This document shows positions 1 through 51,597 of a DNA stretch of 51,597 nucleotides, piece after piece. Position 1 is the stretch's first letter. Every line of letters starts with the position of its first letter. Origin of the DNA: Planctomycetota bacterium (GTDB lineage: Bacteria > Planctomycetota > Planctomycetia > Pirellulales > Pirellulaceae); the NCBI GenBank assembly GCA_024276655.1, contig JAJRWU010000213.1, positions 1-51,597 on the forward strand, written 5' to 3'. The translations under genes were made by a program, and so were the position numbers. The notes beneath the pieces are model-generated. The model did no database searches and was not told where the DNA came from. It was given only the letters and a program-made list of their open reading frames with translations.

Positions 1-132
1 AGCGACGCCCATCGCCGTTTCGTCCAATCCCTTGAGGGAAACTACTAACTGGAGAGCCGTATGCGGGAGAACCGCACGTACGGTTCGGAGGGAGGGGGAA
101 CCGGAAATTCAACCGGTTCTCCCTACCCCTAT
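1..132 (+). ncRNA. Group II intron, 3' end only (domains V and VI)
   Basis: Bases 54-86 match the bacterial group II intron domain V consensus: GAGCCGTAT at the 5' side with the AGC catalytic triad at 55-57, a GCGG/CCGC stem with a short loop, and CGTACGGTTC at the 3' side. Bases about 90-124 fold as domain VI (GGAACCGG pairing with CCGGTTCT), followed by an unpaired A at 125, the expected branch point, and the end CCCCTAT with the terminal AY at 131-132. The intron body and any reverse transcriptase lie left of the window. Frame 1 is open for 15 codons up to a TAA at 46-48, which could be the end of the intron protein, but this is unproven. The intron ends 10 bp from the stop codon of the convergent DUF1501 gene. 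Intron identity is clear; whether it is complete and mobile cannot be seen. Confidence 0.85.
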
Positions 133-142
133 TCGTTGCTGC

Positions 143-1513
143 TTACGCTTCCGCGCCGCTGTAAAGAACATCCATCACGGAGCCTTGGTTTAAGTGAATC
201 GGCCGATTGAAGCGGTCGTGCAACATCGAAGCGGGGTCGACGCCCAAGGCGTGATAAATGGTGGCGCCCAAATCGTTAGGATGGTAGGGCGTCGAGAGCG
301 GGTAAGCGCCGATGTGGTCCGACTTGCCAATCACTTGCCCGCCCGCAACACCGCCTCCGGCAAACACCGCGGTGTAACACCAGGCCCAATGGCCCCGCCC
401 CACCGACGCGGTGTTCGGCAGTGTGGAAATATTCGGCGTGCGGCCGAATTCGCCCACCATGATCACGAGGGTTTGGTCCAGCAGCCCGCGATCTTGGAGG
501 TCGTCCAACAGCGCGCTGACGCCTTGATCGACTTGCGGCAACAATTGGTTCTTGAGCTTGGGGAAGTTGCCGGTGTGCGTGTCCCAGGTTTGCACGCGGC
601 CCATGTTGCATTGAATCACGGGTGTTTCAATTTCGACCAGCCGCCGGGCCAACAGCAGGGTTTGGCCGAGCGTGTTGCGTCCGTAACGGTCGCGGTTTTC
701 ACTAGATTCGCCCTGGATGTTGAACGCGTTGGTGAGCGATGGCGAAGTCAGCATGGAGTAGGCGGCGTTTTGCTGATCGGTGAATTGGCGGCGATGGGCC
801 ATGGCGTCGAGACTCGATTTCTGACGATTCAACTCTCGCAACAGTTCGCGCCGGTGATCGAGGCGACTAACACTCAGACCGCTCGACAGAGCCAACCCGC
901 TCACTTTGAAATCGGCCTGGTTGGGGTCGTCCTTCAAAACGAGAGGATCATACTTCGCCCCCAGAATGCCGGCGTGTTGGCCGGGCCAAACCAGAGAGCC
1001 CTCGATCAAGGGATTCGCAGCAGTGACCTGGCTCGGCCCGCTGTTGCCTTGCGGACGCAAATGCGCGATCGCCGCGCCGTAACAGGGCCAATCGCCGCGA
1101 TTCAGTTGTTTGTCTTCGTTGGAATCTCCGCGAAACGGCTGGATGGCGCCGGTCAGTGTGTTGTGCGTGCCGGAGAGGTGCCGGTTATCGCGATGCGCCA
1201 TGCTGCGAACGATGGCGAGTTTGTTGGCGCGATCGGCCAAAAGCGGCAGATGTTCGGTGAAGGCCACGCCGGGAATGCGGGTTTTGATGGTTTGGAATTC
1301 ACCGCGTGTTTCGGTCGCTTCGGGTTTCGGGTCGAACGTGTCGATGTGGCTGGCGCCGCCGCTCAAGAACACCAGCACCACCGATTTCACTTGTGGTTCT
1401 TTCGCCGGCGCCCGGCTTCGGGCGGCCAGCAACGCGGGCAAACCAAGCCCCAAAACAGACGAACACCCAGCTTGCAGGACGCAGCGGCGCGTTGGCCGAT
1501 AGGAGTTGCCCAT
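143..1513 (-). CDS. DUF1501 domain-containing secreted protein (Tat signal)
   Basis: 456 aa. The N-terminus has a twin-arginine signal (RPTRRCVLQAG followed by a hydrophobic stretch and an Ala-rich cleavage region, about residues 6-35). The body matches the DUF1501 family, a sulfatase/alkaline-phosphatase-like fold abundant in planctomycetes: VFLSGGASHIDTFDPKP near residue 50, MVGEFGRTPNI near 355, GRGHW near 373 and a C-terminal LGVDP segment. The substrate is unknown; the family is exported and often paired with DUF1549/DUF1553 cytochrome-like genes, but no such partner is in this window. ATG start at 1513 without a strong Shine-Dalgarno sequence. The upstream gene on the same strand is about 300 bp away across a repeat, so it is probably a separate transcription unit. 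Confidence 0.88.
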   Translation of the reverse strand: MGNSYRPTRRCVLQAGCSSVLGLGLPALLAARSRAPAKEPQVKSVVLVFLSGGASHIDTFDPKPEATETRGEFQTIKTRIPGVAFTEHLPLLADRANKLAIVRSMAHRDNRHLSGTHNTLTGAIQPFRGDSNEDKQLNRGDWPCYGAAIAHLRPQGNSGPSQVTAANPLIEGSLVWPGQHAGILGAKYDPLVLKDDPNQADFKVSGLALSSGLSVSRLDHRRELLRELNRQKSSLDAMAHRRQFTDQQNAAYSMLTSPSLTNAFNIQGESSENRDRYGRNTLGQTLLLARRLVEIETPVIQCNMGRVQTWDTHTGNFPKLKNQLLPQVDQGVSALLDDLQDRGLLDQTLVIMVGEFGRTPNISTLPNTASVGRGHWAWCYTAVFAGGGVAGGQVIGKSDHIGAYPLSTPYHPNDLGATIYHALGVDPASMLHDRFNRPIHLNQGSVMDVLYSGAEA

Positions 1514-1819
1514 GAAACGCCACGCTTATTGGTAGAAGATTGAGGGAGAATCGGCGGGAGGCTCTCAATTATACCCCTAGCCGATCGTATGGGGCAAGAG
1601 ATTCGTGTTCGGCTGGAATCCGCGAAAGAATAGGTTACCAGTTGTTGTGTTTATTCTTCACACGGCTAACAATGGCTCGTTTAACGGCAAGCCGAAGGCG
1701 GCTGTGTTTTGAGCCCACGCGTTCGGGCAATACAGAAAACACAGTCGCCTTCGGCTTGCCGTTAAACGAAAAACGCGACATTCTCAACAGTGAGCGATAT
1801 AATTTGGCAAATGTTTTTT
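1514..1819. other. Intergenic region with one palindromic element
   Basis: This 306-bp gap between the ceramidase-like and DUF1501 genes has no convincing gene. Its only clear structure is the long inverted repeat at 1678-1768. The gap should contain the promoter of the DUF1501 gene on the minus strand, but I see no decisive promoter boxes. Confidence 0.6.
1678..1768. repeat. Long inverted repeat (REP/MITE-like)
   Basis: Arms of 33 bp at 1678-1710 and 1736-1768 are reverse complements with a single mismatch. The outer arm sequence begins CGTTTAACGGCAAGCCGAAG, and a 25-bp spacer separates the arms. It would fold into a very stable cruciform or RNA hairpin. It lies between two minus-strand genes and could also act as a terminator for the ceramidase-like transcript. 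I infer a dispersed palindromic element; no second copy is in this window. Confidence 0.8.
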
Positions 1820-3223
1820 TCAGTTCGCTTGCTCTCGCACCTGTGAAACCAGTTGATGTGCGGCGTCGATGATTCGCTTTTCGACAGACGGGGCGAACGG
1901 CCCCGGTAGAGCCCCCATCGAAATTGCTCGCACGGCCTCATAACCGCCTTCCTCCAACACGCGCCGCGAGGGGACGTAACTGAACACATCGTTCGAATAA
2001 CCAGCCACCCAGACAGCGTTCGCGCGGCTGCCAAAGTTTTGTTTCAGACGCAATGAATAGTCCACCACCGTCTCGCCGCTCAGAGCAATCAGCGTGAGTT
2101 CGCCGCCGACCTGCACGACCTGCACAAGATACGGATAGCTGTCGCGAATTTTTCCGTTGCGATTCAATTCGTCCAACAACAAATTAGCGTGATGGCGTTC
2201 GTACCGGTTCCTTGATTCCGCCATTTTCAGCAAGGCGCCGCGCGTCGGCGGCGGCGCGAACTCCAACCGAACCTCTTTCATTGCGACCGCCAATCCGCCC
2301 TGAATGGGCTTGGGTTTTGCGGCAAGCGCCGCCTCCACGGCGGTTGCCAGGGTTCGCCCATGCTGCCGGCAGTACTCCAAGGCGCGGTCGCCGTGTCGGG
2401 GATAGGGATTTTGGTCGCCGCCGCAGCCAGCCACGAACAAAGCAGTAACGCCAGGATGCTCCTCCTCAAGATACGCCTGAGTGAAACCGGGATAGTCGCC
2501 GCAGAACTTGTAAATGCCAAGCGTCGTGGCGTGACAGGCGTAGCCGAATAAAATCGCGTGAAGCTTTCCGTCCTCTCCTTCAACTTTTAACACGGGAACA
2601 TCATGGTCGACCGGCCCATCAGGATTCGCACGATTCAGATAGCCCGCCTCCGTCGGCAGGCGCCGGTTCATGGCAAACCCCGCTCGTGCATGCGTGTAAG
2701 AAAGCCGGGCCGGCGCCATTTTTTTGATCGCTTGCCCGACAACGTCAACCAGTTTGATCTTCAATTTCTGGTAGTACGCCTCGGCGATTTCCGCCTGTTT
2801 GTCGTTGATCTGATAGATCGACGTTCGCCGGTTGGAAAGCACAAGCGGCCCGCTATGCGTATGCGAGCAGTTCAGCAACAACGCTTCGGGGCCGATTCCG
2901 TACTTGCTGCTGAGCGCGTCCGCAACCTCGTCGCGCAGCGTTCTCGGAATCTTGACAAGATCGGTCGTCACGATAGCCAGACGGTTTCCCCGAACATCTT
3001 GCACCACCAGCGCCTTGGCGTGTAGATCGTGGATTTTTCCGTCGGAGGGTTTGTTGCGAGAACCATAGCCTCCCATCCACATCGGCGTTGCGGGCGTAAT
3101 CACTATGGCGGCCGCGCCCGCCTTCCAAGCATGGCGGTCTGCATCAGCCGCCGCCAAAGCCGACGGCGCCACAAAGCAGGCGGTGACGATCAGAAGCAGG
3201 AAACGGATGATGCGTCGGTTCAT
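1820..3223 (-). CDS. Neutral/alkaline non-lysosomal ceramidase-like secreted protein
   Basis: 467 aa from the ATG at 3223. The product starts MNRRIIRFLLLIVTACF, a signal peptide ending in SALAAA. It then shows the neutral ceramidase N-terminal pattern: KAGAAAIVITPATPMWMGGYG, then LVVQDVRGNRLAIVTTDLV, and NCSHTHSGP, the His-containing motif of the zinc centre. Later motifs are FGYACHATTL and FVAGCGGDQNPYPR. The family cleaves amide-linked lipids, but many bacterial members, including short ones such as this that lack the C-terminal Ig-like domain, have no tested substrate. I chose 3223 because the codons upstream come from an ATGATA-type simple repeat with several in-frame ATGs, while residue 1 here begins a good signal peptide. 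It starts 26 bp after the beta-lactamase-like gene stop, so the two are probably cotranscribed. Confidence 0.82.
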   Translation of the reverse strand: MNRRIIRFLLLIVTACFVAPSALAAADADRHAWKAGAAAIVITPATPMWMGGYGSRNKPSDGKIHDLHAKALVVQDVRGNRLAIVTTDLVKIPRTLRDEVADALSSKYGIGPEALLLNCSHTHSGPLVLSNRRTSIYQINDKQAEIAEAYYQKLKIKLVDVVGQAIKKMAPARLSYTHARAGFAMNRRLPTEAGYLNRANPDGPVDHDVPVLKVEGEDGKLHAILFGYACHATTLGIYKFCGDYPGFTQAYLEEEHPGVTALFVAGCGGDQNPYPRHGDRALEYCRQHGRTLATAVEAALAAKPKPIQGGLAVAMKEVRLEFAPPPTRGALLKMAESRNRYERHHANLLLDELNRNGKIRDSYPYLVQVVQVGGELTLIALSGETVVDYSLRLKQNFGSRANAVWVAGYSNDVFSYVPSRRVLEEGGYEAVRAISMGALPGPFAPSVEKRIIDAAHQLVSQVREQAN

Positions 3224-3252
3224 TATCATTGTCGTTATCATTATCATTTTCA
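3221..3252. repeat. ATCATT-type simple repeat at a start region
   Basis: The plus strand reads as imperfect repeats of ATTATC/GTT units. On the minus strand this gives several in-frame ATG codons (encoding M-K-M-I-M-I-T-T-M-I-M) directly before the ceramidase-like gene. It makes the true start ambiguous and gives no Shine-Dalgarno sequence. Confidence 0.7.
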
Positions 3253-5121
3253 ATCCAATTTCGGAGCGTTGATCGTTTTTCCCGCTTGCTTATGCACCGC
3301 CTTGATAACTTGGCCGTTGTCGTCTTTGACAAACGTGACTTCAGCCGGCACGATCTTCCAAAAGAACTCGTTCTCAGATTTGGGGAAGATTTCGAATTTT
3401 GGTTGGCCGGTCAACTGGGCGAAAAGATGTTTGCCTTCGCGGGTGACTGTCAGCACGACGGTCTGGGCGCCGTAGTCGTACTTGCCAATGTACGCATCGA
3501 GCAGCTTCGGGGCTATCGCGACGACCTTCCGCGTTTTCATTCGCGGCGCCTTGATCGTGGCGCCATTTTGTTGATGAATCGCGCGCACGACTTGGTTTTT
3601 ATCGTCGAATTCAAACGTCACTTGTGCATCGACCACTTTCCAGAAGTATTCGGTCTTCGACCTGGGGAAGATCTCGGACTTCGGCTGGCCCGACATTTGT
3701 GCGAACAGCCGCCGTCCGTCTTGTGTGACGGTGAGCACGGCGCTGCCGTAGTCGTAGTCGCCGACCAGCGGCGCCATGTCTTTCGCGGTCACGCTGGCGT
3801 CAACAGTGTGCGTTGGGGCGGGGTCCATTTCCTCCCACAAAATATACTGGGCGATTCTTGACGAAATGCCGCCGGGGTTCAAACCGGGCGGCGGCGCCGA
3901 AGCATTCACCAACACAACAATGGTCAGATTCTGGTCGGGAAAGCGAACCAAGTGGCTAAGAAATCCGTTCAAACCGCCGCCATGGCCGATTGTTTTCAAG
4001 CCTCGTTGCTTCGAAATCGTCCAGCCGTAGCCATAGGGCATGCCGGCCGATTCTGAAACGTCAACAACTTGAAAAGCCTTTTTGAGAGAATCGGCGTTGA
4101 GCACCTGGCCGCCAAAGAGCGCCTGGTTCCAACGGTTCAGGTCGCCGACGGTTGAATAGAGCGCGCCTGCGCCGCCGGCGCGGCTCATGTTCCAATTCAA
4201 TGCCTTGACAAGTTGGTTCTCCTCCCAGGAGTAGCCCAACGCTTCGTGCTTCAATATTTTTCGGCCATCGTGCATGCCGGTATCGTGCATGTTCAAACGC
4301 GTAAAAAACGTATCGGTCAGATATTCTCCCAGACTCTTTCCCGAAACCTTCGCTACAATTTCCCCCAACAAAAAATAGCCCGAGTTGTTATAAGACCAGG
4401 CGGTTCCCGGGTCGAAATCGTAGGGGTCGTTTTGGAACGATGCAATGAGGGCCTCGGCGGCGATCGGCGAGCCGACATCGCGTATGAAATTCGGTTTGCT
4501 GGTGTAGCTGTGAATGCCCGAAGTGTGCGTCAAAAGATGGTGCAGCCTGACTTCGTCGCCCCGGGGAAAGTCGGGGAAATATTTGGCGAGCGTGTCCGAG
4601 ACATTCAGCTTCCCCTCTTCCTGCAACTTCAGTATCGCCGCGGCGGTGAACTGCTTGGTGATCGAGCCGATGCGAAATTTGGTTTGCCGCGACGCCGGAA
4701 CATCGTCTGAAAGCGAGGCAAAGCCGAAGCCCATTTGGTACTCGATTTCGCCATTTTTCGCCACCAGAATAACCACGCCCGGCGACAACTCCGGCAACAT
4801 ACTCTGAATGCGTTTCTCGATAATGGTTTGCCAGGCGGGTGGTTGGCGGGCGGCGTCGGCGCCGCGTTCGATCAAGTGTTTGGCCATGGCGATTCGGCCG
4901 TTCACCCGCGCCGCGTGCAACGCCGTAACGCCCGACCGGTGCGTCTGATTGACTTCGAAGCCCGCATCGAGCAGCGCGTCGACTGTATTTTGGTCGCCCC
5001 TGGCGGCGGCGGCGATTAGCCGATCCGCCTGCTTGCCGTAAGCGGGCTGTTTGTCGGCGCCGAACAAGGCCGAAGACATCCATAAAAAACAAATAAGTAG
5101 CGGAGCAAAGCGACGAAACAT
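3250..5121 (-). CDS. Ankyrin-repeat serine hydrolase of the class C beta-lactamase family
   Basis: 623 aa. Order: signal peptide (residues 1-21); two ankyrin repeats (about 31-92, with GVTALHAARVNGR); a beta-lactamase/transpeptidase-like domain (about 95-430) with the three active-site motifs SITK (153-156, nucleophile Ser153), YNN (244-246) and HGG (380-382); and two tandem copies of a DUF3471-like domain (about 445-528 and 535-623) sharing GQPK.EIFP.S and FWK. The family includes D-aminopeptidases, esterases and penicillin-binding-like enzymes, so antibiotic resistance should not be assumed. The start is the ATG at 5121, preceded by AAAGGTG at good spacing; an upstream in-frame extension lacks a signal peptide and is unlikely. 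It probably forms a two-gene unit with the downstream ceramidase-like gene. Confidence 0.88.
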   Translation of the reverse strand: MFRRFAPLLICFLWMSSALFGADKQPAYGKQADRLIAAAARGDQNTVDALLDAGFEVNQTHRSGVTALHAARVNGRIAMAKHLIERGADAARQPPAWQTIIEKRIQSMLPELSPGVVILVAKNGEIEYQMGFGFASLSDDVPASRQTKFRIGSITKQFTAAAILKLQEEGKLNVSDTLAKYFPDFPRGDEVRLHHLLTHTSGIHSYTSKPNFIRDVGSPIAAEALIASFQNDPYDFDPGTAWSYNNSGYFLLGEIVAKVSGKSLGEYLTDTFFTRLNMHDTGMHDGRKILKHEALGYSWEENQLVKALNWNMSRAGGAGALYSTVGDLNRWNQALFGGQVLNADSLKKAFQVVDVSESAGMPYGYGWTISKQRGLKTIGHGGGLNGFLSHLVRFPDQNLTIVVLVNASAPPPGLNPGGISSRIAQYILWEEMDPAPTHTVDASVTAKDMAPLVGDYDYGSAVLTVTQDGRRLFAQMSGQPKSEIFPRSKTEYFWKVVDAQVTFEFDDKNQVVRAIHQQNGATIKAPRMKTRKVVAIAPKLLDAYIGKYDYGAQTVVLTVTREGKHLFAQLTGQPKFEIFPKSENEFFWKIVPAEVTFVKDDNGQVIKAVHKQAGKTINAPKLD

Positions 5122-5764
5122 AAAGACACCTTTTGGGATGATTTTTTTAGGCCGTGTGTATAAATACCACCGGCGCGGGCCGCTGGTTTCAATCGCTCGC
5201 CAACACTGGGCCACTGCCAACATGGGCTCTGGCTGGAGTTTTTCACCTGAGAGAAGGACTCCGAAAACGCGGCCCACGCAATGAGGCGGTTGCTCATGGA
5301 AACTTGAAGACGCATCACATTCTTGTTTGATTGCCTCCCTGCAACGCTACCGACGCCATTCCGGCAGCGGCGCACGGTGGTCGAGGCATGAGCGATTTTA
5401 CAAAAAGCACCTTCGCGGCGCCATTAAAATGGCAAAGAACAATAAATACAGACGTTCGCTCCACTTTTTAGTCACTGAGAGTCTATTCGGTCATTCATGC
5501 CGTGTTTTATGCCGCCACACGCTAGGCGCCATTTATCTTGTTTATGGTTTTAGTCGGCGTAGCGTGAGCGGAGGTCTTCTGCGAACCGCCCCTCAACACG
5601 CGGCATCCCAAGTGAATCGGATTTCAAGCAGCCGCTAGCATCTCGGAAGAACCGCGGTTTTTTTACACCGATTTTCTTGAGTTCCGCAAACGACAGGCCG
5701 ATACCACATGACGGATACCCTGATGTTCCACACCTCAGGGCCGTTCGATCAATAATTGTCTTTA
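5122..5764. other. Intergenic region, nothing recognised
   Basis: About 640 bp between the divergent hydrolase gene and the small secreted-protein gene. Short open frames exist on both strands, but none has a recognisable product, signal peptide or ribosome site. Promoters for both flanking genes must lie here. I could not assign them. Confidence 0.5.
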
Positions 5765-5816
5765 GTCGCCTTTCGATCCGCGAAAGAAACGCTACTTTCG
5801 CGGAGCGAAAGGCGAC
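5765..5816. repeat. Palindromic repeat (22-bp arms)
   Basis: Arms at 5765-5786 and 5795-5816 are reverse complements with one mismatch (GTCGCCTTTCG.TCCGCG pattern), separated by the 8-nt loop AAACGCTA. It is a REP-like stem-loop 95 bp upstream of the secreted-protein start. It may be transcribed as part of that gene's leader. Confidence 0.8.
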
Positions 5817-5910
5817 CATGATTTTCCGAACGGTCTTAACACACTTTTTTGGTTCCCATTTGCACAGGTTGTTGAAGAGACGCCGCCCAATCTCAAACGG
5901 AGTGACAAAG

Positions 5911-6411
5911 ATGAAAAAGTTTAGAATGCTGCAAAAATTCGCCGTGGCGTTGGCCGTGGTCGGTATGATGGCCCCGCAGTTGGCCTTTGCCGCGCCGCCC
6001 GCCCGTAGCGCCCGCGACATCGCCTTGGCAAAAGGCGGCGTGTTGCAAGGCAAGGTTGTTGACCAGCAAGCGGCTGCTCAAGCTGGGGAAGCTGTGCGAG
6101 TTTTGCAGAACGGCGAAGTTGTGGCCACCGCGAAGACCGATGCCCAAGGTCGTTTTGCGATCAACGGTCTGCGAACGGGCGTCCATCAAATCGAAACCAG
6201 CGCCACGAAATCGGTTTACCGTTTGTGGACGCCCGAAACGGCGCCACCCGCGGCCCGTAACTCAGTTCTTCTGGTCGACGGCGGCGATGTTGTTCTCGGT
6301 CAGAGCGGCGGCGGTATTTTGGGCGCCTTGGCGAATCCTTGGGTTTTGGGCGGCATTGTGGCCGCGGCCATCGCGATTCCGCTCGCCTTAGACGACGACA
6401 ACGCCAGCTAA
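5911..6411 (+). CDS. Small secreted protein with a carboxypeptidase-regulatory-like domain
   Basis: 166 aa. The start is the ATG at 5911 with GGAG at 5899-5902; a longer in-frame extension upstream runs through the palindromic repeat and is rejected. Residues 1-27 are a clear signal peptide ending in AFA. Residues about 44-110 look like a carboxypeptidase regulatory-like beta-sandwich (LQGKVVD, TDAQGRFAINGL, GVHQIET). A C-terminal hydrophobic segment (about 141-159, GGIVAAAIAIPLAL) is followed by an acidic tail DDDNAS. It is therefore probably exported and held in a membrane by its tail. The function is unknown. It is monocistronic, with a strong terminator about 55 bp past the stop. Confidence 0.85.
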   Translation: MKKFRMLQKFAVALAVVGMMAPQLAFAAPPARSARDIALAKGGVLQGKVVDQQAAAQAGEAVRVLQNGEVVATAKTDAQGRFAINGLRTGVHQIETSATKSVYRLWTPETAPPAARNSVLLVDGGDVVLGQSGGGILGALANPWVLGGIVAAAIAIPLALDDDNAS

Positions 6412-6464
6412 CTCACTTTGATTGCACACCGGCCTGAGGCCGAACGAGAGCGAACCAAACAAAC

Positions 6465-6498
6465 AGGCGCCCTGATTTTTTAATCTGGGCGCCTTTTG
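6465..6498 (+). terminator. Rho-independent terminator, possibly bidirectional
   Basis: AGGCGCCC at 6465-6472 pairs with GGGCGCCT at 6487-6494. The inner bases GATT/AATC extend the stem, leaving a T-rich loop. A T-rich tail (TTTTGTTTTT) follows. It lies downstream of the small secreted-protein gene; the decayed minus-strand gene ends inside it. Confidence 0.85.
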
Positions 6499-6842
6499 TT
6501 TTTGGTTCTTCGCCGGCAAACCGCTACTTCGAGAAAGCGTCGGAACAACGGCGTCGATTCGAAGACGTCCATGGTTTGAATCTCACCGTTGATCGCGACA
6601 ATCACACCGACGACATTCACACCGACGACATTCTCGGCGTCCTCCGCCAAGCCATGAAGCTCCTTGACGTACGGCTCCAAGCGAGCAACGGCTTGAGCAT
6701 CGGCATAGTTGGCGATGAATGCGCCGCTGTGGGGCTGGACATTGTTGCTCTCGTTCATCTGCGCGACTTCGCTCCAAACCTTTTCCTGACTCTGCGAAGC
6801 CACCACCGCCAAGCGGGCTTTTTTGCTAAGAGCTCCTAACAT
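6480..6842 (-). pseudogene. Remnant of an ARPP-1-like protein gene
   Basis: The reading frame encodes the C-terminal half of the ARPP-1 family (ARG and rhodanese/phosphatase-superfamily-associated domain): SQEKVWSEVAQMN, SGAFIANYADAQAV, VVGVIVAINGEIQTMDVFES and TPLFRRF. The family N-terminal half is missing, and the first codons (MLGAL) are supplied by the 76-bp element at 6831-6906. After LFRRF the expected ending, with a W..L..SYALD pattern, is replaced by a basic tail, which suggests a frameshift or deletion. A perfect 15-bp tandem duplication at 6602-6631 gives the odd NVVGVNVVGV repeat. Family recognition comes from memory of the motif pattern. I infer a broken, probably non-functional copy. 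Confidence 0.65.
6602..6631. repeat. 15-bp tandem duplication
   Basis: The unit TCACACCGACGACAT occurs twice back to back (6602-6616 and 6617-6631). It lies inside the ARPP-1-like remnant, keeps the frame and adds five codons. It looks like replication slippage in a decaying gene. Confidence 0.85.
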
Positions 6843-6906
6843 AACCCCTGTGTGGCGTTTCAAACACGGAGTTTGATGCTGACCTACCAAGTTGTGTTAG
6901 AAGGTA
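6831..6906 (+). mobile_element. 76-bp MITE-like element, copy 1
   Basis: One of four copies of a 76-bp element in this window. Ends AGCTCCTAACATAAC and GTTGTGTTAGAAGGTA form imperfect terminal inverted repeats (11 of 13 matched positions). A central TCAAAC/GTTTGA stem is conserved. It is flanked by perfect 4-bp direct repeats TAAG (6827-6830 and 6907-6910), as expected for a target-site duplication. It has no coding capacity and would need a transposase elsewhere. It interrupts the ARPP-1-like gene. Confidence 0.8.
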
Positions 6907-7148
6907 TAAGATGCCCGGCGCTGCCGACGAATTTTCCGCGCCCCGCTTCTTGGGCCGATGTTGCCAGGCTTTGTGACTGCGAAACCACGAGCGACCATTG
7001 GAATGCATGCCTTGGCGGACGTCGGCCGTGGCGCGAACGCAAAACCGGTTGCTTGCAGCCGGCGCCGACAAGGAAGTAGGATAGGTTGCTCGTTGTTGTG
7101 CGGAAAATCGGCAAACCAATTTTGGACAGGTCCTCAGGCGATTCCACG

Positions 7149-8180
7149 ATGAAAGCTTTGGTAAAACGCGAGGCCTGCGAGGGCCTGTGGCTGGAAGAGC
7201 AGCCACGGCCGGAAATTGGCATCAACGATGTACTCATTCGCGTGGAGAAGACGGGAATCTGCGGGACCGATTTGCATATTTACCAGTGGGACAAATGGGC
7301 CCAAGCCACGGTGCCCACGCCGCTGGTGATCGGCCACGAATTTGTCGGCCGCATTGTGGAGGTGGGCTCGAACGTGTCCGACTTCTTTCCGGGCGAGACG
7401 GTCAGCGGTGAAGGGCACGTGGTTTGTGGTCGTTGCCGAAACTGTCTGGCCGGGCGGCGGCATTTGTGTGCGCACACGAAGGGAATCGGCGTGAATCGGC
7501 CCGGCGCTTTCGCGGAATATCTGGCGTTGCCGATGACCAATGTGTGGCGCCATCATGACGATGTGAACCACGACATCGCGGCGATTTTTGATCCTCTGGG
7601 CAACGCGGTGCATACGGCGTTGTCGTTCCCGGTGCTGGGTGAAGACGTACTCATCACCGGCGCCGGGCCGATTGGCGCGATGGCGGCGGCGGTGGCGCGT
7701 CATGCCGGCGCCCGGCACGTGGTCATTACCGACGTGAATCCTTACCGTTTGGAGTTGGCCAAAAAAATGGGCGCCACGCACGCGGTGAACGTGAGCAAGG
7801 AGCGCGTGGCCGATATCCAACAAGAGCTTGGCATGACGGAAGGTTTTGACGTCGGCTTGGAAATGTCGGGGGCGGCGGCCGCCTTTCGCGAAATGCTGGC
7901 CAATATGTGCCACGGCGGCAAAATCGCGATGCTGGGCATTCCGTCGGAGGAAATGGCCATCGACTGGAATACCGTGGTTTTCAACATGCTCACCATCAAG
8001 GGAATTTACGGCCGTGAAATGTATGAAACGTGGTACAAAATGACGGTCATGCTGGAGTCGGGGCTCAACATCGGGCCGATCATCACGCATCGCTTTCCGG
8101 CGGCGGAGTTCGAGAAAGGTTTTGCCGTGATGAAATCGGGCGAATCGGGCAAGGTGATTCTCGACTGGTCCGACATCTAA
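7149..8180 (+). CDS. tdh: L-threonine 3-dehydrogenase
   Basis: 343 aa, close to the usual 341. It oxidises L-threonine with NAD+ to 2-amino-3-ketobutyrate in threonine catabolism. It is a zinc-dependent medium-chain dehydrogenase: catalytic-zinc ligands Cys38 and His63-Glu64 ([16 protein letters not shown]), structural-zinc cysteines 93, 96, 99 and 107, and the NAD-binding GAGPIG at 171-176. [13 protein letters not shown] and the C-terminal ITHRFP..EFEKGF are typical of Tdh rather than of sorbitol dehydrogenases. The start at 7149 (MKALVK) matches the family; an upstream in-frame start adds 21 unrelated residues. The usual partner kbl is not nearby. Confidence 0.93.
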
Positions 8181-8230
8181 TCGCCTGTCCAAAAACGATT
8201 CCGTGCAATGGTGTTATGGAATTCTCATCA

Positions 8231-8285
8231 AGCCGGAGGCTTGCCAGCCATTAGCCGGCGGTCGAACGCAGCGAACAGCACCGGT
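8231..8285. repeat. Dispersed repeat, shared with 25821-26025
   Basis: Contains AGCCGGAGGCTTGCCAGC followed by CATTAGCCGGCGGTCGAACG and CAGCGAACA.CACCGG. The same blocks recur at 25820-25855 and, inverted, at 25993-26045. It appears to be one arm of a larger palindromic repeat. Confidence 0.7.
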
Positions 8286-8295
8286 AGGCCTTTAC

Positions 8296-8437
8296 GCGAG
8301 CGGCAGATGAAAATTCACCTAATACAAGCACGAAGCGCAAGCGAGTGAATCAGCAAACGGTCATTCCCGCATAGGCGGGAACCCGAAAAACTCTCGGACT
8401 CCCATTGCGTGCGGGTACATTTTTATCTGCCGCTCGC
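8296..8437. mobile_element. 142-bp inverted-repeat element (non-autonomous)
   Basis: Near-perfect 18-bp arms (GCGAGCGGCAGATGAAAA at 8296-8313 and its complement at 8420-8437) flank a non-coding core that includes the palindrome TTCCCGCATAGGCGGGAA. A second copy in opposite orientation lies at about 32334-32540, where it is broken by a 76-bp element. The two copies share long runs such as GAATCAGCAAACGGTCATTC. I infer a MITE-type element. Confidence 0.7.
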
Positions 8438-8573
8438 CTGAGCGTGTTTTCGTCTCGGTCGCACACTCCAACATCGGCGCTGGGCCACCCTCGCCAGAAA
8501 GGGCGAAAACCGCCACAATAGCGCCTCTCGCTAGGTTGTTTGTTAGGTTCCTCCCACAAAAATACGCCGTTTC

Positions 8574-11500
8574 ATGTTTAAGCCCGCGCCCAAGAATGTT
8601 CAGTTCCCTCAACTGGAAGAAGCTACGCTCGCTTTCTGGAAAGAAAACCAGATTTACGAGAAATCGCTCCAACAGCGTAGCGGCGCCCCCAGGTTCGTGT
8701 TTTACGAAGGACCGCCCACGGCCAACGGCATGCCGCACCCCGGCCACTGTTTGACGCGGGCCATTAAGGATCTTTTCCCGCGTTATCGCACCATGCGGGG
8801 CTATTATTGCGAACGCAAAGCCGGTTGGGATACGCACGGCCTCCCCGTCGAAGTGGAGGTCTGCAAGGAGATGGGCATCCATTCCAAGGAGGAGATTGAA
8901 GCCTTCGGCATCGAACCGTTTATCCACAAGTGCCAGGCCAGCGTCTGGCGGTACATGCAGGAGTGGGAGCGGCTGACCGACCGCCTCGGTTTTTGGATCC
9001 ATCTCGATGAGGCGTATGTCACGTACCACCAGAGCTACGTGGAGAGCGTTTGGTGGTCGCTGAAGAATTTTTTCGACCGCGGCTTGCTCTACAAGGGCCA
9101 CAAAATTGTCTGGTGGTGGGCGCAGGGCGGAACGGCGCTGAGCGCCGGCGAAGTCGGCCAGGGCTACCGGGAAGTGGCCGACCCCAGCGTTTTCGTTCGC
9201 TTTCCCTTGATCGACGAACCCGAAACCAGCCTGCTGGTCTGGACCACCACCCCCTGGACCTTGCCCAGTAATCAGTTCGCGGCGGTGCATCCTGAACTCA
9301 CGTACGCCAAGGTGTTGGACGCCGAATCGGGTGAACGATTTCTACTAGCCGAGGCATTGGTCGATTCCGTGGCGGCCAAGGCCAAGCGGGAGTGGCAAGT
9401 GGAATCAACCTGTAAAGGCGCCGAACTGCTGGGCCTGCGTTACACGCCGCCCTTTTCTTATTACCACGAAAAGCTAGGCGATAAAACCGGTGTTTTAGTC
9501 GCCGGCGGTGGTGAGCAACACGTCGCTTGGCGCGTGGTGGCGGCTGATTTTGTCACCACCGAGAGCGGCACGGGCGTGGTGCATCAGGCGCCGGCTTTTG
9601 GCGAAGTCGATTTCGACGTGCTCAAAGCGGAGCAAGCGCGTTTTGCAGCCGGGCAAGGCCCCGAACTGATTTGCGCCGTCGCTCCCGACGGAAAATTCAC
9701 CGCCGAAGCGCCCGGCTATGAAGGGCGGTGGGTGAAAGAGGCTGATCGGGATATCACCCGCGAATTACGCGAGCGCGGCGTGCTGTTCCATTTGGAGCAG
9801 TATCTGCACGAGTACCCATTCTGTTGGCGAGCGGAGGAAGATCCTCTCATTCAGTACCCGCGTGAAAGCTGGTTCATTCGCACCACGCAATTTCGCGAGC
9901 AAATGCTGGCCAACAACCAGAAAATCAACTGGCTGCCCGCACACATTAAAGACGGCCGCTTCGGCAACTTTTTGGAGGCGAATGTCGATTGGTCGCTCTC
10001 CCGCGAACGGTTCTGGGGCACGCCGCTGCCGATTTGGGTCTGTGAGAAAACGGGGCAAAAAGAGGCCATCGCCAATTATGCAGACCTGCTGGCCAAGCCG
10101 GGCGCCGCGGGAATGGATGTCTGGGAAAAAGCCAAGGCCGAGAAGCCGGAACTGCCCGACGACCTCAAAGTGCATAAGCCGTACATCGACGCCATCACGT
10201 ACGATTCGCCGTTTCAAAAAGGCGCCCGCATGCGCCGCGTGACGGAAGTCATCGACTGCTGGTACGATTCCGGCGCCATGCCGTTCGCGCAGTGGGGTTA
10301 TCCCCAACAGGGCCGCGAGGAATTCGCCGCCCAGTTCCCGGCCGACTTTATTAGCGAAGCGCTCGATCAAACACGCGGCTGGTTCTACAGCCAACTGGCC
10401 ATCAGCACGATGTTGTTTGGAGAAGATACAGCCTCCAACTCGAACGCCGCTCCCAATACAAACACGGCGGCCAACACAAACACAGCCGCCAATACAAACA
10501 CAGCGGCCGATACAAACACAGCGGCCGAAATCACCCCGCGTCCGTTCCCGCACCCATTCCGCAACTGCATCGTGCTGGGGCTGATGATGGGCGAAGACGG
10601 CAAGAAAATGTCGAAGAGCAAAGGCAATTACCGCCAGCCGCAGGAGATCTTTGACGTTTACGGCGCCGACGCCATGCGTTGGTTTTTCTTCGCCAACCAG
10701 GCGCCTTGGAGTTCGATCAATTACAGCGAAAAGGCGATCAAGGAAAGTATTCCGGAGTTTCTGCTGCGGCTTTGGAATGTGTACAGCTTCTTTGTCATTT
10801 ACGCCCAGATTGACGGTATCGAGCCTGAGAAAATGTTGGCTGGAGAGGTCGGTTCGCTCGACGCCGCCACACTGGCTCGCGCCGGTGGTTCGTATCGGCC
10901 GGTTAAAGAACGCGGCGAACTGGATCGCTGGGTGCTCAGCGAACTGCATCGCACGTGTCGAGAGGTCGTCGCTGGAATGGACGCCTACGATAACTACGCC
11001 GCCGCCACGTCGCTCACCAAATTCCTCGACGGCCTCAGCAATTGGTACGTGCGCCGCAGCCGAGACCGTTTCTGGGGCGGTGATAAAGCCTCGCCTGAAA
11101 AAACAGACGCCTACTGGACGCTCTACGAATGTTTGCTGACGCTCGCCAAACTGATCGCGCCGTTCACGCCGTTTTTGGCGGAAGAGTTATGGCGAAACCT
11201 GACCGACGTGTTCGGCCAGCGGGCGGCCCAGAGCGTGCATCTCTGCGACTTCCCTGAGGGCGATGTGGAGGTTGTCGATGAAACGCTGTCGTCGCGCATG
11301 GAACTGTTGCGGGAAATTACTTCGCTGGGCCGCAGCGCTAGGATGGACGCCAAACTCAAAGTGCGGCAGCCGCTGCAAAAAGTGGAAGTCATCTTGGCCG
11401 ACGATCAATCGCAAGCCTGGTTGGAATCGCACGACGCCCTGGTGCGCGACGAATTGAATGTGAAATCGGTGGAGTACACGACCGAAGCCGATCAATACAT

Positions 11501-12074
11501 TTCGTTCCAGGTGCAGCCGAATTTCAAACGGTTGGGGCCGCGGGTCGGCAAGTTGATTCCTGTTTTGAAAAAAACGCTGGCCGAAATCGATGGCGGAGCG
11601 CTGCTCCAACAGTTCAAGTCAGACGGTCAAGCCACGATTGCCTTAGGCGATCAAACCGTTGTGCTCGACGAACAAGATATTCAAGTTCGGCTGCAAGCCA
11701 AGCAAGGTTGGGCGGCGGCGCAAGGCGTTCGCTGCGTGGTCGTACTCTCCACCGAACTGACCGACGCCTTGATCGGCGAAGGTTGGGCGAACGACCTCAT
11801 CCGATTTATTCAGGAACGCCGCAAGGAGTTGGACTGCCAATACACCGACCGCATTCATGTGGGATTGAAAACCGATTCGGCCGAATTGCTGGCCGCCCTG
11901 GCTAACAACCAGGATCGCATCCAACAAGAAACGTTGGCCACGCAACTCCACGCAGACGCTTCGGCCGACGGTTGGAGTTCGAGCTTGAGCGCAACCGGCG
12001 GCGCGGCGGCCATTGAAATCGGCGGCCATGAACTGACGCTTCACGTTTGTGTTGCCGCATCGGGAAAGGAGTGA
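8574..12074 (+). CDS. ileS: Isoleucyl-tRNA synthetase (IleS2-like)
   Basis: 1166 aa. It charges tRNA-Ile with isoleucine in the cytoplasm. Class I signatures: HPGH at 55-58 (the HIGH motif, in [13 protein letters not shown]) and KMSKS at 678-682. The [15 protein letters not shown] segment and the editing domain are present, followed by an anticodon-binding region ([18 protein letters not shown]) and a long C-terminal domain. The [12 protein letters not shown] form and the length fit the IleS2/eukaryote-like branch, whose members are often mupirocin-tolerant; tolerance here is inference only. Residues 627-650 are four copies of (P/A)(N/D)TNTA inserted just before the strand leading to KMSKS. 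The purN start follows 6 bp after the stop codon, so the two are cotranscribed. Confidence 0.95.
10452..10523 (+). repeat. 18-bp tandem repeat inside ileS (4 units)
   Basis: Four 18-bp units of the form (C/G)CCAAYACAAACACRGC encode (P/A)(N/D)TNTA, preceded by a related NSNAA stretch. Units differ at a few silent or conservative positions. The repeat keeps the frame and adds a flexible low-complexity loop to the catalytic domain. Confidence 0.9.
12064..12070 (+). promoter_or_regulatory. Strong Shine-Dalgarno site of purN
   Basis: AAAGGAG lies 9 bp before the ATG at 12080 and overlaps the last codons of ileS. It decides the purN start and indicates translational coupling. Most genes in the window lack such a clear site. 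Confidence 0.75.
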
Positions 12075-12079
12075 CGGCA

Positions 12080-12721
12080 ATGTCGGCAGACGGAACGCTT
12101 GATATCGCGGTGCTGATTTCCGGCGGCGGCACAACACTGAAAAATCTGTTGGACCGCATTCAAAATGGTTCGCTGCATGTGCGCGTGCGTTTGGTCCTAT
12201 CCAGCCGCGCCGATGCCGCGGGTTTACGCTATGCGGAACAGGCCGGTATTGAAACATTGGTCGTTCCTCGCGCGGCAACGCCAGACGCGGAATCGTATAG
12301 CGAAGCAATTTTCGCTCCCTGCCGGGAATGCGGCGTGGATGTCGTCGTGATGGGCGGCTTCCTCCAGCATGTACTCATTCCCCACGACTTCAACCACCGC
12401 GTGTTGAATATCCACCCATCGCTCATTCCGTCTTTCAGCGGCCAGGGATTTTACGGTGGGCGCGTGCATCGGGCGGTGTTGGAATACGGCGCCAAGGTCA
12501 GCGGGTGCACGGTCCATTTTGTCGACAACGAGTACGATCATGGTCCGATCATTCTGCAACGCGCGGTGAACGTGCAACCCGATGACACGCCAAAATCACT
12601 GGCTGCGACCATTTTTCGGCAAGAATGCGAAGCGTACCCCGAAGTGTTGAACCTGTTGGCCGCCGGCCGCATTCATATAGAGGGCCGCCGCGTGTATGTG
12701 GCGCCCGCCGCCGAACCATGA
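12080..12721 (+). CDS. purN: Phosphoribosylglycinamide formyltransferase (GART)
   Basis: 213 aa. It transfers a formyl group from 10-formyl-THF to GAR, the third step of purine synthesis. Catalytic residues by alignment: Asn110 and His112 (LNIHPSLIPSF) and Asp153 (VDNEYDHGPII); the phosphate-binding N-terminal loop is VLISGGGTTL at 11-20. The start at 12080 is set by AAAGGAG at 12064-12070; the upstream in-frame start lies inside ileS. The coupling with ileS is tight, but no other pur gene is nearby. Confidence 0.93.
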   Translation: MSADGTLDIAVLISGGGTTLKNLLDRIQNGSLHVRVRLVLSSRADAAGLRYAEQAGIETLVVPRAATPDAESYSEAIFAPCRECGVDVVVMGGFLQHVLIPHDFNHRVLNIHPSLIPSFSGQGFYGGRVHRAVLEYGAKVSGCTVHFVDNEYDHGPIILQRAVNVQPDDTPKSLAATIFRQECEAYPEVLNLLAAGRIHIEGRRVYVAPAAEP

Positions 12722-12793
12722 GCGGCGACAGCGGAAGGGTTGCAGGCAGCCACCTACCTTGTTGGACCGCGGAAAATGTTGACGCCGGGAAAA

Positions 12794-14134
12794 TCAGTTT
12801 CCCTGGCGCGTGGCGTGCGCCGTCGTGGCGAAATGCTTGTCGGCAAAACGGAGGTAGGCCTCCCAATCGAAACGCGTCACATCGTGTTTGCCGGATCGAA
12901 TATGATAGCCGATCGTGTCGGCCACGGGGTGATCTACTTTTGGCATCGTACTCGTCGGCAAACCACCCGCCTTGAGCAACCGATAAACCGGCGAAGCACC
13001 CAGCGCTGAAAGAAACTCACCGCGAGGATCGGCCCATTGGTCGGCGGCGGCGCTGGCCACATACACCGGACGCGGCGCCATCAGCGCGATCAGCATGTGT
13101 TGGTCGACCGGCAGGGCGTCTTCGTTGTCGTTGTATTTGTTGAAGTTGTCGCAGAACCAGTGCGGGAACGACGTATTGATTCTCTTGACCGTTTCGCCGA
13201 ACCGCCGCCGACTCAAAGCCGCCCCGCCGCAACCGGAATCGTTGGAAATCACGATGGCGAAACGCGTATCGGTCGCACCGGCCCACAGCGACGTTTTCCC
13301 CAACCGGGAATGCCCCAGTACGGCCACGCGTTTTTCATCAATGGCGGAGTCGGTCTCGAAATAGTCCATCGCGCGGCTCAGCCCCCAAGCCCAGGCCGCG
13401 ATCGAACCCCACTGACCGACGCGAGGTTTTGTCTGTCCTTTTTCATAGAACAACGGCTGCACGCCGTTCTGGAAGCCGTCGTCAAAATCAGGATCGATAT
13501 CGCCGTAGTAAATCGTGGCCAAGCCGTAGCCGCGAGACAGAATCAACTCGATCGGCCAGCGCGAAGCACTGGCGCCGCGCGACGCCTCCGTGGCGTGGTT
13601 TTTCACGATTCCTTTTTTTGCGTTGGAGCGCATCCAACTTTGCGAAAGCATCACTTCGGGATCGTTCACGACCGAATGATTGCCGCTGAAATTGAGCCCC
13701 ACGAACAGCGGCGTTTTCTTGTGATGGTTCTTCGGCAGGTAAATCAGGATGTCCATCTTGGGGCCGTCTTCCCGGCCATTGAACAACACGCGAACTTCCT
13801 TGCGAACGGCTTCGCCGCCGAAGGCGTCGTCGCGCAACGATTTCTCCACGAACCGCATGCTGCTGAGAGCCCCCGGCGATTCTCCGTACACGTGCTCCTC
13901 GAAGAGCGCCAGAATTTCCGGCCGGCGAATGTTTTCCCAGGCGGCTTTATCCTCCACTGGTTGGCCATTATTGAAGACCAGGGGATCGGGCAACGTGTAC
14001 GCGGGAACCTTGCTTTCATCGTAGTTGTACCCCGCCGGTTGCGCCGCGGCGTGAGGCAAGAAGGGGCTGCACAACAATGGTCCGCAATTTAGCATCGCCC
14101 AAACGGCGCAGGCGGCAAACAAGGGAAGACGCAT
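12794..14134 (-). CDS. Glucuronoyl esterase-like secreted hydrolase (CE15-like)
   Basis: 446 aa with an N-terminal signal peptide (about 1-31, ending in HAAAQ). It is an alpha/beta hydrolase with the CE15 nucleophile motif GHSRLGK (Ser276), the conserved [15 protein letters not shown] block at 296-310, [25 protein letters not shown] at 347-362 and the catalytic-His region [11 protein letters not shown] (His417). CE15 enzymes cut ester links between glucuronoxylan and lignin; planctomycetes carry several related copies, so the exact substrate is open. It follows tatD on the same strand after an 88-bp gap and may be the last gene of that run, converging on purN. Confidence 0.85.
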
Positions 14135-14222
14135 GGCAAAATTCTCTAGAAGGCGTGGTGAGTTACGCCCCTCATCATACCAACCCCGCTCGGCGCCAGG
14201 GCGCGATAAAAAGGCGCTGGCT

Positions 14223-15008
14223 TCAATTCTCTAGCGGCGCCAAAAAGAGACGGCGTGCGTTTTGCGTGGTTTGGAGCGCCAGAGCCGAGAGTTCGATGTT
14301 CCGAACCTCCGCCAAACAGGCCGCGGTATGCACCACACGCGCCGGTTCGTTGGGGCGTTTTCCCCGCAGTGGATGTGGCGAAAGGTAAGGGCTATCGGTT
14401 TCGATCAGCAACCGATCTTGAGGAATGGCGGCGGCGGTTTCGCGGAGGGCGTCCGACTTTTTGAAGGTGACCATTCCGGCAAAGCTGATAGACAGCCCCA
14501 ATTCCAAACACTCTTGGGCAAGAGCGGCATCGCCGGTGAAGGAATGCATCACGCCACGTAGCGGGCCGCGCCGACGGGCCTCCTCCAACATCGCCACGAT
14601 TTCCCGTTCGCAATCTCGCATGTGAACAATAAACGGCTTGCCGCACTGTTGGGAAAGGCGAATGTGGCGATCAAAGAAATCTTGCTGGAGACTGAGCGGC
14701 GCGTAATCCCAATGAAGGTCGAGGCCGGTTTCTCCCAAAGCCACGACCTTCGCATGCTCGCTGAGAGAAACGATTTTCGACCAATCGTCGGCGGCGGCGT
14801 CGGCCGAAGAGTTGGGATGGATCCCCACGGCGGCGAACACGCCCGAGAATTCCTCTGCAATAGCCAGACAAGCCAGACTCGAATCGTGCGACGTTCCCAC
14901 GGCGATCATCTGCTCGACGCCAGCCTGCCGCGCACGCGATATCACCTCCGCCGGACCGCCAGTGAATTGCTCATCGTTCAGATGCGCATGCGTATCGAAA
15001 AATGTCAT
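14223..15008 (-). CDS. TatD family metal-dependent hydrolase (putative DNase)
   Basis: 261 aa from the ATG at 15008. Metal-site motifs of the TatD amidohydrolase-like barrel: FDTHAHL near residue 5, [38 protein letters not shown] and [19 protein letters not shown]-type ending (ETDSPYL then RGKRPNEP). Family members have 3'-5' exonuclease or repair-related nuclease activity. A TTG at 15032 would add eight residues and overlap the upstream gene; I prefer 15008 because the family begins with this motif. It sits 20 bp after the small helical protein gene, downstream of nuoN. Confidence 0.9.
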
Positions 15009-15028
15009 TGTATTCGGCGGAGAAAGGC

Positions 15029-15472
15029 TCAATCCGCTGCGTGCGCCGGTTGGAGAAGCTCGCGCAGCGATTCAAGATGCCCCTTGGCCTGCCCCAGAAT
15101 TTCCTCCACAACCGCCTGCTCCAGCGGGTGGCCTTCCAGTTCGGCCGCGCACTCCTGGATTTGCTCCACGAGCGTCACTTGGCGGGTGGCCAATTCGCCC
15201 ACGAGAAAGGACAGCGAAAGATCGTGGTAGCTAGCGAATCGGAGGGGGAAATGCCCGTGCATCAGTTCGCCGTCTCGGTTGAGAATCATTGTACCCAGAC
15301 GACCGACCGTATCGCGATGAGAAGCGGCCAGCAAACGCAATTCGCTCAGAGTTTCCTCCGACACGCCAGCCCCGGGCGCCCAGGGTTTGGCGTCCGCCAG
15401 ATAGATCGCCAGCGAGCGATTGTGGAGCGCCGAAAGGCGATTCAAAACGTCAATGACCGATGCGGAATTCAT
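15029..15472 (-). CDS. Small helical protein of unknown function
   Basis: 147 aa, soluble, with no signal peptide. The sequence is almost all amphipathic helix, with a pattern suggesting a four-helix bundle (VIDVLNRLSALHNRSLAIYL, LRLLAASHRDTVGRLGTMI, YHDLSLSFLVGELATRQVTLVEQIQE, ILGQAKGHLESL). It has several His and Glu residues in helices, so a ferritin-like fold is possible, but no ferritin EXXH motif pair is evident. It begins 55 bp after nuoN and is followed by tatD, so it is probably in the same transcript. I do not recognise a named family. Confidence 0.7.
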   Translation of the reverse strand: MNSASVIDVLNRLSALHNRSLAIYLADAKPWAPGAGVSEETLSELRLLAASHRDTVGRLGTMILNRDGELMHGHFPLRFASYHDLSLSFLVGELATRQVTLVEQIQECAAELEGHPLEQAVVEEILGQAKGHLESLRELLQPAHAAD

Positions 15473-15527
15473 AAGCGAAGCTTATACCTCAAGCGATAGT
15501 TTCAAACCATGCCGAGCCGGGCGTACT

Positions 15528-17342
15528 TCAAGTGAGCAGATGTCGAGCTGCTTCCAACGCCAAGTTACTGAGTCCGTTCCAGAACACGCCGAGCGCCAAA
15601 AGAGGTAGCGACAACGCGGCCACGAACCCACCCTGCAAGGATAACATCGAAAACTCGAACGGCGGACGCTCTTCCGGCTCTGGGTCGATGGTCATGACCT
15701 TGATCACGCGCAAGTAGTAGAACAAGCTCAAGGCGGCGTTCAAACCGCCCACGATCAGCAGGAGCAACAAATAGTTGGCGGCGGCGCCGGCCTCCAAGGT
15801 GGTTGCGTAGCCGTCGGCCAAGGCGGCGAAAATGGCGAACTTACCCACGAAACCGGCCAGCGGCGGCAAGCCGACCAAACTAAAGAGTATCACGCTAAAA
15901 CAAATGGCCAAGCCGGGGCAGCGACGAATCAGGCCGGCATAGTCCTTGATTTCCTCGCTCCGCATGGCGTTCCGCATAAAGGCGATCACGGCGAAGGCGC
16001 CGAGATTCATCAGCAGATAAATCCCCACGTAAATCAACAAGGCGGCCACCGCCTTTTCCGCGCCCTGGGGATCGATCGTGCTTAAGGCCAGCACGGCGGG
16101 AACGGCCATCATCATGTAACCCGCATGAGCGATCGTGGAATAGGCGAACAGCCGCTTCATATTCGTTTGGCCGTAGGCGGCTAGGTTTCCAAACGTGCAA
16201 GTGATAATGGCCAGGAAGGCGATCAACTTGGCCATCATATTTCGAGCCGGCGCAAGTGCAGCGTTTATGGCGGCGCGGTCTGTTTCAGAGACGGCGGGGC
16301 CGTGCCCCTGTTCCGCCTGATGAGGTTCCGCGTTTTCGGCGACATCGGCCACGAAGAAAGTTCCGCTCGCGCTTTTCAAAATATCATCGATTGGACCGCC
16401 GCTGTTCATGGCGACTGCGGACGTTTCGTGAGCGGCCAAGCTTTCGGGCGTGGCGGCGGGCGCGGGCAGATACCCGAAGCCGATGGCCACCCGCAACAGC
16501 AGTGCAAGCGCACCCGCCTTGGAGGCGACGCTCAAAAACGCGCCAATTTCCGCCGGGGCGCCGGCGAAAACATCGGGGCACCAAAAATGGAAGGGAACGG
16601 CGGAAAGCTTGAAGGCCAGCCCCACCAGAATCAGCAAGGCCGCCAGGGAGAGCACCGTCGTTTCCTGGCCGCTCATTGCCGGCAGACGCTCCGCCAAACT
16701 GGCGGCAACCGTGGGCAGATGCGCGCTGTTGGTCAAACCGCAAAGCAGGCTGATGCCATAGAGCATGATGCCGGCGGCGCCCGCCCCGTAAACCGCATAT
16801 TTCAACGCGGCTTCACTGCCGACCTTGCGGCCTTTCAGCGTGGCGGCAAGTGCGTAGGAAGGCACGCTGGCCATTTCCACCGACAAAAACACCATGAGCA
16901 AATGATTCGCCGAAGCCATCAAACACATGCCCAGCGTGGCGCCCAGAACCAAAACGTAGGTGTCTTGCCCGTCTTTATGATTGGGAATGCCCGACAATCG
17001 CGTGAAGAGCGTGAACAAAATCAGGAACAGCATCAGAAAACTGCGAATAAACACCGAGAGCCCGTCGTAAATGAGCATACCGGTGAAAATTTCGACGCGT
17101 TGTGCGTCGCCATCGAGCGCCAGCCAAAAGGCGAGCGACGAACCAGCCAGCATGATGCCGAACGGACTGGTAAAACGCTCGGCGGTTTTTGACAAACGAA
17201 CCAGCAGCAGCAAGACGATCGTTACGCAGAGCACCAACTCCGGCCGAAAAAACCAAAGACTGGAATTCTCCGCGATGTCGAACACGCCGCCGACGCCCTT
17301 GGTGTCGGTCAGCAGTTGGGTAATGGCTTCGTTGAGGTTCAC
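15528..17342 (-). CDS. nuoN: NADH-quinone oxidoreductase subunit N
   Basis: 604 aa, membrane antiporter-like subunit of complex I. Family landmarks: FLSVEMASVPSYAL (Glu156), the lysine-bearing GLAFKLSAVPFHFW (Lys245), and MKRLFAYSTIAHAGYMM. About 14 helices are predicted by eye. Residues about 294-366 are a hydrophilic Ala/Glu/His-rich insert not found in E. coli NuoN (485 aa), and the N-terminus also has an extra polar stretch. The start is a GTG at 17342, 22 bp after the nuoM stop; a longer in-frame start would overlap nuoM by 65 bp. It is the last nuo gene of the cluster. Confidence 0.92.
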   Translation of the reverse strand: MNLNEAITQLLTDTKGVGGVFDIAENSSLWFFRPELVLCVTIVLLLLVRLSKTAERFTSPFGIMLAGSSLAFWLALDGDAQRVEIFTGMLIYDGLSVFIRSFLMLFLILFTLFTRLSGIPNHKDGQDTYVLVLGATLGMCLMASANHLLMVFLSVEMASVPSYALAATLKGRKVGSEAALKYAVYGAGAAGIMLYGISLLCGLTNSAHLPTVAASLAERLPAMSGQETTVLSLAALLILVGLAFKLSAVPFHFWCPDVFAGAPAEIGAFLSVASKAGALALLLRVAIGFGYLPAPAATPESLAAHETSAVAMNSGGPIDDILKSASGTFFVADVAENAEPHQAEQGHGPAVSETDRAAINAALAPARNMMAKLIAFLAIITCTFGNLAAYGQTNMKRLFAYSTIAHAGYMMMAVPAVLALSTIDPQGAEKAVAALLIYVGIYLLMNLGAFAVIAFMRNAMRSEEIKDYAGLIRRCPGLAICFSVILFSLVGLPPLAGFVGKFAIFAALADGYATTLEAGAAANYLLLLLIVGGLNAALSLFYYLRVIKVMTIDPEPEERPPFEFSMLSLQGGFVAALSLPLLALGVFWNGLSNLALEAARHLLT

Positions 17343-17364
17343 GGTGTTTTCTTTCTCTCGCCTC

Positions 17365-19578
17365 TCACTCGGAAGCCGAAACGGCAGGATGTTCGTCGAT
17401 AGCAACGCGTTCGTCGGCAATTCGCCCATCGCCGATTTGCTCGGCGGCGTTTACCGCGCTGAGCGGCGCCGCGACAAACGTTGCTTCAACACCGCCAAGC
17501 TGCGAAGCCTCCGCCACCGATTCTATTTCCGGCACGTCTTCGAGTAGTGCGCCGTCTTGCGAATGTTCGCGTTGGGTCCACTCGGCGAGTTGGTCGACTT
17601 GTTTGCTGATGGTGGCGTCCATGTATTTCAAGACCGACGGTTGGTTGCCGATCCAATAAGGCGCCACGCCAAACAGTATGGCGAAGAACAGCAGCACGCC
17701 GCCGATCAAACCTTCGCGGGCGTTCACATCGACCAGGTTTTCTTCGTGCGGCCCCCGATACTCCGCGCCCAGATACACGCGTTGCAGGGTCCAGAGAATG
17801 TAGGCGGCCGTGAGCACCACGACGCCCGCTGAAATAATGGCCAACGTCTTGCTGAACACCCAGACCGAAAGCACCACCAACACCTCGCCGATAAAGCCGC
17901 AGAGGCCGGGCAGGCCCAAGCCAGCAAAGAAGATGCCGATCGCCAAGGCGGTGTAAATGGGCATTTTTCCGAAAATGCCGCCGAATTTATCAAGATCTCG
18001 GTGATGGACGCGGTCGTACAGAACGCCCACCATAAAGAACATGCCGGCCGAACTGACGCCATGGCCGATCATTTGGAACATGGCGCCTTGCACGCCCATG
18101 TTCCAATAATCGCTATTGAAACCGTTGGCCGAAGTGGCCGACCAAACGCCCAGCCCCAATACCACGTAACCCATGTGGCTGACCGAACTGTAGGCCACCA
18201 GCCGTTTGAAATCTTTTTGCGCCAGCGCGGCGAAGGCGCCGTACACCATACTGACGACGCCAATCCCGCAGACCCAATACATCCATTGGTAACCGCCTTC
18301 GGGGCAGATCGGGTAACAGATGCGAATGATGCCGTAACCGCCCATTTTCAGGAGCACGCCGGCCAGAATCATGCTGATCGGCGTGGGCGCCTCCACGTGT
18401 GCGTCGGGCAACCAAGTGTGCAGCGGAACCGAGGGCACCTTTACGGCAAAACCGAGGAACAACAGCAGAAACGCCCAAACCTGGAGCGACCAGCCGAACA
18501 ACAGCGGCGCGCTGAAGAGTTTCGTGCGTTGCCCAATGGCGGCCATCGCCAACATATTAAACGTATGCACTGGGCGGCCATCGGCGGCGGGCAATAGGAG
18601 CGCGTGGCCATTGACCAGCGGCGCGGGGCCTTCGCCCCGCGATCCGGCGAGCAGCAGTTCGCCCAGCGTTTCGTGCCCATTGATGACCGCCGCGACATCC
18701 GCCGCGGAAGCATCTTTTACCAATTGCAGCGTGGCGGAATGGCGGGCTGCATCGTAAGTAACGCTGTTCCCTCCATCACCAACATGCACGGCAAGCTTGA
18801 GCGGCTGGCTCTGTTCATTGGCGGCCTGATAAAACACCAACTCCGAATTGCCTTCTTCACCACGCACCGTGGTGCGACCCAAACTCGCTTCGACATCCGG
18901 GTGAATTCGTAACTCTTGCCAAACGAGGCTGGAGTTGGCGTCGTCCGCATCGAAGCGAGCCAACTCTCGCAAATCGCTGCTGAAGTAGAGCATCAACAGC
19001 GCCACGAGCATCAGCACGCTGCCGACCAGCGTGTAGAGGAAGAACTTGATCGCCGCGTATTCCCGTCGCGGACCGCCCCACACGCCAATGAGAAAATACA
19101 TCGGCAGCAGCATCACTTCCCAGAACACGTAGAAGAGGAAGAAATCGAGGGCCATGAACACGCCCAACATGCCCGTTTCCAACAACAGAAAGAGAATGCA
19201 GTACGCCTTCACGTTCTTGGTGATCGACCAACTGGCGGCCATCGCCAACATGCTGACAAACGCCGTCAGCACGACCAGCGGGAGGCTGATGCCGTCGAGC
19301 CCCATCGTGTAATAGATATTGAACGAGGGGATCCAGGGGAGGTTAAAAACTGTTTGCATTTCGGCCTGAGCGGCGTCGAAATGCGCGGGCGAATTTCCCA
19401 TCGGGTCGATCAAGCCAAACAACGCCAGCGCAAGCACCAAGGCCGTGATGCCGAGCGTGAAGTATCGAGCGGCGTCGGGATTTTCGCGAGGAAAGAGGAA
19501 GGGCAGGCAGCCCAACGCGAGCGCTCCCAGCACCGGCAGGAAAATAATCAGGCTCAACAAGGCCGTGTATGTGTCCAT
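17365..19578 (-). CDS. nuoM: NADH-quinone oxidoreductase subunit M
   Basis: 737 aa against about 500 in most bacteria. Conserved proton-channel residues are present: Glu154 in FYVFWEVMLLPMY and Lys380 in FAVKVPSVPLHTWLPDAH, followed by VAYSSVSHMGYV. The extra length comes from a hydrophilic insert of about 150 residues (about 201-355) between a transmembrane helix and the Lys380 helix, and a charged C-terminal tail of about 75 residues with no membrane segment. The insert contains beta-rich, Gly/Ala-rich sequence that I do not recognise. The start is the ATG at 19578; the gene follows nuoL after 104 bp. Confidence 0.93.
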   Translation of the reverse strand: MDTYTALLSLIIFLPVLGALALGCLPFLFPRENPDAARYFTLGITALVLALALFGLIDPMGNSPAHFDAAQAEMQTVFNLPWIPSFNIYYTMGLDGISLPLVVLTAFVSMLAMAASWSITKNVKAYCILFLLLETGMLGVFMALDFFLFYVFWEVMLLPMYFLIGVWGGPRREYAAIKFFLYTLVGSVLMLVALLMLYFSSDLRELARFDADDANSSLVWQELRIHPDVEASLGRTTVRGEEGNSELVFYQAANEQSQPLKLAVHVGDGGNSVTYDAARHSATLQLVKDASAADVAAVINGHETLGELLLAGSRGEGPAPLVNGHALLLPAADGRPVHTFNMLAMAAIGQRTKLFSAPLLFGWSLQVWAFLLLFLGFAVKVPSVPLHTWLPDAHVEAPTPISMILAGVLLKMGGYGIIRICYPICPEGGYQWMYWVCGIGVVSMVYGAFAALAQKDFKRLVAYSSVSHMGYVVLGLGVWSATSANGFNSDYWNMGVQGAMFQMIGHGVSSAGMFFMVGVLYDRVHHRDLDKFGGIFGKMPIYTALAIGIFFAGLGLPGLCGFIGEVLVVLSVWVFSKTLAIISAGVVVLTAAYILWTLQRVYLGAEYRGPHEENLVDVNAREGLIGGVLLFFAILFGVAPYWIGNQPSVLKYMDATISKQVDQLAEWTQREHSQDGALLEDVPEIESVAEASQLGGVEATFVAAPLSAVNAAEQIGDGRIADERVAIDEHPAVSASE

Positions 19579-19682
19579 GACCGCTATTTCTCAGGCAAAC
19601 GAATTTGTACTTCGGAGAACCGAGTCCGACTTAAAATCTATTTTTTCCGCAGCGCCGTTTATTTTGACGCACTCTCTAACTC

Positions 19683-22250
19683 TCAGCCGGCGATCGCGCC
19701 GCCGCCGAAGAAACTCATCAGCATGTAAATCACCGCGGCGCCGATCATGATGAACAGCACGTACTCACGTAAATTGCCGCGTTGCACGTTTCTGAGCCAC
19801 AAGCCGCTGGCGTACACCCGATTGGCAAAGCCGTTGACGGCGCCATCGACAATTTTTTGATCGGCCACAAGTTCAAACCATTTGGCAAACGTTTTCACGA
19901 CCGACGCCGTTCCGTCGATCAGGCGGTCGAAAATTGTTTTGTCGATGGCCGAAGCCAGCGACGCGACAAAATGCACGGGCCGTTCAAAAAGGAAGTTATA
20001 GAGTTCGTCAAACCACCATTTGTGCAACAAAAACCGATACACCCAGGCAAACTGGTTGCGCACATCTTCGGGGTTGAGTTTACGCCAGCAATAAAACACG
20101 GTGGCTAGCAACAGGCCGCCCATCGCGGTGGCGAAGGCCACCATCGTGGCTTGCACCACAATGCCTGAAGCATGGCTCTTGTGCTCCGCCGGCCACGTCA
20201 TCGCGATGAGTTGCCCTGGCGCATCGGCCAAGGTTTCCAGCGGACGGGCCTGCTCCAGCAGATTGGTCAAATTCACATTCGCCAGCGAAGGCGAATCGCT
20301 GCCGGGAAACGGCAAATGCCAAGCCACGCCCGCAGCGAACACCGCCAACACAACCAACGGCACGTACATCACCTTCGGCGATTCATGCGCGTGATCGTAA
20401 CGTTCCTGGTTGCGAGGCTCTCCGGCGAAGGTTAAATACCACAGGCGGAACATGTAGAATGCCGTGATTGCAGCGCCGCCGGCGGCCGCCAAAAAGAACA
20501 CCTGCGTCCAGCCCGGATTGCCGGGCGTTTGCATGAGCGAAAGCGATTGCTCCAAGATGGCGTCCTTGGAGTAATAGCCGCTGAAGCCGATCAAAAAGGG
20601 AACGCCGGCGCCGATAATAGCCAAACAGCCGACCAGCATCGTGTAGGCGGTGTAGGGCATCTTTTTTCGCAGCCCGCCCATTTCCGTCATTTCATTGGTA
20701 TGCACGGCGTGAATCACGGAGCCGGAACACATGAAGAGCAGGCTCTTGAAAAAAGCGTGCGTGATCAGGTGCATCATGCCGGCCAACCAACCGCCAACGC
20801 CCAAGGCCAGCATCATATAGCCCAGTTGGCTGATGGTGGAATACGCCAGCACGCGTTTGATATCGGTGGCCGTGATCGCGATCGTGGCCGCCATGAAGAG
20901 CGTGAACACGCCCGTGCAGGCAATTACCAACAGCACTTCCGGTACGAAGAACGGATAAAACCGCCCCACCAAATAGACGCCCGCGGCCACCATCGTGGCG
21001 GAGTGGACCAGCGCCGAAACGGGCGTGGGGCCTTCCATCGCATCGGGCAGCCAAGTGTGCAGCGGGAATTGCGCGCTCTTGCCCACGCAGCCGCAGAAAA
21101 TGCCCACGCCGCCCACGATCATCAGCCAATAACCGCGCGGCGCGCCTTTTTCATCTTTTTCAGCGCGCCATTGGGGAACTTGTTCGTCGATCAGTTGACT
21201 CAATTCCGCCCGGCTTGCATCCGGCCCGGCCACGGCCACCAAGGCCGCTGTTTCGTCGGGCGAAGCGGCTTTAATGATGCCGTCAGGCGTGTGATGCGCC
21301 ACGGCGGTGCGAACCTGCGTGAAAATGCCCGGTTGTTCGAGTTGCTCACCATGTTCGTCGACTAAGGCGACGCCGTTGTCGTCAAACAAAGGAACATCGC
21401 CGAAGGAGAACGTGCCGAGTCCGGTCCAGATGACCATCAAGCCGATGATCATGCCGAAATCGCCCACGCGGTTGACAATAAAAGCCTTGTTGGCCGCCGT
21501 CGAGGCGCTCTGCCGTTCGATGTAAAAGCCGATCAGGAAGTACGAGCAAATTCCCACCAACTCCCAAAACACAAACACCATCACGATATTGCCGGCGTAC
21601 ACCAAGCCCAGCATACTGAAACAAAACAGCGACAGGTACTGAAAGAATCGGTGGTAGCGGCCGGGCCGATGCACATGCGAGCCATCGTCGAGCGTGGCTT
21701 CGTGGTCGACGTAATCGTCGACCAACTCATCGTGCATATAACCTTGAGCGTAAGAATGGATGCAAGTCGCGATCAAGGTCACCATGCAAAACATGCAGAT
21801 GGTGAGTGCATCAATGTAATAGCTGATCGTGAGCCGCAAGTCGCCGAATTTACCGAGCAGATAAATTTCGCCCGTGTAATGCGGCGTGGCGGCGTGGCTG
21901 GCCGAGTCGCCATCGCCATGAGTTTCAGCATGAGCGGCTTCCGCATGGCCAGCTTCATCGTGTGCCGTTTCAGCATGACCATGAGATTCTTCGCCGTGTT
22001 CACCGGTTTGATGTTCGCCGGTTTCATGCTCTCCATGATGCGCCACGGGAACCGGCGGATGCGTGGTGATCCAAACGCCGAAGGCGCTAAACGACAACAC
22101 CGCCGAGAAAAGAATGGCTGCTGTCGCACAGACTCCCCCCGCAACGCCCCGCTTGCCCATGCGCGTGCCGAAGAGCAAGATTGCGAAGAAGGAGACCAGC
22201 GGCGTAAGCACCGCCAAGCCCAACAGGCGAGGTAAAAGGTAATCTGCCAT
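19683..22250 (-). CDS. nuoL: NADH-quinone oxidoreductase subunit L
   Basis: 855 aa against about 610 in E. coli. Core motifs: FVFWELVGICSYFLIGF (Glu230), NRVGDFG, Lys391 in KSAQFPLHTWLPDAMEGPTPVSA-type block, and AYSTISQLGYM; the long lateral-helix region and last membrane anchor are present. Two inserts stand out: a His/Glu/Ala-rich stretch at about 64-124 with 14 histidines, and a polar stretch at about 286-372. By analogy with E. coli topology the first lies in the loop between helices 2 and 3 on the outer face. Its ATG overlaps the nuoK stop (TAATG). Confidence 0.94.
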   Translation of the reverse strand: MADYLLPRLLGLAVLTPLVSFFAILLFGTRMGKRGVAGGVCATAAILFSAVLSFSAFGVWITTHPPVPVAHHGEHETGEHQTGEHGEESHGHAETAHDEAGHAEAAHAETHGDGDSASHAATPHYTGEIYLLGKFGDLRLTISYYIDALTICMFCMVTLIATCIHSYAQGYMHDELVDDYVDHEATLDDGSHVHRPGRYHRFFQYLSLFCFSMLGLVYAGNIVMVFVFWELVGICSYFLIGFYIERQSASTAANKAFIVNRVGDFGMIIGLMVIWTGLGTFSFGDVPLFDDNGVALVDEHGEQLEQPGIFTQVRTAVAHHTPDGIIKAASPDETAALVAVAGPDASRAELSQLIDEQVPQWRAEKDEKGAPRGYWLMIVGGVGIFCGCVGKSAQFPLHTWLPDAMEGPTPVSALVHSATMVAAGVYLVGRFYPFFVPEVLLVIACTGVFTLFMAATIAITATDIKRVLAYSTISQLGYMMLALGVGGWLAGMMHLITHAFFKSLLFMCSGSVIHAVHTNEMTEMGGLRKKMPYTAYTMLVGCLAIIGAGVPFLIGFSGYYSKDAILEQSLSLMQTPGNPGWTQVFFLAAAGGAAITAFYMFRLWYLTFAGEPRNQERYDHAHESPKVMYVPLVVLAVFAAGVAWHLPFPGSDSPSLANVNLTNLLEQARPLETLADAPGQLIAMTWPAEHKSHASGIVVQATMVAFATAMGGLLLATVFYCWRKLNPEDVRNQFAWVYRFLLHKWWFDELYNFLFERPVHFVASLASAIDKTIFDRLIDGTASVVKTFAKWFELVADQKIVDGAVNGFANRVYASGLWLRNVQRGNLREYVLFIMIGAAVIYMLMSFFGGGAIAG

Positions 22251-22585
22251 TAGCCTTTCAGGTCGTCCGCCCGATCGACGTCGATGGTGGAGTGATTATT
22301 GTAAAAGTTCAACGCAATCGCCAACGCCACGGCCGCTTCGGCCGCCGCCAGCACAATCACGAACAGGGCGATCAACTGGCCGTCGAGCCCCAACGTTTCG
22401 GCCCGCAAATACTTGCTGCCGAAAGCGATGAAGTTGATGTTCGCGCCGTTGAGCACCAATTCAATCCCCATCAAAACGCCCAAGGCGTTTCGCTTCGTGC
22501 CCATGCACACCAAGCCGACGACGAACAAGACCGCGCCGACAACCATGTAATGGGAAACAGTGATAGGATCCGTAAGCAAATTCAT
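22250..22585 (-). CDS. nuoK: NADH-quinone oxidoreductase subunit K
   Basis: 111 aa with three membrane helices. The conserved GIELVLNGANINFIAF block holds the membrane glutamate used in proton transfer, and a second glutamate lies in VLAAAEAAVALAIAL. The length is slightly above the usual 100 because of an N-terminal extension and a polar C-terminus (DVDRADDLKG). It shares a TAATG overlap with nuoL and lies 41 bp after nuoJ, so it is translationally coupled within the nuo operon. Confidence 0.95.
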   Translation of the reverse strand: MNLLTDPITVSHYMVVGAVLFVVGLVCMGTKRNALGVLMGIELVLNGANINFIAFGSKYLRAETLGLDGQLIALFVIVLAAAEAAVALAIALNFYNNHSTIDVDRADDLKG

Positions 22586-22626
22586 CGAACCGCCAAGCGG
22601 TGAGTGAAAAAACTGAACAAAAACAT

Positions 22627-23232
22627 CTAACTCTCCGGCTGATCCACCCGGCGTTTCGCGCGAGCCAAATAAGCCGCTCCGATCAAAACCACCAGCAAGT
22701 GAACCGAAACAATTTCAAACGGCAACAAGTAGCCCGACATGCCGGCGCGCTGCGTTGCATTATCGGCTTCGGGCCGATCAAGGCGGACGCCCACAAACGC
22801 CGCCCCGATTTGCGTCGTCGTTTTCGATTCCGCAATCGCGAGCTGGTCTTGCCCTGGGTTGGGCGTATTCCAATCAGGAACCTGAAAGGCGTTCACCACC
22901 AAAATAAAGAAAAACAGCCCGCCAGCCGCCGCCGCCAAAACCCATTGGCCGCCGGGCGTTTGCATATTGATAAAACGTTCGCGCGCCGTGAGCATGACGC
23001 CAAAAATCAGCAGCACCATCGTACCGCCGACATAAATCATGAGCTGCATCGCACCGACGAATTCAGCCCCCGCCAAAAAAAACAGCCCGGCCGTCGCACT
23101 CAACGACATCACCAGATAAAACGCCATCCTCACGATATTCGAACTCACCAACACGCCCACGGCGAATCCGCAAGCAAGCAGGGCGAAAAACAGAAAGAAG
23201 AAGGAGTGCCAATTGATGGCCGCCAGCAACAT
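22627..23232 (-). CDS. nuoJ: NADH-quinone oxidoreductase subunit J
   Basis: 201 aa with five predicted membrane helices. The NuoJ signature is clear: VRMAFYLVMSLSATAGLFFLAGAEFVGAMQLMIYVGG, then MVLLIFGVML. A polar loop of about 50 residues (DWNTPNPGQ to ADNATQ) precedes the last helix. The ATG at 23232 overlaps the nuoH stop as TGATG; a GTG one codon upstream is possible. nuoI, which usually sits between nuoH and nuoJ, is missing, and the overlap leaves no room for it. Confidence 0.94.
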   Translation of the reverse strand: MLLAAINWHSFFFLFFALLACGFAVGVLVSSNIVRMAFYLVMSLSATAGLFFLAGAEFVGAMQLMIYVGGTMVLLIFGVMLTARERFINMQTPGGQWVLAAAAGGLFFFILVVNAFQVPDWNTPNPGQDQLAIAESKTTTQIGAAFVGVRLDRPEADNATQRAGMSGYLLPFEIVSVHLLVVLIGAAYLARAKRRVDQPES

Positions 23233-24572
23233 CACAGCGAGCCTCCTTCGGTTTGCGGCGACGCCGCCAATTGTTTTTTAGATACGACGGGCGGCAAATT
23301 CCTGGCGTGTTCGCTCTGGGCGTGCTCTTTTTCGACAGGCCCTTTCTCAATAACAGGGGCCGGCGCCTCCGACAAAACCCAACTTTCACGAACTTCGCCC
23401 GGCCGAACCGCCGGCGCCAAATCGTTAATGGAGGGGAAATGCACCGCCTTCAAAATAACCGCCCCCAAAAACAGGCCGGCAGCCAGGGGCGTGCAGTATT
23501 TCAGGCAGGTCGTGATCACTTGATCGATACGCAGACGCGGCAAGGTCCAACGCACCCACATCATGACCGTCACGCCGACCACGGCTTTCAGAATAAAATT
23601 GAAGCAACCGGCCGCATTGGCCAGTTGCATCGGCCACCAGCCGAATTCGCCGCCGGAAACACCCGATCCGTAAAAAATGGGGAACGGCCCATGCCAACCG
23701 CCAAAGAACAAAATGGCCGCCAACCCGCTGACCGCGAACATCGAACCGTATTCCGCCATAAAGAAGAAACTCCAACGCAAGCCGGAGTATTCCGTATGGA
23801 AACCGGCCACCAGTTCGCTTTCGGCTTCCGCTAAATCGAACGGCGCCCGGTTCACGCTGGCGATGGCGCAGGTGAAATAAATCCAAAAAATGCAAAATGT
23901 GAAGGGGTCGTGGAAAATATACCAGTTGGTAAACAAACCGGCTTGCGCGTTGCCAATGGTCAGCAGGTTCATCGACCCACAGAGCACCACCGGCACCACC
24001 ACGCACATGCCCATGGGCACTTCGTAGCTCACCACCTGAGCAGCTTCGCGAATGGCGCCGAACAAGGCCCACTTCGAACCCGAAGCGTAGCCGGCCAGAA
24101 TTGGCGAAAACACTTCCAAGCCCATCACGGCCAAAATGAAGAACAGCGAGACATTCACCTCCCAGCCAACCCAGCCGTTGGAAAACGGCAACGCCAGCAA
24201 AGCCATGAAACTCGCGGCAAAACCCAAATACGGCGCCAAGCGAAACAGAAATGCGTCGGCGTCTTGAGGAATGAGGTCTTCCTTGGCGATCAGCTTGAGG
24301 CCATCGGCCAATGTTTGCAGCCAGCCAAATCGGCCGCCGACCCGCGTGGGACCAAGGCGATCTTGGATGCGCCCCGAAATCTTGCGCTCCATCCAAATGA
24401 AGAGCAAAGCCCCCACCGCCACGACATTCAGCAACAACGCACATTGAATGAGCGCGGCCAGCACATAGCCCGACCAACAACTTTCGGGGAAGAGCGCCTG
24501 GGGATTTTCAACGAACCAAGCGGCCAGCCAATGATAGCCCGCCTCCAGGAGTTGATTGATGGCCTTACCCAC
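23232..24572 (-). CDS. nuoH: NADH-quinone oxidoreductase subunit H
   Basis: 446 aa. It forms the quinone-chamber membrane subunit. Landmarks: WMERKISGRIQDRLGPTRVG near residue 60, GLKLIAKED, YEVPMGM, NRAPFDLAEAESELVAGFHTEYSG and the C-terminal WVRWTLPRLRIDQ. The last 70 or so residues are a charged, non-membrane tail (PAVRPGEV to TEGGSL), which is longer than in E. coli NuoH (325 aa). The start is a GTG at 24572. It is the first gene of the local nuoHJKLMN run. Confidence 0.94.
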   Translation of the reverse strand: MGKAINQLLEAGYHWLAAWFVENPQALFPESCWSGYVLAALIQCALLLNVVAVGALLFIWMERKISGRIQDRLGPTRVGGRFGWLQTLADGLKLIAKEDLIPQDADAFLFRLAPYLGFAASFMALLALPFSNGWVGWEVNVSLFFILAVMGLEVFSPILAGYASGSKWALFGAIREAAQVVSYEVPMGMCVVVPVVLCGSMNLLTIGNAQAGLFTNWYIFHDPFTFCIFWIYFTCAIASVNRAPFDLAEAESELVAGFHTEYSGLRWSFFFMAEYGSMFAVSGLAAILFFGGWHGPFPIFYGSGVSGGEFGWWPMQLANAAGCFNFILKAVVGVTVMMWVRWTLPRLRIDQVITTCLKYCTPLAAGLFLGAVILKAVHFPSINDLAPAVRPGEVRESWVLSEAPAPVIEKGPVEKEHAQSEHARNLPPVVSKKQLAASPQTEGGSL

Positions 24573-24910
24573 GATGAATGAACCTTATTTCGGTCACGGC
24601 CGATTTGCCAAGACGATTTTCTCCCGGCCAACGATTCTCCCAGCAATGGGAGCACCACAGATTCCCTACGGCCGGTGCGGAGTTTCCCTGCATCGTATTC
24701 CGGCGGTCCTGCTCACTTTCGCCGAAACGAGTTTGTGAAATATGGCACAAGCTATCGGACGTGTTCAAGCCCCCACCCCGACAATTTTTGCCAAATCACC
24801 GGCGAAGCATCGGCTGACGCGGTAAATCCATGGTAAATTCGGCCTGAATCGTGAACTGCAATTGGCGCCGTCGCCGAGTGGAAATCCGAATTTATTGGTG
24901 AGTTGCCTCC
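24573..24910. other. Divergent promoter region between nuoH and the YIP1 gene
   Basis: 338 bp with no supported gene. It must contain promoters for the nuo run (minus) and the YIP1 gene (plus). A small CTCCC/GGGAG hairpin lies at 24637-24652, within the likely nuoH leader. I see no riboswitch or clear sigma-70 boxes. Confidence 0.5.
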
Positions 24911-25642
24911 ATGCCGAATGAAGATCCCTCAGCCGACCCCAATCCTTACGCTTCGCCCTTGGCGGCGCCACGGGAACATGCCGCGTCCGAACCGTTGCCT
25001 GCCGAAGGCGAAGGCCTGCCGTGGGAGCGCGACGGCTTTCGCTGGTCAACCTACTGGAAAACCGTGAAGCTCATTCTGTTCTCGCCCACAGAATGTTTTC
25101 AAACGATGTTTCGAGAGGGCCGTTTGGGAGCGGCGGTGTTTTTTCTGGTGCTCAGCAGTTTGGTTGGCAATCTATTTCTGGCGACGATACAAACGGGGCT
25201 GCAAATGACGGCCTTCGGTTCGATGAACGCGATGTCCGAAAATGACAACGGCGCGGTTGTCGCGACGGCGGTTGTCGTGGCGGTTGGCAACTATTTTGTC
25301 GCGATCTGCTCGTCGTTGGTCTGTTTTCCCCTCGGCGTCTTGTTCCTGGCGGGTATCTTTCATGTGGCCTTGGTGCTCATGGGCGGCGCCCACGCCCGGT
25401 TCGAGACCACCTTGCGCGTTTGTATTTACGGCGTGGGCGGAACGCAACTCGTGGTGCTGGTTCCGGTTATCTGTTTGACCCAGCCGATTTGGCTCATTGC
25501 CGTGCTTATTATTGGCTTGACGGCGGCGCACCGAACCTCCGGCGGTAAAGCCGCCGCGGCCGTGATGCTCCCCTTTGGGCTCTGCTGCTTGGGATATATC
25601 GGCCTATGCACGTTGGTTTGGTTCATTGCGATTTCCAACTGA
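24911..25642 (+). CDS. YIP1-family-like membrane protein
   Basis: 243 aa. A Pro/Ala/Glu-rich soluble N-terminus (1-45, NPYASPLAAP) is followed by WSTYWKTVKLILFSPTECFQTMFREG, a pattern common before the first helix of Yip1-type proteins. Five hydrophobic segments follow (about 75-97, 112-132, 138-160, 172-195 and 215-240). The NPY.SP N-terminus recurs in planctomycete membrane proteins. The molecular function is unknown. It is divergent from nuoH and appears monocistronic. Confidence 0.75.
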   Translation: MPNEDPSADPNPYASPLAAPREHAASEPLPAEGEGLPWERDGFRWSTYWKTVKLILFSPTECFQTMFREGRLGAAVFFLVLSSLVGNLFLATIQTGLQMTAFGSMNAMSENDNGAVVATAVVVAVGNYFVAICSSLVCFPLGVLFLAGIFHVALVLMGGAHARFETTLRVCIYGVGGTQLVVLVPVICLTQPIWLIAVLIIGLTAAHRTSGGKAAAAVMLPFGLCCLGYIGLCTLVWFIAISN

Positions 25643-26345
25643 GGGTTTTCGACGCGCCAGGGACGCTCGTCGTCAGGTGGAGCAGTTGGTGAATTCTCAT
25701 CCGCCACTGGCTACAGTATTCCTGGGGCGATGCCCTGTTGTCTATACATTTTGCTCCGGGCCCAAGGTCATCCACGCGGCGGCGTTGGTCTGGAAATCTA
25801 TCCCGGTAGGGATAAAAGCCATTAGCCGGTGGTCGAGCGCAGCGAACACCACTGGAGGATCGAAACGCGGAAACGCCGCATCCTGGAAGGATGCCAGCGG
25901 CGCTCTGGCAATGGGACGCCGCCGATAGCCGCCGTTCCAACCGCTGCATCCTGGCATCCCGCCGGGATGCGGGAGTTATTGTGCGGTCGATACCGGCGGT
26001 GGCGCTGCGCTGACCGCCGGCTAATCGCTGCCAAGCCTCCGGCTTGTAACGAACTCTTGCCTGCAACGAACGCCTTCTTGCTTCAAACGGCGGCGCGAAT
26101 CTTGCGTCCCTGGTGATAAAAATCTGGCGGGTTGTCCAATGACTTATGTATAAACAACAGGGCGATGACCCAGGCTACGGTGAAAAAAAGGCCTTCGGCC
26201 AATAGTTACGGAACAGAACATCGCCGTGGCGACGCCGCGCGGCATCCTTTACCGATAGCCGCGCGCCCGTTATTCTGAAGGCCCGCCCTTCCGGGTGGTT
26301 CTCTTGTCTCTGAAACGACTTCCGATCTTTCCGCAGCGAGCCATT
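25643..26345. other. Intergenic region dominated by a palindromic repeat
   Basis: 703 bp between the YIP1 gene and the thiolase gene. The centre (25821-26025) is a large inverted-repeat element; flanking DNA has short unsupported frames only. Repeats of CATCC/GGATG type occur inside the element. The thiolase promoter should lie after about 26100. Confidence 0.6.
25821..26025. repeat. 205-bp dispersed palindromic repeat
   Basis: Outer arms are ATTAGCCGGTGGTCGAGCGC (25821 onward) and its imperfect complement GCGCTGACCGCCGGCTAAT (26007-26025). Internal smaller palindromes include GGCATCCCGCCGGGATGC at about 25951-25970. Parts of this repeat recur at 8231-8285. Non-coding; probably a non-autonomous element. 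Confidence 0.7.
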
Positions 26346-27467
26346 ATGCGATACCGGCATGTTTGCATTGAATCATTCGGCTACACGTTGCCCGATGAAA
26401 TCATTACGACGGAAGAAATCGAACGCCGATTGGCGCCGGTGTATCGGCGGCTGCGTTTGCCCGAAGGCCGCCTCGAATTGATGACCGGTATTCGCCAGCG
26501 GCGGTTCTTTCCACACGGCGCCAAGCCGAGTGAGCAGAGCGTCGAAAGTGGGCGGTTGGCGTTGGAGGTCGCGGAGCTTGATCGCGCGAAAATCGGCGTC
26601 TTGATTCATGGCTCGGTCTGCCGAGATCACCTGGAGCCGGGAACGGCGTGTTCGGTGCATCATCAGTTGGAACTGCCCGGCGCGTGCGTGGTGTACGATG
26701 TTTCGAACGCCTGCCTGGGCGTGCTCAACGGCGTGTTGCAAATCGCCAATATGATTGAGCTGGGTCAGATCGAAGCGGGATTGGTCGTGGGGACCGAAAC
26801 CGGCCGTTCGCTGGTCGAGAATACCATTGAAACGCTCAACGCCGATGAAAGTTTAACACGCAAGCAAATCAAACAGGCAGTGGCGTCGCTCACGATTGGC
26901 TCCGGCAGCTGCGCCATCTTACTAACGCACGAACGCATTTCCCGCACTAAAAATCATCTCACCGCCGCGGCCGTACGCGCCAATACGGAACATCATGGCC
27001 TCTGCCATAGCCTGGGCGCCGAAACGCCCTCGGCCAACGCCGCCCCGCTCATGCAAACCGATTCCGAACGGCTGATGCGCGAAGGCGTGGCCACCGGCGT
27101 GGAAACGTTCAAGGCGTTTCTAGAGGAGACGTCTTGGTCGCACGATACGCTGCATCGCACGTTTTGTCATCAGGTGGGCGTGGCGCACCGGAGAATGATG
27201 CTCGACTCGCTCGATCTGGACGACCAACGCGATTTCGCCACCGTGGAATTTTTGGGAAACACGGGCTCGGTCGCCCTGCCGACCGCAATGGCGATTGGCT
27301 TGGAAAACGGCGCCGCCGGGCCCGGCGATAACATCGGCATGTTGGGAATCGGTTCGGGGGTGAACTGCATTATGTTGGGCGTCGCGTGGCGTAAAACGTT
27401 GGTCGGCTCCCGCTTGCAGCCGCAGCATCGGCTGGGGCTTGAGCCGGCGTCCGTCGTTTCTTCATAA
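26346..27467 (+). CDS. 3-oxoacyl-ACP synthase III / OleA-like thiolase
   Basis: 373 aa. It is a condensing enzyme of the FabH/OleA group: nucleophile Cys123 in DVSNACLGVLNG, His275 in FCHQVGVAH and Asn305 in FLGNTGSVALP complete the Cys-His-Asn triad. VLIHGSVCRDHLEPGTAC (Glu97), TGIRQRRFF and LGIGSGVNC resemble OleA, which joins two acyl-CoA chains head to head in long-chain olefin synthesis. The oleB, oleC and oleD genes are not in the window, so a FabH-like or other role remains possible. The start at 26346 (MRYRHV) is preferred over an upstream in-frame codon. A Gfo/Idh-like gene follows 14 bp later. Confidence 0.83.
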   Translation: MRYRHVCIESFGYTLPDEIITTEEIERRLAPVYRRLRLPEGRLELMTGIRQRRFFPHGAKPSEQSVESGRLALEVAELDRAKIGVLIHGSVCRDHLEPGTACSVHHQLELPGACVVYDVSNACLGVLNGVLQIANMIELGQIEAGLVVGTETGRSLVENTIETLNADESLTRKQIKQAVASLTIGSGSCAILLTHERISRTKNHLTAAAVRANTEHHGLCHSLGAETPSANAAPLMQTDSERLMREGVATGVETFKAFLEETSWSHDTLHRTFCHQVGVAHRRMMLDSLDLDDQRDFATVEFLGNTGSVALPTAMAIGLENGAAGPGDNIGMLGIGSGVNCIMLGVAWRKTLVGSRLQPQHRLGLEPASVVSS

Positions 27468-27481
27468 AGAAGCAGCAGCCG

Positions 27482-28783
27482 ATGAAATTCGCATTTCTGG
27501 GCGCCGATTCCCAAACGCCGGCCCTGGCCGAACAAATGATCCGAAGCGACGAACACTCGTTGGGCGCCTTTTTTGAAGCGGGTCAACAGCAAGAGCGGCT
27601 GGAAAACATATGCGGATTTTCTCAAAGCCCGCATTGGGAATCGCTCATCGACGACCCCGCCATCGACGCCATCGTGGTTGCAACATTGCCTCCAGACGAC
27701 GCGCATCGGCCAGAGTTGCGTGAAGAACAGTTGCGAAAACTGGCTCGCGGTTCGGCGCCGCTGATGATCGCACATCCGGCCTGCGATGCACTCGCGGCGT
27801 ATGAATTGGAAATGGTCCGCCGCGAATCGGGCGTGTTGCTTGTTCCTTTCGCCCCCGACTGGCGGCGCCCGGCGTTCGAAGCGTGCGCCGAACTTATTCG
27901 CACTCCGCCCGAATGGCTGGGCGACGTCGAACAGATCGTCTGGGAGCGACGCCTCTCCGACCGCTCTCGCAACAGCGTGCTGTCGCACTTTTCGCAAGAC
28001 GCTGCTCTCGTGCAACGCCTGCAAGGCGATATCACCAAAATCAGCGCAACGAGTACGGGGGTCGACAACGAATCGCTCGCGTTGGCGAATGTGAATGTCG
28101 CCCTCACGGGCGACTTTCCCGCCTTGGTGCGCTGGACCGTGCAGCCCGCCGACGCCTCTTCGGCCCAAATCACGCTGTGGGGCGAACACGGGAAAGTTGT
28201 GTTGCACATGCCGGCGGCGCCGCGGCCGTGGCGGCTGGAAATCGATGGCGAAACGTCGCTCCCACGGCAGTGGCCCGAATGGAATGAACCCCGCGACCAA
28301 CTAGAAATGTTCACCGGCGCCGTGGCCGGAAAGCCAATCCCCGCCACATGGCTCGATGCCTGTCGAACGCTCGAACTGAACGACACCTTGCTCCGCAGCC
28401 TGAAACGCGGACGCGCGATGCGCATCGGCAATGAATCGGAAGCCGAAACCGAGATTCGCAACTTCAAGGGGGTGATGGCGGCGGGCGGCTGCGTGCTGGT
28501 GTTGCTGGTGTTGTTGGTGATACTTCTGGGCGCCTTGGCCGATGGCGTGATGTCGGGCTTCCGAACGCAAGACACCTACACCTTCGATACCGATTCAGGT
28601 CGGAACGGCAGCGCCTCCGCCGCCCCGGAGGTCCGCACGTTCGGGCAATCGCTCTGGCGTTTGTGGCTGGTGATTCCTTTCGTGCTTTTTCTGGCGATGC
28701 AGTTATTGCGTTTCGTGATTCGCGAGCCGCGCAAAGAAGAGGCTTCGGCGCCTTCCTCCGCCCGCTCGCCGCCATTGGAATAA
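27482..28783 (+). CDS. Gfo/Idh-like oxidoreductase domain with a C-terminal membrane tail
   Basis: 433 aa. The N-terminal about 120 residues look like a Gfo/Idh/MocA Rossmann domain (MKFAFLGAD, AIDAIVVATLPPDD, LMIAHPACDALAAYE), although the glycine pattern is weak (GADSQT rather than GxGxxG). The middle region (about 150-310) resembles the C-terminal sheet domain of the family (ITLWGEHGKVVLHMP). Residues about 337-358 and 396-414 are membrane helices, followed by a Lys/Glu/Ser-rich end. The membrane tail is unusual for this family. It is cotranscribed with the thiolase gene. The substrate and activity are unknown. Confidence 0.7.
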   Translation: MKFAFLGADSQTPALAEQMIRSDEHSLGAFFEAGQQQERLENICGFSQSPHWESLIDDPAIDAIVVATLPPDDAHRPELREEQLRKLARGSAPLMIAHPACDALAAYELEMVRRESGVLLVPFAPDWRRPAFEACAELIRTPPEWLGDVEQIVWERRLSDRSRNSVLSHFSQDAALVQRLQGDITKISATSTGVDNESLALANVNVALTGDFPALVRWTVQPADASSAQITLWGEHGKVVLHMPAAPRPWRLEIDGETSLPRQWPEWNEPRDQLEMFTGAVAGKPIPATWLDACRTLELNDTLLRSLKRGRAMRIGNESEAETEIRNFKGVMAAGGCVLVLLVLLVILLGALADGVMSGFRTQDTYTFDTDSGRNGSASAAPEVRTFGQSLWRLWLVIPFVLFLAMQLLRFVIREPRKEEASAPSSARSPPLE

Positions 28784-28816
28784 CCGCCGCCTGCACGTAG
28801 ATTTCCTAGGCTTCCT

Positions 28817-29503
28817 TCAGCCAGATGCTTCGGGGAGTAAAACGGAAAGCGCCCTCCACGATTTTGGCGCCGGCGCGACGAACTCCATCGGTTCGCCGCC
28901 CACCGGATGCATGAAGCCGATGGAACGCGCATGCAAGGCGATGCCCGGCTCGAAGGGGCGTCGGGAGCCGTATTTGCGGTCGCCAATGATCGGATGCCCG
29001 CAATGCGCCAGTTGCACGCGAATCTGATGTTTGCGGCCGGTTTCGAGTTTGATCTCCAATAAGCTCTGTTGTATTTTGGCGTCAAGCGTCCGATAGGAAA
29101 GGCGGGCTTCGGAGGCGTCTTTTTGAGCGGCGCTCGCGACATGCACGCGGCGATGGCGTTCATCTTTCCGCAGCCAGTCGATGCAGACACCGCTCTCGGG
29201 CCGCAACCGGCCTTGCACCACGGCCCAATAGGTTTTGTCGACGTCTCGGGCGCGAAACTGCTCGTTCAACCGTTTGGCGGCTTTGGAAGTGCGGGCGATC
29301 AGCAGCACGCCGGTCACGGGGGCGTCGAGTCGGCTCACGATTCCCAAGTAAACATTTCCCGGCTTGTTATATTTTCGCTTGATGTATTTTTTGGCTTCGT
29401 CCAGCAGGGAAGGCTCGCCCGCCGCCACGCCCATGGTGGGCAGGAGCGCGGGTTTCACAACCGCCAACAGGTGGTTATCTTCAAACAGAACTTGCAATCG
29501 CAC
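28817..29503 (-). CDS. RluA-family pseudouridine synthase
   Basis: 228 aa. It isomerises uridine to pseudouridine in rRNA or tRNA. Conserved blocks: LFEDNHLLAVVKPA, the catalytic region GIVSRLDAPVTGVLLIARTSKAA (the Asp of the RLD motif), KTYWAVVQG, LETGRKHQIRVQLAHCGHPIIGD and KYGS. No S4 domain is present, so it is nearer to the short RluA/TruC-like members. The start is the GTG at 29503, preceded by AAGGTAAGGA; the longer in-frame start has no ribosome site. It converges with the Gfo/Idh-like gene. Confidence 0.9.
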   Translation of the reverse strand: MRLQVLFEDNHLLAVVKPALLPTMGVAAGEPSLLDEAKKYIKRKYNKPGNVYLGIVSRLDAPVTGVLLIARTSKAAKRLNEQFRARDVDKTYWAVVQGRLRPESGVCIDWLRKDERHRRVHVASAAQKDASEARLSYRTLDAKIQQSLLEIKLETGRKHQIRVQLAHCGHPIIGDRKYGSRRPFEPGIALHARSIGFMHPVGGEPMEFVAPAPKSWRALSVLLPEASG

Positions 29504-29562
29504 GAATATCCTTACCTTTCCGAATGCTCTTCCCTCTTCGCGCCATCTGGTAAACAATTCCA

Positions 29563-29687
29563 GTAAGCATCGAACGGAAAATTAGTGTCGTAGCCATGCT
29601 CGCCAGAGCGTGGGATGGTTCACCGCCCACCCACCGTCTGGCGACGATGGCTACACAAATGCGACAGTTATTTATCGAGCGGTGCTA
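29563..29687 (-). repeat. 125-bp dispersed repeat, copy A
   Basis: This 125-bp block is the reverse complement of 32213-32337 with about three mismatches. It contains its own palindrome: GTAGCCATGCTCGCCAGAG (29590 onward) and CTGGCGACGATGGCTAC (ending 29654). The two copies are inverted around maf and the coiled-coil gene. Non-coding; function unknown. Confidence 0.85.
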
Positions 29688-29793
29688 AACAATGATTCCC
29701 TCGGTCCGCCAACCGCCATTCTAGTTCGTTGCAGAAAATTGCGCACCCATGCCAGACGCCCGCCAAAGCAAACGTGAACGCCGTCGGTTGCCC

Positions 29794-30378
29794 ATGAAGC
29801 TGATCTTGGCCAGCCAATCGCCGCGAAGAAGGGAATTGCTGGCCCAGGCAGGCTACGAATTTGAGGTGCGTCCACCCGCCGACTCGGCCGAATGCGGTAT
29901 TTGCAGCCGGGAATTGCCTCCTGAGTTAGTGGCTCGCTTGGCGTTTCAAAAAACGAAAGACGTCGCCCGGCGATGCACGAGCGGCGTGGTGCTCGGCGCC
30001 GATACGGTGGCTGAATGCCGGGGCCGCATTCTGGGAAAGCCCGCGACTCTGGAGCACGCCCGCGAAATGCTTGAATTTCTCAACGGCGCCGAACACGCCG
30101 TCTATTCGGGGCTTTGCCTTTGGCGACGCCCCGACGACCACAAAGCGATCGCCGTTGAAGTCACGCGATTAAAAATGGACAACATCTCGCCCCAACAGCG
30201 TGAAGAGTATCTGGCCACCGGCCTGTGGGAAGGCAAGGCCGGCGCTTTCGGCTATCAAGACGGTCTGGGCTGGATCCAAATTATTGAGGGCAGCGCGTCG
30301 AATGTCGTGGGGCTGCCGATGGAGCGGTTGGAAACGATGCTCCAAGAATTCACCGACGAGTCGGAATCCACGCCGTAG
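29794..30378 (+). CDS. maf: Maf-family nucleoside triphosphate pyrophosphatase
   Basis: 194 aa. It hydrolyses non-canonical or modified NTPs to the monophosphate, a house-cleaning role also linked to septum control. Signature: LILASQSPRRRELLAQAG at 3-20, VVLGADTV (Asp70, the catalytic carboxylate), ILGKP, GKAGAFGYQDG and IIEGSASNVVGLP. The start at 29794 (MKLILAS) matches the family; the upstream in-frame ATG adds 15 basic residues. The specificity (dTTP/UTP or m7GTP subfamily) is not assigned. Confidence 0.92.
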   Translation: MKLILASQSPRRRELLAQAGYEFEVRPPADSAECGICSRELPPELVARLAFQKTKDVARRCTSGVVLGADTVAECRGRILGKPATLEHAREMLEFLNGAEHAVYSGLCLWRRPDDHKAIAVEVTRLKMDNISPQQREEYLATGLWEGKAGAFGYQDGLGWIQIIEGSASNVVGLPMERLETMLQEFTDESESTP

Positions 30379-30571
30379 CGTGTCGTTTTTTATGCGCAAA
30401 TGCACGGAGATAGCGTGCGATGGGCCTGGGGCGGTTTGGCGCGAGCCGCACCGCACCGGTGGGTGAAGATCACATTTCTAGTCGATTGAGGTGAAATATG
30501 TGGTGTATTTCACCCAGATTCGATATGATGAAGCCCATACGAAGATCGCCCCCAATCTTGGAGTGTTCGCC

Positions 30572-32068
30572 ATGCAACAAATTCATGATCGAGTTGAAGC
30601 GGTTCGCAGTCGGCAACAGAAGCAGTGGCTTTGGCAAACCGCTTCGATCGGGTTGGTCGCTGGAGGCGCGATCGGTTGCGGCTTGGCTTTATCGCGGATC
30701 ATTGGGGCGCGGATGTTTGGCGTGGATTCGCTTTCGCTGTTCTGGATTGGCGGCGTGATCGTTGCCTGCCCGCTGGCGGGCGTTGCGTTTGGGTTCGCCG
30801 TTCGAACACGTGCGCACAAGGCGGCGGTATCGATCGACCGCGTTTATCGCTTCAAGGATCGGATCGCGACGGCGTTTAACTTCATGCTTCGCTCGGCGGA
30901 TCCCACTCCGTTGGAACAACTTCAAATAGCCGACGCCCAATTGCACGCCGCGACGATCGATCCGGCCCGAGTGGCGCCATTGAAAACGCCTCGGTCGTGG
31001 AGTTGGGGAGTGTTGCTTTCAGTGACCGCATTGGTTGTGGGGGTTTTGTCGGCGCCGCGCGACGAAGCCATCGCGGCTGTCGTGCAAAACGACGTCGTGC
31101 GGAATCAGGCCGACCGCGCCGCCGACGGGCTGGAGGAATTGGAGCAGTTCAACAAGGAAGCCCACGATCCCGAAATCGAAGAAATGTTGAAGGAGTTGTT
31201 CCAGAAGATCGAAGAGTTGAAACTGCCGGGAGTCGCTCCCAAAGAAGCGCTGGCCAAGCTCTCCGAAATGGAGGCGGTGTTACAGACGCAGCAGGAACGC
31301 TTGGCCGACCCCAGCAGCGAAGCGGCCCTTCAGGAAATCGGCGAAGCCCTCTCGTTGGCCGAACCGTTTCAAGCGGCGGGCGAGGCGATGTCGGAAGGCA
31401 AAATGGAGAAGGCGGCGGAGGAGCTTGCCAAGCTCGACATGCCGAAACTCGATCGTCAAACGGAACGCGCCTTGACCGAGAAGCTCCAACAAGCACAACA
31501 AAATTCCTCGCAAGCGGCCCAGAGAAAAATACGCGAAGCAGCCAGCCAAATCGCCGCGGGGCTCTCACAAGGAGATCGCAGCAAATTCAAGGACGGCATG
31601 AAAGGGTTGGCCGGAGAGTGTAAGAAACAGGGCCGCCGCAAGAAGCTTTCCGATCTGCTTCGTAAGCAATGCCGCAGTTTGTCGGAGTGTAAGTCGAAAT
31701 GCGAGAGCGCCTGCAAGAGTACGGCCGACAGCAAGAAAAAAGGCGGCAAGAATTGGGGGCTCGGCCGTAGCGGCAACGAGCCTGGTGATCAGACGCTGAA
31801 ACTCAAGACCGGCCCCGAAATGAAAATTACGGGCGTCGAATCGGCAAGCGGCGACGTCGATATCGAAACCATGGCTTCTCCCGAACAACAACAAGAAGCC
31901 GTTCGGAGATACCGCAAAAAAGTCGATAAATACGAGCAGATCAGTGAGTCGGTGCTTGATTCCGAACCAATTCCCCTAGGCCACCGGGAAACGATCCGCC
32001 GCTATTTCAAGATGATTCGCCCGCAAAACAGCGAAACCGACGAAGTCTTCCGCAAAACGAGTGAGTAA
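30572..32068 (+). CDS. Membrane-anchored coiled-coil protein
   Basis: 498 aa from the ATG at 30572. Three hydrophobic segments (about 22-42, 55-77, 145-161) precede a long Glu/Lys/Gln-rich coiled coil (about 175-360: LEELEQFNKEAHDPEIEEMLKEL and so on), then a Cys/Lys-rich segment (CRSLSECKSKCESACKS) and a charged C-terminus with RRYFKMIRP. Similar proteins accompany moxR/VWA clusters in planctomycetes, and that cluster lies just to the right, but on the opposite strand. I infer an envelope structural or chaperone-linked role. No enzymatic motif is visible. Confidence 0.7.
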   Translation: MQQIHDRVEAVRSRQQKQWLWQTASIGLVAGGAIGCGLALSRIIGARMFGVDSLSLFWIGGVIVACPLAGVAFGFAVRTRAHKAAVSIDRVYRFKDRIATAFNFMLRSADPTPLEQLQIADAQLHAATIDPARVAPLKTPRSWSWGVLLSVTALVVGVLSAPRDEAIAAVVQNDVVRNQADRAADGLEELEQFNKEAHDPEIEEMLKELFQKIEELKLPGVAPKEALAKLSEMEAVLQTQQERLADPSSEAALQEIGEALSLAEPFQAAGEAMSEGKMEKAAEELAKLDMPKLDRQTERALTEKLQQAQQNSSQAAQRKIREAASQIAAGLSQGDRSKFKDGMKGLAGECKKQGRRKKLSDLLRKQCRSLSECKSKCESACKSTADSKKKGGKNWGLGRSGNEPGDQTLKLKTGPEMKITGVESASGDVDIETMASPEQQQEAVRRYRKKVDKYEQISESVLDSEPIPLGHRETIRRYFKMIRPQNSETDEVFRKTSE

Positions 32069-32135
32069 ACATCCGTCGGAAATTATGAACAAGCCGTTGC
32101 GTCGTATATTAGGCAAGCGGCAGGAAATGACTTAG

Positions 32136-32211
32136 AGCTCCTAACATAACCCCTGTTTGGCATTTCACACACGGAGTTTGATGCTGACCTACCAAGTTGT
32201 GTTAGAAGGTA
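32136..32211 (+). mobile_element. 76-bp MITE-like element, copy 2
   Basis: Same length and ends as the copy at 6831-6906, with only a few substitutions. It is flanked by perfect TTAG direct repeats (32132-32135 and 32212-32215). The right-hand TTAG is also the edge of the 125-bp repeat, so it inserted at that edge. Confidence 0.85.
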
Positions 32212-32212
32212 T

Positions 32213-32337
32213 TAGCACCGCTCGATAAATAACTGTCGCATTTGTGTAGCCATCGTCGCCAGACGGTGGGTGAGCGGTGAACCATCCCACGCTCTGGCGA
32301 GCATGGCTACGACACTAATTCTCCGCTCGATGCTTAC
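32213..32337 (+). repeat. 125-bp dispersed repeat, copy B
   Basis: Reverse complement of 29563-29687 with about three mismatches in 125 bp. Contains the same GTAGCCATCGTCGCCAGACG / CTCTGGCGAGCATGGCTAC palindrome. It is inverted relative to copy A. Confidence 0.85.
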
Positions 32338-32540
32338 CCGCACGCAGCGGGAGCCCGTGAGTTTTTTTGGTTTCCGCCTACGCGGGAATGACCGTTTGCT
32401 GATTCACTCGCTTGCGCTTCGTGCTTGTATGAGTTAATACCTTCTAACACAACTCGGTAGGTCGGCATCAAACTCCGTGTTTGAAATGCCAAACAGGCGT
32501 TATGTTAGGAGTTCTAAGCTTTCATCTACCGCTCGCCTTA
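32334..32540. mobile_element. 142-bp element, second copy, interrupted
   Basis: 32334-32437 matches the reverse complement of 8315-8418, and CATCTACCGCTCGCC at 32523-32537 matches the element end at about 8296. Between them lies a 76-bp element. The outer left end of the 142-bp element is missing where the 125-bp repeat abuts it. Confidence 0.7.
32438..32513 (-). mobile_element. 76-bp MITE-like element, copy 3 (inverted)
   Basis: Inverted copy of the 76-bp family. Flanks are TTAA (32434-32437) and CTAA (32514-32517), three of four bases the same. It lies inside the 142-bp element and dates later than it. Confidence 0.8.
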
Positions 32541-32551
32541 AGATCCGTTTT

Positions 32552-35167
32552 TCAGTTGCCGCCCGCCCAAGCAGGTCGCCGCCAATGCAAGCTGAAATCG
32601 ATCCTGCGGAGCGCGACGTCCGCCACGAACAAGAGCAATGCGGCTGTGAGTAAGTAGGGCCAAAGCGGCGTGGGCCGGTTGGCCGTTTTGTGGGGAAGGT
32701 CGAACACGTTTTCCGGGGCGACATCATAACGCCCGCCAGACGTTTCCGCGATCGAGCGCAGCAGCAATTCATTGGGCGGGCGAATGCGCAGTTCGTCGCT
32801 GTAGCCGACCATCAACCCCCGCGATTGCCGATAGAGAACTTGCCCGTTCCGCTCCAAGGCCACCTCCAGATGATACGCGCCGGATTTCGGCGTCTCGAAT
32901 TCCGCCACATACCGGCCCGGCGCCGATTGCTTCAGAACCGAATGCTGCTGGCCGAGTTGCGGACCGATTAACGTCAGGGCGATGTCGGCTTCGTTCAGGA
33001 ACCGGCCAAAGTCGTCGACGGCGTCGACGCTCAGCGAGACTAGCCTACCATGGCGAGCGGTTTGAATTTGCATCCTGCGGGCGTCGCTCTTGCGCATGAT
33101 GTGGCGAATGATTTGCGTCCAAAACTTGCCAAACTCCGGCCATGTCATCCATTCGGCGGCCCAACGGCTCTTAGCATCGCTGGTAAAGGCGGCGCTCATG
33201 CCGAGTCCATATCGCCACCAAGACAACAGCGGGTCGCCTTTTTCGGTGGCTAGAATCACTTCGCTGGTGGGCTTGGGGCGCGTCATCACATAACCCAAGA
33301 GGAACGGCGCCGCCTCGATGTCGATCGACTTGAGGGCATGGGTGGTGCGTATGATTTGCGGAACAAACGGCTGCTCGTCGATGGCCGATTTACTCGCGGT
33401 GATGGTTTCCTTGGCGAAAATTTGCGGGACCTGCGCCGGGTCGGTGGTGAAATAGTAGCGACCTTTTCCCACCCGGGCGATTGCTTCGAGTAGGTCGGTG
33501 TCGGAGCCCTCGCCAACCGCCACCGTCGAGAGGGTCATCTTGGCGGAAACCATCTGCTGCGCCATGCCTTCAAAGTCGCCCGGCGACGATACGCCATCGG
33601 TCAGCAGGATCACATGTTTGAGCTTGGCGCTGGTCGCGAGCAACGCCTCGAACGCCATTTCCATGGCTGGATACATCGTGGTTCCGCCGCCGGCTTCGAT
33701 CCTGCCGATCTCGCCGCTGATTTTTCCCTTGTTGTTCGCCGATTGCATTTCACTAATGACGTACGTATCGCCATCGAAGGCGAGCACCGCCACTTTGTCG
33801 CGCCGGCCGAGCAACTCCGTCGCGCTGCGCGCCGCCGACTTCGCCATTTCTATTTTGTCGCCGCCCATCGAACCTGATTTATCGATCACGAGCACCATGC
33901 CCAGCGAGGGCTTCTCCTGCTCTTTCTCGAAATCGCTGCGCACGGGGAGAATTTCCTCCAGCGTACTTTTGTAGTAGCCGCCCAGCCCAAACGATTGCTC
34001 GCCGCCGAGCATAATCAGCCCGCCGCCAAGGTCCTGCACGTAGGTTCGGGCAATCTCCATCTGCTGCCCGGAGAGAGCCGTCGCGGGCACGTTGGAAAGC
34101 ATCAAGAGCTCGTAGTTTTGAAGGTCGGAGAGGGAATCGGGCATGCCTTGCGGCGGACGAACATCGACCTGCACGCCTTCATCCTCCAAGGCGTACGCCA
34201 GTTCGCGAATCAGGCTGGGATCGCTCTCGATGATCAACACTCGCGGCTTTCCAGCGGCGAAAACGAGGCCGGAATCCATGTTATTGTCGAGCAGCGTGTC
34301 TTGTTTCAAGTGGGAAATTCGCGCACTGAACACGACCAACCGATCGCGTTCGATCGACTGCTGGAAGCGAAAAGAGTTTTCGCCCGTTTTCAATTTACGA
34401 GATTCGCTGATCACTTTATGATCTCCGCGATAAACCTCGACCAGCCCTTCATCTTCATGGTTGGCGTGGACAATCACCTCGACATAAAACGGTTCACCCT
34501 CGCGCACTTCCGCCGGGACGCGAACTTCGGAAACTTGTACTTCCGGATCCGCTCGCGCCGGCAGCGGAACCGTCGAGATCGGAATGCGGCTTCGCGCCGC
34601 AACGACCAACGCATCGCCCGTGGTTTGGTTGCCATCGGTCAGTAAAATGAGCTGCGGCACATAGCCCGGCGGCAAGTAGCCGGAAGCCGCCTTGATCGCC
34701 GAAGCAAGATCGGTTCCGTCTTGAAACTGTTTCAATTGCTTCTTGTCGGCCTGTTCTTTGTCAGTCGCTTCATCCGAAGCAGGCCTCTTGGAAGCATCTT
34801 CCTTGCGCGGTTCGCGCTCTTCTTGAATCGAGAGCGCCCGATGGGCGAAAGGCAGGAACGCGACCTTGTTATCCGACCGGCCTTGCAGCGCATCGTCAAG
34901 GAATTTGTCGGCGAATGCGTTGCCGTTTTCGCCCACGCTCAAGCTTTGATCGATCAGGAAAATCACGAACTGTTGGCCAGTGGCGTGCAGCCAGGTCAGT
35001 CCTGACAACGCCAGCACCAACAACAATACGATCGAAGTGCGAATAATAAGCGAGACGATTCGTTGGCGGCGCGGGAAGTCGGTCAGCGAGCGCACAAAAA
35101 ACCACACCAACACCGGCAACGCCGGTATCAGCAAACACAACAGCCAAGGGCGAATCAATTCAAACAT
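32552..35167 (-). CDS. VWA-domain membrane protein with a glutamine-amidotransferase-like domain
   Basis: 871 aa. Two N-terminal helices (about 7-25 and 38-57) precede a first VWA-like fold with a partial MIDAS (IDQSLS, Asp73-Ser75-Ser77). A class I GATase-like region (about 308-410, PRVLIIESD to GGGLIMLGGEQSFGLGG) lacks a clear catalytic Cys. A full VWA domain follows with MIDAS DKSGS at 429-433, TT in GGGTTMYPA and ILLTDGVSS. A C-terminal helix (about 840-858) closes it. It probably works in the envelope with MoxR. It is the last gene of the moxR-DUF58-BatA operon. The start ATG at 35167 is preceded by AGAAGGT, supplied by the 76-bp element copy 4. Confidence 0.85.
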   Translation of the reverse strand: MFELIRPWLLCLLIPALPVLVWFFVRSLTDFPRRQRIVSLIIRTSIVLLLVLALSGLTWLHATGQQFVIFLIDQSLSVGENGNAFADKFLDDALQGRSDNKVAFLPFAHRALSIQEEREPRKEDASKRPASDEATDKEQADKKQLKQFQDGTDLASAIKAASGYLPPGYVPQLILLTDGNQTTGDALVVAARSRIPISTVPLPARADPEVQVSEVRVPAEVREGEPFYVEVIVHANHEDEGLVEVYRGDHKVISESRKLKTGENSFRFQQSIERDRLVVFSARISHLKQDTLLDNNMDSGLVFAAGKPRVLIIESDPSLIRELAYALEDEGVQVDVRPPQGMPDSLSDLQNYELLMLSNVPATALSGQQMEIARTYVQDLGGGLIMLGGEQSFGLGGYYKSTLEEILPVRSDFEKEQEKPSLGMVLVIDKSGSMGGDKIEMAKSAARSATELLGRRDKVAVLAFDGDTYVISEMQSANNKGKISGEIGRIEAGGGTTMYPAMEMAFEALLATSAKLKHVILLTDGVSSPGDFEGMAQQMVSAKMTLSTVAVGEGSDTDLLEAIARVGKGRYYFTTDPAQVPQIFAKETITASKSAIDEQPFVPQIIRTTHALKSIDIEAAPFLLGYVMTRPKPTSEVILATEKGDPLLSWWRYGLGMSAAFTSDAKSRWAAEWMTWPEFGKFWTQIIRHIMRKSDARRMQIQTARHGRLVSLSVDAVDDFGRFLNEADIALTLIGPQLGQQHSVLKQSAPGRYVAEFETPKSGAYHLEVALERNGQVLYRQSRGLMVGYSDELRIRPPNELLLRSIAETSGGRYDVAPENVFDLPHKTANRPTPLWPYLLTAALLLFVADVALRRIDFSLHWRRPAWAGGN

Positions 35168-35173
35168 TGTTTA

Positions 35174-35249
35174 GACCTTCTAACACAACTTGGTAGATTA
35201 GCATCAAACTCCGTGTTTGAAACGCCCAATAGGGGGTATGTTAGGAGCT
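35174..35249 (-). mobile_element. 76-bp MITE-like element, copy 4
   Basis: Inverted copy sitting exactly between two operon genes. Reading the minus strand, the flanks are TAAG at the BatA-like stop codon (TAA at 35251-35253) and TAAA before the next start. Its end AGAAGGT lies 7 bp before the ATG at 35167. Confidence 0.85.
35175..35181 (-). promoter_or_regulatory. Shine-Dalgarno site supplied by a mobile element
   Basis: The minus strand reads AGAAGGT followed by CTAAACA and ATG. The motif is the right terminal repeat of the 76-bp element and is conserved in all four copies. Spacing is suitable for ribosome binding. Confidence 0.6.
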
Positions 35250-35250
35250 C

Positions 35251-37227
35251 TTAGGCAATCATCCTTCGCTGGTGTAACCACCATTCGACAACCGTCAGCA
35301 AACAAGCCACCACCGCCAGATAAAACCAGAGCGGCCGCGAGAGCCAACTTGCCGTCAAAATGGCTGGTTTGTTTTTCGGCAGCAGTTCGACAGGCGTGCG
35401 CAAATCCGATTCCGAAACGTCCGACAAGTTCACCGCGATTTCCGCCAGCGGCCGCGAGCCGCTTTTCCGGACCACGCTCCACAGTCCAACCGCGTCGAAC
35501 GGCGGCAGCGCAACCGAGGGAGTTACACCGGTTGCATCTAGCTGCTCTTGATTCTTTGGGTCGCGGTTTCCGCGCACAACGAGCGGTTGCATATCGCCAG
35601 ATGGCGAACGCAGTTGCAGTACTTCGGCGGCGCGAACATTCGCGTCAACAAGATCGACTTCCGTAACGGCGCCGGTTTGCAACGCCGGCCGCAGTTCGCC
35701 TTGGCGCCCCGCGAACCAGCCGAGTGAATTGGTCATCATGATGGGAAAGGCCGTGCGAAATGCGAGGTCGCCTTCGTTAATGTTCACACTCAGCACGAGG
35801 CACTTTCCATTGGCGCGTTTCACTTCGGCATAGACAGGATCGCCCGAGAGCGAACCCGCCAAAACATGCGGCGCGGCGGTGAAACGCAGTTGCTTCGCTT
35901 GCGGCATAATGACGTTATCCAGCCGAACGTAGGTCATTAACGGCGAATCAGCGTCTTGCTTGATGATGATCGGATTGGCCAGCGACTCACCAACGGTCCA
36001 GAGGTCGGAGTCGTTCTGAGGATCGACAACAAGCAGATTACCCGGCGGAAGTTTCTGGGGAACATCGCGATGCAGCACGATGATTCCGCTGGTTGGCCAC
36101 GTTTCGGGAAACTCCTCCACAACCGAGATGCGAACCAGCGGATTCGCTTCAAACACCTTTCGCAGGAACAGGTTTCTTGAAACGATCAAGACGTTTTGAA
36201 TTTCGCGAGGCGGCAACACGGCCCACGCCGCGTCGTCGGTTGCCAGACTGTTGTTGTCGGCGGGGATTTCGGTGAGGCGGGCGACGTGCGTTCCGCCTTC
36301 GAGCGAAGTTTTCTCCAACGACCGCGTGAAAACGCCATCGGGCGCCAAGTCTAACGGCAGCACATCGACCGGTGCGCCGTCCAACTCCAATTCCAGTCGC
36401 CCTTTCACCGCGTTTGCCGACGCATTGTGAACACGCACCAACACTTCGTAACCCAGCGGATCGATCAAGCTGCGGCAGACCTGAAACTGTGTGATGCCAA
36501 TATTCCCAGCCTCGAAAGATCCAAAAATACGGCGTTGCAAAACGGAAGGCCGCTCGGATGAAGGCGAAACTGGGGAAGAGGAATCAGAACCTTTATCGCC
36601 CGGTTTGGGGTTCTCGGTTTTGTCTTCTTCGCGATCCTCCGTTGCGCAGCCATCGGTAAACACCAGCACTTCGCCGTGGGGATGTTCGCTCACCAACTGC
36701 TGAGCGAATTCGATCGCGGGGCGCAGCTTGGTGGGATTATCGGAAATGTTGATCGAGCGCAGGGCGCGTTTGAGCGTGGGTATGTGTCCGCTCATGCCGA
36801 CGACAACTTCCGGCTCCGGGCCCGCCAATACAATCGCCATTTCGTCGCGAAAACGAAGGCCGTCGGCGGTCGCCAGCGCATTTTCAATAGCGGCCTCGAA
36901 ACGCGATGGCAAGACGTCGGCGGCTCTCATGCTGGCCGAGTTGTCGATCACGACCACGATTCGGCGGGCTTGCAGCAGTTGCCAGGAGAATGAAGGATCG
37001 GCGACCGCCAACACCAACAAGGCAATGAACAGCAGTTGGACCAACAGCGACAGCAGATGCCGCAAGTACTGCCAGATCGATCGGGGCGGCTTTTCGTCGT
37101 ACAACTGTCTCCAAAACAGGTTCGTCGAAATCGGCACGCGCCGCAAGCGAACCTTGAGAATATAGAAAATGATGATCGGTATCGCCAATGCGGTCAGGGC
37201 GAGTGCAAGTGGCGCGGCAAGACTCAT
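35251..37227 (-). CDS. BatA-like protein with VWA domain
   Basis: 658 aa. The N-terminus (MSLAAPLALALTALAIPIIIFYILKVRLRRVPISTNLFW) matches the BatA/aerotolerance N-terminal double-helix domain, with a second helix near 58-78. A VWA domain follows at about 88-200 with MIDAS DNSAS (95-99) and VLVFTDGCATED. The rest is beta-rich extracytoplasmic sequence with a GATase-like NVLIVSRN segment, ending in a membrane helix at about 630-650. Role by family: an envelope complex with MoxR AAA+ ATPase. It starts 3 bp after the DUF58 stop. Confidence 0.85.
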   Translation of the reverse strand: MSLAAPLALALTALAIPIIIFYILKVRLRRVPISTNLFWRQLYDEKPPRSIWQYLRHLLSLLVQLLFIALLVLAVADPSFSWQLLQARRIVVVIDNSASMRAADVLPSRFEAAIENALATADGLRFRDEMAIVLAGPEPEVVVGMSGHIPTLKRALRSINISDNPTKLRPAIEFAQQLVSEHPHGEVLVFTDGCATEDREEDKTENPKPGDKGSDSSSPVSPSSERPSVLQRRIFGSFEAGNIGITQFQVCRSLIDPLGYEVLVRVHNASANAVKGRLELELDGAPVDVLPLDLAPDGVFTRSLEKTSLEGGTHVARLTEIPADNNSLATDDAAWAVLPPREIQNVLIVSRNLFLRKVFEANPLVRISVVEEFPETWPTSGIIVLHRDVPQKLPPGNLLVVDPQNDSDLWTVGESLANPIIIKQDADSPLMTYVRLDNVIMPQAKQLRFTAAPHVLAGSLSGDPVYAEVKRANGKCLVLSVNINEGDLAFRTAFPIMMTNSLGWFAGRQGELRPALQTGAVTEVDLVDANVRAAEVLQLRSPSGDMQPLVVRGNRDPKNQEQLDATGVTPSVALPPFDAVGLWSVVRKSGSRPLAEIAVNLSDVSESDLRTPVELLPKNKPAILTASWLSRPLWFYLAVVACLLTVVEWWLHQRRMIA

Positions 37228-37230
37228 GCA

Positions 37231-38109
37231 TTAGCCTCCCATTCCTACTTCGCGCATCATTCTGAGAATCAACTCGTCGAACGGCGTCGTGGCGTCCGAC
37301 TGCGTGCAGCCCAACCCGTAGTTGCGGCAATAATCGCGCACGGCGCGCTGGTGATTCTGGAACAACTCTTTGTAAGCCCGCAGATTCTTTTCCGTGACCG
37401 TCACCTTGCGCAGCGATTCCGTTTCAATATCCAATAATTCGACATCGCCCAGCAGCGCGGGGTCGGCTTCGCGAGCGTCGTGCAACTGCAAAACATGGCC
37501 GTCGAATTGCCGGTAGCGGAGTTGGTCGAGGCCGGGTTGAAAACCATGTTCGTCGAACAGGTCGCTGACCACGACGGCAATGCCGCTGCGCTGGCTGCGT
37601 TGCAACACCCCCTGCACCGCCCGACCGAGGTTCGTATCGCTGCCGCTGACCTGTTGCGATTCAAGGAACTTCATCAACGAGAGAATGCGGGCCTTGCCGC
37701 GCGCCAAGGGGAATTCGTCGACCACGCCATCGGCAAACGAGAGCACGCAGATTCGATCCAAACCCGCCAGCGCGATGTAAGCCAGGGCCGCGATCAAACG
37801 CCGCGCGAGATCGAACTTGGGCGAATCGCCGAAGCCCATGCTCCGCGAGCAATCGAGCAGCAAATAAATATGCAGATCTTGCTCCTCTTGGAACCGCTTC
37901 AGCAATAAGTCGCCATGGCGGGCGTACACATTCCAGTCCAGATAACGAATGTCGTCGCCGGGCGTATACTCCCGATGGTCGGAAAATTCGATGCCCGAAC
38001 CCAACTGCATCGTTCGGCGCTGCGCCAACAGCGAACCGCGAAACACCCGTTTCGAAATGATCGAAAGGTATTCGAGGCGTGTCAGGAAGTCGGGTTCAAA
38101 AAGAGACAT
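37231..38109 (-). CDS. DUF58 domain-containing protein
   Basis: 292 aa, soluble. Family blocks: RVFRGSLLAQRRTMQLGSGIEFSDHREYTPGDDIRYLDWNVYARHGDL-type core (positions about 21-67), then LLLDCSRSM with a MIDAS-like DCSRS at 86-90 and VVVSDLFDEHGF. DUF58 proteins pair with MoxR ATPases and VWA proteins. I prefer the ATG at 38109 (MSLFEPDFL), which begins like family members; an ATG five codons upstream (38124) is possible. It lies 60 bp after moxR. Confidence 0.88.
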   Translation of the reverse strand: MSLFEPDFLTRLEYLSIISKRVFRGSLLAQRRTMQLGSGIEFSDHREYTPGDDIRYLDWNVYARHGDLLLKRFQEEQDLHIYLLLDCSRSMGFGDSPKFDLARRLIAALAYIALAGLDRICVLSFADGVVDEFPLARGKARILSLMKFLESQQVSGSDTNLGRAVQGVLQRSQRSGIAVVVSDLFDEHGFQPGLDQLRYRQFDGHVLQLHDAREADPALLGDVELLDIETESLRKVTVTEKNLRAYKELFQNHQRAVRDYCRNYGLGCTQSDATTPFDELILRMMREVGMGG

Positions 38110-38169
38110 GAGGGCGCGTCGCATGGCAAGTGGAGGACGATCAGCAAAGTAATTCTTGGCAGGTAATTA

Positions 38170-39180
38170 TTAACCGGCGGCGAGTGCGTCTTCAGGCGCC
38201 TGTTGGATAATCTTACCGATCACATCGTCGGTGCTGATCCCCTCGGCCTGCCCTTCAAAGTTGAGAATCATGCGGTGCCGCAGAACGGGCAGCGCCATGG
38301 CGCGTAGGTCGTCTCGCGCGACGTGGTAACGGTTGTCGAGAATGGCTTTGATCTTCGCGCCGAGAATCATCGCTTGCAGGGCGCGGGGGCTGGCGCCGTA
38401 ACGCACGTATTGCTTGGTGGCGGGCGAGGCGAGTTCGTTTTCAGGATGGGTCGCGAGCACGATCGCGATGCCGTAGCGGCGGACTTCCTGCGAGATGGGA
38501 ATCTTTCGAGCGAGTCGCGACATCTCGATGATGCGCTCCCCCGACAACACCGCTTCGGCCTGGGGGTTCTGCATTTCGGTGGTTCGATCAAGAATCGTTT
38601 CCAGCTCGCCCACGTCGGGATAGGTCACGATCAGCTTGCAAAAGAAGCGGTCGAGTTGTGCTTCGGGCAGCGGATACGTGCCTTCCATTTCGAGCGGGTT
38701 TTGCGTGGCCATCACAAAGAACGGCTCGCTCAGCACATGCGTGATTCCAGCCACCGTGACACTGTGTTCCTGCATCGACTCCAACAACGCCGACTGCGTC
38801 TTGGGCGTCGCCCGGTTGATTTCATCGGCCAACACCACGTTGGCGAACAGCGGCCCCTTTTGGAATTCAAAGGCCTTCTTACCGTCGGCGTTCTCCACGA
38901 CCATGTTTGTGCCGATCAAGTCGGCGGGCATTAAATCGGGCGTGAACTGAATGCGATGGAACGACAAATGCAACGCTTCGGCCAGCGTTCGCACGGTCAA
39001 CGTTTTGCCCAGCCCCGGCACTCCCTCCAGCAGCACATGCCCGCCGGCGATCAACGCCAAGAGGGTGTCTTCCAGAATTTCACGTTGGCCGACGATCACC
39101 TTCCCAATTTCGGCTCGCAAACGCTCGAAGTCGTTTCGGAACTCCTCCAGTTGTTGCCGCAGTTGATCCGTCTCGCTCAT
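38170..39180 (-). CDS. MoxR family AAA+ ATPase
   Basis: 336 aa. Walker A GVPGLGKT at 53-60, Walker B VLADEINRATPKTQSALLE (acidic pair DE), sensor 1 region VMATQNPLEMEGTYPLPEAQLDRF, and the C-terminal lid with ASPRALQAMILGAK. MoxR ATPases act as chaperones that load metal or assemble VWA-protein complexes. It is the first gene of a four-gene operon with DUF58, BatA-like and VWA genes. It is divergent from the giant TPR gene, with a 264-bp gap between their starts. Confidence 0.93.
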   Translation of the reverse strand: MSETDQLRQQLEEFRNDFERLRAEIGKVIVGQREILEDTLLALIAGGHVLLEGVPGLGKTLTVRTLAEALHLSFHRIQFTPDLMPADLIGTNMVVENADGKKAFEFQKGPLFANVVLADEINRATPKTQSALLESMQEHSVTVAGITHVLSEPFFVMATQNPLEMEGTYPLPEAQLDRFFCKLIVTYPDVGELETILDRTTEMQNPQAEAVLSGERIIEMSRLARKIPISQEVRRYGIAIVLATHPENELASPATKQYVRYGASPRALQAMILGAKIKAILDNRYHVARDDLRAMALPVLRHRMILNFEGQAEGISTDDVIGKIIQQAPEDALAAG

Positions 39181-39431
39181 GGAAAGCCCTTACTTGGAAG
39201 TGAGATGTGAAGAGTCCCCTGCTAAGGATTGTGCGCATGCCGCGATCCTTTTGTCTAGCGAACTCCTCGAAAATGTATCAACTGGCGTAGGAGCAGTGTT
39301 TGGCCCGCTCGCCATTTTGAACCGGCATGTGGCGTTGGGCGAAAAAACGATATGCAATATTTGCACAATCGCGACGAATGTGTAATGATCAGCAAATGCC
39401 ACCTTTTCTCTGCTGGATCTCATCGCCAACG

Positions 39432-39436
39432 GGAGG
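39432..39436 (+). promoter_or_regulatory. Shine-Dalgarno site fixing the giant-gene start
   Basis: GGAGG lies 8 bp before the ATG at 39445, and the resulting product begins with a good signal peptide. Upstream in-frame ATGs (such as 39385) have no such site. Confidence 0.75.
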
Positions 39437-39444
39437 TTTCTCGC

Positions 39445-42400
39445 ATGTTGCGTTTTCGCTCGGCGTTTTTCGCTGTTTTTGTACATCTAATGCCAGGGCT
39501 TCTGTTCGTTGTGGCGGCCGGCATGCCGCTGTGCGCCGATGCTCAATCCACCGATGCTCAATCCACCGCGCAAACCACGAACCTTGACAAACTGTCCGAA
39601 GATGAACTGCGACAGATAAAAATTGCCGAGCGGTTTCTGACGGTGCTCCAGCGGAACCCCCGCCGGGGAACGGCGCTGGATCGCATCTACGGGCATCACG
39701 TTGAGTTCGGCACGCTGGATGCATTCTTGGCGAAATTGCGAAAAAATGTCCAGGATTCTCCGCAAGATGGCGTCGGTTGGATGCTGCTGGGTCTGTTCGA
39801 CGCCCACCGAGGCGAAGACGCAGACGCCATTGAGGCGTTCCAGAACGCCGAGCGGCTTCGCCCCCAGGACGCCCTGGCCAGTTATTATCTGGGGCAATCG
39901 TCACTGCTGCTGGGCCAACCCGAAAAAGCGGTTGCCGCGTTTAATCGGGCCATCGAACGCCAGCCGCGAAGAACCGATCTGCTGGAAATCTTTCAGCAGT
40001 TGGGGCGCGTCCACCAGCGGGCGCAGCGCACCGAGGAAGCCCTGCAAGTCTGGCAACGCCTCGAAGCACTCTTCCCCAACGATGCTCGCGTGCTGGAACA
40101 AATCGCGATCACGTTGGTCGAAGAGGGAGAATTCGCCCTGGCCTTGCCCCGCTACCAAAAGCTGGCCCAGCTCGTTCAAGACGACTACCGGAGGACGATG
40201 TTTCGCATGGAAGTCGCGGAGTTGAAAATTCGCGAAAACGATCGCCAGGGAGGGCTCGCCGATTTCGAAAAACTGATCGCCGATTTGAATCCTCAAGGCT
40301 GGTTGTTTCGCGATGTGCGGCGGCGAATTGAAGACGTGTTCGTTCGCAACGGGAATCAGGATGGTCTGGTCGAATATTACGAGAAGTGGATCAAGTCGCA
40401 TCCTGAAGATGTTGACGCAATGGCTCGCACGGCCAAATATTTGGCGTCGTCGGCGCGTGTGCCGGAAGCGGCCCAATGGATGGAGAAGGCGCTCAAATTG
40501 GCGCCGACGCGCTCGGAATTACGGAAGGCGTTCATCGACCAATTGGTCGACGACCAACGTTACCCCGACGCAATCAAGCAATACGAATTGCTGTTGGCGT
40601 CGGCGCCGGGCAACGTCGACTTCCTGCGTGATTGGGGAAAGCTCGTACTCAAAAACAAAGAGCTAACACCTGAAAAACGCCAAGCCGAGGCGACTCGCAT
40701 CTGGAAAAGAATTCTCGCCGCGCGCACCGACGATGCAGTCACGATAGCGCAAGTCGCTGATCTGTTTCGCCAAGCCAACATGAACGACCAAGCGTTGTCG
40801 CTCTACAAGCAGGCGGTGGCGCAGGCGCCGAACCAGCCGCAGTATCGGGAGTATCTGGGCGAGTTTTGTCACGTTCTGAAGCGGCCCAAAGACGCCCTCG
40901 CCACCTGGACCGCCATCGCCGCGGGCGAACGCCATACCGCTGTCATTGTCGCCCGACTGGCTGAAATTTACAACAGTTTCGGCTACCTCGACGAAGCCGT
41001 CACGCAGATCGCGGACGCCTGCCAGCTCGACCCCAAGGATTTCGCCTTGCAGTTGAAGGCCGCCGATTACCACGCCCGCGCCGAAAAATTCGAAGCAGCG
41101 CTGGCTTTCATCGACCGCGCCGAAAAACTTGCCGCCACGGACGACGAACAAGAGTCGGTGATCAACCAGCGCATTGAAGTCTTCCGCGCGAGCCGAAGTT
41201 TGGATGAAGAAATCACGGCGCTGGCGGCGATTGTGCAAAAAGACAAAAACGCGGCGTCGAGCCAGTGGCGTCTGCTGGCCCGGTATTACCAAGCCGACAG
41301 CCGTTGGGCCGACGCCAGCGAAGCGATCGACGCCGCTTTGGAAAAAGACCCCAAGTCGATTCCGGCGCTGTCGACCGCCGCACGCATCGCGGAGCTGTCG
41401 GGCGATTTCTCGCGCGCCGCCGCGATGAACCGGCAGTTGGCGGTGGTGGATCGTCGCTCGCGGGGCGACCACTTGATGAACGTCGCTCGTTTGGAGGCGC
41501 AGTTAGGGCGAGCCGACGAAGCTCTGCAAGCGGCGCGCGAATTGATCGTGTCGGCGCCCGGCAATACCGACAACTACGAGTTCTACGCGCAGCTTTGTTT
41601 TCAGTTGGGCAAGGCGGAGGAGGGCGTCAAGACGCTCCGCAAGGCGGTGCGCATCAATCCTACCGAACCGTATTTGATTATGTCGCTGGGGGCGGCCCTT
41701 TCTCGGCAATTCCGCACCGACGAGGCGATTGAAGTTTATTGGCGGGCGTTCGAAAAGACCGACGAACTAGACGACCAAACGAGTTTGACGGTCAAACTCA
41801 CCGAACTGTATCTGCAACTCAATCAGTTCGACAAACTGCTGGATCGTTTGAAACGAGGCCGCCGTAGCGAAGATAAGCGGCGAGAAATGACGATCTGCCT
41901 GGCGCAGGCGCATCAGTCGTCGGGCGATTACGGAACGGCGCGGCAGGAACTGGAAAGTCTGCTCAGCGAGGACACGCGCGACACGAACCTGCTCCAACAA
42001 CTCTCGAAGCTTTGCGAAGCCGGCTCCGATCTCGACGCGGCAACAAACTACCAACGGCAACTTGCCGCGATCGCGCCGGGCCATGAAACCGAGTACCGAC
42101 TCGCCGGGCTTCTTCAAGAGGCCGGCGAGCACGACGCGTCCAGCGAGATTTTGTTGCGGCTGATGCGCCGCGAGGAAAACCCGATTCGGCGGTTGCGAAA
42201 CCTCGATTCCCTGCTCAAGCAGGGGGCTTATGAGAACGTTCTCTCCCTGACCGAACAGTTGCTGAGCGAGCAGCACGACGATTGGGAGCTGCTCTATCGG
42301 GAGGCGGTGGCTTGGGCGTCGCTCGATAAGTTCACAGAGGCGGGGATTCGCTTCGAACGTTTGCTGGCGGTCAATGCGGTTCACGAAACGATGGGAATCG

Positions 42401-43668
42401 TGGCGGCCGATAAGTTCAAACGGGCGCGCTCCAAGGCCCGCTCGAAAAACTTGCAGGGCGTCTCCTCGCGACTGCCCACGCGCCGCTCGCCGCTGGCCAT
42501 GCTCGGTTCATCCGCTCAAATCCGGCAAGCTGCGGGGCTCGACGCAAACAACAACAACTTCGGCGGTTCGCGCGCCGCGCAGTCGGTGTGGACGCCCAAC
42601 GCCTTCGGCGAAGCGCGTATGGCGGCGTACGCCTGGCTGATGCGTATCGAACAGGAGCGAAAGAGCGCCGAAGAGGCGCCACTCGACGAAAACAACGTGG
42701 GTGACGAAAACAATGCCTGGGAGGATCGTTTGCAGAAACTCAGCGCCGCCGCTACGGCGGAAGACGCACGCCCCGAGACGATCTACGACTGGATGTACGT
42801 CGAACAACTTCGCGGAAATTTGGAGTCGATTTTTGCCGTCGCCCGTCGATTGGCGAAAGCCGGCGGGCGCGAATCGCAACAGTTCTTCCTGCGGTCGCTT
42901 TTGACGCGCGGCGCCAACCAAGCCAACGCACAAATAGTCCAACAACAAAACGCCAAGCCGCAAAAGAAGCCGCTCGCCGAAGACGACCTCGAATTGATGC
43001 TCGCCTGCTACGAAGCACTCGCTTCCGAGGCCGACAAACCAACAACCGTAGCGGCGTTTGGCCGAGTGATGGTTTCTGGCGGGCAGACCTACGTACAAGT
43101 CGCTGGAAGTTGGACGCTAATATCCAACCTGCTAGCCGGCGGAACGTTTACCGGCTTGGTTATTGAAGAGTTGAAGCTCGCCGGTCGGGAAGAGCAAGCC
43201 GGGCGACTGCTGCAAAAACAGATCGACTCCGCCGACTCGTCGGCGCAACTCGCCGCCGTCATGAACTTTTTCCTGGCGAACGAAGAATACGATCGCATCG
43301 ACGAACTATTTCCGAAATGGCTGGAAGCCGCCCACGAGGATATCGCCCAGGGACCGAGCGCCGCGATGATCGCCGCGCGTGGTTCAGCTCGGGCTTCGAA
43401 AGTGGTTGATCCCCTCGCGCCCGCTGCGAACTTATTGATGAATTGGATGGCGCATCTGGGGCCGGAGGAAGAAAACGCGAAAATTCTCTCGCTGCTCGAT
43501 CACGCGTTCGAGATCGGCGCCGAAGTCGCACGGCAAAGGAGGGCGGAACGGAGCCAACAGAAGCGGAAGAGGAGTGCAACCAACACAAGGAGCCGCAGCA
43601 CGTATTTTCAACTCAAGTACGGCCAGGAAAATATTCAATCTCAGTTTCAGTACCCGCAGCCGAACTAA
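39445..43668 (+). CDS. Giant TPR protein, N-terminal segment (ends at in-frame TAA)
   Basis: 1407 aa to the first stop. A signal peptide (MLRFRSAFFAVFVHLMPGLL to ADAQS, about 1-36) is followed by a two-unit DAQST repeat and then many TPR-like repeats (for example WMLLGLFDAHRGEDADAIEAFQNA, ALASYYLGQSSLLLGQPEKAVAAFNRAIERQP). Exported TPR superhelices scaffold protein interactions; no enzyme motif is visible. The frame stops at a TAA (43666-43668), but the next codons continue in the same frame as normal protein (YVDRASLMLLREVYEVFK). The intact gene would be at least 4,051 codons to the window edge. The break could be a nonsense mutation, a sequencing error or readthrough. It may be functionally linked to the divergent moxR operon. 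Confidence 0.85.
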   Translation: MLRFRSAFFAVFVHLMPGLLFVVAAGMPLCADAQSTDAQSTAQTTNLDKLSEDELRQIKIAERFLTVLQRNPRRGTALDRIYGHHVEFGTLDAFLAKLRKNVQDSPQDGVGWMLLGLFDAHRGEDADAIEAFQNAERLRPQDALASYYLGQSSLLLGQPEKAVAAFNRAIERQPRRTDLLEIFQQLGRVHQRAQRTEEALQVWQRLEALFPNDARVLEQIAITLVEEGEFALALPRYQKLAQLVQDDYRRTMFRMEVAELKIRENDRQGGLADFEKLIADLNPQGWLFRDVRRRIEDVFVRNGNQDGLVEYYEKWIKSHPEDVDAMARTAKYLASSARVPEAAQWMEKALKLAPTRSELRKAFIDQLVDDQRYPDAIKQYELLLASAPGNVDFLRDWGKLVLKNKELTPEKRQAEATRIWKRILAARTDDAVTIAQVADLFRQANMNDQALSLYKQAVAQAPNQPQYREYLGEFCHVLKRPKDALATWTAIAAGERHTAVIVARLAEIYNSFGYLDEAVTQIADACQLDPKDFALQLKAADYHARAEKFEAALAFIDRAEKLAATDDEQESVINQRIEVFRASRSLDEEITALAAIVQKDKNAASSQWRLLARYYQADSRWADASEAIDAALEKDPKSIPALSTAARIAELSGDFSRAAAMNRQLAVVDRRSRGDHLMNVARLEAQLGRADEALQAARELIVSAPGNTDNYEFYAQLCFQLGKAEEGVKTLRKAVRINPTEPYLIMSLGAALSRQFRTDEAIEVYWRAFEKTDELDDQTSLTVKLTELYLQLNQFDKLLDRLKRGRRSEDKRREMTICLAQAHQSSGDYGTARQELESLLSEDTRDTNLLQQLSKLCEAGSDLDAATNYQRQLAAIAPGHETEYRLAGLLQEAGEHDASSEILLRLMRREENPIRRLRNLDSLLKQGAYENVLSLTEQLLSEQHDDWELLYREAVAWASLDKFTEAGIRFERLLAVNAVHETMGIVAADKFKRARSKARSKNLQGVSSRLPTRRSPLAMLGSSAQIRQAAGLDANNNNFGGSRAAQSVWTPNAFGEARMAAYAWLMRIEQERKSAEEAPLDENNVGDENNAWEDRLQKLSAAATAEDARPETIYDWMYVEQLRGNLESIFAVARRLAKAGGRESQQFFLRSLLTRGANQANAQIVQQQNAKPQKKPLAEDDLELMLACYEALASEADKPTTVAAFGRVMVSGGQTYVQVAGSWTLISNLLAGGTFTGLVIEELKLAGREEQAGRLLQKQIDSADSSAQLAAVMNFFLANEEYDRIDELFPKWLEAAHEDIAQGPSAAMIAARGSARASKVVDPLAPAANLLMNWMAHLGPEEENAKILSLLDHAFEIGAEVARQRRAERSQQKRKRSATNTRSRSTYFQLKYGQENIQSQFQYPQPN
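39538..39567 (+). repeat. 15-bp tandem duplication in the giant gene
   Basis: GATGCTCAATCCACC occurs twice back to back just after the signal peptide, giving DAQSTDAQST. It is in frame and likely neutral. Confidence 0.85.
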
Positions 43669-43689
43669 TATGTCGACCGGGCGTCGCTG

Positions 43690-46600
43690 ATGTTGCTCCG
43701 CGAAGTTTATGAAGTCTTCAAGCGGAACGACGTGCTCGACGATCTGCCCGAGCATCTGGCGAAGCGATTGCAAGCCGCCGGCGACGATGACAAGCTATAC
43801 GCCATTCTCATACTGGCGTATTCACGCTGGTGGCTGGAAGAGCAGGAAGAGGCCTTGGAATTGTTGTCGGAGGCGGGGGCGTTACTCAACGACGATCCCG
43901 TGTTTCGCCTGGAAATCGCTTCGCTGCATCAATCGATGGGGAATTTTGAAGACGCCTTGGAAATCGTCGAGGCGATCGCGCCGCGCGACCAAAAACTGGT
44001 GCAACAACGCGAACTGCTAGTGCTGGAGTTGGCCGAACGCGTGGGCGATGTTGCGCGGGCGCGCAAGGCGGCCGAACGGTTGTTCGGCCTGCGGCTCGAT
44101 TCGAAAACGCAACTGGCCTTAATCGAGCAGATGCGCCGGCTCGGCATGCACGAGATGGCCGAGGCGATTGTGTCGCGCGTGCAACGGCGCTCCAGCAACG
44201 ATCTCGCGTCGCTGGCTTCGCTCATGACCTTGTATCAAGGGCAAGGCAAGGTCGAATTGGCCCAGCAACTAGCGCACACGATTCTCCGCCGCACGAAATC
44301 GCCGTTGTCGAACATGAGCGCGGCGGGTCGGAACCCGTTCCGATACCAGACCAGCAACAACAACTCCCAGATGCGAACCCAATCGCTGCAGTTGCTCCAG
44401 CGCACCGGTGCGTTGAAGGAGTTGATCGCGAAGTTGGAAAGCCAGCTTGAACGCTCCCCCAATTCGCCGCAACTCTACGCCAAGTTGATCGAGTATTACG
44501 AATCTTCGAACAATCGGGAGAAGGTCGAATCGCTGCTGGTGAAGGCGGTCGCGGCGCGCCCCGACGCCGCTGTTTTTCGATACAAAATCGCCAAACATTT
44601 TGTCTCGACGGGGAAACGCGACGAAGCCTGTGATCAGTATCTGGAATTATTGAAACAGAAACCGCAATGGGTGGCGGGAGAACTGTATCAAATCGGCAGA
44701 GTCTTTGAGCAAGCCAAACGCACTCTCGATTTGGTCCAGGCGTTTGAGAAAATCAATTTGAAGCAGTTCAGTCAGCCGTACTACGTCATCAACCTCGTGG
44801 CCAACTTAATGCGCGGCCAGCGAGGCGAGCCGAGCGAAGCCGAAATAAAACTGGCGCTCAACCTGTTTGAGAAAGCGTTCGAGGCTTTCCCGCAATACCG
44901 CAGCAACATGATGTCGAACTTGAGTAGTCCGAAGCTCTGGAAGCTCGATCGGGTTTACCAACTTGGCAAGCGAGCGGTCGTTCCCTCGGCAAGCGAAGCC
45001 GCCGCGGCGCCCTGGTACGGGCTGAATCAGATTTATTCCTACAGCCAGGGTGGGAAGGTAAGCGGTCAGTTCCACCAAGTGCTCAACGGCGTGCATGGAA
45101 CCGACAACCTGCCCGACTTTCGTAAAGCGATTGAAAGGCGTTTACAAGAGACGCCTCAGTGGCTGGGCGGCGAAGCGATGCTGGCCTTGATCGAACTAAA
45201 AGAAAACCAAAAGCAACAAGCCCGGCAGCGGTTGGAAAAGCTGGTTTCCAATGAGGAAACGTTGAAGGCGATGTCGTCGAACACCTGTTGGATCATCGGC
45301 CAGGAACTGGATCAGTTTGAAGAGACGCGCCCTCTGGCAATCAAACTGCTCGAAGCGGCGATTAAAAAAAGTAACTCGATGCAGCAGATGCAATACTCGC
45401 CCGTTGCCAAACTGATCAAAATGTACCACGACATGGGACGCAACGACGATGCGCGAAACCTATTGCTGAAGCAGCTTCGCAACCCGAGCGGAAATGCGTT
45501 CGACCCGTTTTACTCTTCCTACCAACGAGTCCAGAATTCCGTTTGGGCCGGGCGGCAGTTGTTGAAGCTGGATAGCCCCGTCGACGCCGTGCGCGTTTTC
45601 CGGGAGCTCTCGCAAGACGACGCTGTCGAACAGGCCAGCCAATGGGGAGGGAATCAGCCAGATTATTTCAAGAACCAAGTTACGAAGGGGCTCAACGATG
45701 CACTCGCCGCACTCGATGCCGCCAATGCCCCCGAAGCGATGGCGCAACTCTTGGCGGTTCCGAAGAAACTCGCCAAGGGCGCCCCGATCTTGGACCTGTT
45801 GCTGATCGTTCCCTCGATCAACGACGCGCAAACCAAGCCGATGGAAAGTCCGCTGGTCGACTTGCTCGTCATGCTCTCGAAAGAGAAGACCGTCGCCGAC
45901 GGAATCCGCCAGCGGTTGGCCGGTTTGCAAGCGGATCATCCCGCCGACCTCTCGGTGCGTATCGTGGAAGCCGCATATCTGCTCCGCATCGAGCACGAGC
46001 AGGCTCCTGATTCACTGCGGGCGTTGCTGGCGGCGTTCGAATCGCAACCTTTGGAAAAAATCAAAACGGGGCGCCGCCCCAACTCTCGCCAGCGTCGAGA
46101 AGCGCTGGCGCAAGTTCCGCTCTGGCTGATCGCCCGCGAATGCCTAGCGAGCAAAGACCGGCAAGAAATCGGCGAGGCGTTCGCCGCCGGCGCGCTTCAG
46201 GCGGCTCGCCGTCAGACCGACGATCAACACACCGCCGCCATTCTTTACGGCTGGGCAAACATCGCTCTGGAACGCAACGACCGCCAACAAGCCGAAGCGA
46301 AATGGGCGGAACTGTTGGCGATTGTGACGCAGAACGGCGCCGAGAGCAAAAAGCCATCCAAATCGCATCGCATTCCGCCGCTCACACTCTCCAAGTTCCG
46401 CCTCGCGATCACGATCGCGCATGCCGCGGCGGAGAACCAAATGCCTGCTTTGTCGCGGCAGGCGGTGCAAGCCGCCATGCGGGGCGGGATGCCGGTAAAG
46501 GATGTGGCGAAATCGTCATCCAACAGCGGCCGCGGCGTGATGGTATTCTCGACTTTTGTCGGATCTACCTCGGCGGAATCCAACCTCGCAAAATTGGAAA

Positions 46601-49600
46601 CCGAAGTCGCGACGTCGCTCCGCAAGGTGATCGCCCAATGGCAAGGCGATGCTTATCCGGCGAAAGAGGTTTATGCGCTGCTGCGGCCGATCATCCTGCC
46701 TGAAAATCGTCCCGGTGAGATTCGCATGTATAGCGATTCCTCAAAATTGTTTTCCGAGGCGCAAGCCAGCAGCCTGGGCGAAGTGCTGGTCGAATGGGCG
46801 CGGCGAGCCGGCGAGACTGAACGACTTTCGGCAGACCTCGCAGAGCGAAAGAAGAACCCGGCGGCGAAAATTGCGGCGTTGGTCCTGCAAACACAAATAG
46901 CGCTTTCCCGCAACCAACTCGACGACGCCAAAACCGCTCTGGTGGAGTTGGCGAAAGAGGTCAAGCAACGCGGCTTGCCGCCGATCGTGCAACTTGCCTG
47001 CCATGCGGCGCTGCCGGCGTCGGGGCATGAAAGTTTGGCGAAGCCAGCGTTTGAAATCCTCCAATCGGCGATCAACTTGAACGTACGATCTGCGGGAGGC
47101 AATTCACACAGCCACCAGCTTTCACTAGGCCGTTTGGTCTCGAAAGTGAATCGCTATCTGGCCCACGATCCTCGGCAGGTCATGAAGTTCTTTGAAGATT
47201 ATCTTAATGGTCGGCAACCCTATTACGCCAGACATAGCGGCGAATACGTGCAGTATCTGCAACGGCAAGACTTGGCCGCGATCGCCGAAGAAGCAGCCAA
47301 AACCGGCTTGCCGCATATTGCCTTGGACTACCTGGCCCGCGTGGCCGATATCTCGATCGCGCGTTATTCAAGACCAGGCACCGCTATCGCGATGGCGGTG
47401 ATTTATCGAGAAATGAGCCGCCTTTCAGCTGAGCAACGGTACGAGGCGTGGCGCGATTGGACACTGCCCGCCAAGGGGCGGCAAACCGTTCGATTCGCCG
47501 CCGATTGGGTCGAACCGGTGCGGACGCCGCAAGCGTTCTTGAAGCCTGGCAAGCGCGAGGGCCAACTCCATGCCACCGACCTACTGAGCAATCTTACGGA
47601 GTTGGTAACCGCCGCCCAAGAGAGCGGGCGGCTGGAGGAATTGCGCGGCCTCGCCGAGGACGCATACGAAAAGAAACTGGAGAACGCATCGTTCCTGTTC
47701 GCGATTCTGCTGGCAAAAATGGACGATTCCCAACGCGGCAAGGAAGTCATCGAACAACTCGTCTCGACCATCGGCGAGCGATTGAAACCGCAGTCTGGGC
47801 AATCGCGTTCAGACGGCGTGAGCGATTATTTGGTCTACCAGGCTTGTATGCAGTCGGCGCAATTGTCGCCTCTGTACCGGGCACATCTGGTCTCGGTGCA
47901 TCAGGCTTTTCGGAACACCCTCAACGCCCGCGTGTTGGGACATTTGCCGATTGATCTGGCCCGCCGCGAATTCGAGAGCGAACCGCCCACGATCCGCCCC
48001 GGCGATGATCCCCAACTGGCGCATTGGCAGGTGTTCAGTACGAAGCAAGTGACCGTTGGCGGAACCCATCCTTGGTGGGAGGTTCACGAAGGCCAACTCG
48101 CGCATCTTAGCGGCGCCGGCTCCGATTTTCTCAGCTTCGCGTATCCGCTGACGGGCGACTTTGAGTTCACGGTCGAAGCGTATTATGGTTCCTGGGCCGA
48201 AGCCGACCTTGGCTACGGCGGAGCGGTGGTGGAAGCTCAAAAGTGGGGTTCTCGCATGCCCATTTGGTCGATCGGCGGCCATGAATCGCTCTACTTGCCA
48301 GCGGCCCTTCGCGGCATGCTGGAGAGATTCACCTCGCTCAAAATCCAAGTTGCCGATGGCAAAATGAAGCAATTCCTCAACAACGCCCTGGTCTATGAAG
48401 AGGAAGTCAGCGACACCAGCCCCTGGCTGACGCTCTTCACCGACTACGCCCGCGCCACCACGTTCCGCAACCCGCGAATTACTGGCAACCCGACGATCCC
48501 GCGCGAAGTTTCGCTCATCAATGGCGATCGAATGGACGGCTGGAACACTTCTTTCTACGGTGAAACACAACCGCGTCATCGTTTGATGGCGTTAAAGGTT
48601 GAAAACGAAAACGAGTACGATTCTCGATTGCGTCAGCAGCAGGCGGAGCCGAGCGCGTTCGATTGGCAAGCCGCCGACGGAGCGCTCGTCGGTCAAAAAA
48701 GCACGCGTTCCCAAAGTTGGGCCTACTACCAGCGACCGCTTCGCGATCAGGAATCGTTTCACTATGAATTCTTTTATACTCCTGGCGAATCGGTGGCGCA
48801 TCCCACGATTGGCCGCATCGCCTTACTGCTCGAACCCGCTGGCGTTGACGAACATTGGCTGACGCGTCTCAATTGGGATGAACCGGTGCTTGGCATCGTC
48901 GACGACAACCGGCTGAGCAACGCCGCTGCGCGCCGCGGCCCAAAAGAGCTTCCGCTTAAGCCCGATGATTGGAACCGGGTCGGGTTGACGCTCGCCGGGC
49001 GTACGCTTCGCGTCGTGTTGAACGGCGATCTGGTTTACGAACGAACCGTTGAACCGGAAATTGATTTGCAGGTTGGTCTCTATCACGGGAAAGGGCGGTC
49101 GTTGAAAGTTCGCGAACTGAAGCTGAGAGGGCCTTGGCCCGAAACGCTCACCGCGGAAATTCGTAATAACATGTTGGCTTCCAACAAAGAGTACACGCCT
49201 GCCGATCATCGCTTGCTTCACGACATTCTCGGCGAGCGGTTCTTTATTCAGGACGCCGCGCCGCTTGTAGCGCGGGCTCGGCGATTACCTGAACAGCAGG
49301 CCTACGAAGAACTGCGCGCCTGGGTGTTGGCTTCGCCCGACCATGCGAATCATCGGCTGTATTTTGAATTTGTCTCGTCCGCCGAATCGACCCGGCAAGA
49401 GATAATCTGCCCGGCAATGGAACTCATGTCGGTTGCCCAACAAGCTGGGAAGCTGGCTGAATTAGCCGCACAAATTACTGCAATAAACATGCCAAACGAG
49501 AGCGGACAGCGCGGCAAAATCGGGCTTCTGGCGCTGCTCGCGATGCAGCGGCAAGATTTTGTCGCGGCGCGACAAGGCATGGCGCAACTCAACGCGTTGG

Positions 49601-51597
49601 CCGCGAAAGGCTTCCCGCAGAGCATGAGCCCGACCGAACGAGCGAGCGAATTCGTGGTTGCCTGGCAAGCAGCGAAGCATTCCGAATTGCAATTTGCCGC
49701 GTTCGATTTGTCGCAGCAACTGCTCATGAAACAACGCGACGCCAAAACCAAGGCGAAAGACGCGAAATGGGACAAGTGGGCCAACATGCTCGGCGGCCAT
49801 ATCGATCGAGCGATGCGGTTCGGTTCGCAGGCCGCAGCAGATAAACCGCGTTTGACGCAGTGGGCGAATGTTCCGTATTACAAGCCGGAGATGCACAAAA
49901 ATGGGCTGCGGCATACGGAGTGGGAGTACTCGCCGGGCGTGGTCGACCATGTTCCCGGCGGAACCTGGGGCCAGCTCTTTTTTCAGTCGCCGTTGGAAGG
50001 CGACTTCGAAATAAACGTCCAACGAACGATGCATGGATACCGTGAAGCCGCGATCACCTACGGCATGCACTCCGCCGAACCTCGCTACGACTACAAAGCC
50101 ACGCGCGTGGTCAACCTCATGCACGCCGTCAAGGATGAGCCGGGCAAGATCACGATTCCCAATCAGGGCAACTGGCTGGCCGGCTTTCGCATCGTGGTGA
50201 AAAACAACAAAGTCAGAACGTTCGTCAATGGAACCCAAATTCATGAAGAATCGTTTTCGCAACGCCCCGACCCCTGGCTTGTGCTGCAAGCTTATAACGC
50301 GGGCTTCCAATCTTCCATTCGCAATCTTCGCATTAGCGGAAATCCGAAGATTCCCGACCAACTCGACCTCATCAATTTCGCTAGTTGGGGCGCGTGGCGA
50401 GCCGACATGTATGGCGATTCCCTTTCGCTAGACGCAGCCAACGAATCGGCTCCGTGGAGAAAGGCCGACGGTGAGATTCAAGGCCGGCTTCGCGAGAACG
50501 TTTCTGATACGCCCCGCCAGAGCTTGCTGATGTATCAGCGCCCGATGTTGGAAGACGGCGTGATCGAGTTCGAGTCGTACGATATTCCCGGTGAGTTCGA
50601 GGTCCATCCTGCCGTTGGCCGCTCGGCGTTACTCGTTTCCGCCGATGGAGTAAAGAAGCATCTACTGACAGACGCGCAATTCGCAACCAGCGGCCTCGCG
50701 CCAAACAACTCCGCGCCGATCGAAGGCGCGGCGAAAAAGATCGCCCTCAAGCAGCGGGATTGGAACCGATACCGGCTGTCCTTAAAAGGCGATCAACTCA
50801 CACTCGCCGTCAATGGTGCGGATGTCGCCACGATCACCTTGACCGAACCTGCGGCGCAGCGCTATTTCGGCTTGTTCCGCTACTCAAATAAAACAAAGTG
50901 CCGCGTTCGCAATCTTGTTTATCGGGGAGAGTGGCCGAAAACGCTGCCGACGGTCGCGGATCAGCAACTGGCTAGGGCGTCGGCCGAAAATCAATTCGCC
51001 GCCTGGCCTGAATCGCAAGTGTTCGACTTCACCGAACCGATCAGCAAACTCCAAGCGAAGGGGCTGGAGCCGGGCGGCGCTGTATCGGGGATTACGTCGG
51101 TCGAAGGTGGAACGCGGCTATTACTACAAAACGCCGATGGCTACGCGAAGCGGCCGCGTCTTCACCTACGCCAGCCGATCAGCGAAGATTGCGTGATCAC
51201 GCTCGACTTCGAAGGCTTCAAAATCCAGAAACCGAAAGAAGGGTGGGGCGCTTATCTGGTGTTGCGAGCGGCGGTGGATACCGCTTCCAATCCGGGAGTC
51301 GAGACATCGCTCGGCGTGGATCAAAACGGCAATACGAACGTTCGCTCCGTTCGCGGACACAAAACGCTCGCCGGCAAGGCCAGCCATGAGAGCCGGCACT
51401 GGCCGATTTCCATGGCCGCCGGTCGCCTACGCTTGGTTCGCCAGGGCGCAACGATTTCGGCTTGGTTCGCGGAGCCGAATTCCAATGACTTTCGCCTGCT
51501 CGAAACATGGCCGGTGGGCGAAACGCCGATCAAGGAGATCATCGTCCAATGCGCCGCCTCTCATGCAACCGCCAGCGTCGACGTCGTTCTCAAGCGG
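43690..51597 (+). CDS. Giant TPR/DUF1583-like protein, C-terminal segment (partial, no stop in window)
   Basis: 2,636 codons open to the window edge, in the same frame as the segment before it. The ATG at 43690 is the first start after the TAA but has no Shine-Dalgarno site, and the frame is already open from 43669. TPR-like helices continue to about 47950. From about 48020 it carries concanavalin-like modules of the DUF1581/DUF1583 planctomycete type, repeated: module 1 at about 48020-49130 (HWQVFSTKQ, ITGNPTIPREVSLI, WNRVGLTLAGRTLRVVLNG), module 2 at about 49890-50940 (RISGNPKIPDQLDLI, WNRYRLSLKGDQLTLAVNG), and a third from about 51020. It is presumably extracytoplasmic. The function is unknown; carbohydrate binding is only a guess from the fold. 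Confidence 0.82.
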   Translation, partial: MLLREVYEVFKRNDVLDDLPEHLAKRLQAAGDDDKLYAILILAYSRWWLEEQEEALELLSEAGALLNDDPVFRLEIASLHQSMGNFEDALEIVEAIAPRDQKLVQQRELLVLELAERVGDVARARKAAERLFGLRLDSKTQLALIEQMRRLGMHEMAEAIVSRVQRRSSNDLASLASLMTLYQGQGKVELAQQLAHTILRRTKSPLSNMSAAGRNPFRYQTSNNNSQMRTQSLQLLQRTGALKELIAKLESQLERSPNSPQLYAKLIEYYESSNNREKVESLLVKAVAARPDAAVFRYKIAKHFVSTGKRDEACDQYLELLKQKPQWVAGELYQIGRVFEQAKRTLDLVQAFEKINLKQFSQPYYVINLVANLMRGQRGEPSEAEIKLALNLFEKAFEAFPQYRSNMMSNLSSPKLWKLDRVYQLGKRAVVPSASEAAAAPWYGLNQIYSYSQGGKVSGQFHQVLNGVHGTDNLPDFRKAIERRLQETPQWLGGEAMLALIELKENQKQQARQRLEKLVSNEETLKAMSSNTCWIIGQELDQFEETRPLAIKLLEAAIKKSNSMQQMQYSPVAKLIKMYHDMGRNDDARNLLLKQLRNPSGNAFDPFYSSYQRVQNSVWAGRQLLKLDSPVDAVRVFRELSQDDAVEQASQWGGNQPDYFKNQVTKGLNDALAALDAANAPEAMAQLLAVPKKLAKGAPILDLLLIVPSINDAQTKPMESPLVDLLVMLSKEKTVADGIRQRLAGLQADHPADLSVRIVEAAYLLRIEHEQAPDSLRALLAAFESQPLEKIKTGRRPNSRQRREALAQVPLWLIARECLASKDRQEIGEAFAAGALQAARRQTDDQHTAAILYGWANIALERNDRQQAEAKWAELLAIVTQNGAESKKPSKSHRIPPLTLSKFRLAITIAHAAAENQMPALSRQAVQAAMRGGMPVKDVAKSSSNSGRGVMVFSTFVGSTSAESNLAKLETEVATSLRKVIAQWQGDAYPAKEVYALLRPIILPENRPGEIRMYSDSSKLFSEAQASSLGEVLVEWARRAGETERLSADLAERKKNPAAKIAALVLQTQIALSRNQLDDAKTALVELAKEVKQRGLPPIVQLACHAALPASGHESLAKPAFEILQSAINLNVRSAGGNSHSHQLSLGRLVSKVNRYLAHDPRQVMKFFEDYLNGRQPYYARHSGEYVQYLQRQDLAAIAEEAAKTGLPHIALDYLARVADISIARYSRPGTAIAMAVIYREMSRLSAEQRYEAWRDWTLPAKGRQTVRFAADWVEPVRTPQAFLKPGKREGQLHATDLLSNLTELVTAAQESGRLEELRGLAEDAYEKKLENASFLFAILLAKMDDSQRGKEVIEQLVSTIGERLKPQSGQSRSDGVSDYLVYQACMQSAQLSPLYRAHLVSVHQAFRNTLNARVLGHLPIDLARREFESEPPTIRPGDDPQLAHWQVFSTKQVTVGGTHPWWEVHEGQLAHLSGAGSDFLSFAYPLTGDFEFTVEAYYGSWAEADLGYGGAVVEAQKWGSRMPIWSIGGHESLYLPAALRGMLERFTSLKIQVADGKMKQFLNNALVYEEEVSDTSPWLTLFTDYARATTFRNPRITGNPTIPREVSLINGDRMDGWNTSFYGETQPRHRLMALKVENENEYDSRLRQQQAEPSAFDWQAADGALVGQKSTRSQSWAYYQRPLRDQESFHYEFFYTPGESVAHPTIGRIALLLEPAGVDEHWLTRLNWDEPVLGIVDDNRLSNAAARRGPKELPLKPDDWNRVGLTLAGRTLRVVLNGDLVYERTVEPEIDLQVGLYHGKGRSLKVRELKLRGPWPETLTAEIRNNMLASNKEYTPADHRLLHDILGERFFIQDAAPLVARARRLPEQQAYEELRAWVLASPDHANHRLYFEFVSSAESTRQEIICPAMELMSVAQQAGKLAELAAQITAINMPNESGQRGKIGLLALLAMQRQDFVAARQGMAQLNALAAKGFPQSMSPTERASEFVVAWQAAKHSELQFAAFDLSQQLLMKQRDAKTKAKDAKWDKWANMLGGHIDRAMRFGSQAAADKPRLTQWANVPYYKPEMHKNGLRHTEWEYSPGVVDHVPGGTWGQLFFQSPLEGDFEINVQRTMHGYREAAITYGMHSAEPRYDYKATRVVNLMHAVKDEPGKITIPNQGNWLAGFRIVVKNNKVRTFVNGTQIHEESFSQRPDPWLVLQAYNAGFQSSIRNLRISGNPKIPDQLDLINFASWGAWRADMYGDSLSLDAANESAPWRKADGEIQGRLRENVSDTPRQSLLMYQRPMLEDGVIEFESYDIPGEFEVHPAVGRSALLVSADGVKKHLLTDAQFATSGLAPNNSAPIEGAAKKIALKQRDWNRYRLSLKGDQLTLAVNGADVATITLTEPAAQRYFGLFRYSNKTKCRVRNLVYRGEWPKTLPTVADQQLARASAENQFAAWPESQVFDFTEPISKLQAKGLEPGGAVSGITSVEGGTRLLLQNADGYAKRPRLHLRQPISEDCVITLDFEGFKIQKPKEGWGAYLVLRAAVDTASNPGVETSLGVDQNGNTNVRSVRGHKTLAGKASHESRHWPISMAAGRLRLVRQGATISAWFAEPNSNDFRLLETWPVGETPIKEIIVQCAASHATASVDVVLKR

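Follow-up and report, generated by a model that had tools for sequence, protein, structure and literature searches.

A private in-frame TAA at a glutamate codon of a giant TPR-DUF1581-DUF1583 gene in a planctomycete draft genome is probably a consensus error

The window, a stretch of 51,597 nucleotides, is the entire contig G000:C136 of a metagenome-type draft assembly of a Planctomycetota bacterium (G000; 5.96 Mb in 328 contigs, 96% complete). A same-genus relative, G001, is referred to as the congener, and L-numbers denote loci or sequence pieces. A frame opening at ATG 39445 on the forward strand closes at TAA 43666-43668, and an alternative upstream ATG at 39352 gives 1438 aa to the same TAA. 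The same frame is then open from 43669 to 51597, where the contig end cuts the downstream part about a dozen codons short of the congener's stop. The features of the TPR-DUF1581-DUF1583 family are present, with TPR in the N-terminal part and DUF1581 and DUF1583 in the C-terminal part, and the giant protein is apparently exported, as read from its sequence. The parts of the gene are given below.

39445..43668, forward strand: 5' part with a signal-peptide-like N-terminus (by eye) and TPR repeats (reading frame and Pfam TPR families)
43540..43665, forward strand: poorly conserved linker before the stop, limits approximate (alignment and low codon score)
43666..43668, forward strand: private in-frame TAA, GAA (Glu) in the congener (sense codon in nine of nine aligned long-frame relatives)
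43669..51597, forward strand: 3' part in the same frame, truncated at the contig end (reading frame and congener comparison)
43690..43692, forward strand: first in-frame ATG after the stop, with no signal-peptide-like segment after it (sequence and alignment)
48343..48579, forward strand: DUF1581, the better of two stretches (residues 1559-1637 of the downstream part)
48712..49143, forward strand: DUF1583_N, first copy (domain match)
50518..50940, forward strand: DUF1583_N, second copy (domain match)
51088..51555, forward strand: DUF1583 C domain (residues 2474-2629 of the downstream part)

No DUF1583_N match was found in G000 outside the giant gene. The divergent neighbours on the reverse strand (window 32555-39189) are MoxR-type AAA ATPase, DUF58, BatA/VWA and VWA-GATase1-like proteins. 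A dispersed repeat of about 85 bp, also present in the congener, occurs in the window at 6826-6909, 32130-32215, 32433-32518 and 35169-35258.

The junction was inspected for its frame, its possible starts and its codon use. The preliminary description had reported an in-frame TAA followed by a frame open to the contig end, no frameshift and no ribosome site near 43690, and all three observations were reproduced: the frame is the same on both sides, which rules out a frameshift, and no obvious ribosome site was seen by eye before 43690, the next in-frame ATG. Its statement that codon use is alike on both sides was wrong at the junction, the codon score being 0.02 in the last 60 codons before the TAA versus 0.38 in the 60 after it. 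The alignment placed the TAA at the end of a variable linker. Among 534 same-frame stop-separated pairs (at least 100 codons on each side, taken from 850,429 bases of G000 in 57 pieces), the window TAA ranked first for the coding score of the 60 codons after the stop, and this rank indicates an event beyond chance. An out-of-frame ATG at 43670, within TAATATG, opens only six codons, and an overlapping TGATG lies at 43688-43692. The downstream part read from 43690 begins MLLREVYEVF, which is not signal-peptide-like by eye, and a Met occupies this position in only three of nine relatives (G001, G073 and G089); a new gene start after the TAA was ruled out on these grounds.

The 544 residues after the TAA were used as the query against 98 genomes, G000 among them, and 31 of these gave a match. 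Besides G000, nine close relatives carry single frames of 3,756-4,250 codons that span the junction with no internal stop. Alignment with such homologues was the check named in the preliminary description, and it revealed sense codons in all nine at the position of the TAA: GAA in the congener, then CTT, CTT, ACC, GAG, CTG, CAG, AAC and ATT. A pattern-based scan of the GTDB collection gave 72 loci, counted as loci and not as genomes; at least three (L043, L047 and L056) coincide with contigs of the nine relatives. Every one of the 72 is open across the junction, the upstream frame being complete (at least 1,326 codons) in 56 and, in the other 16, cut by a contig end and open for at least 104 codons. 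The scan, which may omit records very near G000, returned no second genome of the window's species. The stop thus recurs in none of the nine aligned relatives and in none of the 72 partly overlapping loci, and the TAATATG context is missing in the congener. The alignment thus confirmed that the window gene was originally single and in one frame, in accordance with the single-gene origin suggested earlier. The idea of a conserved stop making a short and a long form of an exported protein found no support in these counts. Four options had been offered for the stop; a nonsense mutation and a base-calling error fit the data, but coupled proteins and readthrough are very unlikely, the stop occurring in no relative examined.

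Natural two-gene versions of the protein exist elsewhere in the family. In two more distant relatives, G062 (L041) and G072 (L042), the same protein is encoded by two adjacent overlapping genes. The first frame, of 2,283 or 2,317 codons, holds the TPR part and extends roughly 900 codons past the position of the window's TAA; the second gene is the DUF1581/DUF1583 part, overlaps the first by ATGA or TGATG and has a signal-peptide-like start (by eye). This arrangement is a gene fusion or fission within the giant-protein family. Several further loci stop about 810-940 codons past the junction, and under the criteria used most of them lack a downstream frame. In L062 (Pirellula sp. 49624_E51.1, a MAG), an apparent frame break lies about 909 codons after the junction and the homology continues in another frame (by eye).

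The age of the stop was estimated by comparison with the congener. Identity to G001 is 90.3% before the stop and 90.1% after it, and dN/dS is 0.19 before and 0.24 after by NG86, and 0.26 and 0.27 by YN00. Both halves are under purifying selection, the final 300 alignment columns before the stop being more relaxed (dN/dS of 0.44). At one neutral substitution per site the giant gene would be expected to gain about 476 stops, and one is seen. With a dS between G000 and G001 of 0.21-0.28, our own arithmetic gives some 50 or more stops on one neutral branch, so that a single stop indicates either a very recent event or a stop that is not real.

Stops in G000 were scored by codon use on both sides over the same 850,429 bases, and 23 candidates were obtained, the window TAA not being among them on account of its low upstream score. 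Seven were kept by eye as probable breaks; the 16 that resembled neighbouring genes or antisense frames were dropped, and a break of another kind among these would have been missed. The seven were compared with Pfam and NCBIfam and then with the G001 codons. GAA in the congener is TAA in G000 in the genes for Der, an M24 peptidase, a sigma54 activator and a WD40-match protein, and GAG is TAG in a histidine kinase. With the window included, all six private stops checked fall on a Glu codon through G>T at the first base (five GAA>TAA and one GAG>TAG), and none is TGA. The comparison of G000 with G001 gave fifteen single-base stop differences, including five of the six private stops. Eight of the other ten were viewed and are located at the ends of genes, before starts or in antisense frames, GAA/TAA at L131@9982 and TCA/TAA at window 32066 being among these eight; the two outside the eight viewed are TGA/TAA end swaps (L147@216 and L165@2675). 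A wider scan of 1,435,694 bases (98 pieces, roughly one quarter of the genome) added five likely breaks, all of them TAA: L278@18815, L295@16105, L292@12879, L134@637 and L282@11547. These were selected by eye from 57 rows, which include earlier candidates, and stand outside the count of six. In L278 the stop lies inside a Pfam match, and in L295 inside a weak match to a solved structure; L292, L134 and L282 gave no Pfam match. Scanning 146,918 bases of G001 turned up a likely break (L251@17368, TGA, by eye) in a frame resembling a transposase, and G000 is thus not the only genome with such breaks. The alignment of 68,565 bases, coding and non-coding together, contains 141 gaps, 126 of which are not a multiple of three.

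The remaining two of the seven, L126@5619 and L131@9370, are TGA in G000 and in the congener, and were set aside as likely selenocysteine codons. The first (G000:C6) lies in the context GDT-U-PVC of an AhpC/TSA-like redoxin with weak NCBIfam matches to SelL-related and PrxU proteins, and the second (G000:C11) in the context PDG-U-TC of an FG-GAP/ASPIC protein. A tRNA-Sec match over the cut-off is present in G000 (C307:1612-1707, 66.4 bits), and none over the cut-off was found in G001. Both genes likely encode selenoproteins, as far as predicted sequence can tell, and an FG-GAP/ASPIC selenoprotein may be unusual. Selenocysteine as the cause of the window stop was ruled out as it needs TGA.

The break in Der (EngA) is the most telling of the set. 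Der is a ribosome-assembly GTPase; in PMC3883289 it is described as essential, both GTPase domains being indispensable in E. coli. Each of 20 genomes holds one Der match over the cut-off, and the sole match in G000 (G000:C45:9972, L165) carries an in-frame TAA at a Glu codon, the other 19 having no such stop; the position is Glu in five of five aligned relatives. A living strain without Der is not credible, and the Der stop must accordingly be either spurious or translated as an amino acid. All six stops are most simply explained by a common cause, which we infer to be technical.

The best reading is that the TAA probably entered the consensus as an erroneous G>T call at a Glu codon and that the real gene is intact, with a real recent nonsense mutation as a second and unlikely explanation. 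The organism would then hold one intact gene of about 4,100 codons, as its relatives do, and the window TAA would be one of a set of Glu-codon G>T consensus errors in this assembly. A consensus error is favoured because it needs nothing new and explains the broken Der: the same kind of break hits a gene that can hardly be lost, as an error in the consensus predicts. The error spectrum was examined for the demands this makes. Six Glu codons out of six have a chance of 0.39 if only G>T occurs and of about 0.02 if G>T and C>A occur symmetrically on the two strands. An error would therefore have to favour G>T strongly, and chance or sequence context would have to account for the lack of C>A stops. 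The C>A stops (from TAC, TCG, TCA and TGC) that are expected of a strand-symmetric artefact are absent among the six, and no common flanking motif is visible at the six sites. Over 21,908 codons compared with the congener, no excess of G>T over T>G was found (nonsynonymous 56 versus 59, radical 14 versus 15, synonymous 68 versus 71), a weak comparison in which only about four extra G>T are expected by rough arithmetic; nonsynonymous C>A is 72 versus 58 for A>C in the same codons. G000 also has a contig of 93.5 kb, which suggests a coverage high enough for random damage to be outvoted and thereby counts against a consensus error.

A real and very recent nonsense mutation, either making the gene a pseudogene of recent origin or being a polymorphism of the population that entered the consensus, would require only a single GAA>TAA substitution, the rest of the gene being intact and constrained. 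The position of the stop, just after a variable linker, is one at which a truncated product may be tolerable, and the apparent frame break of L062 (seen by eye) affects the same gene family. Set against this explanation are the five other genes with the same change from Glu to stop, among them the only Der found, and the form of the changes, as six G>T changes out of six at Glu codons look unlike ordinary mutation (a chance of about 1.5e-6 under the observed synonymous spectrum, base counts uncorrected). Synonymous G>T changes are not above the reverse ones, giving no mutator sign, and a G>T mutator lineage is not indicated by the counts. This explanation was judged unlikely.

Suppression by a Glu-inserting ochre or amber tRNA, by which UAA and UAG are sometimes read as Glu, the changes are nearly neutral and full-length proteins are made, was considered very unlikely. 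It predicts what is seen at the six private stops, all Glu and none TGA, and Der would stay functional. The terminators of 486 dominant frames in G000 are TAA 162, TAG 115 and TGA 209; TAA and TAG together thus end 277 frames, which argues against such suppression. In G000, RF1 is represented by a match over the cut-off and RF2 probably by a second, weaker one, both without internal stops, and terminator use together with RF1 rules out a global reassignment of TAA. No UUA anticodon was found in the 41 tRNAs that ARAGORN read from 42 matches, with 150 of 202 candidates scored. A weak tRNA match in G000:C302 was rejected as a suppressor, its anticodon loop being TTGACAT and not TTA. A natural candidate, tRNA-Glu(UUC), was not found in G000 by a DNA search that can miss it: in G028, a genome in one contig, this search recovered a single tRNA-Glu. 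Sequence flanking the tRNA-Glu(UUC) gene of the congener maps close to the beginning of the short contig G000:C64, and the G000 copy probably lies in an assembly gap. Next to the congener's tRNA-Glu lies a repeat of about 105 bp, for which G000 has at least 36 matching places. Conversion of tRNA-Glu(UUC) to UUA would leave GAA unread unless the tRNA were duplicated, and we know of no bacterial precedent for a Glu-inserting reading of UAA or UAG. Were suppression nevertheless real, GAA>TAA and GAG>TAG would have begun drifting into ordinary and essential genes; there is a very small chance that the lineage reads UAA and UAG as Glu, either weakly or in certain contexts, which would be an early stage of a bacterial stop codon with two meanings. 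A functional stop, giving two translationally coupled proteins or, by programmed readthrough, a short and a long form, is the least probable explanation: the purifying selection downstream, the TAATATG and TGATG that would in principle permit a reinitiation chain and the natural two-gene versions in G062 and G072 speak for it, but the stop is missing in all relatives examined, the congener lacks the TAATATG context and no signal-peptide-like start follows, unlike in the second genes of G062 and G072.

For annotation, the locus should be treated as one frame with a suspect base, as a reading with two forms of a giant protein would mislead. The assembly holds a recognisable set of Glu-to-stop G>T calls, of which six were compared with the congener, and a further five breaks are likely. 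If the set reflects a sequencing problem, the assembly is thereby flagged; if it reflects a true decoding change, it would be remarkable.

The results were compared with known systems. Literature searches on DUF1583 together with Planctomycetes, on premature stops in MAGs and on SZUA-33 returned no paper. Oxidative G:C>T:A sequencing errors (PMC8748355) resemble the present case in the G>T change; they differ in being rare per read, whereas the change here must survive into the consensus, and in that no C>A partner stops occur here. Blastocrithidia nonstop, in which UAR is reported to encode Glu and UAA also to terminate (PMC12153298), is similar in that Glu codons are replaced by TAA or TAG while TAA still ends genes. 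The present case is unlike it in that only about four in ten thousand Glu codons are affected (rough arithmetic), and in that the organism is a bacterium whose RF1 match is intact and in which no suppressor tRNA was found. G062 and G072 make the same protein from two adjacent genes, but their split lies roughly 900 codons further on, with an overlap and a second signal-peptide-like segment, neither of which is present at the window's TAA. Compared with the giant genes of planctomycetes (PMC5177795), the apparent split is private to the G000 assembly and the passages available from that paper are silent on this family; the shared feature is a planctomycete gene much longer than 5 kb.
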